Shown: positions 1 to 64,000 of the stretch, in pieces | Layout: every line of letters starts with the position of its first letter | How positions within the stretch are numbered: the first letter of the stretch is position 1 | Assembly (NCBI GenBank): GCA_016471375.1 | Contig: WGLZ01000039.1 | Span: 62,001-126,000, forward strand | Source of the DNA: Cyanobacteria bacterium RI_101 | GTDB lineage: Bacteria; Cyanobacteriota; Cyanobacteriia; Cyanobacteriales; Microcystaceae | Direction: 5' to 3' | DNA length: 64,000 nucleotides | Position numbers and translations under genes: made by a program | Notes under the pieces: generated by a model | What the model was told of the DNA's origin: nothing | What the model saw: the letters and a program-made list of their open reading frames with translations, nothing else | Databases searched by the model: none

Positions 1-808
1 GACTTTGGAGCGCCGCCGCAAGACTGATAATAACGATTCCCGTGGCGCCGCCAAAGGGGAAAAAGGCCAGGACGCCGACGAGGAGACCAAAGAGGAGGCC
101 AAAGGGCACTTGCAAAAGGGTGAACGCCAGGGTCAAACTCCCCCCCAACAGCGCCGAAATCGCGGCTTGACCGATATAGTAATTTTGGAAACTACGCCGC
201 AAACTCTCCCGCAGGGGTTGGCGCCAGCGCCGGGGCAACCACCGGTAAAGCCCGTCCCAAAATTCCTCTCCTCGCAGAAGGAGATAAATCGTAATGACTA
301 AAATAAAGCCCGCTTCTAGCAGTCCCCCCGCGGCGCCGATGGCGAGGCTGAGCATTTGGGTCAACACCGTCTGGAGTTGATCCGGTAGTTTTTCTGACAC
401 TTGCTCCGCTAGACTCCTGAGATTGCCCGGTAGATTCCCCTGTAAAGACCAGCCCTCTAGACCCTCTAGGGCCTGCCGGTGGGTTTCGCCGAGGTAGGGC
501 AAAAACTGGTTAACCTGATCGATTAAAGTGGGAATCAGAACGCTAGCTAGGCCTCCGAGGATTAAACCGGCGCCGATGAGGACTAAAAAAACCGCCAGGG
601 GGCGCTCCAGGGGCAGGCGGGCCAGGAGCCAACGGGTCGGATAGCCCAGAATAAAGGCCGTTAAGGTGGCGAAGATAAAAATGCGAATGACGGACTGGAA
701 ATAATCTAAAACGATGAGCGCCAGCCAGGCGTTCAGAAACAGCAAAGGAAATCCCAGCAGAGCCAAGGCTCCGTTTTGCGTATTAAGGGCGGGGAAACGC
801 CAATTCAT
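1..808 (-). CDS. AI-2E family transporter (PerM-like), 3' end outside window
   Basis: The visible 269 residues begin with MNWRFPALNTQ and contain several hydrophobic segments in the order expected for the AI-2E/PerM permease family: two N-terminal helices, a soluble amphipathic region with the pattern LIPTLIDQVNQFLPYL, then further helices including LLEAGFILVITIYLLREG and the conserved GLLVGVLAFFPFGG stretch. Members are polytopic inner-membrane proteins exporting small molecules or ions; the substrate here cannot be told. The C-terminal end lies beyond base 1. The ATG at 808 overlaps the TGA of the upstream HTH gene (ATGA, 805-808), so the two are probably translationally coupled. Family assignment is secure, substrate is not. 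Confidence 0.85.
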   Translation of the reverse strand, partial: MNWRFPALNTQNGALALLGFPLLFLNAWLALIVLDYFQSVIRIFIFATLTAFILGYPTRWLLARLPLERPLAVFLVLIGAGLILGGLASVLIPTLIDQVNQFLPYLGETHRQALEGLEGWSLQGNLPGNLRSLAEQVSEKLPDQLQTVLTQMLSLAIGAAGGLLEAGFILVITIYLLLRGEEFWDGLYRWLPRRWRQPLRESLRRSFQNYYIGQAAISALLGGSLTLAFTLLQVPFGLLFGLLVGVLAFFPFGGATGIVIISLAAALQS

Positions 809-1722
809 CCCCCTCCGTCCAGAGAATAAACTTGACCGTCGAGGAAAATGCGAGTAATACCTTTATCTCGTAGTTGGGGCAAGGTTTTCTGAAGCAAACG
901 ACTGTCGGGCACCTTAATGACCCGTTGGGTTCGATTGGAAAAGCGCCGGGCGATACGGTGGTTATCAAAAACCGGGAGGGTTTTTTGTTGATCTTCCTGG
1001 GTCGGAATCATGCCTAGGTGGGCAAATTCCCGCAGGGGCCGGACGATCAACTCCGCCACCCGGTCCACCACCAGATAGCAAGAGGGCGGTAAAACCGCCG
1101 ACGTAAAGGGCAAGACCTGAACGTTAACGACCTCCGCCAGCGCCGGGGCAAAGTCGGCTTCTTCTTCTCCCCAGTCTTCATCGAGGTCTTCGGAGTCCTC
1201 TTCCTCTAACTCCTCGTCTAACTCTTCATCCTCGAAATCATCGTCCAGATCCTTGACAATTTCCCCCAGATCCGAATCTTGCGGCAGGGGCGGAGGGGAA
1301 GCCGGAGCGGGTCGGGGCGTCCGTTTTTGGGGGGCGGGGAGCGTAAACCGTTCCGCGGGAGGGCTAGGCGCGAGGATCTCTGGCTCCGCTTCGGCGCTGG
1401 CGGCGGAACTGCGACGCCGACGACTTCGAGACGGCGCCGGGCTTTCGGTTTCCGCTAGCGAGGGTTGGGCGGGAGGGACTGCGGCCGTTTCAACCTCTAA
1501 GGGGAGCGGCGGTTGACTGTCCCTCTTTTGAAAACGGGTTAGGCGCTTTTGTTGGATTAAATCTTCATATTCCCGTTCTCCCAAATGGGTTTTGAGCAAA
1601 CGGCTGATAGTGGAATTGCTAACCCCGAACCGCTCCGCTAAGGTGGAGGAAGTTGCCGCGGTCTGGCGATAGAGCGTCAGGATTTGTTCCTTATCCGTAT
1701 CGGTTAACTTTTTAAGACTCAT
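805..1722 (-). CDS. HTH-domain protein with acidic linker, conserved cyanobacterial hypothetical
   Basis: A 305-residue protein. Residues 1-60 form a helix-turn-helix of the resolvase/transposase type (DTDKEQILTLYRQ ... TLAERFGVSNSTISRLLK), so DNA binding is likely. Residues 65-150 are Pro/Ser/Arg-rich, residues 150-195 are a strikingly acidic run of Asp and Glu, and residues 200-305 form a separate folded domain without a motif I recognise. There is no transposase catalytic domain, so I infer a regulator rather than a mobile-element protein. It is divergent from carA across a 207-bp gap and overlaps the downstream transporter by 4 bp. Its target is unknown; autoregulation or control of the transporter is only a guess. 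Confidence 0.8.
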   Translation of the reverse strand: MSLKKLTDTDKEQILTLYRQTAATSSTLAERFGVSNSTISRLLKTHLGEREYEDLIQQKRLTRFQKRDSQPPLPLEVETAAVPPAQPSLAETESPAPSRSRRRRSSAASAEAEPEILAPSPPAERFTLPAPQKRTPRPAPASPPPLPQDSDLGEIVKDLDDDFEDEELDEELEEEDSEDLDEDWGEEEADFAPALAEVVNVQVLPFTSAVLPPSCYLVVDRVAELIVRPLREFAHLGMIPTQEDQQKTLPVFDNHRIARRFSNRTQRVIKVPDSRLLQKTLPQLRDKGITRIFLDGQVYSLDGGG

Positions 1723-1929
1723 GGGCGCTTAGTACCATCAAGACAACTTGACATAATTCGGGGTTAGACTCCGGGGGGGTCTGGTAAGATGGGGACGATT
1801 TAGCCAGGATAATCCCTCCCCAAGACAGCCGGGTTTTCTATCCTAACCCTAAATCTTCCCTGATTGGCGGGAAGCGCCGACTCAAGACCCTGAAATTTTA
1901 TCTGTATTCTCTTTTTACTGGATATCGCT

Positions 1930-3066
1930 ATGCCCATGACTGAGGCTCAGCCCGCTCTCTTAGTGCTCGCGGATGGAACGGTTTTCCGAGGCTATTCCTT
2001 TGGGCAAACCGGAACCGCCTTTGGGGAAGTGGTGTTTAACACCGGCATGACCGGCTATCAAGAAGTCCTGACGGACCCCAGTTATCGAGAGCAAATTGTG
2101 ACCTTCACTTACCCGGAACTGGGCAACACCGGCGTTAATCCCGAGGATGAAGAGTCTTCGGCGCCCCAGGTCAAAGGGGTCGTCGCTCGCAATATTACCC
2201 GGCGCCCCAGTAATTGGCGCTCCACTCAATCCCTGCCGGATTATCTCCAGACTCATCAGGTGGTGGGGATTTACGGCATTGATACCCGGGCTTTGACCCG
2301 GCGCCTGCGCTCCGTCGGCGCTATGAACGGCGCTATTTCCAGCAAAATCCTCGATCCCGAGACCCTTCTGCGGGAACTCTCCGAGACGCCCGGTATGGCG
2401 GGGCGCAACCTGGCTCGGGAGGCCAGCACCAGCCAGACCTACGAATGGACGGAGAAAACCCCGGCGCTTTGGGAATTCGCGGCGCCGGCGGAGACCGGGG
2501 AACCTTTAACGGTGGTGGCGGTGGATTTTGGGGTCAAGCGCAATATTCTGCGCCGTCTGGCCAGCTACGGGTGTCGGGTGATTGTGGTTCCGGTGACCAG
2601 TTCCCTTGAGGAGATTTTGAGCCATAACCCCGACGGTATTTTCCTCTCCAACGGCCCCGGCGACCCGGCGGCGGTGGCGGAGGGCGTCGCCCTGGTAACC
2701 CAGCTTTTGGAATCTCAAAAACCCACCTTCGGCATCTGTATGGGACACCAAATCCTTGGGCTTTCCCTCGGCGCCGAAACCTTTAAGCTCAAATTTGGGC
2801 ATCGGGGGCTGAACCAACCCGCGGGTCTGGAGCGCCAGGTGGAGATCACCAGCCAAAACCACGGCTTCGCCGTGACCCCGGAATCCCTCGGCGCCGAGGT
2901 GGAAATCACCCACTTGAACTTAAACGACCAAACCGTGGCGGGTTTGCGCCATAAAACCCTGCCCTTTTTCTCCGTCCAATACCACCCGGAGGCCAGTCCC
3001 GGCCCCCACGACGCCGACTATCTCTTCGCCCAGTTTGTGGAGTTGATGCGGCAGGCTAAACCATAA
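1930..3066 (+). CDS. carA: Carbamoyl-phosphate synthase small (glutaminase) subunit
   Basis: CarA hydrolyses glutamine and passes ammonia to CarB to make carbamoyl phosphate for arginine and pyrimidine synthesis. At 378 residues it has the usual length. The N-terminal CPSase_sm domain is followed by a class I glutamine amidotransferase with SNGPGDP, the nucleophile Cys in [12 protein letters not shown] (near residue 270) and the catalytic His/Glu in [12 protein letters not shown] (near residue 353). Two Met codons (1930 and 1936) are possible starts. carB is not in the window, as is common in cyanobacteria. The 3' end overlaps convergent dxr by 11 bp. Confidence 0.97.
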
Positions 3067-4240
3067 CCTGAGCCGGGGCCTTGGCGCCGGCCGCCAGCGC
3101 CGCCCGGCGGGCCCAACGATCCGCTTCGAGAATGGTCTCCAAATCCGGGGTTTGGGTGTTGTGGCGCTCAAATTCGGCGCAGACGGTTTCAATGACCCGA
3201 GCGATGTCCAGATACCCAATGCGTTCTTCTAAAAAGAGGGCCACCGCCTGTTCGTTGGCGGCGTTGAGAACCGCGGGCATGGCTCCCCCGGCTCGACCGG
3301 CGGCGTAGGCCAGTTCCATACAGGGATACTTGGCGTGATCCGGCGCTCGGAAAGTAAGACTCCCCGCTTTGACCAGATCTAGGGGTTCCCAATCCGTATA
3401 GAGGCGCTCGGGCCAGGAAAGGGCGTAAAGGAGGGGCAGACGCATATCGGGCCAACCCAACTGGGCCAGCATGGAGGTGTCCTGAACTTCAATCAGAGAA
3501 TGAATAACGCTCTGAGGATGGACGACAATGTCAATGGCGTCGTAGTCCAGCCCGAAGAGGTAATGGGCTTCGATCACCTCTAGTCCCTTGTTCATCAGGG
3601 TGGCGGAATCCACGGTAATTTTGCGCCCCATAGACCAGTTGGGATGCTTCAGCGCGTCCTGAATCGTCGCATAGGGCAACTGCTCCGTCGACCAGTCCCG
3701 GAAAGCGCCGCCGGAGGCCGTGAGGATAATCCGCCGCAGTCCCCCCTCGGGAACGCCCTGGAGACACTGGAAAATGGCGGAATGCTCGGAATCCGCGGGC
3801 AGAAGTTTAACCCCTTTTTTTTCCACCAGGGGCAAGACCACCGGCCCCCCGGCGATCAACGTTTCTTTATTCGCTAGGGCGATGTCTTTCCCCGCTTCAA
3901 TGGCCGCCAAAGTGGGCAAAAGCCCGGCGCAACCCACAATCCCCGTCACCACCGTCTGGGCGGCGCCGAACCGGGCCACTTCCGCGACGCCGCTTTCTCC
4001 GGCCGCTAAAATCGGTTGGGGATCGAGGTCGGCGATAGCGTCCCGCAACTGAGGCAAACTGGACTCTTCCCGGAGCGCCGCGATTTCGGGGCGGAAGGCT
4101 CGAATTTGTTGGGCGAGCAAATTAATATTTCCCCCCGCCGCCAGACCAATCACTTTAAATTGATCCGGGTAACGCTGGACAATATCAAGGGTCTGGGTGC
4201 CGATGGAGCCGGTGGAGCCGAGGATGGAAATGAGTTTCAC
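3056..4240 (-). CDS. dxr: 1-deoxy-D-xylulose 5-phosphate reductoisomerase
   Basis: Dxr converts DXP to MEP, the committed step of the plastid-type isoprenoid pathway feeding chlorophyll, carotenoids and quinones. The 394-residue protein opens with the NADPH-binding [14 protein letters not shown] and carries the family signatures [24 protein letters not shown], the flexible-loop region around [25 protein letters not shown] and the metal-binding Glu in the last of these. The start is GTG at 4240. It converges on carA with an 11-bp overlap of coding ends. ispG, a later step of the same pathway, is elsewhere in the window at 56.8 kb and is not linked. Confidence 0.97.
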
Positions 4241-4329
4241 GCTACTGTCGGGAAGTTAAAGTTCCCCGATCATAGGCTTTGACGGCGCCGATGGGAACCC
4301 TTCGGGAGATAGGCTTATTCGGGACTCTA

Positions 4330-4403
4330 CGGGTCTGACGGGGCTCGAACCCGCAACTTCCGCCGTGACAGGGCGGTGCTCTAACCAATTGAACTACAGA
4401 CCC
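4330..4403 (-). tRNA. tRNA-Asp (GTC)
   Basis: The minus strand folds into a complete cloverleaf. The acceptor stem GGGTCTG pairs with CAGACCC and the discriminator is G. The D arm is GTTCAATTGGTTAGAGC, the anticodon stem CCGCC/GGCGG encloses CTGTCAC with anticodon GTC, and the T arm is GCGGGTTCGAGCCCCGT. No CCA is encoded. It lies between dxr and the NodB/NAGPA gene. Confidence 0.97.
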
Positions 4404-4564
4404 AGATTTTTCAGACTTTTACTAGCTTAGTCATTACAGCGACATCTGTCAAGGGGTATGGCCTTTTTTTTTGCCGCGCTTCCTTGGGACAATCTTAAAC
4501 TTTTCTTAAGTATTCGCCTTTAGAGTAAGATTGCCTAGCTGTTCTCTCAATTTTGGGTGTGGGT

Positions 4565-6373
4565 ATGCTCTCCTGGTTGCGTAAGCCTGTACGACCTATC
4601 TTTCTGCTGGGAGCGGTGGCCCCCTTAACGGTGGGGGCCTATGTTGTCGCTAAATTAGAGCCGACCCGAGTGGACTCGCCGGCGCCGACGGCTCAGGGCC
4701 AAAACGCCCCGTCAACCTTCGCCCAAAAAGGTCTTCAAAGTCTTCAGACCTACTGTCAAGCGCCGGAGAGAGCGGAAGAGTGCCCCAATTGGCCCCCGAG
4801 CCAGACCCCGGCGGAAGCGCCCGCCCCGGAGCCAAAGGCGAATTTATTGACTCAGTGGTGGCCGGGCGGAGAGAAAACCGCCGTTAAACCGCCAAGCCAG
4901 CCCCAGACGGCGCCGTTAACTCCGGCGGCCTTTCCCCAGATCCATTCCCAGGCCCGGCTGGCTAAGGTTCCTATTTTTATGTACCATGACATCCTCCCCA
5001 AGAAGGAAGTCTTTTTTGACGTCACTCCCGAGGAATTGGAGCGCCATTTTCAGGCGCTGAAAGAAACCGGAGCCACCCCCATTAGCCTGGATTGGTTGCT
5101 AGCTCACCTCCGGTTTGGGGTTCCCCTGCCCAAAAAGCCGGTGTTACTCAGCTTTGACGATGGTTACGGGGGCCATTACGAGCATGTTTACCCCTTGTTG
5201 AAAAAATATAATTACCCCGCCGTTTTCTCCATTTATCTGAAAAAACTGGAAGGTAAAACCGCCCGCTCCAGTCTGACCTGGGCCCAGTTAAAGGAAATGG
5301 CCGCCGATCCCCTAGTGACCATCGCCTCCCACACGATTAGTCATCCCCGGGATTTACGGGAACTGAGCGACGACCAACTCGCCGCGGAAATTCTCGATTC
5401 CCGGCGCCAACTGGAGGAAGGTCTCGGCATTCCCATTCCCTACTTTGTCTATCCCGAAGGCAAGTGGGACCCCAGGGTCAAGCAATGGGCGCTAGCCGCG
5501 GGCTATGAATTGGCGCTAGCCATGGACGACAGCGCCGAAACCTTCGCGGGGGATTCCCCGGATTTATTAACCTTGGGGCGTTTTGGTCAGTCCCGTTTAA
5601 CGGAGATCGCTCCCCTCGCTTGGGGGGGTTATCCGGCGCCGGTTTCCCCGGGGCGGTTTAACTTCGAGACTCCCCTAGAAAAACGGGACTACAGCCTAGA
5701 GGAAACGGAGTTGACCCTGATTAGCGGCGGACGTCCGACCACCCTCCACGCCGACAGCCGTTACCAAGTCTCGGAAATTCTCAAAGACACCGGCGCTGCG
5801 GCCGGGGTGGACGGAGGCTTTTTCTCCCTCAAGTATCTCGACTCCAACACCATGATCGGGCCGGTGTTTAGCTCTAACCGGGGCTTCGCGCCGGGAAACG
5901 CCAGCGAAAATCCCCGGCTTCAGAATCGTCCCCTGGTTTTAATCAGCGACCGCTGGGTTAAATTCGCGCCCTTTGACGCGGGCCGCCACAATAGCCTAGC
6001 GGGGATTCAGCAAATGTCCCCCGACGGCGCTTGGATTAAGGACGCCTTTGTGGCCGCGGCTTGGTTGGTCAAGGACGGAAAAGCCCAACCGGCGGCAACC
6101 TTTGGCAGTCTTTTTGACTACGACGCCAACCGGCACCGGGCCTTTTGGGGGATTAACCAAGCCGGGCAACCCGTGATTGGAGTCACAAAAACGATGGTTG
6201 ATTCCGTCCGTTTGGGACGCTTTCTCCAGCGCCTCGGTTTTCGGGAGGCGGTGATGCTGGATTCCGGCGCTAGCACGTCTTTAAGTTATCAAGGAGAGTC
6301 CCTGGTGGGTTATACGCCCCGGCCCGTGCCCCATGTGGTGGCGCTCTACCCTCCGGCGCCGCGGAAGAAATAG
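4565..6373 (+). CDS. Polysaccharide deacetylase (NodB) fused to phosphodiester glycosidase (NAGPA) domain
   Basis: I choose the ATG at 4565 (602 residues); an upstream TTG at 4553 is in frame but has no better context. Residues about 5-30 are a signal anchor, followed by a Pro-rich linker to about residue 130. A NodB deacetylase domain follows, with MYHDILP, LLSFDDGYGGHY (metal Asp) and SHTISHP (metal His pair). From about residue 370 a second domain resembles NAGPA-type phosphodiester glycosidases (GVDGGFFSLKYL, RPLVLISD, MLDSGASTSLSYQG). Both activities act on cell-surface glycans, so the protein probably remodels envelope or exopolysaccharide outside the cytoplasmic membrane. The exact substrate is unknown. 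Confidence 0.88.
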   Translation: MLSWLRKPVRPIFLLGAVAPLTVGAYVVAKLEPTRVDSPAPTAQGQNAPSTFAQKGLQSLQTYCQAPERAEECPNWPPSQTPAEAPAPEPKANLLTQWWPGGEKTAVKPPSQPQTAPLTPAAFPQIHSQARLAKVPIFMYHDILPKKEVFFDVTPEELERHFQALKETGATPISLDWLLAHLRFGVPLPKKPVLLSFDDGYGGHYEHVYPLLKKYNYPAVFSIYLKKLEGKTARSSLTWAQLKEMAADPLVTIASHTISHPRDLRELSDDQLAAEILDSRRQLEEGLGIPIPYFVYPEGKWDPRVKQWALAAGYELALAMDDSAETFAGDSPDLLTLGRFGQSRLTEIAPLAWGGYPAPVSPGRFNFETPLEKRDYSLEETELTLISGGRPTTLHADSRYQVSEILKDTGAAAGVDGGFFSLKYLDSNTMIGPVFSSNRGFAPGNASENPRLQNRPLVLISDRWVKFAPFDAGRHNSLAGIQQMSPDGAWIKDAFVAAAWLVKDGKAQPAATFGSLFDYDANRHRAFWGINQAGQPVIGVTKTMVDSVRLGRFLQRLGFREAVMLDSGASTSLSYQGESLVGYTPRPVPHVVALYPPAPRKK

Positions 6374-6468
6374 GCTTGTAAGGAGCGGCGGGTCGCGCAA
6401 ATCGATCAACGGTATAGGCTTTGATCGATCTTTTCAGAAGTCAGTAACTTGATATCGGTCTAGCCTCT

Positions 6469-6633
6469 ATGTCCCTGATTATTTTTCTCATTTTCGCCTT
6501 AATCGCTAACGCTCTTTTTGTGCAAGCCGTTGTCAGTCTCCCCGTTTTACTGATCCACGCCCTCCAATCCCTAGCGGCATTCCTTCCGCTGGCCCTACTT
6601 TTGGCGCTGATTGGCTGGGGGTTAGGGGATTAG
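6469..6633 (+). CDS. Small two-helix membrane protein, unknown function
   Basis: A 54-residue frame reads [17 protein letters not shown], then a second hydrophobic stretch [20 protein letters not shown]. It is almost wholly membrane-embedded, with two predicted helices and no Cys or catalytic motif. Its stop TAG is shared with the convergent nadK stop (TTAG, 6630-6633), the same arrangement as three other convergent pairs in the window, which supports it being real. No clear Shine-Dalgarno is seen. I do not recognise the family. Confidence 0.5.
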
Positions 6634-7547
6634 GGCAATTCCACGGAGGCCGGTTTAGCGATGTGGGGCAGACCCCAGCCCAGTTTCTCCCGCAAAATGC
6701 GGAAAAATTCCGGGGGTTGGAGGCGGATAAATTTAGCCCGGTAGGGGGATTTTTCTAAATGCACCCGGTCGTCCGGTAGAACGTAGCAACCGCCGTTGCC
6801 GTCCACCACTAGAATCATGCGGTTGGGGGTGGCGGGAAAGATATTCACCGGCTCGGCGTCGGAAAAAACCAAGGCCCGGGAGGCTAGGGAATGGGGACAA
6901 ATCGGCGCTAACTGTAATACCGGCACGTCCGGCGTCACCACGGGGCCCCCGGCGCTGAGAGAATAGGCGGTGGAGCCGGTGGGGGTGCAAACAATAACCC
7001 CGTCGGCGGCGATATCCACCGGCGCGTGGCGGCCAATTTGAATTTCAAAATGGCACATACTGGTGAGGGGTTCCCGATGGAGCACCATTTCGTTGAGGGA
7101 CAGCGCCTCCCAAAGCACCGTCTGCTCTCGGAATAACCGGACGGTTAACATCGAGCGCTCTTCAATTTGGTAATCCCCCGCCAGGAGTTGCTCCGCGGCC
7201 TCCGACAGTTGATTGAGGTACAACTCCGTCAAAAAGCCCATGTGACCGGTATTGATAGTTAAGAGGGGAATACCAATGGGCGCGATTTGTCGAAAGGCGG
7301 ACAACACCGTGCCGTCGCCCCCCAAGACCACCGCGAAGGGCATGGTTTCGTCAAAATGAGGGGGCGTTAAATGCTCGATGCGGGTGTGGCAGATGGGACG
7401 GTCGGGTTGGGAGTAACCCAGCAGGCCGCCGTTTCCGGTTTCTAAGACGGCCTCGTAGCCGGAGGCCCGAAACAGCGCCGCTAGCTCCTGAGCGACCCGG
7501 TAGGCGATGGGTTTATTGTCGTTGTAGATGATGCCGATTTTGGGCAC
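6630..7547 (-). CDS. nadK: NAD kinase
   Basis: The 305-residue protein has the NAD kinase signature [15 protein letters not shown], the [12 protein letters not shown] block and the C-terminal NAD-binding region [20 protein letters not shown]. It phosphorylates NAD to NADP, supplying the photosynthetic acceptor. The start is GTG at 7547. Cyanobacteria usually have two NAD kinases; this is one of them and which cannot be decided here. It converges on the small membrane ORF with a 4-bp overlap and is followed upstream by ycf39 on the same strand, 42 bp away. Confidence 0.96.
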
Positions 7548-7589
7548 AATGCCTGAATCCTCAAACGCGGTGGTCGGGATGGCGATCCC

Positions 7590-8567
7590 CTAGAAAAATA
7601 GCCCTTTCTTTTTAGACTTGGAGCCTTGGCTATTCTCCTGCTCGTAGTCCAATTCCTTGAGCTTTTTGAGGATACGGCCGAAATATTCCTGTAAATAGGA
7701 TTCTAGAGAGGCGACGTCCTGGGGATCAAGGCCGAGGATTGGGTAAACCTCTGACATGTCCGCGGTTAGGGGTTTGCCGCTGGCTAAAACCTCCGCAAAG
7801 GCGAGGCGGTCGGAGATGTTATACGTCCATTGAAAACAACGGGTTAAGCCCCGCATCCCCCGCAAAACCCCCAGGGGAACCTTAGAAATTCGAGCCTGAC
7901 GCCCGGACAGTCGTTCGCAGAGCGCGATAATTTCCGCCGCGGTCCAGGCCTTGGGCCCCACCAGGGGCAAGGTTCGGCGCTCTGTGGCTGGAACCTCCAG
8001 CGCTCGCAGAGCCAATTTAGCGATATCCTGGGTGTCCATATAGGCGGTGGGAGAGCTTTCGCCGGTCATCCAGACGGATTGGTTTTCTAAAATGGGGATG
8101 GCGTATTGGCCGATTAACCCCTGCATAAAGCCCGCGAGTTGGAAAATTGTATAGTTCAAATCAACCTGAGTCAAATATTTTTCAGTACAAGACTTGATCT
8201 CCATCAACGGCACCTGGGGATAATCCTCGGCGCCGAGAATGGAGAAGAAAAGATAACGCTCGACTCCGGCGGTTTTAGCCGCTTGGATTAAATTCACCTT
8301 GCCCTGCCAATCCACCTGCCGGATAGAAAGGGAATCTGTAGCCCGAGCCGTGGCCGCGTCGACGACCGCGTCAATGTCCGCTAGCGCCGGGGGGAGGGTT
8401 TCCGGGCGGCAGAGGTTCCCCTGGATTACCTCGGCGCCCCATTCCTTGAGGAAAGCCCCCTTACGGGGGTTGCGCGCTAAGCAACGGACGCTGTGACCTT
8501 GCTCCAAAGCCCGCCGAGCGATCTGCCGTCCTAGGGTTCCCGTTCCCCCAACTACCAATAGACGCAT
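7590..8567 (-). CDS. ycf39: Ycf39/HCF244-like NAD(P)-binding photosystem II assembly factor
   Basis: A 325-residue atypical short-chain dehydrogenase (NmrA type). The Rossmann motif VVGGTGTLGRQIARRALEQG is at the N terminus, with VDAATARATD and YLFFSILGAEDYPQVPLMEIK matching Ycf39. In Synechocystis Ycf39 works with Hlip proteins in delivering chlorophyll to newly made D1 and in building the photosystem II reaction centre. The C-terminal tail (residues about 300-325) is Lys/Ser-rich. It probably forms a transcription unit with nadK. The sequence alone does not prove the assembly role, but the similarity is specific. Confidence 0.9.
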   Translation of the reverse strand: MRLLVVGGTGTLGRQIARRALEQGHSVRCLARNPRKGAFLKEWGAEVIQGNLCRPETLPPALADIDAVVDAATARATDSLSIRQVDWQGKVNLIQAAKTAGVERYLFFSILGAEDYPQVPLMEIKSCTEKYLTQVDLNYTIFQLAGFMQGLIGQYAIPILENQSVWMTGESSPTAYMDTQDIAKLALRALEVPATERRTLPLVGPKAWTAAEIIALCERLSGRQARISKVPLGVLRGMRGLTRCFQWTYNISDRLAFAEVLASGKPLTADMSEVYPILGLDPQDVASLESYLQEYFGRILKKLKELDYEQENSQGSKSKKKGLFF

Positions 8568-8961
8568 TTTAAGTTTTGTAACATTTTTTAAAGTTTCCCT
8601 AAGATAGTATCAGACTCTCTTGCCTTTAGCTACCGTATACGCACATCTACCCGTCAGCCTCCTTTTGCCCCCCATCCCCCCAACTGTGGGGGCAGTTTGA
8701 AGCTTTTCTGAGTTCAAAGTCCCCCAGAATTTAGGGATTGTCCCGCTGAGCCTGCCGAAGCGCGGGGGGCGAGATAAGGTTAATGACCAAACCCAAGGCT
8801 TGTGTCTATACCATAGCCTTTCCAAGGGGGGTTAGGGGGGATCAAAACTCCCTAAAAAGAGAACTTAAACCCGCTCCTTCCCGAGGACAGGCTACTATAC
8901 TGAAAAGACGCTTTCTATCCTGCTCGGAAAGCTCAAGGCGCCGGAGGAAGACCCTCGTATT
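8568..8961. other. 394-bp intergenic gap between divergent ycf39 and PIN-TRAM gene
   Basis: This gap holds the start signals of two divergent genes. It is filled mainly by a repeat element (8622-8843, listed separately). A TATACT box lies at 8896-8901, about 60 bp before the PIN-TRAM start, with no good -35. Short open frames here on both strands run through the repeat and are not convincing genes. Confidence 0.7.
8622..8843. repeat. MITE-like intergenic element with imperfect terminal inverted repeats
   Basis: The left end (8629-8645, GCTACCGTATACGCACA) and the right end (8801-8817, read on the other strand as GCTATGGTATAGACACA) match at 13 of 17 positions in inverted orientation. Between them are G/C-run hairpins and a CTGAGCCTGCCGAAG piece. 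The right part, 8770-8818, aligns without gaps to 52252-52300 (38 of 49 identical by eye). It is followed by a CCAAGGGGGGTTAGGGGGGAT block also seen near 13.4, 22.5 and 56.05 kb. No transposase is present. I infer a non-autonomous or fossil element. Confidence 0.6.
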
Positions 8962-10044
8962 ATGTTAGACACCATCATTATTTTGCTCTTTGTCTTTGCC
9001 CTCGGGGGGGTCGGCTTCGACCTGGTGGATCTTCTGCCCCCCCTCGTTCAGGAGCAAATTTCTAACATGGAAGCCCTACGATGGCTGGCGGCGGGTTTTA
9101 CCTCCATTATCGGTCTCGCCCTTGGACTGGTGGCTCAGACCACCTATCGGCGCTTGGAATCCCGGATTCGACAGACGCCCATCGAAGTGATTCTGACTCG
9201 GGCGGTGGGCTTGGTGATCGGCCTGTTGATCGCCAATTTAATGCTGGCGCCGATTTTTTTACTGCCCATTCCCCAGGAATTTTCTTTTCTCAAACCGACT
9301 ATCGCCATCCTCGGTAGCGTCATGTTTTCTTTTCTGGGTATTAGCTTGGCGGACGCCCACGGGCGCACCTTTTTACGGCTGATTAACCCCCACAGCATCG
9401 AGTCCATGCTGGTGGCGGAGGGCACTCTCCTGCCGGTGGCGCCGAAAATCCTCGACACCAGCGCCATTATCGACGGGCGCATTGAGCAATTGTTGGGCAC
9501 GGGTTTTATTGAGGGGCAAATGCTGGTGCCCCAATTCGTTTTGGCGGAACTCCAGCAACTGGCGGATCTAGGCAACGACCAAAAGCGCCAGCGGGGTCGC
9601 CGGGGTTTAGATATTTTGGGGCGAATTCAAAACGTTTTCCCGGAGCGCATTGTCATTCACTCCGCCGACTACGAGGAAATTCCCACGGTGGACGCCAAGT
9701 TGGTTCACCTCGCCCAGGAGATTAACGGCGTGCTGTTAACCAACGATTACAACCTCAGCAAAGTGGCCAATCTGCAAAAGGTGGCGATTTTAAACGTCAA
9801 CGATTTAGCCCAGGCCATTCGCCCTATTTACCTCCCCGGCGACACGTTAGAGCTGAAAATCATCAAACAGGGGAAAGAGCCGGCCCAGGGCATCGGCTAC
9901 CTCGACGACGGCACCATGGTGGTGGTGGACGACGGGCGGGAATACGTGGGGAATGAAGTGCGAGTCACTGTTACCTCGGCGCTCCAGACCTCCGCCGGGC
10001 GGATGATTTTCGCCCGTCCCCCCTCGGTTTTAGCCTCCTCCTAG
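8962..10044 (+). CDS. Membrane-anchored PIN and TRAM domain protein (YacL-like)
   Basis: A 360-residue protein. Residues 1-150 contain about four hydrophobic helices. The PIN nuclease-fold domain starts at about residue 163 (LDTSAIIDGRIEQ) and holds further acidic positions in VDAKLVHLA and LLTNDYNL. A C-terminal TRAM domain (about 280-345, DTLELKIIKQGKEPAQGIGYLDDG) follows. This is the YacL/PilT-N family, widespread in Gram-positives, cyanobacteria and plastids. Its physiological substrate is not established; an RNA-binding or RNase role is inferred from the domains. A GGAGG motif lies at 8942-8946, somewhat far from the ATG. Confidence 0.9.
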   Translation: MLDTIIILLFVFALGGVGFDLVDLLPPLVQEQISNMEALRWLAAGFTSIIGLALGLVAQTTYRRLESRIRQTPIEVILTRAVGLVIGLLIANLMLAPIFLLPIPQEFSFLKPTIAILGSVMFSFLGISLADAHGRTFLRLINPHSIESMLVAEGTLLPVAPKILDTSAIIDGRIEQLLGTGFIEGQMLVPQFVLAELQQLADLGNDQKRQRGRRGLDILGRIQNVFPERIVIHSADYEEIPTVDAKLVHLAQEINGVLLTNDYNLSKVANLQKVAILNVNDLAQAIRPIYLPGDTLELKIIKQGKEPAQGIGYLDDGTMVVVDDGREYVGNEVRVTVTSALQTSAGRMIFARPPSVLASS

Positions 10045-10105
10045 GTAGGGGATGTTCGGTAAACACTTTTGTTGTCTATGGGTTAATTGACTCCGAGAGG
10101 CCCTT

Positions 10106-12427
10106 CTAGGGTTTGAGTTTTTGTAAAAGCGGGGCGATGTCCGGGTCGTAAACGCGGAGGTAGTTCCAATAATTGCCAAAAACCGACTCCACATAGCCCT
10201 TGGTTTCCGCAAAGGGAATCTGCTCCACAAACCAGTCTGGATCCTGGCCCTCAAATCGAGACAGCCATTTGGAGACGTTGCCGGGGCCGGCGTTGTAACT
10301 CGCCACCGCTAGGGCGGAGTTATTTTTATAGGTCTCGTGGGTGTGGTCAAAGTACCAGGTGCCCATATTGACGTTATCTTCCGGATCGGTGAGGGAATAG
10401 TCCTTGAGGTCAATTTGCGGCGCGATCCACTCCGCCGTGCTGGGCATCACCTGCATTAATCCCGTAGCGCCGACGGGGGAGCGGATCTCTTTTTCAAAGC
10501 GGGACTCCTGCCGGATCAGTGCCGTCACCAGAAAAGGGTTCAAATTGCGTTTTTTTGACCACTCAAAGATCAATTCCTGGTAGGGGAAAGGAAAAAGCGC
10601 CTGCCAATACTCTGGGGTCTGGCGGAGCGCCTGCCAGGCCTGTTTTTGTTTCGGGTCGCTAGTATTGCGGAGGTTTAAAACCTGGTTAATCCCCTGGAGG
10701 TATTCCCCGGCTTGTAGTTTCAGCAGAGCCTCCGTAAATTTTTGCTCCACAGTCAACTCTTCTTGAGCGCCGGTTTCAGCGGCGAAAACGGCCCGGGCTT
10801 CCGGGTCTTGCCCCAGACGGTAGAGTTCTTTAAATAAATCGGAACCGGCGGGGGGAACGGGGCGCTCTGGGGGCAGGGTGACCGGGGGATTCAGCGCCCG
10901 CACGGAGTTAAAGTCCCCCACGGGCCAACCGAGGAGAACGGCGGAGCGCCAAGCGTAGTAGGACTGGGGATAGCGGGCGATGACGTTTTTAAAGGCCGCG
11001 GCGGCGTCCTCTAGGCGGTTTAACTGTTGCGCCCATTTGCCGATCCAAAAAATCGCCTTCGGCGCCGGATCGCTGTTGGGGTTTTGGTTGGCGATCTCCT
11101 CGGCCCACTTCCAGGCTTCCGTCACCTTGCCGGCCTTGGCCGCTTGACTAGCCCGGCGCCAGCGCAGTTGGGCGGCTTCTTCGGAATCGGAGTATTTCTC
11201 TAGCAGAGTTTGACGGGCCGCCGTCGCTCCGCTGGGGTCGCTTCTTTCTAAAAGCTTAGCCTTTTGGGCCAGCGCCTCCGGAGCCTGAACGGGAAAACGG
11301 GCGACGATTTGGTCGAGGTAGCCGACGGCCTCCGCCGGGGGAACAAGGGCGGCTAACCGTTTCAGCGCCAGCGCCGTTTCCTCCGTTTTAGGGTAGGTTT
11401 CGATTAACTTACGGTAATTGGCCATAGCTTCCGGTTTAAGCTGGGCCAACTGTTGGGAGCGGGCTAATCGGTAAAGATTTTGGGGATTGGTCGGCGCCTG
11501 GGCGTAGGCTTGGGCCGCCTGGGGGAACTCATTGGCGTTCCAAAAACCGTCGCCGATGGCGGTCCAGACCTCGGGAGTAAAATTAGCCGGGGGATTGGCT
11601 AAAAGCTTCTCCCGCAGGGGCGCCGAGCGGGGGTCTGTCGGCGCTTTGACTAAAATTTGCCCCATTAACTCCGAGGACTCGGGGTCTCGCTCCAGCTTTT
11701 GATGGAGAATATCCAGCGCCCGGGGATGCTGGGGGTGTTTGGCCAGGGCCTGCTCCCAATACTGGCTCTCGGTCTTGCCCAGAAGATTCAGCGCCTCTGC
11801 GGCGGCGGCAGAGTCTGGATATTTTTGAATTAATTCTTCCCAGGTTTCCTTAGCCCGAATGTTTTCATTGGAGAGTTCGTAACCCCGACCCCGTTTCAGT
11901 AAAATATAGGGCGCCATCGTTGGGTAATCGACTTCCAGATTTTCTAACCACCGCACCGCCGGGCCGCCTTCAAATTGTTTAAGCAGATCCGTCGCCAGTA
12001 AATATCTCGCCCGACTCCGCTCTAGGCTGGGTTGAGTCTGGTCGGCGATGGCTTTCAGTCGCTCCGCCCGCTCTTTGGCCGGAGTATTCACCAGCTTTAA
12101 CACCGCCGAGGGCTGATTTTGCTCCGCCTCATAGCGCCGATGTTGCTCTTGGGTCTGCCATTGCGTCCACCCTTGCCAGGCTAAGGGCGTTAACAGAGCG
12201 CCGCCCCCTAGCGCCAAGGCGACAACCAAAAACCACCGGGGCCATGACCGGCGCCGGGGTTTGGGTTCCGATTCCTCCGATTCTTCCGGCGCTGGCGGGG
12301 AGAGAAAGTCTTCCGCAACCGTCACCGGGGGAGTCGTTAACTGAGGGAGAGTCGGCAAACTGGGCTGGAGCGGCGCCGGCGACTCGGAAGTCTTAGCGTT
12401 GAGGAGATCGGGACGGTCTTGGCTCAT
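10106..12427 (-). CDS. Slt70-type soluble lytic transglycosylase with TPR region
   Basis: A 773-residue envelope enzyme that cleaves peptidoglycan with formation of anhydro-muropeptides. Residues about 57-85 form a signal anchor (RWFLVVALALGGGALLTPLA). Residues about 110-600 are helical TPR-like repeats (many AEALNLLGK and AAAFKNVIARYP units). The C-terminal SLT domain contains the catalytic Glu in ALIRQESRFE (near residue 638), GLMQVMPSTA and VASYNAGPGNVSKW. The start is ATG with a strong CTCCTCCTCC purine complement, giving GGAGG upstream on the coding strand. It lies downstream of atpC but a terminator separates them. Confidence 0.93.
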   Translation of the reverse strand: MSQDRPDLLNAKTSESPAPLQPSLPTLPQLTTPPVTVAEDFLSPPAPEESEESEPKPRRRSWPRWFLVVALALGGGALLTPLAWQGWTQWQTQEQHRRYEAEQNQPSAVLKLVNTPAKERAERLKAIADQTQPSLERSRARYLLATDLLKQFEGGPAVRWLENLEVDYPTMAPYILLKRGRGYELSNENIRAKETWEELIQKYPDSAAAAEALNLLGKTESQYWEQALAKHPQHPRALDILHQKLERDPESSELMGQILVKAPTDPRSAPLREKLLANPPANFTPEVWTAIGDGFWNANEFPQAAQAYAQAPTNPQNLYRLARSQQLAQLKPEAMANYRKLIETYPKTEETALALKRLAALVPPAEAVGYLDQIVARFPVQAPEALAQKAKLLERSDPSGATAARQTLLEKYSDSEEAAQLRWRRASQAAKAGKVTEAWKWAEEIANQNPNSDPAPKAIFWIGKWAQQLNRLEDAAAAFKNVIARYPQSYYAWRSAVLLGWPVGDFNSVRALNPPVTLPPERPVPPAGSDLFKELYRLGQDPEARAVFAAETGAQEELTVEQKFTEALLKLQAGEYLQGINQVLNLRNTSDPKQKQAWQALRQTPEYWQALFPFPYQELIFEWSKKRNLNPFLVTALIRQESRFEKEIRSPVGATGLMQVMPSTAEWIAPQIDLKDYSLTDPEDNVNMGTWYFDHTHETYKNNSALAVASYNAGPGNVSKWLSRFEGQDPDWFVEQIPFAETKGYVESVFGNYWNYLRVYDPDIAPLLQKLKP

Positions 12428-12538
12428 GCTGGAGGAGGAGAAGAAGGGCGAAAAGCTCTTAGGTCTAGACGCTAGGGAGATCCCAGGAGTGCCGGGAAAT
12501 CCAAGAATTCAGACGACAACGCCCAGATTTACTAGTAA

Positions 12539-12562
12539 TAAAAAACCTAGCCGGAGCTAGGA
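12539..12562 (-). terminator. Rho-independent terminator downstream of atpC
   Basis: On the minus strand CCTAGC, loop TCCG, GCTAGG is followed directly by a run of six T. The position, about 155 bp past the atpC stop, fits termination of the atpD-atpC transcript before the lytic transglycosylase gene. Confidence 0.75.
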
Positions 12563-12599
12563 GAAGAAATATAGCGGTATTCTTACGAATGAGGGACAG

Positions 12600-12663
12600 C
12601 CCTTCGGCTACGCTCAGGGCGCGAGGGCTGAGCGTAGCCGTGCCACACTGAGCTTGTCGAAGT
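12600..12663. repeat. Dispersed hairpin repeat (CTTCGGCTACGCTCAGGG family) plus CTTCGACAAGCTCAGT unit
   Basis: A perfect 13-bp inverted repeat CGGCTACGCTCAG (12605-12617) and CTGAGCGTAGCCG (12628-12640) has a 10-base loop. It is followed by ACTGAGCTTGTCGAAGT (12647-12663), whose 17 bases occur identically at 13398-13414 and, inverted, at 22517-22533. This is a mobile-looking intergenic repeat, not a gene. Confidence 0.8.
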
Positions 12664-12718
12664 GAAGCCAGTATCTCATCAATCTGCAAACCGTTATAGA
12701 ACCCGTTGCCGGGGAAAT

Positions 12719-13129
12719 TTAGACGGAAACGCCGGCGGCTTGCAAACGGGCCCGAGCCTTTTTCAGCGCCTGACCGGCTTGAATTTGCTTGGGCTTGTCG
12801 CCGCTCCGGTTAGCTTCTTCCAATTTGCTTTGAGCTTGGGCGTAGTCTTGACGGGCGGCGTCGGCGTTAATGGCGGAACCCAGTTCGGCGGAGTTCACCA
12901 GAACTTTGACTTCGTTGTTTTCCACCTCGGCGAAGCCCCCCATGATGGCGATATTTTGCCAATCCTTGCCGGGTCGCACCCGCATCACGCCGGTGTCCAG
13001 CGCCGTCAGAAGGGGAGCGTGGTTGCTGAGAATCCCGAGCTGACCGGTGGTGCTAGGGAGGATAACTTCCTGCGCTTGCTCGTCCCAAACCACTTTATCG
13101 GGCGTGATCACCCTTACCGTTAATGTCAT
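12719..13129 (-). CDS. atpC: ATP synthase F1 epsilon subunit
   Basis: The 136-residue protein starts [22 protein letters not shown] and has the epsilon beta-sandwich ([21 protein letters not shown]) and a C-terminal helical hairpin with [13 protein letters not shown] and [12 protein letters not shown]. It is part of the central rotor stalk on the thylakoid and cytoplasmic membranes and moderates ATP hydrolysis. In cyanobacteria it is co-transcribed with the beta subunit gene in a cluster separate from the other ATP synthase genes, which is the order seen here. An unusually wide gap (312 bp) with repeats separates the two. Confidence 0.97.
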
Positions 13130-13441
13130 AGTGTCCTTAAAATTCTGGGGGTCAATGTTCCTAGACAGTTGGGAGAAAGATGAGTTAAAGAGGTGTTCAG
13201 GCGGAGAGGAGACGGGCTTCGACTACGCTCAGTCCTCGATGCTGTCCTTTAACCGAAAGAACGCCACTATTGAAAGATCTTCTCCGGTAGCCGTTTCTGA
13301 AAGGGGGCTTTCTCCCTCAACAAGCTTTTAATCCCCCTAAATCCCCCTTTGTAAGGGGGACTTTGAAGGTCAGTTCCCCCCCTTTCCAAGGCGCCGTACT
13401 GAGCTTGTCGAAGTAGGGGCTAGGGGGGGATCGCCTCTGAC
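13130..13441. other. Repeat-filled 312-bp gap between atpD and atpC
   Basis: The space between these co-directional genes is occupied by repeat material: CTTCGACTACGCTCAG at 13217-13232, a TCCCCCTT/AAGGGGGA hairpin with 3-base loop at 13342-13360, and a long block at 13373-13430 that recurs inverted near 22.5 kb. No gene is supported. The atpC Shine-Dalgarno region is left intact. Confidence 0.75.
13342..13430. repeat. GC-run hairpin repeat, copy 1
   Basis: An 8-bp stem hairpin (13342-13360) is followed by ACTTTGAAGGTCAGTTCCCCCC. The latter resembles 56023-56046 (ACTTTGAGGATAGTTCCCCCC). The segment from about 13373 to 13430 is nearly identical to the reverse complement of 22501-22557, including the GGCGCC-ACTGAGCTTGTCGAAGT core. 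Confidence 0.8.
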
Positions 13442-14926
<1,485 letters not shown>

Positions 14927-15128
14927 CTAGTATTAGTCCGGTGGAGGACTAATGTTAAAGTTTAGTCAAATTTGCCACCCCTTAGAGTAGCGCCTTTGGG
15001 GACGCTCAGGGCGGGGATCGAGAAGCGCCGCCGGGATGGGACGGCGCCGGGGGATAGCGGGATGTTGGGCGGCCCAGAGATCGCTAGTCTATACTGGGTT
15101 AGGGAATTCTGATTAAACGATTTTAGCT

Positions 15129-15386
15129 ATGGCGCAAGCTCAGGAACCGAACGACAAAAATCATGAACTGGAGCGACAATTAAGGAGTCTTAATCGGCGC
15201 GTGGAGCGTCTGGAAGATACTCAAGTAACGGCAAGAGAGCTAAACAGAGGTTTTGATCGGGTTTATGAAGAAATTGATCATCTTGAAGATAAAGTTGATC
15301 GGCTTCAATCAGACGTTGAAGGGTTTCGTGATGAAATGAATCAAAAATTAGATACGATTTTACGACATCTGACAGGCGTTAATTGA
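15129..15386 (+). CDS. Small coiled-coil protein, conserved hypothetical
   Basis: An 85-residue, charged, Cys-free protein with heptad-like spacing of hydrophobics through nearly its whole length (LERQLRSLNRRVERLED ... VDRLQSDVEGFRDEMNQKL), so it should form a coiled coil and probably oligomerise. There is no signal or membrane segment. Its coding is AT-richer than the flanking genes. It is divergent from atpD. Similar short coiled-coil proteins recur in cyanobacterial genomes, often as multicopy families; I cannot assign a role. Confidence 0.75.
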   Translation: MAQAQEPNDKNHELERQLRSLNRRVERLEDTQVTARELNRGFDRVYEEIDHLEDKVDRLQSDVEGFRDEMNQKLDTILRHLTGVN

Positions 15387-15467
15387 ACAGCGATCACTCT
15401 TTTTTATCAACCCAGTTTAAAGCTGGGAACGCTTAAGAATCCCAAAGAAATTTACTGGGGAGAAAAG

Positions 15468-16646
15468 CTAGACCGAGTCCCAATAGCGCCAAGCCGCGGC
15501 CGCTAGGGTAACGACGCCGGTGTAAATGGCCCGCTCGTCCGCCTCAAATTGGGGATGGTGAAGGGGGGGATTAGTCCGGTCTTGAAAGCCGACCCCCAGA
15601 CGAAACATGGCGCCGGGGGCGTGTTGAAGATACAGAGCGAAATCCTCGGCGCCGAGGGACGGTTCGGGAATAATTTCCACTCGCTCATTGCCCCAGGCCT
15701 CCCGACTGACTTCTTCCAATAATTTGGTCAATCGGGGATCGTTTTGCACCGAAGGCACTCCCCGACGGTAGTTGATCTCGTACTGAGCGCCGTAGGCGCC
15801 GCAGATGTGGGCCACAATCCCCTCGATCCACTGGGGCAGTCGGGCGTGGGTCTCCGGGTGGAGGGAGCGCACGGTGCCCGCTAGACGGGCCTGATCGGCG
15901 ATGACGTTCGGCGCTCGACCGCCGCTAATTTGACCAATGGTGAGCACAAGGGGACGGAGGGGGTTTTGGGTGCGGCTGATGGCCTGCTGGAGCGCCGTAA
16001 TCACTTGGGCCGCGATCCAAATGGCGTCCACCGCTTCGTGGGGGCGAGCGCCGTGACCCGATTCCCCCTGGATAAAAATTTCCAAATCGTCGGCGGCGGC
16101 GGTCAAGGCGCCGTAGCGAATCCCCACCGTTTCCGCCGGGATGGAGGGAAAAACATGGACGCCCAGAACGGCGCCGACGTCTCCCATGACGCCGTCTTGA
16201 ATCATCCAACTGGCGCCCTGGGCGATTTCCTCCGCCGGTTGAAAAAGGAAACGAATTTTGCCCGCGGGGGGTTGGGGCAGTTGCGAGAGCACCATCGCCG
16301 TCCCCAAGCCTAGGGTGGTATGAATATCGTGGCCGCAAGCGTGCATCACCCCCGGATGGCGGGAGGCGAAATCCAAGGGCGCTTTTTCCGTGATGGGCAA
16401 AGCGTCCATATCGGTGCGAATGGCCAACAAACCGGACTTGTCGTTCTGACCGTCCAAATCGGCTAGAACTCCCGTTTTGCCCACCGATTCCCGCACGCGC
16501 AACCCGCAGGAAGACAACACCCCCGCCACATAGGCCGCGGTTTGATACTCCTGACCGCTTAATTCTGGGTGAGCGTGGAGATGGCGCCGAATTTCAATTA
16601 ACCGGGGAGTCAGGGTTTGGGCAAGGGCTTTAATTTCGGCGAGCAT
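15468..16646 (-). CDS. M20 family metallo-amidohydrolase (IAA-amino acid/hippurate hydrolase type)
   Basis: A 392-residue cytosolic M20D peptidase. Metal-site motifs are visible: RRHLHAHPELSGQE at the N terminus, HACGHDIHTTLGLG, FQPAEEIAQGA and the C-terminal EPSLGAEDFALYLQ. A dimerisation domain is inserted at about residues 180-290. Family members release amino acids from N-acyl conjugates; the natural substrate in cyanobacteria is unclear. It lies downstream of glcE on the same strand with a 112-bp gap, so co-transcription is uncertain. Confidence 0.92.
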   Translation of the reverse strand: MLAEIKALAQTLTPRLIEIRRHLHAHPELSGQEYQTAAYVAGVLSSCGLRVRESVGKTGVLADLDGQNDKSGLLAIRTDMDALPITEKAPLDFASRHPGVMHACGHDIHTTLGLGTAMVLSQLPQPPAGKIRFLFQPAEEIAQGASWMIQDGVMGDVGAVLGVHVFPSIPAETVGIRYGALTAAADDLEIFIQGESGHGARPHEAVDAIWIAAQVITALQQAISRTQNPLRPLVLTIGQISGGRAPNVIADQARLAGTVRSLHPETHARLPQWIEGIVAHICGAYGAQYEINYRRGVPSVQNDPRLTKLLEEVSREAWGNERVEIIPEPSLGAEDFALYLQHAPGAMFRLGVGFQDRTNPPLHHPQFEADERAIYTGVVTLAAAAWRYWDSV

Positions 16647-16758
16647 TGAGTTAGGCGCGAAGGAGAATGATTTTTTTGATTCTGACTCAAAAAAACGGTT
16701 TAGAGGGCGACGCCGGCAGACGGCTTTCCGCGAGTTAATCGCCGGAGATCGCCAAATT

Positions 16759-17973
16759 TCAAGGATTCAGGCTCCCCAGACGCCCCGGATTAAAAATTCC
16801 CAGGGGATCGAACTGGCGCTTGAGACGCCCCATCAGCGCCGCGGCGTTACCGGTATAACCCCAGGGTTCCACCCGAGTTTTTAAATCTTCAGCGCCGTCT
16901 AGGAGCGTGAGAAAGCCCCCGGACGCCTCCGCGGAACGGCGAAGTTGGAGTAATTCCGGGGGGGAGGTTGTCGCTAACCGCAGGCGCCCCAAACCGGAGC
17001 CGAGGTGAATTTGTCCCCAATGACCAAAGTTTTCCAAATAGCGAACCGCCCCATTGACGGCGACCCCCGCCTTACACAGCGCCCCTTGGGCGTCCAAGGG
17101 CGCCGAAAAACCGTTATTGAGTCGGCTCCAGAGGGCTTGTTCCGCCTCGTCTTCCCAAACTTGGCAGGACAAAGATAACGTCCGGCTCCAGGCCCGTAGT
17201 AATTCCCCCTGAGCCGCGACGCTTTCCGGGACGGATTGGAACCGGGCCAACAATCCCAGCCCTTCCCCGCCCCATAGATCCGTCAAAGTCGCCGGCGCGA
17301 GTAGATCCAAAGCGGCGGGAGAGAGTCCCGAGGCCAGAACCTGAGGGATTAAGGTTTCCAGAGCCTTGGCGCCGCCCCAGACCAGCAGGGTTAGAGACCG
17401 GGGCGGCTGGGGATAGAGCCGTAGCGTCAGTTGGGTGATGACCCCTAGGGTGCCGTAGGCGCCGGTAAAGAGCTTCATCAGGTCGTAACCCGCCACATTT
17501 TTCACCACCTTGCTTCCCGCCTTGGCCACTTGCCCGTCCCAGCGAGCGAAGGAGAAACCGAGGACCAAATCCCGAACGCCGCCGTAACGGTGACGCCAAC
17601 TGCCCGCGTCGGCGGTGGCCATAACGCCTCCGAGGGTGGCTTGGTCGGGATAAAGGGGATCGAGGGGAAGAAATTGCCGGGCCGGCGCTAGAAAAGCCTG
17701 TAAGTCCGCCAGTTTCATCCCAGCGCCGACGGTAATCGTCAAATCCGACCGAGCGTAGTCTAAGACTTGGTTCAATTTACCGGTTCCCAGGGCCAGATCG
17801 GCGGCAGTCCCCGGACTGCCCCACCGCGATTTAGAGCCGCTTCCCCAGATCCGGATCCGGCGCTGATGTTGGGCGCAATCCGCCGCGACTTCGGCTAATT
17901 CTTCCTCGGAACTGGGTAAATACAATCCAGGGGCGTTACTCATTGCCGCGCTCGGCGACCAGCTATCCGTCAT
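16759..17973 (-). CDS. glcE: FAD-binding oxidoreductase, glycolate oxidase GlcE-type subunit
   Basis: The 404-residue protein has an FAD_binding_4 (PCMH) fold with SGSKSRWGSPG, DLTITVGAGMKLADLQAFL, YPDQATLGGVMATADAGSWRHRYGG and GSKVVKNVAGYDLMKLFTGAYGTLG, followed by the GlcE-type C-terminal domain ending in QFDPLGIFNPGRL. In bacteria GlcD, GlcE and GlcF form glycolate dehydrogenase, which handles the photorespiratory product glycolate. No glcD or glcF is adjacent, as is usual in cyanobacteria. The family is sure; the complex membership is inferred. Confidence 0.88.
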   Translation of the reverse strand: MTDSWSPSAAMSNAPGLYLPSSEEELAEVAADCAQHQRRIRIWGSGSKSRWGSPGTAADLALGTGKLNQVLDYARSDLTITVGAGMKLADLQAFLAPARQFLPLDPLYPDQATLGGVMATADAGSWRHRYGGVRDLVLGFSFARWDGQVAKAGSKVVKNVAGYDLMKLFTGAYGTLGVITQLTLRLYPQPPRSLTLLVWGGAKALETLIPQVLASGLSPAALDLLAPATLTDLWGGEGLGLLARFQSVPESVAAQGELLRAWSRTLSLSCQVWEDEAEQALWSRLNNGFSAPLDAQGALCKAGVAVNGAVRYLENFGHWGQIHLGSGLGRLRLATTSPPELLQLRRSAEASGGFLTLLDGAEDLKTRVEPWGYTGNAAALMGRLKRQFDPLGIFNPGRLGSLNP

Positions 17974-18405
17974 CGTCTGCCTAGGGTTTTTCCCATTCAG
18001 TCTAGCAATTTCCCGCGCGAGCGCTCAAAGACTCCGGGGTCTGGGAGCGAGGGGCGTTCTCTGACTCGCACCGAAGGCAAGAGGACGGGCCTAAGGAGAG
18101 AGGACGTCTCTATGCTATGCTGTTGGCGAGACAACGCCTATTATTGTTAACGAGTCGGTTATTGTCTCCCCATGACGACTTTTGTCTGATAAGCCTCTGA
18201 TTTACGGCATGGCGTCCCCCAATAAGCGTCTCTGTCGCTTCCCTGACAATAAAAATCAGACGCGAATTTTGAGTCAAGGGGGGTTGGGCGTTGGCTCGCT
18301 ATAAAACGCTCCCGCCCGGCCTCGCGCTAGAACCAGCGCCCGACAAGAGAAATACCCCGGGGCTACCCCATTCCGTCCCTTCTGGCTCAGGCGCCTCCTC
18401 GACCC
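17974..18405. other. 432-bp intergenic gap, no gene seen
   Basis: This is the spacer between the divergent glcE and pentapeptide genes. I see no convincing open frame, tRNA, repeat of the families found elsewhere, or clean promoter hexamers. It presumably holds both promoters. Confidence 0.6.
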
Positions 18406-19497
18406 ATGGCTGAAACGCGACTTCTGGAAATATATAACCCGCACCCTCAGGCTTTACTTCTGGATTTAGAGGTTTCTCCCCCAGAGGAAAGCGGCGAGGA
18501 AGGATTTCCTTTACTGTTGAGCCTCAGCGCTCAGGAAGGAAAATTGTCTCTCCTGGAGGGTAGCCTTAAATTTGGCCTGAAAACGGGGCGAATCAGTCTA
18601 AGTCTTCAGCGCGGGCGCTTTCAGCCCCAGGGGGCGGAGTTGGCGGTTCAGCCCCAAGGAACCGAGGGGGCGTGGCTTTATCCCCTTCCTCAGGATCTGA
18701 GGCTCTGGAAGGGTTTTTTTCGGCGCTGGCGTCTCGGTTCTATCGCGCCCCAGCCCTTGCCCGCGCAGGCCGCCGTCAGTTTTCGCGTCAATCCCGAAGA
18801 ACTCTCCATTCTCGACGGCCAACATCTCTGGCGCCCGGATCTAAGCCCTAATCAGTTGGCTGTGGTCGAGCGCCTTCTGGCCCATTTCCTTTGGCGTCAT
18901 AGTTTGCCAGATCCTCTGAGCGGGGTTCAAGTGGCGGTGGGAGACCTGCCGCTCTGGCAAGACGCGTTCAGCGCCCCTCTCCCGACGCCGAGTTTAGCCG
19001 CCTTGACTCAACTGCGACAGAGCATCGACGCCGTCAGCCAATCCGACCAAACGGATTTACCGACCCTAGCGGCGCTGGCCAATCTAGACTACCGGCGGGA
19101 CTGCGCCGGGGGGCGCTTCCTCGGCGCCGATTTGGCCGGGATTGAATGGCAGGAAAGCGTTCTGCGACACGGTAACTTTCGGGGGGCGCTGTTAACCGAC
19201 GCGGACTTGAGCGGCGCCGATCTGCGCTATTCCCTCCTCAGCGGCGCGGATTTAAGCGGCGCCTATTTGGAAGGAGCCAACCTCCAGAGCGCCAATTTCC
19301 AGAAAAGCAGTCTGGCGTTGGCCAATCTCATCGGCGCCGACCTCCGGGGCGCCAATTTAGTCGGAGCGGCGCTCCAACAGGCTAACCTCAGCGGCGCTCG
19401 GGTCGAGGGGGCCCGACTGGGGGAAAATTCCGGTTTGACCGCGGAGGCGGCCCAAAATTTGCGGGAGCGCGGCGCCGTTTGGACGACGGAGAGTTAG
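18406..19497 (+). CDS. Pentapeptide-repeat protein with unassigned N-terminal domain
   Basis: A 363-residue soluble protein. Residues 1-200 form a domain I do not recognise, with many beta-like stretches (LLLDLEVSPPEE, VSFRVNPEELSILDG) and acidic character. Residues about 235-350 carry a run of A(D/N)LxG pentapeptide repeats (ADLSGADLRYSLLSGADLSG and continuing), which build a right-handed quadrilateral beta helix. Pentapeptide proteins are numerous in cyanobacteria and mostly of unknown role. It reads in the same direction as the small 19559 gene, 61 bp upstream of it. Confidence 0.9.
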   Translation: MAETRLLEIYNPHPQALLLDLEVSPPEESGEEGFPLLLSLSAQEGKLSLLEGSLKFGLKTGRISLSLQRGRFQPQGAELAVQPQGTEGAWLYPLPQDLRLWKGFFRRWRLGSIAPQPLPAQAAVSFRVNPEELSILDGQHLWRPDLSPNQLAVVERLLAHFLWRHSLPDPLSGVQVAVGDLPLWQDAFSAPLPTPSLAALTQLRQSIDAVSQSDQTDLPTLAALANLDYRRDCAGGRFLGADLAGIEWQESVLRHGNFRGALLTDADLSGADLRYSLLSGADLSGAYLEGANLQSANFQKSSLALANLIGADLRGANLVGAALQQANLSGARVEGARLGENSGLTAEAAQNLRERGAVWTTES

Positions 19498-19558
19498 GCT
19501 CCCAGCCGCCCGGAGGGATGGTAAGATCGGGGACTAACTCCTAAACTTAGCGTTTTCC

Positions 19559-19732
19559 ATGACCACCCATTTTATTACCGCCGAAATTCCCCTGCAGGAA
19601 ACGCCGAAGGCGCTTCAGGACGCTGTCGCCGAGGTCTTAAACCAAGAAGGAGAACCCCTGCGTTGGGCCATCGCGGAACTGGATTTGGAGAAACAAACGG
19701 CGACCTTAGAAGCGGTGGTCACCCGAGTCTAG
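19559..19732 (+). CDS. Small conserved-looking protein upstream of DUF3326
   Basis: A 57-residue frame MTTHFITAEIPLQETPKALQ ... EPLRWAIAELDLEKQTATLE ending VVTRV. It is acidic, soluble and without Cys. Its TAG stop at 19730-19732 is followed with zero spacing by the ATG of the DUF3326 gene, so the two are almost certainly translationally coupled. Coding character (codon choice rich in GGC and GCC) matches the neighbours. I know of no function. Confidence 0.72.
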   Translation: MTTHFITAEIPLQETPKALQDAVAEVLNQEGEPLRWAIAELDLEKQTATLEAVVTRV

Positions 19733-20791
19733 ATGAACGCCTCGCCCTATACCGTCGCCCTCATTATCCCCACGGGCATCGGCGCCGCCATTGGGGGCTA
19801 CGCCGGGGACGCCCTGCCGGTGGCCCGGGCTATGAGTTCTATCTGCGATCACCTCATTACTCACCCCAACGTCCTCAACGGCGCTCAACTTTATTGGCCC
19901 ATTCCTAACGCCCTCTACGTGGAGGGTTACGCCCTCGACCAGTTCGCCCAAGGGAATTGGGGGCTAGCGCCGGTTCAAAATAATAGAATTGGTCTGATTT
20001 TAGACCGGGGTATTGAGGAAGATTTAAGAATACGGCAACTGCAAGCGGCGGAGGCCACCCGGGCCACCCTGGGATTAACTCTCACGGACTACGTCCTCAC
20101 CGACGCTCCCCTGGAAGTGGAATTACGACTGACGGACTCCGGCAGTAGTTGGGGCGCCCTCGCCAATCCCGATAGTTTATTGCGAGCGGCGGAGCGCCTG
20201 ATCACTCAAGCCAAAGCCACCGCCATCGCCGTGGTGGCCCGCTTCCCCGACGACGTGGATCAATTAACCCTCCAGCACTACCGCCAGGGCAAAGGCGTCG
20301 ATCCTCTCTCCGGCGCCGAGGCGGTCATTTCCCACCTCATCGTCCGCCAGTTTCAAATTCCCTGCGCCCACGCTCCGGCGCTGTCCCCCCTCCCCTTAGA
20401 TCCCAGTATTTCCCCCCGCTCCAGCGCCGAGGAAATTGGCTATACCTTCCTCCCCTGCGCTCTGGTGGGTCTGAGCCGGGCGCCCCAGTTGACCCCAACG
20501 CCCTCCCCCCGGAGTCTCTGGTCGGAAGACGTCAAGGCGCTGGTGATTCCCGCCAGCGCCTGCGGCGGGAGCGCCATCCTCAGTTGGGCCCAGACCGACA
20601 CTTTAATCATCGCCGTGGAAAATAATCGCACGCAACTACAAGTCCGCCCGGAACCCTTGGGAATCAAAGCTCTGCGGGTTTCCTCTTACCTAGAGGCGCT
20701 GGGCGTCCTCGTCGCCCACCGTCAGGGGGTGAATTTAGCCTGTTTCGACCCCCAATTTCCGACCCTACCCCGCCTCAGCGAATCCCTGTGA
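19733..20791 (+). CDS. DUF3326 domain protein
   Basis: The 352-residue protein matches DUF3326, a family seen chiefly in cyanobacteria and plants. Signatures are LIIPTGIGAAIGGYAGDALP, LITHPNVLNGAQLYWPIPNA, YVEGYALDQFAQG and the C-terminal VIPASACGGSAILSWAQ. There is no signal peptide. It may be metabolic (the glycine-rich start resembles a nucleotide or cofactor site), but no activity is established. It lies in a tight operon: zero spacing from the 57-residue gene, and a 4-bp overlap (GTGA, 20788-20791) with the CPBP gene. Confidence 0.88.
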   Translation: MNASPYTVALIIPTGIGAAIGGYAGDALPVARAMSSICDHLITHPNVLNGAQLYWPIPNALYVEGYALDQFAQGNWGLAPVQNNRIGLILDRGIEEDLRIRQLQAAEATRATLGLTLTDYVLTDAPLEVELRLTDSGSSWGALANPDSLLRAAERLITQAKATAIAVVARFPDDVDQLTLQHYRQGKGVDPLSGAEAVISHLIVRQFQIPCAHAPALSPLPLDPSISPRSSAEEIGYTFLPCALVGLSRAPQLTPTPSPRSLWSEDVKALVIPASACGGSAILSWAQTDTLIIAVENNRTQLQVRPEPLGIKALRVSSYLEALGVLVAHRQGVNLACFDPQFPTLPRLSESL

Positions 20792-21366
20792 CCCAGTCTC
20801 CCCCCTCCGACCTCGAACCCCTCAGCCGCGTCCAAGTCCTGAGCGTTATGGCTTTTACGGCGGTTTTGCTCCTGACCATTGCCAAGGTCTGGCAATATTG
20901 GGGACAAATTCGTCTTCTGCCGCTCCGGTTCGTCGCCGTCGATTTCCTCTGGAGCCTCGGGTTAGCCCTCCTCATTGTCCTGGCCAGCGGCGTCATTTAT
21001 CGACTCTGGCCCGCCTATCGTCAGAGCGCCGACCGTTACCTGGAATTGGTGTTGACCCCCTTAACTTGGCCGGATTTACTCTGGTTAGGCTTACTGCCCG
21101 GTTTAAGCGAAGAACTCCTCTTTCGGGGGGTGATGCTCCCGGCGCTGGGTCTTAACCTGGCGGCCGTCCTACTGGCGGGGCTGGTCTTCGGCGTCCTCCA
21201 CCTCAGTTCTCCTAACCAATGGCCCTACGTGGTGTGGGCCACGGTGGTGGGCGTCGCCCTGGGCTACGGCGCTCTAGCTAGCGGTAATTTACTAGTTCCT
21301 GTGGTCGCTCATATTTGCACCAATTGGATCTCCAGCGCCCTCTGGAAATCCCAGCGCCGAGCCTAG
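20788..21366 (+). CDS. CPBP family intramembrane glutamic endopeptidase
   Basis: A 192-residue polytopic membrane protein starting at GTG in a GTGA overlap with DUF3326. The CPBP/Abi motifs are present: EELLFRGVMLP (motif 1, Glu-Glu and Arg), FGVLHLSS (motif 2 His) and VVAHICTNW (motif 3 His/Asn). The family includes Rce1-like prenyl-protein and bacteriocin-immunity proteases. The substrate is unknown. The stop TAG is shared with the convergent methyltransferase through the palindrome CTAG at 21363-21366. Confidence 0.92.
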   Translation: MTQSPPSDLEPLSRVQVLSVMAFTAVLLLTIAKVWQYWGQIRLLPLRFVAVDFLWSLGLALLIVLASGVIYRLWPAYRQSADRYLELVLTPLTWPDLLWLGLLPGLSEELLFRGVMLPALGLNLAAVLLAGLVFGVLHLSSPNQWPYVVWATVVGVALGYGALASGNLLVPVVAHICTNWISSALWKSQRRA

Positions 21367-22019
21367 GCTCCCCGGCGCTCTAGCGTCCAATGGTATTCCG
21401 AGGATTGATAAACCCGCAGACCGGGAAGATTGAGGCTTTGGGCTAACGCTTCGATTTCGGATAAACTGAGCGCCGCCCGCAGAGAATCCCGAAACAGTCG
21501 AGTTTGATGGGGACTGTAGTCGGCGCCGACGCCCTCGACCCAGCGCTCTAGGGTCGCCTCGTCTTCGGGCCGGAGGAGATCCCGCGCTAAGATAAACCCT
21601 TCCGGTTTTAAGACCCGGGCCAGTTCCCCCAAAAACTGCCCCGGATTGGGGAGATGGTGGATCAGACTATTAGAAACCACCCCGTCAAAACAACAGTCGG
21701 CGTAGGGGAGATATTTAGCGTCCGCAAAATCTAAAGTAATTTGCGCTTCGCATTGGGCCTGAGCGATATTTTGGGCCGCCAGCGCCAACATGGAGCGGGC
21801 CAGATCCACCCCCACAATGCGCCAGTGAGGACGTAATTGGGCCATTAAGATGGGGATGCGGGCCGTGCCCGTGCCAGCGTCTAAAACACTTGCTCGCAAA
21901 GGCCCCAGTTCCACCGCCCGCTGGGCAAAGGCGCCGTTGACCGCGCTAAAATCCATCTGGTCATATTCCCAGGCTTCTACTTCCGTATCCATTACTTCCG
22001 GTTCCAGAATCCGTTCCAT
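21363..22019 (-). CDS. Class I SAM-dependent methyltransferase
   Basis: The 218-residue protein has the Rossmann methyltransferase motifs VLDAGTGTARIPILMAQL (motif I), WRIVGVDLARSMLALA, ITLDFADAKYLPYAD and GVVSNSLIHHLPNPGQFL, which resemble the UbiE/type 11 methyltransferase group. The substrate is not identifiable. It converges on the CPBP gene with a 4-bp overlap and is divergent, at 44 bp, from the OB-fold protein gene. Confidence 0.9.
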   Translation of the reverse strand: MERILEPEVMDTEVEAWEYDQMDFSAVNGAFAQRAVELGPLRASVLDAGTGTARIPILMAQLRPHWRIVGVDLARSMLALAAQNIAQAQCEAQITLDFADAKYLPYADCCFDGVVSNSLIHHLPNPGQFLGELARVLKPEGFILARDLLRPEDEATLERWVEGVGADYSPHQTRLFRDSLRAALSLSEIEALAQSLNLPGLRVYQSSEYHWTLERRGA

Positions 22020-22063
22020 GGGACTGTTCCGCCTCTGAGTTTTCCTATTTCCTTAGCATAACC

Positions 22064-22441
22064 ATGATTCTTGTTAAATTTGAGCGTTCCGCGGCGGTCT
22101 TAGCCGCCATAGCTCTAGGCTTCGGCGCCGGTCTTCCCCTAGAGGCCAGAACCCCCATCGGCAGTCTGGCGAATACTCAAGGGGTAACCCTTGTCGGCGC
22201 TGTCGGCAATGTTGTCGGCAACGATTTTATCCTCAAAGACGAGAGCGGCGCCATTATCGTCGACGCCGGCCCCCGCTGGTGGCGCCCCCTCAATCTCACC
22301 CCAGGGGAGCGGGTCACCGTCATTGGCGAGTACGACCAGGGCGAGTTTGACGCCTTTACCATTATTCGCGCCAACGGCGAAGCGATCCAGATCCGCCCGG
22401 CCCAAGGGAAACCGCCCTGGGCTGGCAAGGACAAAGATTAA
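22064..22441 (+). CDS. Exported OB-fold (BOF/YgiW-like) protein
   Basis: A 125-residue protein with an N-terminal signal peptide (residues 1-28, hydrophobic AAVLAAIALGFGAG then an Ala-rich cleavage region). The mature part VTLVGAVGNVVGNDFILKDE ... RVTVIGEYD is a small beta-barrel of the BOF or DUF5666-like type. A periplasmic location is likely. Related proteins bind ligands or stabilise stress responses, but no ligand can be named. Nothing is co-directional nearby. Confidence 0.72.
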   Translation: MILVKFERSAAVLAAIALGFGAGLPLEARTPIGSLANTQGVTLVGAVGNVVGNDFILKDESGAIIVDAGPRWWRPLNLTPGERVTVIGEYDQGEFDAFTIIRANGEAIQIRPAQGKPPWAGKDKD

Positions 22442-22500
22442 ACCCGTTGAGCGCCGATTTCTCCCCACCCAAAAAAATCCTACTGCGCGCACAGATCGGA

Positions 22501-22557
22501 ATCCCCCCTAACCCCTACTTCGACAAGCTCAGTACGGCGCCTTGGCAAGGGGGGAAC
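22501..22557. repeat. GC-run repeat, inverted copy of the 13.4 kb block
   Basis: The segment starts ATCCCCCCTAACCCCTACTT and includes ACTTCGACAAGCTCAGT (22517-22533). Its reverse complement matches 13373-13430 almost base for base, differing at a few positions (CTTTCC versus TTGCC, GGGGC versus GGGGT). It lies between the OB-fold gene and glpX. Confidence 0.85.
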
Positions 22558-22604
22558 GGCTTAAGCGGGTCTTTCGCGGAGAGAGACACGCACCGAAGCC
22601 AGTC

Positions 22605-23642
22605 TTAATGGAGTTGGATGGTTTTGGGTTGCTCAAACAGGTGGATGGTGTCCACAAAGCGAGCGGTTTGGGACTGGGTGGAGATCACCAAACTTTGAGT
22701 GCGAGCGCCGCCGTGGAAGAAACGAACGCCCTCCATCAGGGTGCCGGGGGTGATGCCGCAGGCCGCGAAGAGGACGGTTTGACCGCTGGCTAGTTCGTGG
22801 GTGTCGTAAACGGCGTCGGGATTGTTAATCCCCATGGATTTCAGGCGCTCGATGTTGCCTTCCCGACTTTCGCCGATTAAACCGGTTTTGACCACTTCGG
22901 GATCGTAGATTAGCTGTCCCTGGAAGTGACCCCCCAGACAACGCATGGCGGCGGCGGAAATAACCCCCTCCGGCGCGGCGCCGATGCCCATAAGGGCGTG
23001 GATATTGGTTCCCGAAAAGGCGCAGGAAATGGCGGCGGAGACGTCGCCGTCGCTGATCAATCGCACCCGAGCGCCGGCTTGGCGAATTTCCTGGATTAAC
23101 TCTTTGTGACGGGGCCGGTCCATCACCACGACAACCAATTCTTCAATATTGCGGTTCAGACATTCAGAAATAATCTTCAAGTTTTCCGTTGCGGATTTAT
23201 TGATATCCACATGACCCTTGGCGGCGGGGGGCGCGGCTAGTTTTTTCATATAAAAGTCCGGCGCCGCGAAGAGGCCGCCCTTTTCGGAAATGGCCAGCAC
23301 GGCCATGGAGCCGTTTTGCCCATAGGCCACGAGGTTGGTGCCTTCGCAGGGATCGACGGCGATATCGATTTCCACTAGTTCGTCAGGATTACAGAAGGCA
23401 CTGGCGTTTTCTTGGGTGCAAATACCCACTTCTTCGCCGATGTAGAGCATGGGAGCTTCATCCCGTTCCCCTTCCCCGATCACAATCCGGCCCCGCATGT
23501 GGATTTTGTTCATCCGCTCCCGCATGGCTTCGACGGCCACGTGGTCCGCGGTGTTTTTTTCGCCTTTCCCCATCCACTTGGCGGAGGCGATGGCCGCTTG
23601 TTCAACGACTTCGATGATTTCTAAGCCCAGGGTGCTTTCCAC
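22605..23642 (-). CDS. glpX: Class II fructose-1,6-/sedoheptulose-1,7-bisphosphatase
   Basis: The 345-residue GlpX-type enzyme is the main Calvin-cycle bisphosphatase of cyanobacteria. Family signatures are [58 protein letters not shown] (metal and substrate site) and [19 protein letters not shown]. The start is a GTG at 23642, preceded on the coding strand by GGAGG nine bases upstream, which settles the start. Dual FBPase/SBPase activity is known for the cyanobacterial orthologue and is inferred here. Confidence 0.96.
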
Positions 23643-23738
23643 GAGATGATTCCTCCCAACTGCTGGTTAATAAAACGCCTAGGTTGCCCTAGCCCGGTCT
23701 GTTTTGGTTGTCAGTCAAAAGTCTATCAGAGTCGGGGA

Positions 23739-24734
23739 TCACCTTAACGGTTGTCTGTCGTCATCGGCTCCAAAGCCCGAAAAAGACGAGGGACGAAGCG
23801 GCGCCGACCAATTGATCCAGATATCTCGCTCTTGCTCTAAACAGGTGTGTGGAGCCTTATTGCCTAGTTTTTCCCGCAGATAGGCTAGGCTCCGGCCCGA
23901 CAACCAGGCGACGTTGGCTAAACCTAACCCGCCTCGACCGTAGAATTTAGCGAAGTAGCGAGTGCGGGACTCGTAGAGAAAGGCTTTCGGGCGCCGGCGG
24001 GCCGCCAGATCTTTTTTCGTGGAGCCGCTACCGCCCCGGAGATGAACCACCCTGGCTTCGGGAAAATTGAGGATTTGCCAACCGGCTTGGGCGGCCCGGC
24101 GACAGAAATCCACGTCTTCATAGTACATAAAATAGCCGTCGTCCAGGAGTCCGATTTCCTCAAAGACCTCTTGGCGAATCATAACGCTAGCAAAACTAGT
24201 CCATTGGGGGAAACTGGGTTCCGGTTGAACCGCTAGGGGCACGTCGGCGGATTGAAACAGTCGGGTGACCACGCTAGTGGCGGCGCCGTTAATCAGTTCG
24301 CTGGCGGGGCTGGGAAAGCGAAAACAACTAATTTGGGGCGTCTCGTCGGGCCATTCTAGGCGGGGACTGACTAAACCGATCCGGGGTTGAGAGTACAGCG
24401 CCGTTAGGAGTCGAGTTAAAGCCTGGGGTCGGATGAGGGTGTCGCTGTTGAGGAGCCAGTAGGCCCGGGCCGGGGTTGACTGAATCCCGAGGTTATTGCC
24501 CGCGGCGAAACCGCCGTTAACGGGGGCAACTAAAAGGCTGGCCCAATCCTGCCATTTTTCCTGAGTTATCGCGGTTTCAATCACTTCCGGCGAGCCGTCC
24601 CCGGAGGCGTTGTCCACCACCGTCACCCGATGGGTTTGGGGGTTAATTTCCGGCGCTAGGGAGCGGAGACAGTCAATCGTGAGTTGAGGCGTGCGGTAAT
24701 TGAGGATAATCACCGCCAATTCTTTTACTTCCAT
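23739..24734 (-). CDS. Family 2 glycosyltransferase (rhamnosyltransferase-like)
   Basis: A 331-residue GT-A fold enzyme with AVIILNYRTPQLTIDCLRSL, the nucleotide-sugar motif VTVVDNASGDGSPEVI, YWLLNSDTLIRPQALTRL (DXD-like) and MYYEDVDFCRRAAQAGW (the ED acceptor/base motif). It resembles WbbL-type transferases of cell-surface polysaccharide assembly. It overlaps the upstream sulfotransferase gene by 10 bp, suggesting that the two act on one glycan. Donor and acceptor are unknown. Confidence 0.9.
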   Translation of the reverse strand: MEVKELAVIILNYRTPQLTIDCLRSLAPEINPQTHRVTVVDNASGDGSPEVIETAITQEKWQDWASLLVAPVNGGFAAGNNLGIQSTPARAYWLLNSDTLIRPQALTRLLTALYSQPRIGLVSPRLEWPDETPQISCFRFPSPASELINGAATSVVTRLFQSADVPLAVQPEPSFPQWTSFASVMIRQEVFEEIGLLDDGYFMYYEDVDFCRRAAQAGWQILNFPEARVVHLRGGSGSTKKDLAARRRPKAFLYESRTRYFAKFYGRGGLGLANVAWLSGRSLAYLREKLGNKAPHTCLEQERDIWINWSAPLRPSSFSGFGADDDRQPLR

Positions 24735-25594
24735 GTCAAGACTTGGTTGGTTACTTGGGCTTTAAAGTTTTGACAATTGAGTTCAATCCCGAGCCAGTTT
24801 CCCAAAATGGCTAAATCGGGATCAAAAATAGTTTCTAACTTCGCTAAAGATGCCGGCGAAAGGCGGGGTTTTTCCTTCATCGTCCAGAGGCTTCTGACCC
24901 AAGTGCGAAAGGATTTGGGAATCAACGCTTGCCGCAATTGTTTTAACCCCGGCGTCTCCACCAGGGCGTCCCGCCAGGCGCTTTTCCGTAGGCGCTGGCT
25001 GGAGATATTTTGGGCGTCTAGCTCCTCCCGCCACTGGGGAGCGCCGTTGTAGTTTAAAAAAGCGCAGACCCGTTCCAATTCCGGCTGGGGATATTTCAAG
25101 AGGCGCTCGAAGAAGACCGGCAAAATCCGCTCCCTAGGCAGGCGCTCAAAGTACGGCGCTAGTTGGTAGGCGTAACGGCTGTAGGCGATCAGTTCGGGAA
25201 AGGTTTCTAAGGCGGCGTTAATCTCGGTATTTTGAATCACTAACTGAGACCATTCGTGGACATATTGGGAGACTAAACGGTCGATGGGATGGCGCAGGAC
25301 ATAAATTAATTTAACCTCGGGAAACGCGTTCAAAAGACGGTTAACGGTTTCAGGATAGGTGGGCAATTTACTATAGTGGGTGCTGGATTCCCCCCGCAGA
25401 TCCCCCGGTTCGGCGCCGTCGAAGAGAGATACATACCAGTCCATCCCCTGGGCGAAAATTTCGTCGTTACTAAAAAAATTCGGCTCCTTGGGTTCGCTCA
25501 TCCAAAACCCCGGTTGGAGCGCCAGTTGTTCGTGGAGGGTGCTGGTGGCGCATTTCATGCCCCCGATAATGATGAAGTCCGGCCCTAACGCCAT
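24725..25594 (-). CDS. PAPS-dependent sulfotransferase family protein
   Basis: The 289-residue protein has the 5'-phosphosulfate loop FIIIGGMKCATSTLHEQL at the N terminus and the 3'-phosphate-binding region KLIYVLRHPIDRLVSQYVHEW, so it belongs to the sulfotransferase superfamily that moves sulfate from PAPS to carbohydrates or lipids. Coupling with the overlapping GT2 gene suggests formation of a sulfated exopolysaccharide or glycolipid, which is common in cyanobacteria. The acceptor is an inference from context only. Confidence 0.88.
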   Translation of the reverse strand: MALGPDFIIIGGMKCATSTLHEQLALQPGFWMSEPKEPNFFSNDEIFAQGMDWYVSLFDGAEPGDLRGESSTHYSKLPTYPETVNRLLNAFPEVKLIYVLRHPIDRLVSQYVHEWSQLVIQNTEINAALETFPELIAYSRYAYQLAPYFERLPRERILPVFFERLLKYPQPELERVCAFLNYNGAPQWREELDAQNISSQRLRKSAWRDALVETPGLKQLRQALIPKSFRTWVRSLWTMKEKPRLSPASLAKLETIFDPDLAILGNWLGIELNCQNFKAQVTNQVLTWK

Positions 25595-25746
25595 CGCTTA
25601 ACCTCTCGCTCTAAACGGCTTCGCTATTATGGCACGGGGTCAACCCCAGTTATAACCCGTCATAATTTTAGAAAGCGCCGCCGATTTTTCCGCAAGCCGA
25701 GGGATTTCGGTGGGATAATTGGGGACAAACGCTTGGGTTTTTCGCT

Positions 25747-26223
25747 ATGACCTCTTCTCTAATGGACAGCACCCTGACCGTCGATTCGTCTCTGCCCGGT
25801 CCCCTCAACGGCGCTAGCTATGAGGACGCGATTACCACGGTCATCGGCAGTATGGCCCAGGAGGACACCGCCCTGGTCAACGACGCGCCGGAAGGCACCA
25901 TCTGGAAATTTCGCTACGCCACCGTCGAAGTCTATGTCCAACTGACGGGACAAACGGACGAGGACTTTCTCCTAGTCTGGGCGCCGGTGTTGAGCTTGCC
26001 GGTGGCTCGCCAAACAGAGTTGATGGAAAAACTCCTGCGCCTCAACTGGTCGGGCACCTTGGAAACCTGCTTCGCGCTTTTTAACGATCAGGTGGTGGTG
26101 ATGCTCCAGCGGACGGTGGCGGATCTCTCCGCTGGGGAAATTTCCCGGGCCATTACTCTGGTGGCGACCCTAGCGGATGAAAACAACGACTCCCTCCGGG
26201 CGGAATTCAGCGCCGCAAGTTAA
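25747..26223 (+). CDS. YbjN domain protein (T3SS chaperone-like fold)
   Basis: A 158-residue acidic soluble protein of the YbjN/CesT-like fold: WKFRYATVEVYVQLTGQTDEDFLLVWAPVL, MEKLLRLNWSGTLETCFALFND and LQRTVADLSAGEISRAITLV are characteristic. Such proteins are thought to act as chaperone-like or regulatory partners. Its TAA stop overlaps the following gene by one base (TAATG), so they are co-translated. Cyanobacteria usually encode this family; the function is not settled. Confidence 0.85.
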   Translation: MTSSLMDSTLTVDSSLPGPLNGASYEDAITTVIGSMAQEDTALVNDAPEGTIWKFRYATVEVYVQLTGQTDEDFLLVWAPVLSLPVARQTELMEKLLRLNWSGTLETCFALFNDQVVVMLQRTVADLSAGEISRAITLVATLADENNDSLRAEFSAAS

Positions 26224-26558
26224 TGGGATCTCTCCGGTCTAAGCCCCTCCAGCGCCTCTATCGGCAGAAACTCCGGCGCCGTTGGCTTTTCGTGGGCCTC
26301 TGCTGGTTCTGCTTGGCGCCTTGGGCGCTGTGGCAGTTTCGGGAGGATTTTCTTCTGCTGGAAGATCATTTTACCTTTACCGCTGTTCGCTACGGGCTGG
26401 CTTTTCGCCTCGTTCCCGCCTTTAGTCTCTTTTTCTGCGTCGGCATTACTGGCTCTACTCTCTTCTGGCAGAGTTGTCATCTACTCTGGGGGCTTTCTCC
26501 CCAGGAGCGCCGGCGCTGGCGACTTCAGGCGCGAAAACTACGGGACATTCGGCGCTAG
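26223..26558 (+). CDS. Two-helix membrane protein, unknown function
   Basis: A 111-residue protein with a very basic N terminus (RLYRQKLRRRW), two hydrophobic segments (FVGLCWFCLAPWALWQF and about residues 64-90) and a basic C terminus (RRRWRLQARKLRDIRR). Topology would put both ends in the cytoplasm. It is translationally coupled to the YbjN gene through TAATG. I recognise no family. Confidence 0.75.
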   Translation: MGSLRSKPLQRLYRQKLRRRWLFVGLCWFCLAPWALWQFREDFLLLEDHFTFTAVRYGLAFRLVPAFSLFFCVGITGSTLFWQSCHLLWGLSPQERRRWRLQARKLRDIRR

Positions 26559-26714
26559 GGGATGGGCGGCCCCGCCCTCCCACAAAGCCTTTACCCTTAC
26601 CTCTATTTTCTCCATTCTTGGGTCAACTTCGGTATTGGCGAACGCTTCTAACCCCGGCGCTCGATCTCGGATCTATAATGGCTTAACTGCCAAGCGTTCA
26701 TAGGAAGACTCCCC

Positions 26715-27173
26715 TTGTCCATCCCTCGCGATAAAAGTTACGACCGTCGTTGTCAATTAGGCGCTTCTCGGCGCCGATTAGAAGACGCCGAGGCGCTTTG
26801 TCAACATAGCCGCTGGTCTGGCTCTATTTACTTAGGAGGATATGCGATAGAATGTTCTCTTAAATCCTTGATTTGTCACCAAGAACACAAAGACAATTTT
26901 CAAGAAACATCTATGTTTAAAAAAGGAGTTGGAGGAGCGCGCTTACATCAACTTCAAAATTTAATGACTCAGGCTCCACGTTTATATAAAGATATTAATC
27001 TAGATCGAACTGGAAAATACAAAAATAGCTGGACAACGATTACTTCACTTTGGAAACACGATCAACTCAGATATTCTGACAAAGTTGGCGAAGAGGTTGA
27101 AACTAAAAAATTTATCGAGGCGGTCAAGCAAATACACAACTTGATTCTGCGTCAACAAGGAGAGGCTTCATGA
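26715..27173 (+). CDS. HEPN domain protein (putative RNase-fold partner of KGGVGR ATPase)
   Basis: The 152-residue protein is all-helical with the HEPN hallmark GGYAIECSLKSLI (residues 41-53) and a downstream LHQLQNLM/WKHDQLRYSD region. The start is a TTG with AGGAAG nine bases upstream; there is no nearby ATG. The catalytic R-x(4-6)-H motif of toxic HEPN RNases is not evident, so it may be a non-catalytic, antitoxin-like or nucleotidyl-target HEPN. The ATPase gene follows with a 4-bp ATGA overlap. Codon use is AT-rich compared with neighbours, a sign of transfer. A defence role is inferred from context. Confidence 0.75.
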   Translation: MSIPRDKSYDRRCQLGASRRRLEDAEALCQHSRWSGSIYLGGYAIECSLKSLICHQEHKDNFQETSMFKKGVGGARLHQLQNLMTQAPRLYKDINLDRTGKYKNSWTTITSLWKHDQLRYSDKVGEEVETKKFIEAVKQIHNLILRQQGEAS

Positions 27174-29845
27174 AGAATTTATCAAAGGAAATAATTCAAG
27201 AGCATCTATTAACTGAGTTGCAATCTCAAGCTCAAGACTCGAAAGTCTTTGTCCAAGAAAATTCTTTTGGCGGTCTTATTCTCCAGATTGTCACCTCCAT
27301 CTTTGAAAATCGGGCGTGGACAGAGCGGGAAGCCCTTATTGATAATTTACTTGAACCGTTAAATTTAGATCTCGGTCAATCCCCCATTTTTGATTACACT
27401 CTATTAACTCCCTCAGAGAAAGCCCAGGAACCTCCGCCGACGATTCAATTACCTTTATGGTCTGATGTTTTAGAAGCACCGGATTTAGATCCTTCTTTTT
27501 CACCGGACGGCGTCAGTTTTGATCGGGATGATGAAAATTCTGGGGCTTCTATTGTCGCTTTTTACTCCTTTAAGGGGGGCGTTGGACGCTCTACGGCGTT
27601 AGGCCTTGTCGGCATATCCCTAGCTAGCCGCAATCGGAGAGTGGTGATGATTGATTTTGACCTAGAAGCGCCGGGTTTAAGTATTCTTTTTCAACCGAAT
27701 CTCTGGCAAGACAATGGTAAAAATCAGGTCGGCGTTATCGATTATCTTCACCAACGATACCTGAATCCTGATGAAAATATTCCTAGTATTGAGGATTGTA
27801 TTCAGTCAATTAATATTTCAGGTCGCGGAGAGCTATTTTTGATTCCCGCAGGGGAATATACGGAAAATTATGTGCATCGATTAGCGCAATTAGATCGAAT
27901 CGCTTGGCAATCTTTCTATAAAGGAACGAAAAATCCAATCCATCAACTCATTGAGGATATTAAACAACACCTAAACCCCGATGTGATCCTGATTGACGCC
28001 CGCCCTGGTTTTAACGATACCGGAGCCATCGCCTTACTGGATTTAGCCGATACGGGAATTATTTGTTTTTCTCCAAGCGATCAAAGCTTTAATGGACTAC
28101 GCTGGGTTATTCAAGCCGCCCGCAAACAACATAGTTATAAAAACAAGCCAGATCTCCGTTTTCTGCTTACTCCAATGCCTGTGGTTGAAGAAGACCAACT
28201 CAATATTTGGTTAGCGAAGGTGGAAAACTGGATTGAAGAAAATTGGGGTTTACCTGATGATATTACTGTTAAGGAAATTTATTATAAAATTTCTTATAAT
28301 CCCAAGATTACCACACTATCAAACTTGGTGGAAGTGTCGAAAACATTACTAAATGATTCATTAATAAATGATTATTGGCCCATCGTTGATACTATCGATG
28401 CTGGCTTGCCGGATCTCAAACCAATTCTTCCCATTACTTATAACCGAAGTCCTATACTTAACGAACTCCATTTTGAATCTGCTACGGCGCAGGAATTAAG
28501 TCCTGAAGCCATTCCTGATATTTTTCAAAAGACAGAAGATTTTGTTCAATTAATTCGACTGCGAACTTGGCTGATTCAAGGCGCCAAAGGAACAGGAAAA
28601 AGTATTTTATTTAGGCTTTTTGTTGAACAGCCAGAGCCAGCGAAGGCGTTAGCAAGTTTAGATCAAGATTTGTCTCGTTGTCAGTTTATTCCCGCCCACG
28701 GAAAATCCAGCTTGAAACCATCAATTCTCGGCCCTGAAAGTCTGACAAGCTACGAGCAACAAGTCGGAGAGAATCACTGGGGAGACTTTTGGATTAATTA
28801 CGCAATTTTACAGTTATGGGCAAGCCTAGAGGAAGTCAAGAATTTTCTCCCCATCGCTTCTGACTTACCTTCTCTATCCTCCCACTCCGCCATCGTTAAT
28901 TGGTTGGTTAAGCAAGCTCAATCTCCCCACTCCGCTCCCCAAGCGATTGATGGGTTAAGTCAAATTGATCAATGGTTACGCTCGCAAAATCGAAGCGTTT
29001 GGCTTTTATATGATGAACTCGACACGGGTTTTGGTTTTGGAGAGGAGAGCTACGCCCGTAGAAAAAGAGCTTTAGAGGCGCTTTTAGCTTGGTGGTTAGA
29101 GAGTGGCGCAAGTTTAGGGAGCATCACGCCTAAAATATTTTTACGGGAAGATATTTGGCGCCGGCTCAATTTTGAAAACAAGGGACACTATTCTAGTAAA
29201 ACCTTGCTACTTAAGTGGGAAGAGGCCGATTTATGGAGACTCATTTTGCGTCAAAGCTTGAACAAATCCCTGACTTTTAAAAATCTTCTACAAGAACGAG
29301 TTAATGTGACGATAGACCGGCTAGAAATATTAGAATTAAGCCAACTGCGTAAAAGTCTTTATCCTCTTTGGGGCGAACGTATGGGGAGGGGGAAAAAAGC
29401 ATTCACCTATAATTGGGTGCGAACCCGAATTAGTGATAGTAATGGCAATTCTTTTCCCAGAAGTCTAGTTCTGCTTTTGGAGCAGGCGGTGGAACAGGAA
29501 AGAAAATTCGATACGGAATACAGCGCCGACATTATCTTACGATCAAAAGCATTAACCACCGCCTTTCCTCGGGTTTCGGAGCAGAGAGTGGATGAAGTCG
29601 GTAACGAATATCCCGAGCTAACAGAGCTTTTGAGCCGTCTTGAGGGACAACGATCCCCCATTGATGAAGACAGGCTCGCTCAGCTTTGGTCCGCAGACAA
29701 GAGCGAAGTATCTGGTTATGTGAAAGATTTTGTAGAAGCAGGGATTTTCCAGAAGCGTCCTCGTTCGGGGGAAGATTCCCAGGCTTATAGCGTGGCTGAA
29801 CTCTATCTCTACGGTTTAGGAATGACTCGTAAAGGACAAAGATAA
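27170..29845 (+). CDS. Double P-loop protein: KGGVGR-type (ParA/MinD-like) ATPase fused to a second AAA/STAND-like ATPase
   Basis: An 891-residue protein. Residues 1-110 are an N-terminal domain of unknown fold. A deviant-Walker ParA/MinD-like domain follows, with FYSFKGGVGRSTALGL (residues 131-146), MIDFDLEAPGL and LIDARPGFNDTG. A second nucleotide site has GAKGTGKSILFRLF (471-484) and Walker B VWLLYDELDTGF (610-621). The C terminus (about 790-891) looks like a winged helix. The KGGVGR variant is typical of large ATPases found in bacterial defence and conflict loci. The gene is co-translated with the HEPN gene (ATGA) with AAGGAG upstream. Its function is not established; I infer a two-gene sensor/effector module. 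Confidence 0.85.
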   Translation: MKNLSKEIIQEHLLTELQSQAQDSKVFVQENSFGGLILQIVTSIFENRAWTEREALIDNLLEPLNLDLGQSPIFDYTLLTPSEKAQEPPPTIQLPLWSDVLEAPDLDPSFSPDGVSFDRDDENSGASIVAFYSFKGGVGRSTALGLVGISLASRNRRVVMIDFDLEAPGLSILFQPNLWQDNGKNQVGVIDYLHQRYLNPDENIPSIEDCIQSINISGRGELFLIPAGEYTENYVHRLAQLDRIAWQSFYKGTKNPIHQLIEDIKQHLNPDVILIDARPGFNDTGAIALLDLADTGIICFSPSDQSFNGLRWVIQAARKQHSYKNKPDLRFLLTPMPVVEEDQLNIWLAKVENWIEENWGLPDDITVKEIYYKISYNPKITTLSNLVEVSKTLLNDSLINDYWPIVDTIDAGLPDLKPILPITYNRSPILNELHFESATAQELSPEAIPDIFQKTEDFVQLIRLRTWLIQGAKGTGKSILFRLFVEQPEPAKALASLDQDLSRCQFIPAHGKSSLKPSILGPESLTSYEQQVGENHWGDFWINYAILQLWASLEEVKNFLPIASDLPSLSSHSAIVNWLVKQAQSPHSAPQAIDGLSQIDQWLRSQNRSVWLLYDELDTGFGFGEESYARRKRALEALLAWWLESGASLGSITPKIFLREDIWRRLNFENKGHYSSKTLLLKWEEADLWRLILRQSLNKSLTFKNLLQERVNVTIDRLEILELSQLRKSLYPLWGERMGRGKKAFTYNWVRTRISDSNGNSFPRSLVLLLEQAVEQERKFDTEYSADIILRSKALTTAFPRVSEQRVDEVGNEYPELTELLSRLEGQRSPIDEDRLAQLWSADKSEVSGYVKDFVEAGIFQKRPRSGEDSQAYSVAELYLYGLGMTRKGQR

Positions 29846-29995
29846 GTCCTTTACTGCTGAGGAGAATTAAGACTTTGATAACGGGCGATTTTAAAGGAGA
29901 GAAGGAGACTTTCTCATTTCCTTTAGCGACCAGAAAGAACCTGTTACGCTGTTTAAGGCCCTCAAAGAGCGCCGGAAATTGCGGGGCATTCAGCC

Positions 29996-31678
<1,683 letters not shown>

Positions 31679-31733
31679 CTAGGGCATAGCGCCGACCTAC
31701 GGGCCGCGGTGAATATCAAGATAACTCTCTCGG

Positions 31734-34700
31734 TTAATCCGCCTCGTCAGTTTCTTCATCAGCGCCGCTGGCGCTTCCTAAAATTCGTTGGCGGTCTGCT
31801 GGCTCAGTGATGCCGTAGAGATCTAAGACTTTGTTGTCAATTTCGGCGTCGATGCGGGCGACCTCATCCAGTAAGGTCTGAATTTCCCGGCGCCGTTCTT
31901 GTTCGACGGCAAAAAAGAGGGTTAGGTCTTCGGCTTCGTAGGGTAAAACGGCTTGATTTTTGATTTCGTCCCAGGTTTTGCCTTGCCATTGAGGCAGTTT
32001 TAAATACCCGAGAAGATAGCGCCGAATTTCTTCATTTTCGACCACAAGCCAGAGTTTGTTATTTTTGAGGACAATACTGGTGGGATAGCGCTCGGGGATA
32101 TAGATATTTTTGCCAAGGGAGACCGCTAGGTTACAGCGTCCGGGGATGGTTAATAACCCGGCGGCTTTGGCGTCAAAGAGGTTTAAGGTGGACAGGTTGG
32201 GGTTCCGGCGCTGAACTTCCGTCAGGAGTTGGTCGTAGGGAATATCGATTAAAACGGCGCCGTTCCGTTGTTGACGAATGGTGTAACCTTGTTCTCGAAA
32301 GGCGTTAAGTTCAGCGTTTTTGGCTAGAATCTGATCAACTTTTTCCACCAGCGCCGCTTGGGTTTGCGCATTGGCGGGGTAGATGGGAAGTTGCCGAAAA
32401 GTTGCGGGGTTAATATTAACGTTGTCAAATTTTCTAGAATACCAGTAATTGAGAAGATATGAATTGAAAAGAGCTAAAATATATTTTATGTTGTAGCTGG
32501 TTTTATTTTTGGAGATAATGTTGTTAAAGTTATCTCGATTATAGAATCCTGATTCATCAAAGGTTGCAACTAATCTTCGAAAAAGGGACTTATTTCTTAA
32601 CCTTACAAGAATAATTTTAGGAGAATCAAAGTATTTGGCTTCTCGCGGGCACCAAAGCCAAGTTCCATATTTTAAGTAGGGTTGAGATTTTCCCCATCTT
32701 AAGTCATACCGACCAATAAAAGCACTTCCATCCAGAAGGGGTTTCCATTCCGGTTCGTTGACTGGGAGATCCCGCCGACTTTTAATGTAAAGATTCGCAT
32801 TGCCGTCCGCTTTAGTTTTATAAGGAATAATTCCCTGGGCACTTTCCGTTACATCCCCCAACCGCAAAATTTCTTTTCGAGCGCCGTTACCGTTAACCGG
32901 CACTAAACAGGCTTGTTCAATTTTTTCAATCAGGTCGTCATAGCGAATATTGATCTCGTAGCTGGCATTATGGAGCCAGAAAGACTGTTTTTGATGACTG
33001 GTCTCGCTCCAGATTCTTTGAGTCAGTTTATCGAGACTATCCCGAAGTCCTAGAATCTTAATTTGAGTGTCTTGGTTTTGACGCTGACTTTCATCCGCTT
33101 CTTGGGTTAAAAATAGCAATACACAATCCACGGTGGCGTCGGGCCAAATGCCCTGGGGTAAATCCACAATTTGCTCAATTTTTCCCCCTTCTAAAAGCGC
33201 CTGCCGCAGGGTGGCGGTATTTTTCCCCATGAGATAGGTATTGGGCGTGATAAAACCAAATTTACCGCCCTTGGCCAATAGTTCAAGACCTAGTTTCATA
33301 AAAAAGACATAGGTATCCGGTTGGCCATAAAACACATCAGCGTAGTCATTACGAAGAATATCTTTATAACTATCGCTCAAACCGGCGCCGTAGGGCGGAT
33401 TAGCGACGACAAAGGCGAAACCATTGGCGTAGGGCGTATTCGGGGAACGGCTTTTAATTTGATCCACCTGATCGTTTTCGTGAGCGATCAAGGTGTTGAA
33501 CAGGAGGGAACGATAGGCGCCAGTGGGTCGGGCTAGGGCGTCTACATTATAAATATGAAAACGTTGAATTGTCGGGCGTTGCCCTCGATCATGGGCCAGT
33601 TTGACCAGATCTAAAACCTGCATCAGCACATTAACTTCCGACAAATAACAGGCGAAAGGATTGAGGTCAAAGCCATACAGATTACTCTGCACCCGCTCCA
33701 AAACCGAGACCGGATCATCAATTTGCTCCGCCTTATCCTTATAGGTCGCCACTAACCGCTTTGTCGCCTCCACTAAAAAGGAACCGCTACCGCAAGCCGG
33801 ATCAATCAGACGTTTATTGGCGCCGATAATGCCGGCGCCGGTTTGATAACCCACCTCATCCAGAATATAATTAACAATTTCCGGGGGCGTATAATATTGT
33901 CCCTTATCCTTCTTCTCCTTGCGGTCAACATAGGTGCTATAAACCGTTCCCACAATATCGGAATCCACCCCGGCAAAATTAAAACGGCTCAGTTGATGTA
34001 ACGTCATTACCAACTGGTGGCGGTCTAACAAAAACCAGTTAAATAACTCCCGTCCCGTAAAAAAATGGGCGTAGATATTTTGGGCGTTATTATAGGCCAT
34101 ATCTAGCAGGGGATCATACGGATTACCCGTGGCAAAAATCCAATACCGCTCAATCACCGCTTGCCAATTTTTGAGACCGCCGTCGGAGACAAAACGGTGG
34201 GGAAAAACGCCCTTATCCTCGCAGACCCGAATCAACAATAAACGAATAAAAACCACATAGGCCGCTTGCAAGGCAAACTCGTCTTGTCTTTGCGCCTCCT
34301 CTAATCCCCCTAACATGGTTTCCTGCAATAGCGCCGCCCAAACCGTGTAGTCGTCGTAAACTTGAATATCCTGACGATAATCCTGCCGTAGGGTCGCCTG
34401 CCGTTGATGCCAAGCAAACACTTTTTCAATATAAGATTTCAGCAAATCGTCTAGGGGAGCGTAACCTTTTTCTATCGTCGAGGGCGTTCTCGGTTTTTTA
34501 ACGCTGTTGGCATGTTTGCGCTCAAAAGCTTGGGTTAAAATTGCCAGAACATCGGCAAAGACTTCCTTGACGCTAATATAGGCTTTCGGGTCTTGCTCTA
34601 GGCGCTGAAAAATGGCGTCAATGGCTTCTTGATCATCTTTATTGAAATCCACCAAGGTTTGAATTTGATTAGCGAGGTAACCTAAAACCCGCTCCCGTAG

Positions 34701-35516
34701 TTTTTGAATTTCCTGAAGCGCCGTCTCTGGAGCGTCATCGGTAATACGATTTCTCCGATTTTGATAGTCTTGATAACGGGTCAAATGATTAGCCAGTAAG
34801 CGCCGAGCATGGCGCTGAAGTTCTAGGACTAAAGACTGTAACGCCTCGACTAAAACACTCTCATTACTACCGCCATTCCCCAACGGTAACGCCTGCTCCC
34901 GCCAAGCTTGTTCATCCAGGGCCAGATCCGCCTCTAAGCGTTGCAGACTGGTGAAGGTTTCCTTACGAAATAAATCAAAAAGATCCTGAAGCGCCTGTCG
35001 AGTTTCTGTCGAAAGCGCCGAAGCGCCGCCCTGATTCCATTCCTGAATAGCGGCGGGAATATCTAGGTCAATCAATCGGTTGGGCGTGTTTTGGTTGTCA
35101 AATTGCCAGGCGGTTAACTGCTTGCCATTGGTTAACCAACCTAAACTCACCCCCTTTAAGTAGCTCCGCAGTTGGAAGAGATGACTATTCGTATTTCCTA
35201 AATCGAAAGTTAAGGACAGAGACGTGCTCTTATCCTCCACAATGAAACAGGTTCCATAGACCGAATCCCTCGGCGCAAAATCAGGACGGCTTAGGTCTTG
35301 CTTCTGTTGGTTATAAACCCGATCTCCCGCCTCAAATCCTAATAACCCTAGCAGGGGACTGGTGATCGCCATATCCACAATGGCGGCCTCATCTCCGCTT
35401 CGTTCCCCGTCCGGGCGAGCCAGATAGTTTAAAAAATCGGCGCCGGCAAAGGTCTTTTGGGTAAACAGACCAAAAAAGGCGCTTAAAAATTCGTCAAAGT
35501 TTGTCGGATCGGTCAT
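31734..35516 (-). CDS. Type IIG restriction-modification enzyme (fused nuclease, N6-adenine methylase, target recognition)
   Basis: The 1260-residue protein begins with a PD-(D/E)XK-like nuclease: Pro78-Asp79 in SRPDFAP and Glu94-x-Lys96 in FIVEDKST. A gamma-type N6-adenine methylase follows: KGQYYTPPEIVNYILDEV, SAM motif LIDPACGSGSFLVEA (near residue 572) and catalytic NPPYG (near residue 705). The segment from about residue 895 to 1040 should be the target recognition domain and its DNA (about 32420-32800) is conspicuously AT-rich, unlike the rest of the gene. A single polypeptide both cutting and methylating makes it self-sufficient. A BREX PglX-like role is less likely because no other BREX gene is near. 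The specificity is unknown. Confidence 0.88.
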   Translation of the reverse strand: MTDPTNFDEFLSAFFGLFTQKTFAGADFLNYLARPDGERSGDEAAIVDMAITSPLLGLLGFEAGDRVYNQQKQDLSRPDFAPRDSVYGTCFIVEDKSTSLSLTFDLGNTNSHLFQLRSYLKGVSLGWLTNGKQLTAWQFDNQNTPNRLIDLDIPAAIQEWNQGGASALSTETRQALQDLFDLFRKETFTSLQRLEADLALDEQAWREQALPLGNGGSNESVLVEALQSLVLELQRHARRLLANHLTRYQDYQNRRNRITDDAPETALQEIQKLRERVLGYLANQIQTLVDFNKDDQEAIDAIFQRLEQDPKAYISVKEVFADVLAILTQAFERKHANSVKKPRTPSTIEKGYAPLDDLLKSYIEKVFAWHQRQATLRQDYRQDIQVYDDYTVWAALLQETMLGGLEEAQRQDEFALQAAYVVFIRLLLIRVCEDKGVFPHRFVSDGGLKNWQAVIERYWIFATGNPYDPLLDMAYNNAQNIYAHFFTGRELFNWFLLDRHQLVMTLHQLSRFNFAGVDSDIVGTVYSTYVDRKEKKDKGQYYTPPEIVNYILDEVGYQTGAGIIGANKRLIDPACGSGSFLVEATKRLVATYKDKAEQIDDPVSVLERVQSNLYGFDLNPFACYLSEVNVLMQVLDLVKLAHDRGQRPTIQRFHIYNVDALARPTGAYRSLLFNTLIAHENDQVDQIKSRSPNTPYANGFAFVVANPPYGAGLSDSYKDILRNDYADVFYGQPDTYVFFMKLGLELLAKGGKFGFITPNTYLMGKNTATLRQALLEGGKIEQIVDLPQGIWPDATVDCVLLFLTQEADESQRQNQDTQIKILGLRDSLDKLTQRIWSETSHQKQSFWLHNASYEINIRYDDLIEKIEQACLVPVNGNGARKEILRLGDVTESAQGIIPYKTKADGNANLYIKSRRDLPVNEPEWKPLLDGSAFIGRYDLRWGKSQPYLKYGTWLWCPREAKYFDSPKIILVRLRNKSLFRRLVATFDESGFYNRDNFNNIISKNKTSYNIKYILALFNSYLLNYWYSRKFDNVNINPATFRQLPIYPANAQTQAALVEKVDQILAKNAELNAFREQGYTIRQQRNGAVLIDIPYDQLLTEVQRRNPNLSTLNLFDAKAAGLLTIPGRCNLAVSLGKNIYIPERYPTSIVLKNNKLWLVVENEEIRRYLLGYLKLPQWQGKTWDEIKNQAVLPYEAEDLTLFFAVEQERRREIQTLLDEVARIDAEIDNKVLDLYGITEPADRQRILGSASGADEETDEAD

Positions 35517-35708
35517 AGCCCTTCGGCTCTGTACTTAGAGGATTACCGGGGGTGGCGTCGCCTAGTCGCTGATACACTATAGCAGGCCCGCCGCCTTGCG
35601 TCTAAACCGAATAATCTCCACAATTCCAAAATAGTTATCGCAACTCTTTTGTCTTACTTTTTGTACGCTACAGCCCCGCATCGAGAAACCCAGGGTTAAG
35701 CTCTCTCC

Positions 35709-36404
35709 ATGATTAGCGTGATTATTCCCGTTTACAACGAAGCGCCCCAGGCGGACTTTTATCTCAAGCGGTTAGCCGACTCAGTCCAATCGCTCCCCGC
35801 CGAAGTCCTAGAAATTCTCCTCGTGGACGGCGGCAGCGCCGATCAAACCTGGGAGATTTGTCGAGCCTATCCCTTTCCCCTTTATCGCTCCCCCCGGCCC
35901 GGCCGGGCTTGTCAAATGAACTTCGGCGCCGAGCAGGCCCAGGGAGATATTTTCTTATTTCTACACCTAGATAGCCAACTCCCCCCGCAGTTTACCCAAG
36001 GGATTCAACAGGTTCTCGCCCAGCCGGGGATCAGCGCCGGCGCTTTTCGTTTTCGAGTGGATCTGCCAGGGCGGCGCTATCGCCTCTTGGAGAATCTAGT
36101 CAATCTGCGCGGTCAGATCTGCCGTTTACCCTACGGGGATCAGGGATTGTTTATGACCAGGGAAACCTTCGCGGCGCTGGGGGGCTTCGCGGATCTGCCG
36201 ATTATGGAGGACTACGACCTGGTTCGGCGCTTGCAAAAGCGGGGGCGCGTCGCCCTAGCTCCCCTAGCTCTGGTCACCTCCGGGCGGCGCTGGCGGAAAT
36301 TAGGCTTCTGGAAAACCGGCGCGATTAATCAACTCATTGTCCTGGGCTACCATTGCGGCGTTGACCCGGCCCGTCTAGCCCAGTGGTATCGGGGGTTTGC
36401 TTAG
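35709..36404 (+). CDS. TIGR04283-type family 2 glycosyltransferase
   Basis: A 231-residue GT2 protein with ISVIIPVYNEAPQADFYLKRL, LLVDGGSADQTWEICR, the motif SPRPGRACQMNFGAEQA, FLFLHLDSQLPP and LPYGDQGLFMTRETFAALGG. The last signatures match the TIGR04283 subfamily, which has been linked to arsenosugar synthesis. That pathway link is by family name only; no arsenic genes are near. The stop is shared with livH (TTAG, 36401-36404). Confidence 0.88.
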   Translation: MISVIIPVYNEAPQADFYLKRLADSVQSLPAEVLEILLVDGGSADQTWEICRAYPFPLYRSPRPGRACQMNFGAEQAQGDIFLFLHLDSQLPPQFTQGIQQVLAQPGISAGAFRFRVDLPGRRYRLLENLVNLRGQICRLPYGDQGLFMTRETFAALGGFADLPIMEDYDLVRRLQKRGRVALAPLALVTSGRRWRKLGFWKTGAINQLIVLGYHCGVDPARLAQWYRGFA

Positions 36405-37258
36405 GCGGTTCCTTTAAACAAGCCCTGGGGACGAATCAGCAAGATAACGATCATCAACAACAGCGCCACCCCCATCTTATAGTTCGGCCCAACTAAAGGA
36501 ACGCTCAACTCCTGAGCCACGCCAATAATCAAGCCTCCCGCGATAGCGCCGTAGGGATTGCCAATGCCGCCCAAAATGACGGCGGAAAACATAGGCAAAA
36601 CTAAAAACCAGCCCATATTGGGTTTGAGGGTGGTAATCAATCCGTACATGGAACCGCCCAGCGCGGCTAGGACGGCGGTTAAAACCCAGGTGTAGATAAC
36701 CACGGTTTCCACGTTAATCCCGGAAACTTTAGCCAGATCGATATTGTCCGCCACCGCCCGCATGGCTTTACCGATCTTGGTGTTTTGCAAAATAAAGTGC
36801 AGGGCCGCCATGGCCGCCAGCGCCAACCCCAAAATTAAGAGACGGTTATATTCCAGCTTGATACCGCCGATATCCTGGGCCGGCAGAATCGGAACATCGT
36901 AATTGAGATTACTTCCGCCCCAGAGGAGCAAAATACCGTTGCGCACAAACAGCGCCAAACCGATGGAGATAATGATTAAGGTGGTGGAGGTTGTCCGGCG
37001 CTCCCGCATAGGCTTCCACAAGAGCCACTCCGAGAGGAGACACGCCGCTAGAGTGCCCACTGCGCCCGCGCCCATGGAGAGCCAGAGATTAATCCCCAAA
37101 CTATTAACAAACCAAGTTAAATAGGCGCCGAGGGTCATAAAATCCCCGTGGGCGAAATTAGAAAGCCGGAGAATGCCGTAGGTTAGGGTCAGCCCCACGG
37201 CGCCGAGGGCGATAACGCTACCGACGGCGAGACCGTTAAACAATAATTGAACGTCCAT
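36401..37258 (-). CDS. livH: Branched-chain/neutral amino acid ABC transporter permease, LivH type
   Basis: The 285-residue protein has the LivH fold with about eight hydrophobic helices. Typical stretches are LFNGLAVGSVIALGAVGLTLTYGILRLSNFAHGDFMTLGAYLTWF near the N terminus, AMRAVADNIDLAKVSGINVE (the EAA-like cytoplasmic loop) and FSAVILGGIGNPYGAIAGGL. It would pair with LivM, LivF/G and a binding protein encoded elsewhere, as is typical for the dispersed N-I neutral amino acid system of cyanobacteria. The start is ATG at 37258. Confidence 0.9.
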   Translation of the reverse strand: MDVQLLFNGLAVGSVIALGAVGLTLTYGILRLSNFAHGDFMTLGAYLTWFVNSLGINLWLSMGAGAVGTLAACLLSEWLLWKPMRERRTTSTTLIIISIGLALFVRNGILLLWGGSNLNYDVPILPAQDIGGIKLEYNRLLILGLALAAMAALHFILQNTKIGKAMRAVADNIDLAKVSGINVETVVIYTWVLTAVLAALGGSMYGLITTLKPNMGWFLVLPMFSAVILGGIGNPYGAIAGGLIIGVAQELSVPLVGPNYKMGVALLLMIVILLIRPQGLFKGTA

Positions 37259-37391
37259 CGAGGGGACAAATCGCTCCTATTAGAGGTAGAAGTGGGCCGT
37301 TAGGGTAACGAGAGGGCTTGATTCCTAACGCCTTCTCCCTTGGGTCTAAGATAGTATAGCCCTTGAACCGCCTTTTCCCTCGGGATTGTCC

Positions 37392-39095
37392 ATGCCCTCC
37401 TCCCCCGGCCCCTACCAAAGTCGTCTCTTTAATTTCCTCAATCGCCAGTCCCTACGTCTCCGAGACCGTCTGGGGGAGACGTTTCGCCATTTGCAATCCG
37501 CGGCTCAACTGGGCGCTCAGGCGCTCCTTTATCCCTTCTATTGGCTCCTTCATCCCCACCGCTGGACGGGGCCGCTCCTGACTCCCGGCTACTCCGAACC
37601 GCAACTCCCCCCTCAGACCGGCCCCTCCCTGAGCGACGAACCCCTGAGACAGGTTTTAGAGCAAATTAGACCGTGGTTTAACGAGGAGAATTCCCCGGAA
37701 CTTGAGACTCGCGCCCGAATATCCCCCGCGCCTTTTCAACCGCCTTCAAAGCCCTTGGACGCCCTTGAACTTCGCTCAAGACAAAACACTCCCCTAGACT
37801 TCACTCAGGGCAAAACGCTCCCTGAGCGGAGTCGAAGGGCGCGTCTCTCTCTGGCTCCCCCTCGCCCCGTGGTCATTTCCGGCGCCGTTTTAGCCCGTTT
37901 TGAACAGCGGTTTTCTCCTCCGGCCCTAGCCCCCGCTCCCGGCCTTTGGCCCTTTCGGCGCCGCGCGCTTCCGGCGGATTTGGTGATTTGCGGCGTCGCT
38001 AGTCGTCTGTCAGACCGCCAGTTGATTTTAACCACCGACGATAATCAAACCTTAGACCTCCTCTCTTCAGAGCAAAGCCAAGCCCTAGCCCAAAGCATCC
38101 GGCTCGGTTTAGCGGATTTTTATTACCAGCGCCGTCTCTCCTGGGCGCTACAACAACAGACCTGGGGCGCCATTTCTTTAGTAAATCCAGAGACGGATGA
38201 ATTAACTCCGCCCCTGCGTTGGCTCTGGGGCGGTCTCCACTGGTGGGAACGGGGCCCTTTGACTTTACCTCCCGCGTTCTCCAAACCCGAAGCGCCGGTT
38301 TTAGCGCCGCTAACAGACCTGGCCCAAACTCTCCGGCGCCGTTTGCCAAACCTAACCCAGCCCGCCTTAGTCCATTTACCCCAGTCTTTGCCTCCCCTTC
38401 CCGCCCTAGGGGAAATGATGGGCGCCCCAGGGCCGGTTCTAGAGCGGGTCGCCTCGGCGCTGGCCCCCGTAAAAACGGCGCTAACGGAAAAATTGTCCCC
38501 TCCATTGGACGGGTCTGATCCCTTCCAAATTCAGGTTTTAATCCAAGCCGCCATCGCCTACTTCTTCGGATCGGGGACAACCCCTGCCTTGGGCGCGTCT
38601 TCTCCGGCGCTGTCGGAGTCGGAACCTGATTCTCTTTGGCTGTCTTGGCAAGACTTAGTCAGCCCGTCTGCCTTACCCTTAACGCCCGGAGAGTCGGCGC
38701 CGGTTCTGCCGCCCTCCCAGACGTTAGCTCCCGCCGCGCTCCGGCGCCGAAAACGCCCTCCCGTTTCCCCCGGCGCCGTCGTCCTTTCTAAGCCCGACCC
38801 CGCCGCCCCGGCGCCGGCTGTCCATCCTCGGCCCTCAGATCCCATTCCCGATTTTTGGCTAGAACCCGGCGCTCTCCCCTCCGTCTCGACCTTGGCTTCT
38901 AGGGAGAAACCAGACTTAGACGCCGCCTTTGATTGGATTGAAATCGCCGCTCAGCCCGTTGGTTACCATAAACATCCCCTGGAACTGATTCTAGAAGCCT
39001 TAGATCGTCTAGTATTGGCGCTAGAAGACGGGTTACGCTGGCTATGGCGTCGGGTCTCCCCTTTGTTTTCCCCGCGTTCTAAAAAGCTTTCCTAA
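37392..39095 (+). CDS. Large Pro-rich hypothetical protein with embedded repeat sequence
   Basis: I take the ATG at 37392 (567 residues). There is no recognisable enzymatic domain. The N terminus is basic (RLRDRLGETFRHLQS). Long Pro/Ala/Ser-rich tracts alternate with short ordered blocks (LADLVICGVASRLSDRQLIL-like beta segments at about 195-250, WRLWRRVSPLF at the C terminus). At about residues 124-150 the reading frame runs through a dispersed DNA repeat (37762-37839), giving a peptide rich in Arg and Gln (LELRSRQNTPLDFTQGKTL) that is probably not part of the original fold. It might be a cyanobacteria-specific protein of unknown function. Confidence 0.65.
   Translation: MPSSPGPYQSRLFNFLNRQSLRLRDRLGETFRHLQSAAQLGAQALLYPFYWLLHPHRWTGPLLTPGYSEPQLPPQTGPSLSDEPLRQVLEQIRPWFNEENSPELETRARISPAPFQPPSKPLDALELRSRQNTPLDFTQGKTLPERSRRARLSLAPPRPVVISGAVLARFEQRFSPPALAPAPGLWPFRRRALPADLVICGVASRLSDRQLILTTDDNQTLDLLSSEQSQALAQSIRLGLADFYYQRRLSWALQQQTWGAISLVNPETDELTPPLRWLWGGLHWWERGPLTLPPAFSKPEAPVLAPLTDLAQTLRRRLPNLTQPALVHLPQSLPPLPALGEMMGAPGPVLERVASALAPVKTALTEKLSPPLDGSDPFQIQVLIQAAIAYFFGSGTTPALGASSPALSESEPDSLWLSWQDLVSPSALPLTPGESAPVLPPSQTLAPAALRRRKRPPVSPGAVVLSKPDPAAPAPAVHPRPSDPIPDFWLEPGALPSVSTLASREKPDLDAAFDWIEIAAQPVGYHKHPLELILEALDRLVLALEDGLRWLWRRVSPLFSPRSKKLS
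37762..37839. repeat. Dispersed CTTCGACTCCGCTCAGGG-type repeat inside a coding frame
   Basis: An arm CCCTTGAACTTCGCTCAAG (37762-37780), CCCCTAGACTTCACTCAGGG (37791-37810) and CCCTGAGCGGAGTCGAAGGG (37820-37839) are arranged so that the last two form a 20-bp inverted repeat with 16 of 20 pairs and a 9-base loop. The same family occurs in intergenic DNA at 12.6 and 13.2 kb. Here it lies in frame within the 567-residue gene. Confidence 0.75.
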
Positions 39096-39124
39096 CGTTT
39101 CTCTCTCCTCCAAGGCGACAACCT

Positions 39125-39394
39125 ATGAACCCGAACCCTCCTAAACCGGATAAAGACGACTTGCTTTACCCCCGCAGTCGCTATTACGGGGAATTTAAGC
39201 CCGAAAATCTCGTGTTTAACGCCAATCTTCAGGAGTTCGCTCAACGAGTTAGTTATATTTGCAACTTGGAAACCGCCGGAAAAATTAGCACTCTGGCGGC
39301 CTATGACCAAATCAAGGCGCTTTGGAAGCAACTTAGAGATAGTAAAACAGAATTAGGTATCGGCGGAACTGAAACGAGAGACGAAGAAGACTGA
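39125..39394 (+). CDS. DUF7219 family small protein
   Basis: An 89-residue soluble protein with the family core YPRSRYYGEFKPENLVFNAN, LQEFAQRVSYICNLETAGKI and YDQIKALWKQLRDSK. It is acidic at the C terminus. DUF7219 is a small cyanobacterial family without known function. It lies 29 bp after the large Pro-rich gene and is followed immediately by the truncated exoD copy. Confidence 0.8.
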   Translation: MNPNPPKPDKDDLLYPRSRYYGEFKPENLVFNANLQEFAQRVSYICNLETAGKISTLAAYDQIKALWKQLRDSKTELGIGGTETRDEED

Positions 39395-39400
39395 ACAAGA

Positions 39401-39597
39401 CGACTCTCTTTCGGCGACCCTATGCGGTTCAAATTCTCCCAGGATATTGAAGCGCTTCTGCGCAAGCTCTCCTAAACCTCCCTGACCCTTCAAGACTTGC
39501 TCTCCGTCACCGCGGAGCGGGGCTTTTCCTTTCTGATCGCCCTGTCTGATCGCCCTGCTGGCCCTACCCTTCATTTTTCCCATTCCCCCCGGTTTAA
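39401..39597 (+). pseudogene. Truncated, broken copy of exoD 5' end (direct repeat of 42848-43031)
   Basis: From CGACTCTCTTTC through GGTTTAA this segment matches the 5' leader and first 50-odd codons of the intact exoD at 42870, with about a dozen mismatches by eye. It has an ATG at 39422 and the same protein start MRFKFSQDIE. Codon 18 is TAA at 39473-39475 where the intact gene has CAA. A 13-bp unit TCTGATCGCCCTG is tandemly duplicated at 39532-39557, shifting the frame. Homology stops near 39597. It is therefore a dead partial duplicate and not a gene. Confidence 0.92.
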
Positions 39598-39769
39598 GGG
39601 GAGTCGGGCCGCAGTCTCTAGTCCCTTTTACACTGACTTTTCAGAGGCGGAGCGCCCTTTTGCGGACTTTGACAGATTTTTTCTCTAGGCTCGGAATAAG
39701 ACATGAGAACTTAAATCCAACAGGAGTCTTGACTCTGGTTGACGTTATTCATGAATTTGTATTGGATGT
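39598..39769. other. Gap after exoD remnant, nothing recognised
   Basis: This 172-bp stretch lies between the end of exoD homology and the stop of the ZorB-like gene. I see no gene, repeat or terminator hairpin with a T run. Confidence 0.55.
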
Positions 39770-40396
39770 TTAACGGGTTTTACCCGGCGGAATAAAGCGA
39801 ATTTCAATCCGGCGCCGGGATTGATCGGGTTGGCGATTCAGCGCCGCGATTTTTCCCTGAGGATCATAAAGTTGACCGGCGGAATAGGCTCGAAAGTCAA
39901 TATTTTTAAACTGTCCTCCCTGACGGAGTTGCTGAATGACCGCTAGCGCTCGCATCAGTCCGAGATCGGCGTTAGAGCCTGGGGTTAAGGTTGTCACAGA
40001 TAGTTTATTTTGGGCGACTGGCTCTAGCTTTTGGTCAAGATTACTTAAGCGACTGTTGGCTTGCCCATCGGTATGGCCGATAACTTGAATAAAATCAATA
40101 GCGCCTTCTTTTTCTTGAATGATTTTTTCTAGAGTGGGTACAACTTGATCGTTGAGATAGCCTTTCAATTGGGGCGTTAATTCGGCGCTACCAGAAGGAA
40201 ATTTAAAATTTCCCGATTTTTCATCAATGACGATAGGAGCGGCGCTTTGTAGTTTGCGGTTGAGTTCAGTGGCTTGCAGGAGCGCCAGAAGCAAAAATAG
40301 ACTCAGAATCATAAAGGCGTTAGCCATTAAGTCTGTAAAAGCGGGGAAAACATTCAGAACTTCAGATTTTTTCCGGTAGCGTTTAGAATGAAACAT
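39770..40396 (-). CDS. ZorB-like / MotB-type OmpA-domain stator protein
   Basis: The 208-residue protein has a short cytoplasmic N terminus, one transmembrane helix (FTDLMANAFMILSLFLLLAL) with a buried Asp at residue 22, and a periplasmic OmpA/MotB-like domain (FIQVIGHTDGQ ... NADLGLMRALAVIQQL ... QSRRRIEIRF) expected to bind peptidoglycan. The helix Asp is the ion-carrying residue in MotB and ZorB proteins. It follows the ZorA-like gene by 30 bp on the same strand. Zorya ZorB and generic OmpA/MotB proteins are similar; the partner's long tail favours the ZorAB type. No ZorC, ZorD or ZorE gene is near. Confidence 0.8.
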   Translation of the reverse strand: MFHSKRYRKKSEVLNVFPAFTDLMANAFMILSLFLLLALLQATELNRKLQSAAPIVIDEKSGNFKFPSGSAELTPQLKGYLNDQVVPTLEKIIQEKEGAIDFIQVIGHTDGQANSRLSNLDQKLEPVAQNKLSVTTLTPGSNADLGLMRALAVIQQLRQGGQFKNIDFRAYSAGQLYDPQGKIAALNRQPDQSRRRIEIRFIPPGKTR

Positions 40397-40426
40397 GATC
40401 AGCAGTCTTTTGATCTAAATAGAGCG

Positions 40427-42409
40427 TTATCGAGGATTTTGGGGCAAGTTTAAATCTTGAATTAAGCTGGTCAACTTGGACAGTTTTAAGCTGATATCTT
40501 CAAGATGAGAGAGGCTGACGTTAAGCGAGTGGCTAAGATTAGCTGTCTCCTGCTTATTTTTGCGACTTTCCAGCGCCATTAACTCTCCGATCTCTTGAGT
40601 CTGCTTTTGGGAGTCTTGGGATAGGGTTAAAGCAAGCCGCTGGCTTAAGTCAATCAGGTCTTGTTTGAGATTTAAGCTATCTTGATACTGCTTAAAGACG
40701 TTAACTAAGGCGCTCAAACTTCCCTGAACGGCTTCGAGCTGACGAGCACCGGACTGTCCCTGATCATTGATCTGCTCTAGACCCTGGGAAAAGTTTCCGG
40801 TTAACTTAACTAGTTCTCCTTGGATTTGCTCTGTCCTTTGGGTTTGGGTTTTCATGCCTTGATAGAGGTCTTGTAATTTCTGGGCGTTGATTTCCATCTC
40901 TTGGGAAAAAGTTGTGATTAGAGCGTTAACATTATCCTGAAGAGTTGACAGAGATTGAGCTTGGGATTCCTTCATTAGCTCGATCAGCGCCGCCAGTTTC
41001 CCTTGAATCGCCGCCAGTTCTTTCTCTTCCTGAATTAACCGTTGTTGATTGAGGGTGATAATTTTCCCCGATTGTTGATTGAGGCGCTGGGCGGATTCTC
41101 CAAGGGTTTGGAGCGTGGGGATAGTGGTTTGAAAATCCTGAATAATCTGGGCAAAGGATTTATTTGTTTCGCTTAAACTGGCGGTAAACTGGCTAAATCG
41201 GTCTAGATTTTCGGACGCTTCTTTCAGGCACTCTGGAAATTGACTCACCGCTAGGGATTCCGCTGTGTTTAGATAATTTTGAGAGCTTTTCTCAAATCTT
41301 TCTCCCGATTGTTGAAGTTGAGCACTAAGAATAGTAATTGCGTTGCTTGCATTACTATTGCTGTTGATAAGCTCTTGAATTTTTGTAGTAAAGTCGTTGA
41401 TTTTAACTTGCCCACTGTTAATAAGTTCCTTGATGGTTTCGGCAAACTGAGCTTGAGTGCTGTGCAATTCGTTCGCCCAATTAAAGAGAGCCTCTTGATT
41501 ATTCTTAATCGATGCAGCCGCACCCTTGATTTCGACTGCAGAACCGCTAAAGGATTCAGCACCACCACTAAAGGATTTAGCTACAGCCTCTAACTTACCA
41601 AAGGATTTCTCAATAGACTCGGCGCTGGTTTTCATAATTCCAACTTGCGTTTCAAAGGTATTAACGGCGCTGGTAAAACTTTTAATACTGGTTGTCAGGG
41701 AAGGGACGAAGTTCTTTAAAACAGTGGTTAGAACAGATTCGAGAGAGTGCTCGTTGTCTGACTTTTGACCATAAAGAATTGTGTTGAGTAGGCTTTTTGC
41801 CTTGGCTTCAATATGACTTTCTACTGGTGAGAAATCAATTTCTAAATGCTTTTCTAAGTTGATAAACAAATTATATTTTGCCGTCTCCGTGTTCCAGAAT
41901 AAGTTGAGAATCGTTAGCAGAGAACTTAAGGAAATGGCTACCAAGCTGGTGATAAAAGCGATTCCCATACTCTGGAGCGGCGCTTTTAGATTCGCCACCA
42001 CCAGACTAGCGCCGTCTGCGTCTTGGTTGAGAATGGCGCTAATATCGCCCAGGTTAAAGGTAATGCCTAAAAAAGTTCCCAACAGACCAAAAGCAATGAG
42101 CAGGTTCGGCAATAACTGACAAAAGTTATCCCAATAGTCATAGCTCAAACCGAACAGTTTTTCTTGACTATAAAATTTTTCCAGAATATCCGTCGTGTTG
42201 GTAAAATCTAGTCGGGCGGCGGATCTTTTAAACTCCTGCTTGATCTCCTCGATTTTCCCAGTATCTAAATGTTTTAAGTTCTGACTCAGCGCCTTAAGGG
42301 TATGGTACAAAGAAAAACGAACCCAAATGGCGACGGCGCTGGGGACAATCATCAGCGCCGCTATAAAAATAAGGATAGGAGTAGGGAGGAGTTGTAGCCA
42401 GGCGGTCAT
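40427..42409 (-). CDS. ZorA-like / MotA-TolQ-ExbB channel protein with long coiled-coil tail
   Basis: I start at the ATG at 42409 (660 residues), where the coding strand has GAGGTGAT with a 5-base spacer; a GTG at 42418 and an ATG at 42415 lie inside that ribosome site. TM helices are at about residues 10-31, 99-120 (LLIAFGLLGTFLGITFNL, the MotA/TolQ/ExbB signature) and 148-172. The rest, about residues 200-660, is a long Gln/Ser-rich helical tail with many coiled-coil-like stretches (IEKSFGKLEAVAKSF, QAQSLSTLQDNVNALI). In Zorya the ZorA tail is a rod hanging into the cytoplasm. The gene is AT-rich relative to its flanks. Defence function is inferred from this architecture only. Confidence 0.8.
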   Translation of the reverse strand: MTAWLQLLPTPILIFIAALMIVPSAVAIWVRFSLYHTLKALSQNLKHLDTGKIEEIKQEFKRSAARLDFTNTTDILEKFYSQEKLFGLSYDYWDNFCQLLPNLLIAFGLLGTFLGITFNLGDISAILNQDADGASLVVANLKAPLQSMGIAFITSLVAISLSSLLTILNLFWNTETAKYNLFINLEKHLEIDFSPVESHIEAKAKSLLNTILYGQKSDNEHSLESVLTTVLKNFVPSLTTSIKSFTSAVNTFETQVGIMKTSAESIEKSFGKLEAVAKSFSGGAESFSGSAVEIKGAAASIKNNQEALFNWANELHSTQAQFAETIKELINSGQVKINDFTTKIQELINSNSNASNAITILSAQLQQSGERFEKSSQNYLNTAESLAVSQFPECLKEASENLDRFSQFTASLSETNKSFAQIIQDFQTTIPTLQTLGESAQRLNQQSGKIITLNQQRLIQEEKELAAIQGKLAALIELMKESQAQSLSTLQDNVNALITTFSQEMEINAQKLQDLYQGMKTQTQRTEQIQGELVKLTGNFSQGLEQINDQGQSGARQLEAVQGSLSALVNVFKQYQDSLNLKQDLIDLSQRLALTLSQDSQKQTQEIGELMALESRKNKQETANLSHSLNVSLSHLEDISLKLSKLTSLIQDLNLPQNPR

Positions 42410-42418
42410 GGTCATCAC

Positions 42419-42869
42419 CTCAGAAAGAAGTACAAAAATTTTGATCTTTAGAGAAAGCTAATTCTTTCTCCCTATAGCGGTCGTAGATGATTCATTCGTA
42501 AATCAAGATCCTTATGCTCAAAGAGAGATTCACCACCCCGCCCCTTCGGGGCGCCCCTCCACAGGAGGGGAATCATCAAATTAACGTGTTAGAGCTTAAT
42601 TCCCCTCCCCCGGAGGGGTGGCAGGCGTAGCCTGACGGGGTGGTCAAACTTTGGGATGGGCACAAGATTCATAAACGATTTGCGATGACTATATTGTATG
42701 TAAACATCTCGAAAGTATTCAAGTTATTTTAAGATATTTTCATACTCTGACAACGACCTCCCGCAAGACCAGCGCCGGTGAAAACAGCCCCTAGCGCCAA
42801 CGCTGAATGTAGAGCTGGGGCAAAAATGCTACAGTCTCAGAGGAAAGCCGACTCTCTTTCAGCGCCCCT
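42419..42869. other. 451-bp gap between divergent zorA-like and exoD, with palindromic repeat
   Basis: The left part, next to the ZorA-like start, is AT-rich and should hold its promoter and ribosome site. The centre holds a large palindromic repeat (42529-42645, listed separately). The right part from 42720 precedes the exoD leader. Its 42848-42869 end is repeated at the broken exoD copy. No open frame is convincing. Confidence 0.65.
42529..42645. repeat. Long palindromic GC-run repeat
   Basis: The arm begins CACCACCCCGCCCCTTCGGG and contains CCCTCC and GAGGGGAAT. The opposite arm has AATTCCCCTCCCCCGGAGGGG, then GGCAGGCGTAGCCTGACGGG and GTGGTC, so the outer ends CCACCCCG and CGGGGTGG pair. 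The right-hand core GGAGGGGTGGCAGGCG...CTGACGGGG recurs near 52.31 kb. This is an intergenic repeat of the same class as others in the window. Confidence 0.75.
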
Positions 42870-43454
42870 ATGCAGTTCAAATTCTCCCAGGATATTGAAA
42901 CGCTTCTGCACAAGGTCTCCCAAACCTCCCTGACCCTTCAGGACTTGCTCTCCGTCACCGCGGAGCGGGGCTTTTCCTTTCTGATCGCCCTGCTGGCCCT
43001 GCCCTTTATTTTCCCCATTCCCCCCGGTTTAACCGGCGTCGCCGGCGCCGTCATCGCCCTCTTGGCCGTCCAGATGATGCTGGGTCGAAAGCGCCCCTGG
43101 TTGCCGTCCCGTTTCGCCCGCGTCGCCTTTCCCCCGGCGCTGGCGGCCAAACTCCTGACCCAAATCCGGGGGCTGACCCGAATATTAGAGCGCCTCTGTC
43201 GTCCCCGACTCCTACCCCTCGCCACCAATCCCCAGATCTGGCGCTTGAACGGTTTAGTGATCGCCTGGCTTACCTTTTTACTGGTGCTCCCCATTCCCTT
43301 CACCAATCCCCTACCGGCGCTGGGCATCCTCCTGCTGGCGGTGGCCATGCTAGAAGCCGACGGCTTTTTAATGTGCCTGGTTTACGGCTGGACAGCCAGC
43401 ATTAGTTTAGGGTTATACCTAGCGGGGCGGCACCTTTGGAGCCTAGTGTTTTAG
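42870..43454 (+). CDS. exoD: ExoD family exopolysaccharide synthesis protein
   Basis: The 194-residue membrane protein matches ExoD: SQTSLTLQDLLSVTAERGFSFLIALLALPFIFPIPP, a conserved GVAGAVIALLAVQMMLGRKRPWLP, and four or more hydrophobic helices. ExoD proteins affect exopolysaccharide production in rhizobia; the mechanism is unknown. Its stop is shared with the FHA-PBP gene (TTAG, 43451-43454). A broken duplicate of its 5' end lies at 39401-39597 on the same strand, so only this copy is functional. Confidence 0.9.
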   Translation: MQFKFSQDIETLLHKVSQTSLTLQDLLSVTAERGFSFLIALLALPFIFPIPPGLTGVAGAVIALLAVQMMLGRKRPWLPSRFARVAFPPALAAKLLTQIRGLTRILERLCRPRLLPLATNPQIWRLNGLVIAWLTFLLVLPIPFTNPLPALGILLLAVAMLEADGFLMCLVYGWTASISLGLYLAGRHLWSLVF

Positions 43455-45691
43455 TTAACGATAGAAAGGGTATATTGTCCCCACAATTCCGCCGCCAGGG
43501 CGCTACTGCCCTCCGTGGGACGGTTATCGTCGTTGCCGAGCCAGATGCCCGTCACCCGTTCCCGGCTGGGCGCCAGACCGATAAACAGTAAATCCACCCC
43601 TTTATTCGTCGTTCCCGTTTTCCCCGCGGCGCCGTAACCAATACTGGCGGCCTTGCCGGTGCCGTTTTCCACCGCCTCCCGCAGGAGCATGACCATCGTT
43701 TTAGCGGTTCCCGGAGAGACCGCCCGGCGCTGTTGACTGGGGTCGCTCTCAAAACTATAAATTTCTCGACAGGTCTGCCAGCGGTCTGTTTGCTCGCAAT
43801 CGCTCCCGTCCCGGATTCGGCGAATGGCGTGGGGTTTTTGCCAAACGCCCCCGTTGCCGATGGCGCCGTAGGCGCCGGTCATCTCCAAAAGTCGGGTTTC
43901 GCTTTGCCCCAAGACCAGACCCGGCACGGTTTCCAAGCGGGAGCGGACGCCCATTTTCTCCGCTAAAGCCGCCACTTTGGGCAGTCCCGCCTGACGGGCC
44001 ACCCGGAGCGCCACCGCGTTTTCCGACTGGGCGAAGGCTTGCGTAAAAGAGGCGTCTCCTTCGGTGCGCTCGCAACCGCGGTAATTTTGACCCTGCCAAC
44101 TCAGGGGCGCGCAGGAATAGGAACTGTAGGCGGGAATGCCGGCCTCCAGCGCCGCGGCGTAGGCGAAGAGCTTAAAGGTGGACCCCGGTTGCCGCAGGGC
44201 TTGGGTGGCTCGGTTATACTGACTTTTTTGGTAATCGGCGCCGCCCACCAGGGCTAGAATTTCCCCAGTGCGGCTGTTGAGGGTCACTAGGGCGCCCTGG
44301 CTGTATTTAAATTCTTTACCTTTGGTCTGGATATTTTTTTTGAGTAAGGCTTCGGCTTTCTGTTGGGTTTTTAAATCCAGGGTGCTCTCGACAATGAAAT
44401 TGCCTTCGTTGGCCACGTCTTCTCCCAAAAGCTCTTGTAGTTCCGTGAAAATATGGCTGTAAAAATAGGGCGCCTGCAATTTAGCCAGCGCCTGGGTGGC
44501 CTTGGGGCTAACGATCACGCGAGAGCGCCGGGCCCGGTTGGCCTCGGTTTCGTCGATCATGCCCAGTTGGGCCATCCGCTCGATAATGCGATTCCGCAGA
44601 GCCACGGAGGTTTCGTAATCCTGCACCGGGTTGTATAAATTCGGCGCCGGGAGCATGGCCACCAGGGTCGCCGCTTCGCTAATGTCCAACTCCCGCGCGG
44701 ATTTATCAAAATAAAACTGGGCCGCGTCTTCAAAGCCGTAATTACCGGCGCCGAGATAGACCCGATTGAGGTAGGTTTTTAAAATTTCGTCCTTGCTATA
44801 GACCATCTCCAACTTAAGCGCCACCAACATTTCCCGAATCTTGCGGCCGGCGCTGTTTTCCCGCCCCACTTCGCTAAATAAACTGCGGGCCAACTGTTGG
44901 GTAACGGTGCTAGCGCCCTGTTTGACGCCCTTTTCCTTGCGGTTGACCATAATGGCCCGGGCGACGCCGTAGGGATCGACGCCGGGGTGCCAATAAAAGC
45001 GGGTGTCCTCAGAAGCGATCACCGCCTGGGGGAGGTAGGGCGAAAACTCTTCCAGGCGGTCAAACTCCCGGTGAATTTCCTGTTTGACGGGATTTAAGGG
45101 CGTTTTCCCGTCCCCGGAATAGACCACCACCGGCCCCGTAATCCCCAAGGGCCAAGGTTTAACGGGGATTTTGCGCCATTCCCAAGCCAGCGCCGCCGCG
45201 GCGAGGGTCGAGACTAATCCGAGGCCGAGTAACCCTAAACGAGCGAAACGTAGTCCCCAGGGCAAAGGGGAAATAAAGGTTAACTGAGGCGCGTCCGCTA
45301 AATCCGGGGGCCCCAAGCTAATGACGTCGCCGTGTTGTAGGTAGGCGCTTTTAAACCGGGCGGCGCCGCGGTAAATGCCGTTGGTGGAGCCTTCGTCTTG
45401 AATCCAAAAGCGCCGTTTGCAGTCGGGGTCTCGGTAAAGGACGCAGTGGGCTTGGCTGACGATGGGATTTTGCAAGAGGATATCGCTGAGGCGGGAACTG
45501 CGACCAATCACATAGCGCTCCGCCACCAGGGGATAGGTTTTCCTGGGTTGGTTCATCTCGTCCCGAATCCGCAAACGGGGAACTTTCGCCCCTTTTTTAA
45601 CGGCGCTTTTGCCGGATTCTAGGGGTTTAAGCCGTTGCGCCGCTTGGGTGGGCGCTTGACTAACGGGGCGTTTCCGAGAAGAGCGGGCCAT
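43451..45691 (-). CDS. Class A penicillin-binding protein with N-terminal FHA domain
   Basis: The ATG at 45691 gives 746 residues (a TTG at 45700 is less likely). After a basic tail, residues about 60-135 form an FHA phosphothreonine-recognition domain (RYVIGRSSRLSDILLQNPIVSQAHC, DEGSTNGIY). A transmembrane helix follows at about 145-170. Then come a GT51 glycosyltransferase (EDTRFYWHPGVDPYGVARA, GASTVTQQLARSLF) and a transpeptidase with SxxK in RQPGSTFKLFAYAAALE, SxN in SENAVALRV and KTG in GAAGKTGTTNKG. It polymerises and cross-links peptidoglycan. Attachment of an FHA domain suggests control by Ser/Thr kinases, an inference. Confidence 0.92.
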   Translation of the reverse strand: MARSSRKRPVSQAPTQAAQRLKPLESGKSAVKKGAKVPRLRIRDEMNQPRKTYPLVAERYVIGRSSRLSDILLQNPIVSQAHCVLYRDPDCKRRFWIQDEGSTNGIYRGAARFKSAYLQHGDVISLGPPDLADAPQLTFISPLPWGLRFARLGLLGLGLVSTLAAAALAWEWRKIPVKPWPLGITGPVVVYSGDGKTPLNPVKQEIHREFDRLEEFSPYLPQAVIASEDTRFYWHPGVDPYGVARAIMVNRKEKGVKQGASTVTQQLARSLFSEVGRENSAGRKIREMLVALKLEMVYSKDEILKTYLNRVYLGAGNYGFEDAAQFYFDKSARELDISEAATLVAMLPAPNLYNPVQDYETSVALRNRIIERMAQLGMIDETEANRARRSRVIVSPKATQALAKLQAPYFYSHIFTELQELLGEDVANEGNFIVESTLDLKTQQKAEALLKKNIQTKGKEFKYSQGALVTLNSRTGEILALVGGADYQKSQYNRATQALRQPGSTFKLFAYAAALEAGIPAYSSYSCAPLSWQGQNYRGCERTEGDASFTQAFAQSENAVALRVARQAGLPKVAALAEKMGVRSRLETVPGLVLGQSETRLLEMTGAYGAIGNGGVWQKPHAIRRIRDGSDCEQTDRWQTCREIYSFESDPSQQRRAVSPGTAKTMVMLLREAVENGTGKAASIGYGAAGKTGTTNKGVDLLFIGLAPSRERVTGIWLGNDDNRPTEGSSALAAELWGQYTLSIVN

Positions 45692-45869
45692 GGCGGACAA
45701 AAACAGAGGAGAAAGGGGGCGATTTCAAGCCGTAGAGACTGGATTGCCGGAAGTGTAACTGATTGTATCGGATCGACGCCCAAGGAACGACTCCCATTCA
45801 GCGCCGTCTCTATTTTTTGTTAGGGCGAAATGTCTTGCTTTCAATGATCCTTACCACTGGAAAAAGACG

Positions 45870-46244
45870 ATGACAGTAACAGACGCGGTGACGCGACTCC
45901 TCGGTTCCGGCCTCCAAAACAGCTACCTGATGACCTATATCGGCGCCGTCCGGGAGCAACTGGCCCAAGAGGGTTTAGCCATGACCCCGGAAGCGACGGC
46001 CCAAATGGCCGCCTTTATCCAAGATCCCGGCGCGGTGGCGCCCGATAGCGAAGGCGCGGCGTTGGCCCGAAAGCTGGAGGACCCGGAATTTCAAACCCGC
46101 CTCCAGGCGGCCTATAAGGCGAAGATGATCGACGTTCTTCAAACCCTGGAGATTGAGCTAACCCCCGAGATTATCAGCGCCTTTAAAGCGGAGGCGGAGC
46201 GCCACCCCGAAAATTTCGCCCGCATGTTCGCCTCGACGCTTTAG
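45870..46244 (+). CDS. Hypothetical protein upstream of ABCD-type exporter
   Basis: A 124-residue helical, Ala/Glu-rich soluble protein (YLMTYIGAVREQLAQEGLAM, EDPEFQTRLQAAYKAKMIDV). There is no membrane segment, signal or Cys. It ends 15 bp before the ABC transporter gene, so they are probably co-transcribed. I do not recognise the family. Confidence 0.7.
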   Translation: MTVTDAVTRLLGSGLQNSYLMTYIGAVREQLAQEGLAMTPEATAQMAAFIQDPGAVAPDSEGAALARKLEDPEFQTRLQAAYKAKMIDVLQTLEIELTPEIISAFKAEAERHPENFARMFASTL

Positions 46245-46259
46245 ACCTTTTTTTGAACT

Positions 46260-47954
46260 ATGGGAGATAAAATCCGACGTTTGCGGCGCTTTTTGCGCTG
46301 GTTCTGGCAATTGAGCCAGGGCTATTTCCGCTCGAAGGAACGCTGGGGCGCCCTAGGCTTGTTGGCGCTGTTAATCGCCATGACCGCCGGAGTCCAACCC
46401 CTGGGCCTCCAGACGAATATCTACGCCGCCCAGGTGACCACGGCGCTGAGCGAGAAGGATTTTTCGGCCTACCAGCGGGCGCTTTTAACGTCCACCGGCT
46501 TGACCGCGGCGCTGATTCTCTCGGCGCTGGCCAAATCCTTTGTCCAGCAAAAATTTACCCTCTACTGGCGCCAATGGCTGACGGATAGTTTTTTGGGGCG
46601 CTATTTCGCCAACCGGTCGTTTTATCATATCAACGGCGACAAAGAGATTGACAACCCCGATCAACGGATTTCCCAGGATATTAATAGCTTTATCGACAAA
46701 ACCCTAGATTATTTCCTGGGTTTGGGGAGCAATCTGCTGGGGGGATTTCTCTATATTGGAACGCTCTGGGGGATTAACCGCTCCCTCGTTTTGATCGCCA
46801 TCGGCACCGCCCTCCTGCAAACCCTAGTGGCCTACTTCATCGGCCGGATTTTAACTCCCCTCAATTTTCAATCCCTGGAATACGAAGCGGATTTCCGCTA
46901 CGGGCTGGTTCACGTCCGCAACCATAGCGAAGCCATCGCTTTTTATGAAGGGGAGGCCCAGGAGCGGGCCGAAGTCGGCGCTCGCTTTAACCGTCTGTTA
47001 AAGGTTCTCCACGCCAAAATTCTCCCCAGCAGCGCCCTCAGTAGTATTCAATTGGCTCTCAGCATTACCACCCGCCTGATTTGCACCCTACTGTTAGCGC
47101 CGAGTTATTTCAACGGGCAGGTCTCCCTCGGAGATTTTCAACTTTCCATCGCCGCCTTTAGCGCCGTGGTGGGGGTCTTTAACTGGTTTTCTAGCAACTT
47201 CAATAGTTTGACCCAGTACGCCGCCGTCCTTAAGCGCCTCGGCTCCCTAGCGGATTATTTCGACGCCCAGGCTAAACCGGCGCCGGTTTCCGCCCAAATT
47301 CAAACCATTGTCGAACCTCGACTGTCCTGGAGCCGCCTGACGGTTAAAACGCCCGACCAAGCCCGAACCCTGATCCAAGACCTGAGCGCCGAAGTTCCCC
47401 CCGGGGAGGGTTTGTTGATTATGGGCCCCTCCGGCGCCGGTAAAAGCTCCCTCCTGCGGGCCGTGGCCGGTCTTTGGGAAAACGGCGCCGGCTATCTCTA
47501 CCGTCCTCCCATTGACGCCATTCTCTTTATTCCCCAGCGCCCCTATTTAGTCCTTGGCTCCCTCCGCCGCCAAATTCTTTATCCCCACCGTCAAGGAGAT
47601 TACAGCGAAGCCTCTTTGCAAGCGGTTCTAGAAGCGGTGAATTTAGGGGATCTGATTGAACGGGTCGGAGGCTTAGACGCGGAGTTGGACTGGGCCGACG
47701 TCCTCTCCCTCGGAGAGCAACAGCGCCTGGCCTTCGCCCGGCTCTTTCTCCAAAGTCCCCGTTACGCCGTCCTCGACGAAGCCACCAGCGCTCTGGATGT
47801 GGCCAACGAGCGCCTGCTCTACCAAAAATTGCAAGAGAGCGAGATCACCTACCTCAGCGTCGGCCACCGACCGACCTTGATTCCCTTCCATGAACAGGTG
47901 TTGGATATCCTCGGCGGGGGTCAATGGCGTCTCCGACCGGCCCAATCCTCCTAG
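46260..47954 (+). CDS. ABC transporter permease/ATPase, YddA/SbmA (ABCD) type
   Basis: A 564-residue half transporter. The N-terminal membrane domain has about six helices and resembles the ABCD/SbmA-like group (TLYWRQWLTDSFLGRYFANRSFYHINGD, DNPDQRISQDINSF). The ATPase domain has Walker A GPSGAGKSSLLRAVAGLWEN, signature LSLGEQQRLAFARL, Walker B YAVLDEATSALD and H-loop VGHRPTL. In cyanobacteria such proteins are of unknown substrate; relatives import vitamin B12 or peptides. It would work as a homodimer. Confidence 0.9.
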   Translation: MGDKIRRLRRFLRWFWQLSQGYFRSKERWGALGLLALLIAMTAGVQPLGLQTNIYAAQVTTALSEKDFSAYQRALLTSTGLTAALILSALAKSFVQQKFTLYWRQWLTDSFLGRYFANRSFYHINGDKEIDNPDQRISQDINSFIDKTLDYFLGLGSNLLGGFLYIGTLWGINRSLVLIAIGTALLQTLVAYFIGRILTPLNFQSLEYEADFRYGLVHVRNHSEAIAFYEGEAQERAEVGARFNRLLKVLHAKILPSSALSSIQLALSITTRLICTLLLAPSYFNGQVSLGDFQLSIAAFSAVVGVFNWFSSNFNSLTQYAAVLKRLGSLADYFDAQAKPAPVSAQIQTIVEPRLSWSRLTVKTPDQARTLIQDLSAEVPPGEGLLIMGPSGAGKSSLLRAVAGLWENGAGYLYRPPIDAILFIPQRPYLVLGSLRRQILYPHRQGDYSEASLQAVLEAVNLGDLIERVGGLDAELDWADVLSLGEQQRLAFARLFLQSPRYAVLDEATSALDVANERLLYQKLQESEITYLSVGHRPTLIPFHEQVLDILGGGQWRLRPAQSS

Positions 47955-47993
47955 AGCGGATCTCAAGAGGCCAAACCGGGCGGTTTAAGGCTC

Positions 47994-49058
47994 CTACCTT
48001 AGGGGAGTCAGACCCGCTTGTTCGATTAACTGTTGCCCCTGCTCCGTCAGCGCCAACTCGGCGAAGGCCCGTCCGGCCTCTTCGTCGGCCTGGCCGTTTT
48101 CTTTAATAATCACAAACAAGCGCCGGGTAAAGGGATAGTCCCCGGAGCGGATGGCGGTTTGATTGACTTGATTTCGGCGCCGGGGGCAATCCTGGGGAGG
48201 AACCAAAGGAGCGATGTAGGGCGCGACCAAGGACTGGGGCCCCCGACCCAGCGCCAGGGGTTTAACGGTGCATTGCCCGATAATGGCGGCGCCGGAGCCA
48301 TAGTAAACGCCGCCGGGGTTTTGGGCGATTAAACGCAGGGCTTGGGTGGTGTCCCGCGCGATTTGGACGTTCGGGGCAAACTCGGCCCCCTGGAGGATTT
48401 CTCGCTGAAACTGCTCCGCGGCGCCGCCGGTGGAGAGCGCCCTGGAGTAGGGAATGACGGGCAGATCGGGGCCGCCAATTTGGCGCCAGTTGTTAATTTT
48501 ACCGCTATAAATACTGCGGAGTTGGAGCAAGGTTAACCCCTCCAGGGGGAGGTCGGGATGAGCCGCGACCACCAAGGCGTCCAGCGCCGTCGGCGCTTGG
48601 CGTAAGGTTAACCCCCGTCGCCGGGCCTGTTCAAATTCCGCTTCCGTTAACCCCCGATCCGATTGGACGAAGGCCAGCTCGTCCTTGAGCAACATTTGAA
48701 TCGCCGGGGTAGAGCCGGGAGAGCCGAGGGGCGGTTGAGTGTAGCGTAGTTGAAATTCCGGCCAGGCGGACTGCAAAGCCGGGGTCATTTCCCGTCGAAT
48801 CGGCGCCCAGGCGGCGCCGCCGCCATAGTTAAAGAGACCCCTGGGGACATTGGCCGCCTGGGCGAAGGTCTGGGGCGAAGGATTCGGCGCCGGTTCTCCG
48901 GTCAGAGTCGGATCTAAATCCTCCCGTTGTCCCAAAGGCAGGGTCGGCGAAGGAACGCCGCCCAACAGTTGTAGCGTCGCCCAGGCGCCGCCCCCGAGGA
49001 CGCCGAGGGCCAGCATCACGCGGGAGAGAACGTTAAAGGTATAGCGGTTTTGTTTCAT
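47994..49058 (-). CDS. PstS-like periplasmic substrate-binding protein
   Basis: The 354-residue protein has an N-terminal signal anchor (VMLALGVLGGGAWATLQLL) and a type II periplasmic-binding fold with ALVVAAHPDLPLEGLTLLQL, RSIYSGKINNWRQIGGPDLP and NPGGVYYGSGAAIIGQC, the pattern seen in PstS and the related SphX family. It likely binds phosphate or a similar anion. No pst permease genes are adjacent, so transport partners are elsewhere or it acts as a sensor. It is separate from the CPBP gene by 16 bp. Confidence 0.82.
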   Translation of the reverse strand: MKQNRYTFNVLSRVMLALGVLGGGAWATLQLLGGVPSPTLPLGQREDLDPTLTGEPAPNPSPQTFAQAANVPRGLFNYGGGAAWAPIRREMTPALQSAWPEFQLRYTQPPLGSPGSTPAIQMLLKDELAFVQSDRGLTEAEFEQARRRGLTLRQAPTALDALVVAAHPDLPLEGLTLLQLRSIYSGKINNWRQIGGPDLPVIPYSRALSTGGAAEQFQREILQGAEFAPNVQIARDTTQALRLIAQNPGGVYYGSGAAIIGQCTVKPLALGRGPQSLVAPYIAPLVPPQDCPRRRNQVNQTAIRSGDYPFTRRLFVIIKENGQADEEAGRAFAELALTEQGQQLIEQAGLTPLR

Positions 49059-49074
49059 CGTGACGAATTCACCC

Positions 49075-50550
49075 TTAACTGCCCAGGAGAAAGAGACTCA
49101 AAAGCGTGCCGCTGTTCCATAAGCCATGGGTCAGCATCGACGCCAGCAGGTTGCGGGAGCGGCTATAAACTGTGCCTAGGATAACCCCTAACATAGCGAG
49201 GGGCAAAATTTCCGAAAGGTTCAGGTGGGCGACGGCGAATCCTAAACTACTCAGCGCCACGGCGGCCGGAAGGGGTAAATAACGGGTGAGGGAGGGGAGC
49301 AGAAAGCCCCGAAATAAAGTTTCCTCGAAAATCGGCGCCAACACCGCGGCGGTTAACCAAAAGAGCGCCAGGGCGCCCCAATCCCGGGCCTCCAGCGCCA
49401 AGGAAAGCAAGGGATTACTCCCCCCCTGACCGCCCCAAAGGGTCTCATTGACCAGGGATACCAACACCACTAGGGGCAGAGCCGCGCAATAACCCCCCAG
49501 ACCCCAACCAAGGGCGGGAAACGTGAGTTTGAGTCGAAACCAGTCCGGGGGCAGGGGAAAGTAGGGTTTCAGCGAAAAGAAGAGAACTCCCAAACCGGCG
49601 CCGGCCAGGAGCAGATAACTGGCGAAAACATAGAGCGCCTTGCCCTGGAGTCCCAGTTGAGTCAGATTCAGGGGTAAGAGGCTAATCACTAAGGGGAGCA
49701 AAACTTGCCCGAGGAAGAGAAAGCCGAGGATCAAGACCTGCCAAATGATTTCCCCGTCCCAGGGCGTCCGCCAGGGTTCGCGATGGGGCTGGGTCAACAA
49801 AGAGTCCTCCCGCTTCAGGAACCATTGGACTAAAAGCCCCAGGAGCAAGAGCGTCCCGATAATACCGCCGATGACCGGCAATCCCCCCAGGAGGGCCAAC
49901 TTAATCAGCGCCTGGCGGGCTTGGCTTTGCTCTTTTTCTGTTAGAACTTGTAACTTCTCCGTTTCTCCCCGCAAGTTGTAAAACCGCTGGAGCGCCTGAT
50001 TCTGGAACCAGCCCTTCAAATTCCGCTCTAAAATCGCCTCCGTCTCCGGCGCCGTCCGGGGCGGGTCTTCCCAAAGGCCGATTAAGCTCCGGGCGGTTTG
50101 GGCGAGGGACGGGTCAAGATTGTCTTGGGTTAACAGTCCCCGCCAACGCTCTAGGGCGTTCGCGACGGCGCTTTGCTGAACCTCTAGCAGGCCTAGGTTA
50201 AGGATTAACTGGTCTAAATTGGCTTGGTTTTGACGCAAAACTTTGGTTAAGGGCTGGGCCTCTTCCGCCGCGGGAAGGGTCTGGAGGCGCCCCTGAATTT
50301 TGCCCTGATAGGTTTCTAGACTGTCCAACGCGCTTTGGTACTGTTGCCGGGCGCTGAGATAGGGGGTTTCTCCAAGGAGACTCCCCCGCCAACCGGAGTC
50401 GGATTCCTCCGGCGCCGCTAGGAGCAGTAAATTAGTCTGATAAAGTTGCAATTCCGACTGCACCTGCAATTCCCCTAAACTACTCCAAAGGGAAAGACAA
50501 AAGGGAATTAGGGAAACTAGGGTTAAAACCGAGAGCAGGGCGCGTTTCAT
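49075..50550 (-). CDS. CPBP intramembrane protease with N-terminal sensor-like region
   Basis: A 491-residue membrane protein. One N-terminal helix is followed by a soluble helical region (about 35-215), then from about residue 230 a run of eight or so helices with the CPBP motifs FEETLFRGFLLPSL, FAVAHLNLSE and THGLWNSGT. The extra N-terminal region distinguishes it from the short CPBP protein at 20.8 kb. The ATG overlaps the TGA of the GT39 gene by 4 bp, so these two are translationally coupled. The substrate is unknown. Confidence 0.88.
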   Translation of the reverse strand: MKRALLSVLTLVSLIPFCLSLWSSLGELQVQSELQLYQTNLLLLAAPEESDSGWRGSLLGETPYLSARQQYQSALDSLETYQGKIQGRLQTLPAAEEAQPLTKVLRQNQANLDQLILNLGLLEVQQSAVANALERWRGLLTQDNLDPSLAQTARSLIGLWEDPPRTAPETEAILERNLKGWFQNQALQRFYNLRGETEKLQVLTEKEQSQARQALIKLALLGGLPVIGGIIGTLLLLGLLVQWFLKREDSLLTQPHREPWRTPWDGEIIWQVLILGFLFLGQVLLPLVISLLPLNLTQLGLQGKALYVFASYLLLAGAGLGVLFFSLKPYFPLPPDWFRLKLTFPALGWGLGGYCAALPLVVLVSLVNETLWGGQGGSNPLLSLALEARDWGALALFWLTAAVLAPIFEETLFRGFLLPSLTRYLPLPAAVALSSLGFAVAHLNLSEILPLAMLGVILGTVYSRSRNLLASMLTHGLWNSGTLLSLFLLGS

Positions 50551-52130
50551 GGATTAGGCGCAGTCCGTAGGAGGGTAAAGTCCCCCGCCTGACCCAGAAT
50601 TTCGGCGCCGGGACGGGAGAAGCGGGGTAAGGCGTCGGGGTCTAACAATAAATAATCCCCCCTTTGGGCCCTTTCCTGAAGTGCCTCTTCCCCCGCGGCT
50701 AGGACTAAGCGCCGACTGTAGAAGTCTAAACTGGGTCGGCTGTAGGGGATAGACGCGTAAATTTTTGTCCCCGCGGGCGTTTTGTCCCGGATCAAGGCTC
50801 CCACCGGTTTAACGGCGAAGGCTTCGTTCACTTCCCAATTCCAGTCCGGGGAAATCATCAGCCAACCTAGACTCAGGTACAGCCCCGCCAAAAGAGGAAG
50901 GATAAATTCCCGTCGGCGCCGAAGAAGGAGCAGACCGGCGGCTCCTAAGCCCAAAAATAACGTTAAGCCTAGGGGCAAAATCCAGAGTTTGTTTTCCCGC
51001 AAACCGAGATACAGTCCGGCGCCGAAAACGCCCAGTCCTAAAATTATTAAAACAATTCCCAAGCGCCGGGGATAGGGTCGGCGGTAGCTCCAGAGCGCCT
51101 CCAACTGAGCGCCGACGAGCAGGGCGTAGAAGGGATAAACCGGCAAAATATACCAGGGCAATTTGGTGCCCATGAGGGAGATCAGCAGGAAAAAACCGCC
51201 CCCAAGGGTGATAGCCAAATGGCTCCAGGTTTGCTTTCTTTGCCGCCAGACCCAAATTAAAGCGCCGGGTAAAAACAAGAGCCAGGGCGCCGTGTATTTG
51301 ACCATCTCCAACAAGTAAAACCAGGGCGGCCCTTGATTGCCCTCCACCGCCGAGGTTAACCGAGCCACCCCCTGACTCTGGAAATGCACCGCGCCAAAGG
51401 CGGCGCCGTAGCGCTGGAATTGCGACCCGTACCAGCCGAAGACGGGCGCGAAACCCAATCCCAACCCGAGCCAGAGTTGCCAACGGGTTAAAATCGCCAG
51501 TTTCCCTTCCCAAGCCAACCAGAGAAAAATTAAACCGCCAAAAGCTAGAGCCAAAACGCCTTTACACAGCGCGATGGCGCCCAACCCCAGCCCCGCGCCC
51601 AACCACCAGCGGGGAGAGACGAAACCCCGGAGCAGGCAGAGCAGGGTCAGGATTAAAAACGTATTGATCATGCCGTCGAACATCGCCAGGCGCCCCAACC
51701 GCGCCGCGGGCAGGAGGGTTAAATAGACGGCGGCGCTCCAAAAGGCCGGGCGGGGCGCTTGCCCCAACTGGCGCCCCAATAGATAGAGCAGGGGCGTTCC
51801 CAGCGCCGCGATTCCGGCCGGGGGCAGACGGCTCGTCCATTCGGAAATATCCCCCAGGCGGTAACTGATCAGCAATAACCAAAAGAGCAGGGGCGGTTTG
51901 AGAAAAAAGGGTTCCCCCTGATAGGTGGGGTAGAGCCAATCTCCCCGTTGGAACATATCCTGAGCCACGGTTCCGTAGTAGCCTTCGTCCCAGTCCCGCA
52001 GGGGCGTATTGCCTAAGCCCACCACGGCCAATAGCAACGCCCCCAGGGTTAATCCGCCGAGGAAAATCAGGTCTTGGGGTCGGGCTTCGGCGCCGCCGTT
52101 AACAGATTGAGTTATGGGGATGTCTCTCAT
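50547..52130 (-). CDS. GT39-type dolichyl-phosphate-mannose/ArnT-like glycosyltransferase
   Basis: A 527-residue polytopic membrane enzyme with about 12 helices. The N-terminal periplasmic loop carries the catalytic DWDEGYYGTVAQDM motif of GT-C transferases, with LYPTYQGEPFFLKPPLLFWL typical of ArnT/PMT proteins. A soluble C-terminal part follows (about 460-527). It should transfer a sugar from a polyprenyl-phosphate donor to an envelope acceptor. Coupling with the downstream CPBP gene is strong; the acceptor is unknown. Confidence 0.88.
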   Translation of the reverse strand: MRDIPITQSVNGGAEARPQDLIFLGGLTLGALLLAVVGLGNTPLRDWDEGYYGTVAQDMFQRGDWLYPTYQGEPFFLKPPLLFWLLLISYRLGDISEWTSRLPPAGIAALGTPLLYLLGRQLGQAPRPAFWSAAVYLTLLPAARLGRLAMFDGMINTFLILTLLCLLRGFVSPRWWLGAGLGLGAIALCKGVLALAFGGLIFLWLAWEGKLAILTRWQLWLGLGLGFAPVFGWYGSQFQRYGAAFGAVHFQSQGVARLTSAVEGNQGPPWFYLLEMVKYTAPWLLFLPGALIWVWRQRKQTWSHLAITLGGGFFLLISLMGTKLPWYILPVYPFYALLVGAQLEALWSYRRPYPRRLGIVLIILGLGVFGAGLYLGLRENKLWILPLGLTLFLGLGAAGLLLLRRRREFILPLLAGLYLSLGWLMISPDWNWEVNEAFAVKPVGALIRDKTPAGTKIYASIPYSRPSLDFYSRRLVLAAGEEALQERAQRGDYLLLDPDALPRFSRPGAEILGQAGDFTLLRTAPNP

Positions 52131-52164
52131 GGAGGAATATCCTATGACCTTAGCGGCGGTTTAA

Positions 52165-52345
52165 AAAGGTTTCATCCCCCCTAACCCCCCTCCGAAAGGG
52201 GGGAATTTAGACTATACCCAAAGTCCCCCTGACAAAGGGCGATTTAGGGAACGAGATAAGCTTAATGACAAAACTAAAGACTTGCGCGTACACGGTAGCC
52301 CTAAAGGAGGGGTGGCAGGCGCCGTCTGACGGGGGGTCTCCCTCT
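52165..52345. repeat. Intergenic GC-run repeat and MITE-like remnant
   Basis: This contains CCCCTAACCCCCCTCC with a complementary GGAGGGGTGGC block, CAAAGTCCCCCTGACAAAGG, and a 49-base stretch (52252-52300) aligning to 8770-8818 at 38 positions. GGAGGGGTGGCAGGCG near 52307 matches the 42.6 kb palindrome. It is a composite of two repeat families with no transposase. Confidence 0.75.
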
Positions 52346-52362
52346 CTGTCATAACCCAATTT

Positions 52363-53043
52363 TCAACCGCTATCCTCAGTCTCTCCTTTCCCCAAGTTAA
52401 CCAGCCGAGAATCTAGCGCCGTTAACCATTGGCGTTGGTGATTAACCATGACGATGGTCAGTTGGGTTTGGGCGTTCAGCGCCAGCAGAAGATCGATTAA
52501 GGCTTGACAACGCTCCGGGTCGAGGGCGGAGGTGGGTTCGTCCAGCAGTAAAATGTCCGGCTCTAGCAGTAACCCCCGCAGGATCGTCACCCATTGCCTC
52601 TGCCCCAGGGACAGTTGCCACTCCCGGCGCTGGCGCCAACTCTCGGGAATGGCTCCGACTTGGTAGGCCCAATCCCGGCGCCGTTGGATCTCGGCGGAGG
52701 GTAATTTTTGCAACGTTAAAGGATAAATCAGGGTTTCCGCCACCGTCAGCCCCAAGAGTTTCGGCTCCTGGGGAACCAAGGCGATTCGGCGCCGCAGTTG
52801 GGCGATGGGATAGGCCTCTAGAGGTTGCCCTTGGTAAAGGATAGCGCCCTGACTTGGCTCCCCCAGTCGGTTTAAAAGTCTGAGTAAAGAGGTCTTACCC
52901 GACCCGGAGGGCCCGTAAATTCCTAGGCGCTCGCCCCGGTTAATCGCTAGGGAGAGGGGCGGTAAGAGGGTCTCCCCGGAGCGGGAGTCGGAGAGTCCCG
53001 CTTGCTCTAACTTCAAAATCGGATCTCGGGACTCGGACGTCAC
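52363..53043 (-). CDS. ABC transporter ATP-binding protein (FetA/YbbL-like)
   Basis: The 226-residue ATPase starts at GTG. It has Walker A YGPSGSGKTSLLRLLNRLG, Q-loop VPQEPKLLGLTVAE, signature LSLGQRQWVTILRGL, Walker B DILLLDEPTSALD and H-loop MVNHQRQWL. The spacing resembles FetA/YbbL-type ATPases with an absent permease. No adjacent permease gene is seen, so the partner is unknown. Confidence 0.85.
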   Translation of the reverse strand: MTSESRDPILKLEQAGLSDSRSGETLLPPLSLAINRGERLGIYGPSGSGKTSLLRLLNRLGEPSQGAILYQGQPLEAYPIAQLRRRIALVPQEPKLLGLTVAETLIYPLTLQKLPSAEIQRRRDWAYQVGAIPESWRQRREWQLSLGQRQWVTILRGLLLEPDILLLDEPTSALDPERCQALIDLLLALNAQTQLTIVMVNHQRQWLTALDSRLVNLGKGETEDSG

Positions 53044-53152
53044 GGCTCTGCCAAGGATAAACGGCCAAAAGAAACGGTAGGATTTTAGGTCTCCTACCGC
53101 TTCGGGATCAATAGAATAGGGTTATTTCGGCAAGAAAGCGATAACCGACGGA

Positions 53153-53302
53153 TTACACTTCGTCCCGGGCGCCGACATAGGGATCGCCGTCAAAGGGCTG
53201 AACCCCAACTTCGGGGTATTCATCCGTGGAAGGGCCAAAGATTCTGGCGAAGGCTTCCGTAAAATATTGCACTAAATCTTGGAAAGCTTGACCGATATTC
53301 AT
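53153..53302 (-). CDS. Small acidic protein, conserved-looking
   Basis: A 49-residue frame on the minus strand: MNIGQAFQDLVQYFTEAFAR followed by IFGPSTDEYPEVGVQPFDGD and a short acidic tail. It is preceded by GGAGG 5 bases before the ATG, a strong Shine-Dalgarno. An amphipathic N-terminal helix and the acidic loop are plausible for a small regulatory or complex-associated protein. The sequence gives the impression of a conserved cyanobacterial protein, but I cannot name the family. Confidence 0.75.
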   Translation of the reverse strand: MNIGQAFQDLVQYFTEAFARIFGPSTDEYPEVGVQPFDGDPYVGARDEV

Positions 53303-53950
53303 ACGAACCTCCAATCCCTAGGGATTTAGATGGGTGGCTGAGGGCTGGGAAGGCGCCGGGGCGCCGCTCTTTTTTCCTCTACCTTGATTATGGCGGCAAT
53401 CTTGGGACAAATTAGAGGGGACGCTCTCAACCGTAATATTTATTGAAAATTCCCGAAAATCATAGTCATTTTTCTTCATCCTGTGTGGTTATGTTAAGCT
53501 CCTGCGCTGGAGATTAACTTTTGTAACGAATGTAACGAAAAGTTAAAGATGGGCCGACTTGGCGGACGGAAGTAAATCTGAGAATCTGAGCGACTCATTG
53601 TAAACAAATGTAAAAAAGGCGGATTGCGTCCTCAATCCCGCGGATTATCCAAGTTGAAGACAAAAGCGGTTCCCCTTGGGGATCAAGGAAATCGCTATCA
53701 GAATCGAGTTATTCAGACCTGGAGCGGTTTTGAGCGGCTTAGGGCGGCGCTCGGAATCCCAAAAAGAACTTTCCCGAGGGTCTTGTCAAGTTCTATCAGC
53801 GCCGGCAATGTAAATTTATGTTACATTTTCCTCATTTTTCTCGAATATTGCTTATACTGAATGTTCACAGGGACTTGACCAGAGAATTTTCTCTAACGGC
53901 GGGAAACTGTAGCCAAACCCTTTAAATGTTGTTGTTGCGGGAGCAAATCT
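53303..53950. other. 648-bp gap with clustered TGTAA direct repeats
   Basis: Between two divergent genes. The only open frame (53624-53860) is unconvincing. Pairs of TGTAA boxes one helical turn apart occur at 53522/53531, 53599/53609 and 53809/53819 (the last as TGTTA). A TATACT box lies at 53853-53858, about 93 bp before the next gene, with a poor -35. The base content is AT-rich. Confidence 0.6.
53522..53539 (+). promoter_or_regulatory. Tandem TGTAACGAA direct repeat, possible operator
   Basis: TGTAACGAA is repeated perfectly at 53522-53530 and 53531-53539. Similar spaced boxes follow downstream (TGTAAACAAATGTAAA at 53599 and TGTAAATTTATGTTACATT at 53809). Such a period near one helical turn suggests a dimeric regulator's target site. 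No regulator can be named. Confidence 0.4.
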
Positions 53951-54325
53951 ATGGAATTATCAGCCCAAGGAAATCTCGGCGGAATGCGGACCTTGACCGC
54001 CCTCAAAAGTTTTTCGGTCTGGACCGTGACCCTAGCGGTCTGCGGCTTAGTGGTGGGGTTTCCCCTCGTGGTCTTAATGGCGACCCTAGGAGTTTTAGCG
54101 ACTCTAGTTCTTCAGTTTGTTTTGCCCCTAAGCGCCGTCGTTTTGGTGACGGGTTTGCTCCTCGGCGGCAACGTCTTGGCGGTTTTACTGGGGGCGGCGC
54201 TGTTAACGCTTAAGGGCGTGCGTCCCCAGGACGTCAGTTGGTTGAGTTGGCTTCAGGAAGACAACCGACCCTCCCATCAGTCGGTGTTCGCGGCCTGTCC
54301 CCTCACCTGCGAGTTGGTTCTCTAG
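53951..54325 (+). CDS. Membrane protein, conserved hypothetical
   Basis: A 124-residue protein with two long hydrophobic stretches (VWTVTLAVCGLVVGFPLVVL and about residues 40-85) and a short cytoplasmic-looking C terminus containing two Cys (AACPLTCELVL). It has a GGGAG sequence 8 bases before the ATG. A terminator lies just after it. I recognise no family; it reads toward the YifB gene. Confidence 0.7.
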   Translation: MELSAQGNLGGMRTLTALKSFSVWTVTLAVCGLVVGFPLVVLMATLGVLATLVLQFVLPLSAVVLVTGLLLGGNVLAVLLGAALLTLKGVRPQDVSWLSWLQEDNRPSHQSVFAACPLTCELVL

Positions 54326-54363
54326 GGACGTTTTTCAGCATGGTGGTTGCTCTGTTTTAGATT

Positions 54364-54391
54364 AAACCCGGTTTCGCCGGGTTTATTTTTT
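54364..54391 (+). terminator. Rho-independent terminator after the 53951 gene
   Basis: The stem AAACCCGG (54364-54371), loop TTTCG, CCGGGTTT (54377-54384) is followed by ATTTTTT. It lies upstream of the YifB start at 54443, so the yifB gene has its own promoter or relies on readthrough. It also argues against any longer yifB reading frame starting at 54347. Confidence 0.85.
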
Positions 54392-54442
54392 GGGCCGGGT
54401 TCCTATAATGGGGAGGAATTACCGAGAAATGGACTGTCATTC

Positions 54443-55972
54443 ATGCTAGCCAGGGTCTGGAGCGCCGCTTTAATGGGGGTGAACGCCGTCCAGGTGGGGG
54501 TGGAGACGGACGTCTCCGGGGGGTTGCCGGCCATCGCCGTAGTGGGTCTGCCGGATACCGCCGTGCAGGAGTCTAAGGAACGGGTCAAGGCGGCGCTGAA
54601 AAATAGCGGTTTCGCGTTTCCGGTGCGGCGTATTGTCATTAACCTGACGCCCGCGGATTTACGGAAGGAGGGCCCCAGTTTTGACCTCCCCATCAGCGTC
54701 GGCATTTTAGCGGCCTCGGAACAAGTCGATCCCCAACTGCTGGGGTCTTTTTTGTTTGTGGGGGAAATGTCCCTGGACGGCAGTCTCCGGGCCGTGGCGG
54801 GGGTTTTGCCCATCGCGGCCGCGGCGAAAAAATTGGGCTTAAAGGGGATTGTCGTTCCCCAAGATAACGCTCAGGAAGCCGCTATTTTACCTGGGATCGA
54901 GGTCTATGGTTTCCGTCACCTAGCGGAAGTGGCCCGCTTTTTAGCGGCGCCGGGACAGTTTCAGCCCACTGTGGCCGGCGCCGATCCCCAACAAGCCGAC
55001 AGCGCCCTACCGGGGTTAGATCTTAAGGATGTTAAAGGCCAAAACCACGCCCGCCGGGCTCTGGAAATCGCCGCGGCCGGAGGTCATAATCTCGTCTTTG
55101 TGGGGCCGCCGGGGAGCGGTAAAACGATGCTGGCTCGGCGCTTGCCGGGGATTCTGCCGCCCCTAGCCTTCGACGAGGCGCTGGAGGTCTCCCAAATTCA
55201 CTCCGTGGCCGGTTTACTCAAGGAAAAAGGCAGTTTAATCCGGGAACGCCCCTTCCGCAGTCCCCACCACTCCGCCTCCGGGCCCTCCTTGGTGGGGGGC
55301 GGCAGTTTTCCTCGACCGGGGGAAATTTCCTTGGCTCATCGGGGGGTTTTATTTCTGGACGAACTGACGGAGTTTAAGCGCAATGTTTTGGAATTTCTGC
55401 GGCAACCCCTAGAGGACGGTTTCGTCACCATCTCTCGCACCCGCCAATCCGTTCTTTTTCCCGCCCAATTTACCCTGGTGGCCAGCACCAATCCCTGTCC
55501 CTGCGGCTACTACGGCGATTCCCTCCAGGCTTGCTCCTGCTCCCCCCGTCAGCGGGAAATGTACTGGGCGAAACTCTCCGGCCCTCTGATGGACAGGATT
55601 GATCTGCAAGTGGCGGTAAACCGATTGAAACCAGAGGAAATGACCCGCCAGAATCCCGGAGAACCCTCCCAACCGGTGCGGGAGCGGGTGCAACAGGCCC
55701 GAGACCTAGCCCGTCGGCGCTTTGCCTCCTTTCCCCAGGTGACTTGCAACGCCGAAATGCAGGCGGCCCAGATTCGTCAGTTTTGCGTCCTCGACGATCC
55801 CAGTCGCCAACTCCTAGAAGGCGCCATTAGAAAATTGGGTCTCTCCGCCCGAGCCATGGACCGGATTCTTAAGGTTTCCCGCACCATCGCCGATCTTGTC
55901 CAGGCGCCGCAGATTCAGGCGCCCCACATTGCCGAAGCGATTCAGTATCGCACCTTAGACCGCTTTAGTTAG
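54443..55972 (+). CDS. YifB/ComM family Mg-chelatase-like AAA ATPase
   Basis: I start at the ATG at 54443 (509 residues), since the longer frame includes the terminator. The N-terminal ChlI-like domain (residues about 1-150) has VGLPDTAVQESKERVKAAL. The AAA core has Walker A GPPGSGKTMLARRLPGIL (near 220), RGVLFLDELTEF (Walker B) and a Cys-rich TNPCPCGYYGDSLQACSC insert. The C-terminal Mg_chelatase_C domain follows. ComM is a hexameric branch-migration helicase needed in natural transformation; that role is inferred from the family. Confidence 0.93.
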   Translation: MLARVWSAALMGVNAVQVGVETDVSGGLPAIAVVGLPDTAVQESKERVKAALKNSGFAFPVRRIVINLTPADLRKEGPSFDLPISVGILAASEQVDPQLLGSFLFVGEMSLDGSLRAVAGVLPIAAAAKKLGLKGIVVPQDNAQEAAILPGIEVYGFRHLAEVARFLAAPGQFQPTVAGADPQQADSALPGLDLKDVKGQNHARRALEIAAAGGHNLVFVGPPGSGKTMLARRLPGILPPLAFDEALEVSQIHSVAGLLKEKGSLIRERPFRSPHHSASGPSLVGGGSFPRPGEISLAHRGVLFLDELTEFKRNVLEFLRQPLEDGFVTISRTRQSVLFPAQFTLVASTNPCPCGYYGDSLQACSCSPRQREMYWAKLSGPLMDRIDLQVAVNRLKPEEMTRQNPGEPSQPVRERVQQARDLARRRFASFPQVTCNAEMQAAQIRQFCVLDDPSRQLLEGAIRKLGLSARAMDRILKVSRTIADLVQAPQIQAPHIAEAIQYRTLDRFS

Positions 55973-55997
55973 GGGCTGTTTGGAAAGTCCTTAGCTC

Positions 55998-56075
55998 TCT
56001 CCGTGAATCCCTCTTAGTAAGAGGGACTTTGAGGATAGTTCCCCCCTTTCCAAGGGGGGCTAGAGAGGATAGAAC
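55998..56075. repeat. GC-run hairpin repeat, copy 4
   Basis: This has TCCCTCTT-AGT-AAGAGGGA (56008-56026) and CCCCCCTT-TCC-AAGGGGGG (56041-56059), joined by GACTTTGAGGATAGTTCC, which aligns to the 13.34-13.43 kb repeat. It fills the gap after yifB. Confidence 0.8.
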
Positions 56076-56090
56076 TTGTTTACCAAACTG

Positions 56091-56666
56091 TTAGGATCTG
56101 TGCCTAGCTTGACCCACTTTTAACCACGCAAAGATTTGTTGTGGAGTCAGTGTCAACTGAACGCCTTCAAGCGCCCTTAACTGACGGTCTCCTCTGCAAA
56201 CTTCCGGCTCTTGTTCGGGGGTAAACGTTAAAACAGAATAATCATCTGGATCAAGCATCCAGCCTAATTTACCGCCATGTTTTAAACAATGCAGGATGTT
56301 GTCAAGCACGCGGTTCACTTTCTGCCCTGGCGAAAGAATTTCGATTGTCCAATCCGGCGCTTCGGTAAAATCATCCTCTGGCTCGCCGGCTTCGTTCAAT
56401 TTGATTCGATTCCATGCAATGACCGCAAGATTAAGAACAAGAGAACGACCGCCAAAAGTGGATCTCAACTCGGGCAACGCTGTGTAATCAGCGGTCCGGC
56501 TGTCAACTTCAGCCAGAAGACGTTTTTGGAGGATAGAGTGTCGAGTCTTCGGCATGGTTTTTTGGCTGACGACCCCATCCGCGTATTCCCAGGCTGGAGA
56601 CTCCTCCAAATATGGCAATCGGAGGAAATCCTCAAGGGAAAGAACCTGAGCTAAAGAAATCGTCAT
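56091..56666 (-). CDS. Uma2 family (DUF820) PD-(D/E)XK-fold protein
   Basis: The 191-residue protein matches Uma2: LRLPYLEESPAWEYADGVVS, ADYTALPELRSTF, RSLVLNLAVIAWNRI and the motif PDWTIEILSPGQKVNRVLDN, in which Asp and Glu/Gln residues approximate the restriction-enzyme-like active site. Uma2 proteins are hugely expanded in cyanobacteria, and their role is unresolved (putative endonuclease, sometimes in toxin-like loci). Confidence 0.9.
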   Translation of the reverse strand: MTISLAQVLSLEDFLRLPYLEESPAWEYADGVVSQKTMPKTRHSILQKRLLAEVDSRTADYTALPELRSTFGGRSLVLNLAVIAWNRIKLNEAGEPEDDFTEAPDWTIEILSPGQKVNRVLDNILHCLKHGGKLGWMLDPDDYSVLTFTPEQEPEVCRGDRQLRALEGVQLTLTPQQIFAWLKVGQARHRS

Positions 56667-56759
56667 GGGTTCAAGCCAAAGCCTTTAGTGCGCAGTCTCA
56701 TGGTAGCGTTTGGCCCTCCTTAAACGGCGCCGGGGGGCGGATGGGGTCATTGACGAGTA

Positions 56760-57974
56760 TTAGGGATCGACCCAGCGCCCGTCGGCTTTGATCAGGTTCA
56801 GCAATTCCTCAACCCCCCGGTCTTCCGGGACTTTCTTAATTTCTTCCCGACCCCGGTAGAGAGAAATATAACCGGGTTGTTTGCCCACATAGCCATAGTC
56901 GGCGTCGGCCATTTCGCCGGGGCCGTTGACAATACAGCCCATAACGGCGATGTCTAGCCCAGTCAGGTGTTTGGTCGCTTCCCGCACTCGGTGGAGAACT
57001 TCCTCTAGGTTAAATAAGGTGCGACCGCAGGAGGGACAGGCCACGTATTCCACCATGGTTTTCCGCAGACCTAGCGCCTGTAAGATGCTGTAGCAGACGG
57101 GGATTTCCTTTTCCGGCGCTTCGGTGAGGGACACCCGGATGGTGTCGCCGATGCCGTCCGCTAAAAGCGTGGCGATGCCGGCGGTGGATTTAATGCGGCC
57201 ATACTCGCCATCCCCCGCTTCCGTAACCCCCAAATGTAAGGGGTAATCCATCCCCAACTCGTCCATGCGTTTGACCATCAAGCGGTAGGCCGCCAACATC
57301 ACCGGCACCCGGGAGGCTTTGAGGGAAATAACGAGGTTACGGAAATCCAAGGATTCGCAAATTTTGATAAACTCCAGCGCCGACTGTGCCATCCCCTCCG
57401 GGGTGTCGCCGTAGGTAAAGAGCATCCGCTCGGAGAGTGAGCCGTGGTTAACGCCGATGCGCATGGATTTGCCCTGGTCTCGCAGGGAAACCACCAGGGG
57501 TTCGAGGGTGTCGCGGATTTTCTCGCCAATTTCCGTAAATTCCGCTTCGCTAAAGGATTCCCGCTGGGCGTTGGGTTTTTCAAAGACGTAGAGGCCGGGA
57601 TTAATGCGCACCTTATCCACATGCTTAGCCACCTCTAGGGCGATCTTCATGCCGTTGTGGTGGACGTCCGCCACAATGGGCACCCGTTGGTAGGTCTTGA
57701 GCAACTGTTGGTTAATCTCCGCCAGCGCCTTAGCGTGGGCCAGACTGGGCACCGTCACCCGGACAATTTCGCAACCGATTTCATGGAGGCGCCGAATGCC
57801 GGCCACAGAGCCGGGAATATCCAGGGTGTCTTCGTTGATCATCGACTGCACCGCCACCGGGTGGCCGCCGCCAATGATGACGGGCCCCACGGGCACCGGC
57901 CGGGTTCGGCGGCGGTGAATGGTCGTTTCAAATTCCGCGGCGGGGGCGCTGGGGGGTCTGTCCAAGGTTTGCAT
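56760..57974 (-). CDS. ispG: 4-hydroxy-3-methylbut-2-enyl diphosphate synthase (ferredoxin type)
   Basis: IspG (GcpE) forms HMBPP in the MEP pathway. The 404 residues show the N-terminal TIM-barrel motif [20 protein letters not shown], the substrate-site [27 protein letters not shown] region and the [4Fe-4S] cysteines in [11 protein letters not shown] and the C-terminal [20 protein letters not shown]. In cyanobacteria reduced ferredoxin is the donor, an inference from the family. It pairs with dxr in pathway but is separated by 53 kb. Confidence 0.97.
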
Positions 57975-58052
57975 AGGAGTAGCCTGGGCCGTTGAGCCGG
58001 TTAAAACATGTAACTCAGTGGCCTATTTTCGCAAACTTTGGCCAGCTTGGCC

Positions 58053-59015
58053 CTACTGGAGGATGTCCAGCGCCACTCGGGCGGTGCCCCGGTGATAGAC
58101 GCCGATGGCTTTGGCGGCGCCGGCGGAGAGGTCGATGACCCGGCCGCCGATAAAGGGACCCCGGTCGTTGATGCGCACCACCACGGATTGGCCGGTGTAA
58201 AGATTAGTAACCCGCACTCGGGTGCCAAAGGGCAAACTGCGGTGGGCGGCGGTGAGGCCGTGTTGGTTGTAGCGCTCGCCGTTGGCGGTGCGGCGGCCGT
58301 GGAAGCCGGGGCCATACCAGGAGGCCATGCCGGTTTTCAAGCGCCGAAAATTAGGGCCGCCGGTTTGAAGTTGAGACGGGAGGGATTGGAGCGCCACTTG
58401 GGTCGGGGCGGGTTTGCCGGCGATGGCCGTTAAGGGCGGCGCGGAACCCAGCAAGCGCCGGAGACGATTGGCCATTTGCAGAGCGTTATGACCCGCTTTC
58501 GCTGTGGCGTCGGGAAGCACGGTATCGGCGTTGAGGGAGAGAAAGACTTCATCGCCGATGAGGATTTGATAAAGCTTAGCGGTCTTATCGTAGTTGGCTC
58601 TGATGGTTTCGGCGTTAAAGTCTGGGGTCTCGGCTAGAGCTTCTAACCGTTCCGCGGCGGTCTGAGCGCGACCGTAGGCGCTAGTCGGAGTGGTAATGGG
58701 GGTTAAATCTTGGGCGGCTTTGAGTTCCAGGGCGCTGCCGAGGAAAGTGGCGACGGGAATATTGTTAAAGCGTAGAGTCACGGCCAAACGCCCGTCTCGC
58801 CAAGTGTGGGGCAGAAGAGACGCGGGGCTGACAGTCGGCGCTTGGCGTTCGAGGATTCTCGGCGCCGGGGCGGCGGTGGCAACGGGGGACGTCGAGCCAT
58901 TGCGATCGATGGCGGAGTCCGCTAGCGCCGAAGGCGCGGACAACCCGAAGGCAGTCGCGGTCAACAGAGCGCCGAAGGCGGGCAGGGTCAGGGTTCGCAA
59001 AGAGAGTTTGTTCAT
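58053..59015 (-). CDS. rlpA: RlpA-like lytic transglycosylase, double-psi beta-barrel
   Basis: The 320-residue protein has an N-terminal signal peptide (LTLPAFGALLTATAFGLSAPSALA), a low-complexity middle, and a C-terminal RlpA domain (ASWYGPGFHGRRTANGERYN, AAHRSLPFGTRVRVTNLYTG, VVRINDRGPFIGGRVIDLSA). The catalytic Asp in INDRGP and the Glu in GERYN are present. It should cleave denuded glycan strands, perhaps at division sites. No SPOR domain is seen, unlike many proteobacterial RlpA. Confidence 0.9.
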   Translation of the reverse strand: MNKLSLRTLTLPAFGALLTATAFGLSAPSALADSAIDRNGSTSPVATAAPAPRILERQAPTVSPASLLPHTWRDGRLAVTLRFNNIPVATFLGSALELKAAQDLTPITTPTSAYGRAQTAAERLEALAETPDFNAETIRANYDKTAKLYQILIGDEVFLSLNADTVLPDATAKAGHNALQMANRLRRLLGSAPPLTAIAGKPAPTQVALQSLPSQLQTGGPNFRRLKTGMASWYGPGFHGRRTANGERYNQHGLTAAHRSLPFGTRVRVTNLYTGQSVVVRINDRGPFIGGRVIDLSAGAAKAIGVYHRGTARVALDILQ

Positions 59016-59791
59016 AGGAGATGGGAGAAAGGGGACTGGGGAGGCGGCGGTTCATCCAAAGGATTTCACGGCGCGGGGGTATCGGTCGCAGAAACCGTCT
59101 CCCCCCGACTAGGGCCGCAGTGTTTGGCGCCCTAGTCGGCTTCCCGGCGGGAGCGCCGGGCATAAATACCTAAAACAGTGATGTGACTGTCACACCCTAC
59201 CACGGCTTTTTTAAGGATTTGGGGCTATCTCTTAATAAAATCCGGGGGAATTGATAATTTTTTTAAATTTCTCTTGCCTAATTGATGAAATTGTGAGATT
59301 GTAGGAGGATTTGCAAAAATCTTTTTAGGTCTTAGGAACTAGCTTGCGATTTTTCAGCGCCGATTCTTCCCCGGTTCACCGTTGCGAGAGAATAAGAAAA
59401 TTGGCGGCCAGAGCCAAAGAGGTTAAGGTAAGCTCTTTCATAGAGGGATCTTGGGGGATTGACGCGTTCATCTGACCAAGATTCGGCGGCTAAGGGTTTG
59501 GCTGGAGGGGAGAAGACACTTCAGGCTCCCGATTCGTAAAAACTGATGTATACTCAGAACCCAAGGGCTAGGTGTTTTTACCGAAAGGCCCTGTATCCTT
59601 AAGAGACCCGTTAGCCCTGATTTAACGAAAAATCGAATCTTTTTGAGGAAAACGATAAATAAAAACAATATGGGTCTAATCGGCGCTGGAGCCTCCCTAG
59701 GATCCGCCCTCCCAGGCGCTAAGGGTATAATTGGGGGACGGCGCTCAAAGCCCACCAGCCAGACCCGCCGGTTTTCCGCCCCTTCCGAGTC
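59016..59791. other. 776-bp intergenic gap with two possible regulatory sites
   Basis: The largest gene-free stretch. It separates divergent rlpA and a small Cys-rich gene. I see a 13-bp palindrome at 59182-59194 and a perfect TATAAT at 59726-59731. No convincing open frame, tRNA or repeat of the other families occurs here. A small regulatory RNA cannot be excluded. Confidence 0.6.
59726..59731 (+). promoter_or_regulatory. TATAAT -10 box upstream of the small Cys-rich gene
   Basis: An exact consensus -10 hexamer sits 60 bp before the ATG at 59792, with no good -35 at the 17-bp spacing. It is a plausible promoter for the small gene. Confidence 0.4.
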
Positions 59792-59932
59792 ATGAATTCA
59801 GCCGCCGTTCCCGCTAATCAGAATCCGCCCTCCCCCCCGGCGCCGGAGCCGATTCTCTGCCCCCACTGCCAGCGCACGGCTAGCAACGGCGTTAAATGTA
59901 AGGGGATTTGCGTCGCCGATAGCGATTATTAA
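59792..59932 (+). CDS. Small Cys-rich zinc-ribbon-like protein
   Basis: A 46-residue frame with a Pro-rich start (NPPSPPAPEP), then ILCPHCQRTASNGVKCKGIC and VADSDY. The four Cys in CxxC-x(n)-CxxxC spacing could bind zinc or iron. Its size and clean coding make it a likely real gene, even though it is too short for standard calls. I sense that relatives exist in other cyanobacteria but cannot confirm this here. Confidence 0.65.
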   Translation: MNSAAVPANQNPPSPPAPEPILCPHCQRTASNGVKCKGICVADSDY

Positions 59933-59958
59933 ATTTTCTGCACTCGCCCTCTGACCCT

Positions 59959-59990
59959 AAAAAAATAACCCCGCCGAGAACAGCGGGGTC
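59959..59990 (-). terminator. Terminator at the convergent end of the small gene and sugar transferase gene
   Basis: The stem ACCCCGC (59968-59974)/GCGGGGT (59983-59989) is followed on the minus strand by seven T (59959-59965 as A). It ends the sugar transferase transcript and may also serve the short gene at 59792 with its AAATCTTTT tail. Confidence 0.8.
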
Positions 59991-60032
59991 GTCAAATCTT
60001 TTAAGCGGAGTCGGCGAAGGAGCGCTCTAAAC

Positions 60033-60752
60033 CTAATAAGCGCCGTTATTGTTGGGAAAGAGCACCACCCCGAGGGTTTTGAGGATAATCCAGAGATCCA
60101 TGAAGAAGGTGCGGTAGTTAACGTAATAGACGTCGATATAGACCCGTTGGGGATAGGGAATATCGTTGCGCCCGGAAACTTGCCACAGACCCGTTAGGCC
60201 CGGTTGGATGGTCAGGACTCGATTGATGCGGTTGCCGTACTTGTGGAGTTCCTCCGGCACCAAGGGACGGGGCCCCACCACGCTCATATCCCCCATGAGC
60301 ACGTTCCAGAACTGGGGAAACTCGTCCAGACTGGTGAGGCGCAAAAATTTACCAATCCAAGTAATGCGGGGATCGTCCCGGAGCTTAAAGTCCCGCTCAA
60401 ACTCTTCCCGGCTCTGGGGGCAGTTGGCCAAGAGTCGCTCCAGCGCCTCGTCGGCGTCGATCACCATGGTGCGGAACTTGATGCAGTTGAAGGGGCGATG
60501 GTTTTTGCCCACCCTCTGCTGGATATAGAAAATCGGCCCCGGCGAGCTAACCGCGACCAGCGCCGCTAAAGCTAGATAAAGGGGAGAAAAAAGGATGAGC
60601 GCCGATAGAGAAAAAACAATATCGAAACCCCGCTTAACTAGGGCGCCGTCTAGGGAGAGGGGATGGGCCTCTCGGTAACGCCGGGAAGTTAAGCCGCGCC
60701 GCATCAAGGCCTGTAGCGCCTTGACGGGAATAAATTGGCTATTGGCAGTCAT
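60033..60752 (-). CDS. Undecaprenyl-phosphate sugar phosphotransferase (WcaJ/RfbP type)
   Basis: The 239-residue protein is a monotopic bacterial sugar transferase: ALVKRGFDIVFSLSALILF (membrane helix), SSPGPIFYIQQRVGKN, FNCIKFRTMVIDADEAL (catalytic Asp-Glu region), TSLDEFPQFWNVLMGDMSVV and GPRPLVPEELHKYG. It moves a sugar-phosphate from a nucleotide sugar to the lipid carrier, the first step in exopolysaccharide repeat assembly. The next gene (60842) is a glycosyltransferase on the same strand, so both probably serve one polymer. Confidence 0.93.
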   Translation of the reverse strand: MTANSQFIPVKALQALMRRGLTSRRYREAHPLSLDGALVKRGFDIVFSLSALILFSPLYLALAALVAVSSPGPIFYIQQRVGKNHRPFNCIKFRTMVIDADEALERLLANCPQSREEFERDFKLRDDPRITWIGKFLRLTSLDEFPQFWNVLMGDMSVVGPRPLVPEELHKYGNRINRVLTIQPGLTGLWQVSGRNDIPYPQRVYIDVYYVNYRTFFMDLWIILKTLGVVLFPNNNGAY

Positions 60753-60841
60753 CGTACTCCTTCACATCACACACACCACATAGTCCTTCATCATAGAGCC
60801 TAGATAGATAAATCTACCTATTCGGCGCCGAAAAATCCAGA

Positions 60842-61993
60842 CTAACCGGGAACATTTCCCCCAAGGGAGAAAAAACGCTCAGTACATTGGTTCAGAAAAT
60901 CACCATAGGACTGGGCAAAGACGGACGGGGCAAACCGGAGCGCCTGTTGATGGCAAGCTTCCGGGGAGAATTGGGACGATTTCTCCAGAAAGGCGTTCAC
61001 GGTTTCGACTAACGCGTCCGGGGTTTGGGTCGGAAAAAAGAGACCCGTGCCCCGACCGGGAGAAGCGAGACCGTCGATGACCGTTTCCAGAGCGCCGCCT
61101 TTGCCGTAGGCAATGACGGGCGTCCCGCAGGCTTGGGCTTCCACGAGAGCGATGCCAAAATCCTCGCAGGCGGCGTAGACAAAGGCTTTCGCCCCGGCCA
61201 TATACCGCTCCACAACGGCGTTGGGTTGGCTCCCCAATAATTGAACGTTTGGCCCGGCAAATTGTTTCAAGCTTTCTAGATCGGGGCCGTCGCCGATGAC
61301 GACGAGGGGGAGTCCCAGTTGGTTAAAAGCCGAAACAATGAGCCTAATGTGTTTATAACTTACGAGGCGGGAAACTGTCAGAAAATAGTCTTCCTTCCGA
61401 CTCTGGAGGGGAAAGCGCTCCACCGCCACCGGCGGGTAGATCACCTCCGCCTCCCGGCGGTAACAGCGCCAGATCCGTCGGGCCGTGTGGCGGGAGTTGG
61501 CGATGAAATAATCCACCCGGTTGGCGCTGACGACGTCCCATTGACGAAGACGGTGGAGAAGATAGCGGGTTAAAAGTCCGGGCAACCCCCGACCGGCGCC
61601 GCTGTGGTTGAGGTAATCGAAGGTTAAATCCCAGGCGTAGCGCATGGGGGTGTGGCAGTAGCAGATATGGAGTTGACCCGGCGCCGCCAGGACTCCCTTG
61701 GCCACGGCGTGGGAGGAGGAGAGGATTAAATCGTAGTCCCGCAAATCCAACTGCTCGATGGCCAGGGGTAGAAGGGGTAAATATTTCTGCACGCCATGGC
61801 GAGCGCCGGGGAAATGTTGGAGAAAGGTGGAGCCGATGGCGCGACCGTAAAGATAGCTGTCCGGGTTGACGGATTCAAAATCAATGAGCGCGTAAACCTC
61901 CGCCTCCACCTGCTCAAGGATGGCCCGCACCACCAGTTCGGAACCGCCGGTGGCCTCGGGGGTGAGCCATTCGTGCACTAGGGCCGTTTTCAT
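60842..61993 (-). CDS. Family 4 (GT-B) glycosyltransferase
   Basis: The 383-residue protein has the GT4 fold: HEWLTPEATGGSELVVRAIL (acceptor side), ISSSHAVAKG-like block, CHTPMRYAWDLTFDYLNHSG, FLTVSRLVSYKHIRLIVSAF (donor site) and ALVEAQACGTPVIAYGKGGALETV, with the E-x(7)-E motif. It likely adds a sugar in exopolysaccharide synthesis together with the sugar transferase. It lies 5 bp upstream of the ssb end, so they share a transcript. Confidence 0.9.
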   Translation of the reverse strand: MKTALVHEWLTPEATGGSELVVRAILEQVEAEVYALIDFESVNPDSYLYGRAIGSTFLQHFPGARHGVQKYLPLLPLAIEQLDLRDYDLILSSSHAVAKGVLAAPGQLHICYCHTPMRYAWDLTFDYLNHSGAGRGLPGLLTRYLLHRLRQWDVVSANRVDYFIANSRHTARRIWRCYRREAEVIYPPVAVERFPLQSRKEDYFLTVSRLVSYKHIRLIVSAFNQLGLPLVVIGDGPDLESLKQFAGPNVQLLGSQPNAVVERYMAGAKAFVYAACEDFGIALVEAQACGTPVIAYGKGGALETVIDGLASPGRGTGLFFPTQTPDALVETVNAFLEKSSQFSPEACHQQALRFAPSVFAQSYGDFLNQCTERFFSLGGNVPG

Positions 61994-61998
61994 TAACC

Positions 61999-62355
61999 CT
62001 AAAACTCGCTGGGGTAATCTCCAGTTTGAGCGTTGTCCCGCTTAGAGCCAAGGAGGTCTAATTTTTGCACCCGAATCACAGGCTTGGAGCGTTGGGCGCC
62101 GGTGTTGCGATCCGTCCAGTGGTCAAAGCGGAGGGAGCCTTGAATCCCCACTAAACTGCCTTTTTTGACGTAATTGGCGGCGACTTCGGCGGTTTTATCC
62201 CAAACTTCTAGGTCAAACCAATCCGGTTCGTCTTTATTTTTACTAATGCGATTGACGGCAAGGGTGAAATTGCAGACCACTTTGCCCGATTCAAAATACT
62301 TTACTTCCGGGTCGCGACCGGCCCGGCCCACCAGATGAACAGTATTAACAGTCAT
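61999..62355 (-). CDS. ssb: Single-stranded DNA-binding protein
   Basis: The 118-residue OB-fold protein starts MTVNTVHLVGRAGRDPEVKY and contains FTLAVNR, PDWFDLEVWDKTAEVAANYV and GSLVGIQGSLRFDHWTD. It lacks the long linker and acidic DDDIPF tail of E. coli SSB; it ends YPSEF, so partner recruitment may differ. It is a short cyanobacterial-type SSB. A CTAGGAG motif precedes the ATG. Confidence 0.93.
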   Translation of the reverse strand: MTVNTVHLVGRAGRDPEVKYFESGKVVCNFTLAVNRISKNKDEPDWFDLEVWDKTAEVAANYVKKGSLVGIQGSLRFDHWTDRNTGAQRSKPVIRVQKLDLLGSKRDNAQTGDYPSEF

Positions 62356-62461
62356 AAAGATTTACTCCTAGGGGAGGGGTTGAACAAGAAGCCACCGTCA
62401 TCTTAGCCCAAGTCGGGGAACTCTAACGGCCCGAGCGAACCCCAGAGATAACCCAGACGCC

Positions 62462-63061
62462 CTAGGGACTAGCCATCGGTTCCGGGACAGTTTGCCAATC
62501 CTGGGGCGAGCGCCGAATCAGTTCTTCTAGACTGCGGGGAACTAAGCGAATGGTCATTTCTTCCGGCGGGGGATCGACGGGAGGATCGACGAGGGCGTAG
62601 AGAGAATCCCCTTTAAAGTCGGGGTTGCCTAGGAGTAAACGGTGGCTCTTGCCATTCACTAAACGGAGGATAATCTCCCCCTGGGGAGGCGCTAAACCGT
62701 ATTCCCCCAGGCGCTCTCGGAGGACGGAAAAGTCCCGTTCCCCGGCGCTTTCTAGCAGAACATTGAGTAAAAACTCCACCGCCGGTTGGCTGACGGGGGT
62801 ATTGGCTTGGGGGAGGTCGCTCCGCCAGGGCGATTTTTGCGCCTTAACTTCCGCTAGACGGTAAATCCTCAGTTCCCGCTCCCCTTGCCGAAGGGACACG
62901 CTCTGGACTTGATCCGGCGCAAAGTCGAAATAGGGAGAGCGGACGGCGGCGTTGGGCGAAGTTTCAGGATTGTCGCTCCGGCGCAGTTCCACCACCGCGG
63001 CGGTCAGCCCTAGAACCAAAGCCAATCCAACCCAGAGTAAGGTTTGTTTCGGAAAGAGCAT
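62462..63061 (-). CDS. DUF4340 domain-containing membrane-anchored protein
   Basis: I start at the ATG at 63061 (199 residues); an upstream TTG at 63085 would extend it by eight. One N-terminal helix (TLLWVGLALVLGLTAAVVEL) anchors it in the membrane. The rest matches DUF4340 (FDFAPDQVQSVSLRQGEREL, LLGNPDFKGDSLYALVD), a beta-rich domain linked in other bacteria to gliding or envelope proteins. Function is unknown. Its start is only a few bases from the argG stop, so it is likely co-transcribed with argG. Confidence 0.8.
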   Translation of the reverse strand: MLFPKQTLLWVGLALVLGLTAAVVELRRSDNPETSPNAAVRSPYFDFAPDQVQSVSLRQGERELRIYRLAEVKAQKSPWRSDLPQANTPVSQPAVEFLLNVLLESAGERDFSVLRERLGEYGLAPPQGEIILRLVNGKSHRLLLGNPDFKGDSLYALVDPPVDPPPEEMTIRLVPRSLEELIRRSPQDWQTVPEPMASP

Positions 63062-63086
63062 GGTCAAGGCAGAAAAGCGCCGCAAA

Positions 63087-64000
63087 TTAACCCCGTAATT
63101 TCTGGGCCCAAACCTTGGTGGGCAGACCCCAGATGTAGATAAAGCCCTCGGCGGCTTTGTGGTCGAACTGGTCTTCCATGCCGTAGGTGGCCAGGTCGGG
63201 ATCGTAGATGGAATAGTCGGACTGGCGTCCCGCGGGTTTCGCCGTGCCTTTAAAGAACTTCATCCGCACCATCCCCGTGACCCGCTCCTGGGTTTTGAGG
63301 ATAAAGGCGTCGAGGGATTCCTTGAGGGGACTGTACCAGAGACCGCGATAGATCAGTTGGCTGTAAATTTCTTCGACGGTGTTTTTGTAGTGGGTCACAT
63401 CCGCCGTCAGGGTCAGGCTTTCCAGATCCCGGTGGGCGTCGATCAGCGCCAACAGCGCCGGCGCTTCGTAGATTTCCCGGGATTTAATCCCCACCACTCG
63501 GTTTTCGATCATGTCAATGCGGCCCACCCCGTGCTTGCCGGCGATGGCGTTGAGGCGTTCGATTAACTCCACCCCCTCTAGGATTTGGCCGTTGAGGCCG
63601 ACCGGAATCCCCTGTTCAAAGTAAATATCCACATACTCCGGCTCGTCGGGGGTATTGGCGATGGCCTCGGTCAGGAGATAGACCTCCTCCGGCGCTTCCG
63701 TCATCGGATCTTCCAGGGGCCCCGCTTCGATACTGCGGCCCAAAAGGTTGCGGTCGATGCTGTAGGGGGAGGATTTTTTCACCGGCGACTCCACCCCGAA
63801 CTTTTCCCCGTAGGCGATGGTTTCTTCCCGGCTCATTTTCCATTCCCGGGCCGGCGCTAAAACTTTCAACTCCGGGTTTAAGGCCATGATGGAAATGTCG
63901 AAGCGCACCTGGTCGTTGCCCTTGCCCGTGCACCCGTGGGCCACGGCGTCGGCGCCGTATTTTTCCGCCGCTTCCACCAGCATCTTAGCGATCAGGGGCC
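63087..64000 (-). CDS. argG: Argininosuccinate synthase, 5' part outside window
   Basis: The frame continues beyond base 64000; the visible 304 residues begin within [19 protein letters not shown] and include [13 protein letters not shown], the Lys/Glu-rich ATP- and citrulline-binding motifs ([33 protein letters not shown]), and the C-terminal [10 protein letters not shown] and [17 protein letters not shown]. ArgG joins citrulline and aspartate with ATP in arginine synthesis. The annotated Met at 63983 is not the true start, since homology extends past it. Confidence 0.97.

What the first reader, a model, noticed from the sequence alone, without database searches (positions are those of the whole stretch)
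39401..43031. ZorAB-like motor inserted between direct copies of the exoD 5' end
The two motor genes (39770-42409) are bracketed by about 190-bp direct repeats: an intact exoD leader and start at 42848-43031, and a broken copy at 39401-39597 with an early TAA and a 13-bp tandem duplication. The copies are alike apart from about a dozen mismatches by eye. The simplest reading is that exoD was the integration or duplication point for the module. That gives a molecular footprint for gain of a defence-like cassette and a possible looping-out route for its loss.
Basis: partly seen in the sequence, partly recalled or inferred. Interest (0 to 1): 0.78.

Follow-up and report, generated by a model that had tools for sequence, protein, structure and literature searches.

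The report
Moved motor genes scar two loci
In a cyanobacterium, a pair of membrane-motor genes lies between an intact exoD gene and a broken copy of its front end, and a leftover of the motor upstream of a hydrogenase gene suggests that the pair was shifted within the genome by a DNA rearrangement rather than newly gained as a phage-defence cassette.

Summary
In detail: an exoD 5' copy (39397-39597; stop codon, 13-bp tandem duplication) repeats 42845-43031 with 11 substitutions in 184 aligned bases and brackets a ZorA/ZorB-like pair. The reading is partly supported. The 172 bases between the broken copy and zorB, plus zorB's last 49 bases, recur (215 of 227 alignment columns identical) on contig C92 between miaA and hoxE. 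There they carry a hoxE promoter-like block, disturbed in the window copy. So zorB and hoxE were probably once neighbours, and 39597/39599 is a breakpoint between exoD and hoxE-upstream DNA. Best explanation: illegitimate relocation or copying of the motor within the genome, duplicating ~200 bp of exoD and leaving a zorB stub. Tandem duplication followed by a second rearrangement explains nearly as much. I saw no integrase, transposase or Zorya partner (13 neighbouring proteins scanned). Looping out is possible, but the longest identical run would leave exoD broken. No empty site could be examined: one genome per species is held. Side finding: in 18 of 27 genomes with a ZorA homologue a Tubulin_2 gene lies within 2.5 kb; a tubulin-like/OmpA-like association was already in print in 2010.

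The parts
37386..39095 (+). 569-aa protein, no Pfam family; its homologue in G001 (33-35% identity) is the immediate divergent neighbour of the penicillin-binding protein gene
39125..39394 (+). DUF7219 gene, intact; its stop codon ends 2 bases before the repeat
   Evidence: PF23856 E 7.5e-32; sequence
39397..39597 (+). broken copy of the exoD 5' end: 25 bp of leader and the first ~57 codons, TAA at 39473, 13-bp tandem duplication 39532-39557
39599..39769 (-). segment of hoxE upstream DNA lying downstream of zorB; second copy at G000:C92:7213-7390
39770..40396 (-). zorB-like gene, 208 aa; its last 49 bases (39770-39818) recur as a stub on C92 (about 7164-7212)
40427..42418 (-). zorA-like gene, 663 aa from a GTG start, MotA/ExbB-type membrane part and long helical tail
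42471..42695 (.). dispersed repeat element (58 matches in this genome with itself included, both strands, some places listed twice)
42696..42844 (.). spacer without another copy found in the genome; probably the exoD promoter region (inferred)
   Evidence: no significant similarity to relatives' exoD upstream regions
42845..43031 (+). intact copy of the repeated exoD leader and 5' end
42870..43454 (+). intact exoD, 194 aa
   Evidence: PF06055 E 1.1e-52
43451..45700 (-). class A penicillin-binding protein with FHA domain, converging on exoD

Best explanation
The repeats are the scar of an illegitimate rearrangement inside the genome. Shown: the broken exoD copy is fused at 39597/39599 to DNA that also stands upstream of hoxE on contig C92, together with the last ~15 codons of zorB. 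Inferred: the motor pair stood upstream of hoxE (zorA-zorB-hoxE). A piece of up to 3.2 kb, reaching from 45 bp before the hoxE start through zorB and zorA, was moved or copied into the 5' part of exoD, between DUF7219 and the penicillin-binding protein gene. About 200 bp of exoD was duplicated at the join, by repair of staggered breaks or by replication template switching. The downstream exoD copy stayed whole and the upstream one decayed. At the old site zorA and nearly all of zorB were lost, which brought miaA next to the zorB stub and hoxE. The motor is probably a MotAB/ZorAB-type ion-driven complex anchored to the wall by ZorB; its job in this cell is not known from these data.
For: Chimeric junction and second copy on C92: 227 alignment columns, 215 identical, 5 substitutions, 7 gap columns. 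The C92 copy starts 8 bases after the miaA ORF and reads as the ZorB end RRRIEIRFIPPGKTR and a stop (sequence). A weight matrix of a hoxE promoter block from five relatives scores the C92 segment 14.9, reached by 11 of 5000 random sequences, and the window copy 9.8. Divergence of the two duplicated pieces (11/184 and 5/220) is compatible with one age (Fisher P 0.073). Left flank (569-aa gene) and right flank (penicillin-binding protein) are neighbours in G001 too, so the motor sits inside an old neighbourhood. miaA is not found in the 15 relatives' hoxE loci read, which reach 1.5 kb upstream. G001 has exoD, DUF7219 and zorA at three separate places.
Against: The direction of the move rests on one promoter motif, which I noticed by eye before testing it. 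Plain local alignment of the segment with relatives is not significant (summed score reached by 16 of 200 shuffles). G001, the relative with the nearest exoD, lacks the block (7.0), and seven more distant relatives score 5.5-11.8, three of them above the window copy. DUF7219 next to exoD, zorA next to exoD, and zorA next to hoxE were each seen in no other genome compared. In G001 the two flanks are head to head, here tail to tail, which needs further inversions; 8 of 9 relatives' penicillin-binding loci do not show the neighbour at all. The right-hand junction of the insert is not identified. The motor's G+C is in the lowest 3% of the window, which would also fit gain from outside.
Confidence: 0.5

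Rival explanations
1. Tandem duplication plus rearrangement. The old order was exoD-zorA-zorB-hoxE. The unit from exoD codon ~57 to 45 bp before hoxE was duplicated in tandem; the new joint (hoxE leader to exoD codon ~57) is the one seen at 39597/39599. An inversion or translocation then cut through the redundant second copy, its other end lying between DUF7219 and miaA, leaving exoD' beside DUF7219 and the zorB tail plus hoxE beside miaA.
For: Explains both ~200-bp duplications as the two ends of one lost copy, in two events. Partial duplications 3.5-4.9 kb apart exist elsewhere in this genome (C70, C53).
Against: Needs the 569-aa gene and the penicillin-binding protein gene to have come together by chance, although they are neighbours in G001. 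None of the relatives' DUF7219 loci held (11 with up to 1.5 kb flank; 4 of the same genomes with about 8 kb flank) shows miaA at E 1e-15.
Confidence: 0.27
2. A site-specific integrative element that targets the exoD 5' end and carries a replacement 5' end.
For: Geometry: one intact gene on one side, displaced 5' fragment on the other.
Against: The only long ORFs in the 3.2 kb between the repeats are the two motor genes, so there is no room for an integrase gene. The repeats are long and 6% diverged rather than an identical core. The left end is hoxE-upstream DNA.
Confidence: 0.05
3. exoD was duplicated first and one copy was decaying; the motor later landed beside or inside the dead copy with no causal link.
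For: The exoD pair is somewhat more diverged than the hoxE-upstream pair (6.0% against 2.3%, P 0.073).
Against: The similarity stops at the joint with the hoxE-upstream segment, and no exoD 3' part of the broken copy was found.
Confidence: 0.13
4. Assembly artefact.
For: 102-contig assembly.
Against: The copies differ from each other by several substitutions and indels, and the joints lie inside a 139-kb contig and a 33-kb contig.
Confidence: 0.03

Closest known systems
Zorya anti-phage systems (ZorA/ZorB core)
   Same: MotA/ExbB-like ZorA with long helical tail; ZorB with one membrane helix bearing an aspartate and a MotB-like wall-binding domain
   Different: PADLOC scores are weak (best E 4.6e-8 for ZorB, 6.7e-7 for ZorA); no ZorC/D/E/F/G among the neighbours scanned; most homologues in related genomes lie by Tubulin_2 genes instead
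FtsZl1 (Tubulin_2) predicted membrane-remodelling system of Makarova and Koonin 2010 (PMC2875224; passages read)
   Same: Tubulin_2 proteins, found in cyanobacteria among others, with OmpA-family wall-binding proteins in the same predicted operons; the ZorB homologues here are of that kind and lie beside Tubulin_2 in 18 of 27 genomes
   Different: The words MotA, TolQ and ExbB do not occur in that paper, so the ZorA-type motor subunit is not named there; this window's motor has no Tubulin_2 neighbour and its genome no PF13809 match
Insertion by illegitimate recombination or replication template switching with local duplication (recalled; only a search listing seen)
   Same: Ectopic DNA joined without long homology, local direct duplication at the target, fragment of donor left
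   Different: Inferred from one genome; the right-hand junction and the donor's original left side are unknown
Partial gene duplication followed by deletion
   Same: Truncated gene copy some kilobases from the intact one; two other cases in the 464 kb compared
   Different: Here the joint carries a third locus (hoxE upstream) whose other copy lies on a different contig

Membership tests
Zorya | ZorA and ZorB homologues side by side | tested here: met
   PADLOC ZorA2 E 6.7e-7 and ZorB1 E 4.6e-8, no Pfam family at E 0.001; weak but paired
Zorya | Type-specific partner: ZorC+ZorD, ZorE, or ZorF+ZorG (passages of PMC8565338 and PMC11890865) | tested here: not met
   13 other proteins between 26715 and 52130 scanned with PADLOC; no Zorya partner among the rows shown (at E 0.01, at E 0.001; for the 31734-35516 protein the best 25 of 79 rows are shown). 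The LivH-like and penicillin-binding neighbours were scanned with Pfam only. Not every ORF of the window, and not the rest of the genome, was scanned.
Zorya | Membrane aspartate and wall-binding ZorB domain | tested here: met
   Asp22 in the invariant FTDLM motif of 9 aligned homologues; the 16 Foldseek hits at E 0.001 are MotB, PomB and MotS periplasmic domains or parts of a flagellar motor, TM by query 0.38-0.46; model pLDDT 77.7
Zorya | Protection against phage | not testable with these tools
   needs plaque assays
FtsZl1/Tubulin_2 membrane-remodelling system | Tubulin_2 (FtsZl1) gene in the locus | tested here: not met
   no PF13809 match in this genome; a distant tubulin-like family related to G008's 528-aa protein is on contigs C3 and C38, not beside the motor
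Site-specific integrative element | Integrase or excisionase inside the bracketed DNA | tested here: not met
   only the two motor genes are long ORFs between the repeats
DNA transposon | Transposase and terminal inverted repeats | tested here: not met
   only the two motor genes are long ORFs; none of the 13 inverted-repeat pairs listed joins the two ends of the insert

The most novel reading that the evidence does not exclude
The pair is the membrane motor of a cyanobacterial filament system: a tubulin-like (FtsZl1/Tubulin_2) protein, or in other species a tubulin-like plus FtsA-like operon, driven or anchored by a ZorAB-type ion motor. The association of FtsZl1 with OmpA-like proteins was printed in 2010 (PMC2875224); that the OmpA-like partner is the B subunit of a rotary ion motor would be the new part. 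In this species the two-gene motor unit has been detached from such an operon and shifted between loci by a duplicating rearrangement that leaves gene-end scars.
Probability: 0.25. Interest if true: 0.66.

Novelty: new member of a known kind. Interest (0 to 1): 0.4.

Why it matters
It shows how a direct repeat that looks like the footprint of a gained defence cassette can instead record movement of a resident gene pair, with traces of both ends in one genome. The by-product, ZorAB-type motors beside tubulin-like genes in cyanobacteria, suggests that orphan ZorAB calls in this group may often not be phage defence, and adds a motor to a membrane-remodelling system predicted in 2010; it names genes to test.

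Tried and rejected
Empty-site test: no second genome of this species was found; the same-genus relative with the nearest exoD (G001) is 72% identical in ExoD and its exoD, DUF7219 and zorA are scattered.

Mobility by plasmid or phage: ZorB has matches under 60% identity and under 80% coverage on 19 plasmids (Rhizobium 13, Sinorhizobium 3, Microvirga 2, Tistrella 1) and none in the phage collection.

Which exoD upstream region is ancestral: comparison of both upstream regions with nine relatives gave nothing convincing (best 16 and 18 of 200 shuffles). Conservation of the 172-bp segment upstream of hoxE by plain alignment was not significant.

ZorB tree: 10 of 13 inner branches unresolved (16 rows), so the origin of the motor is not settled by phylogeny. 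The ZorA model is poor (mean pLDDT 54.5) and was not used for a fold search. No PDB sequence match at E 0.01 for either protein.

A single inversion with staggered breaks: rejected, because exoD with its right flank stands on the motor's contig and miaA stands at hoxE.

The draft also overstated how many orthologues share Ala at codon 11.

Full report
What was checked. The repeat is real. The repeat finder gives a 148-nt ungapped direct repeat at 94% (39397-39544 and 42845-42992) and a following 66-nt block at 89%. A global alignment with the tandem duplication gapped gives 11 substitutions in 184 positions. In the whole genome (3.75 Mb, 102 contigs) the intact exoD 5' end matches only itself and the broken copy at E 0.001, the latter with E 4.8e-68. 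The broken frame stops at 39473 and carries a 13-bp tandem duplication. The repeat starts two bases after the DUF7219 stop codon. The gene names are right: ExoD PF06055, DUF7219 PF23856.

A second footprint. The 172 bases between the broken exoD copy and zorB are not filler. They match G000:C92:7213-7390 at 94%, and the match runs on into zorB: 39599-39818 against C92:7390-7164, 227 alignment columns, 215 identical, 5 substitutions, 7 gap columns in one 6-bp and one 1-bp gap. On C92 this segment begins 8 bases after the miaA ORF (PF01715), reads as the last 15 residues of ZorB and a stop (my reading), and ends 45 bp before the start of hoxE (PF01257). So the DNA downstream of zorB in the window is also the upstream region of hoxE, and 39597/39599 is a joint between exoD and hoxE-upstream DNA with no long shared sequence.

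Which place is the old one. Reading the hoxE upstream regions of six relatives, I saw a block TGTAAMAATRARG in five (G002, G003, G004, G008, G009), 123-210 bp upstream of the start of the HoxE match. A weight matrix made from those five scores the C92 segment 14.9, at 85 bp from the hoxE start; 11 of 5000 first-order random sequences reach that. The window copy scores 9.8, because its 6-bp gap falls right behind the core of the block. G001 scores 7.0, seven more distant relatives 5.5-11.8, the reverse strand of the segment 1.6. Plain alignment is weaker: the summed score against four relatives is reached by 16 of 200 shuffles. I take hoxE as the native home of the segment, with moderate confidence. 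miaA is not found in the 15 relatives' hoxE loci, which reach 1.5 kb upstream, so miaA beside hoxE is private to this genome among those compared.

The receiving locus. In G001 the homologue of the 569-aa gene at 37386-39095 (33-35% identity) is the direct divergent neighbour of the penicillin-binding protein gene, about 200 bp away. Here the same two genes flank DUF7219, exoD', motor and exoD, but tail to tail. I read this as one old neighbourhood that has been turned round since. Of the 9 relatives' penicillin-binding loci read, G001 is the only one that shows the neighbour (1 of 9; two of the nine are cut by contig ends or the stretch taken). DUF7219 next to exoD, and zorA next to exoD, are seen in none of the 37 other genomes searched for exoD and DUF7219 (zorA), and zorA next to hoxE in none of the 21 others searched for hoxE, by comparing listed coordinates.

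Two models remain. (A) Relocation: the motor was copied or moved from upstream of hoxE into exoD with about 200 bp of exoD duplicated, and the old site later lost zorA and most of zorB. (B) Tandem duplication of an exoD-zorA-zorB-hoxE-leader unit, then a rearrangement through the redundant copy that left its two ends, exoD' and zorB tail plus hoxE leader, at different places. Both need two events. For (A) speaks that the two flanks share a neighbourhood in G001, and that none of the relatives' DUF7219 loci held shows miaA. For (B) speaks that partial duplications occur elsewhere: in 464 kb of own sequence compared with itself (window plus 20 stretches of 20 kb), 44 pairs of at least 80 bp and 80% were found, 32 of them multi-copy, 7 of middle depth, and 5 in regions matched only once: the exoD pair, a 483-bp repeat of a ParA-like gene's 5' end on C70 (96%, 3.5 kb apart, with a cytosine methyltransferase-like gene between), two blocks of a kinase/FGE-like duplication on C53, and one C53-C77 match. 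The gene names of C70 and C53 are my reading of the translations. The divergence of the exoD pair (11/184) and of the hoxE-upstream pair (5/220) does not differ significantly (P 0.073), so one date is possible. At codon 11 the broken copy has Ala, as have the three closest orthologues (G001, G009, G008) and 6 of the 13 printed, where the intact copy has Thr, as have 3 of the 13; this hints that the intact copy has changed too.

Looping out. The repeats share identical runs of 51, 25 and 21 bp. The 51-bp run lies downstream of the TAA, so a crossover there would leave the stop codon in exoD. Only crossovers in the first ~75 bp would restore the gene, and they would remove the spacer 42696-42844 that probably holds its promoter (inferred). 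A clean excision route is therefore less likely than the bare geometry suggests.

What the motor is. ZorB has the invariant FTDLM membrane motif (Asp22), and the best structural matches of its model are MotB, PomB and MotS periplasmic domains, with modest TM-scores. ZorA has the membrane part and a long, low-confidence helical tail. PADLOC recognises both weakly as ZorA and ZorB. Zorya systems carry ZorCD, ZorE or ZorFG beside ZorAB (passages of PMC8565338 and PMC11890865). None appears among the 13 neighbours scanned. I therefore do not file it as Zorya. The motor's G+C is 43.6% against 55.1% for the window, in the lowest 3% of windows of that size, while its density of the genome's abundant RGCGCC/GGCGCY words is close to the window's (6.8 against 7.8 per kb).

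An association with tubulin-like genes. Of 58 genomes (this one included), 27 have a ZorA homologue. In 18 of these 27 a Tubulin_2 (PF13809) gene over the family's cut-off lies on the same contig, 2.1-2.4 kb away (recount). The nine exceptions are G000, G001, G006, G008, G009, G029, G033, G052 and G057. In two of them, G008 (Snowella sp. ULC335bin1) and G001, a different operon with a ~500-aa tubulin-like and a ~1090-aa FtsA-like gene lies within about 7 kb of zorA; in G009 and in this genome those genes exist but elsewhere. In print: Makarova and Koonin 2010 (PMC2875224, passages read) described this tubulin-like family as FtsZl1, with OmpA-family wall-binding proteins in several of its predicted operons, and proposed a membrane-remodelling system; MotA, TolQ and ExbB do not occur in that text. 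PMC9871819 (one passage) equates FtsZ-like proteins of that paper with Tubulin_2. Searches for Zorya or ZorAB with tubulin or cyanobacteria, and for a set of related terms, listed no paper on a ZorAB-tubulin link (listings, plus passages of PMC12904381, where tubulin occurs only in a reference, and of PMC12505986). Supplementary files were not searched.

Limits. Relatives are one genome per species, mostly unnamed; the nearest with exoD is 72% identical in ExoD. The control for repeat frequency covers about an eighth of the genome. The direction of the move rests on one motif. The right-hand end of the insert could not be placed.

Noticed in passing
zorA loci of relatives, e.g. L065, L066, L070 (Tubulin_2) and L061, L059 (tubulin-like plus FtsA-like): ZorA homologues lie 2.1-2.4 kb from a Tubulin_2 gene in 18 of 27 genomes that have ZorA; Snowella (G008) and G001 have a different tubulin-like plus FtsA-like operon close by. 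FtsZl1/Tubulin_2 with OmpA-like partners was described in PMC2875224.
   Followed up: partly
L150 (G000:C70) 8851-9333 and 12357-12839: A 483-bp direct repeat of the 5' end of a ParA-like gene, 96% identical and 3.5 kb apart, brackets a cytosine methyltransferase-like gene (names are my reading of the translations).
   Followed up: partly
L132 (G000:C4) 2091-2219, copy of parts of window 43520-43695: A decayed fragment of the 3' part of the penicillin-binding protein gene that adjoins exoD lies upstream of a gene that looks like rpsT (104 bp at 86%, then 33 bp).
   Followed up: partly
window 1-64000: No GCGATCGC (HIP1), but GGCGCC 169, AGCGCC 185 and GGCGCT 144 times, and CGGCGCCG is the commonest 8-mer; resembles the GGCGCC-rich Calothrix PCC 7103 of PMC4390886 (passages). 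My maximal-order Markov test did not put GGCGCC among its top five palindromes.
   Followed up: partly
window 42471-42695: Dispersed, hairpin-rich repeat with CCACCCCG...CGGGGTGG ends, dozens of matches in the genome.
   Followed up: no
window 31734-35516: 1260-aa PglX/type IIG-like DNA methyltransferase, about 4 kb from the motor.
   Followed up: no
window 26715-29845: Two adjacent genes match PADLOC candidates PDC-M28A and PDC-M28B/C.
   Followed up: no
L133 (G000:C3), L134 (G000:C38), L135 (G000:C77): This genome has an operon like Snowella's tubulin-like/FtsA-like one at the end of contig C3, and a second tubulin-like gene and a second FtsA-like gene on two different contigs.
   Followed up: partly
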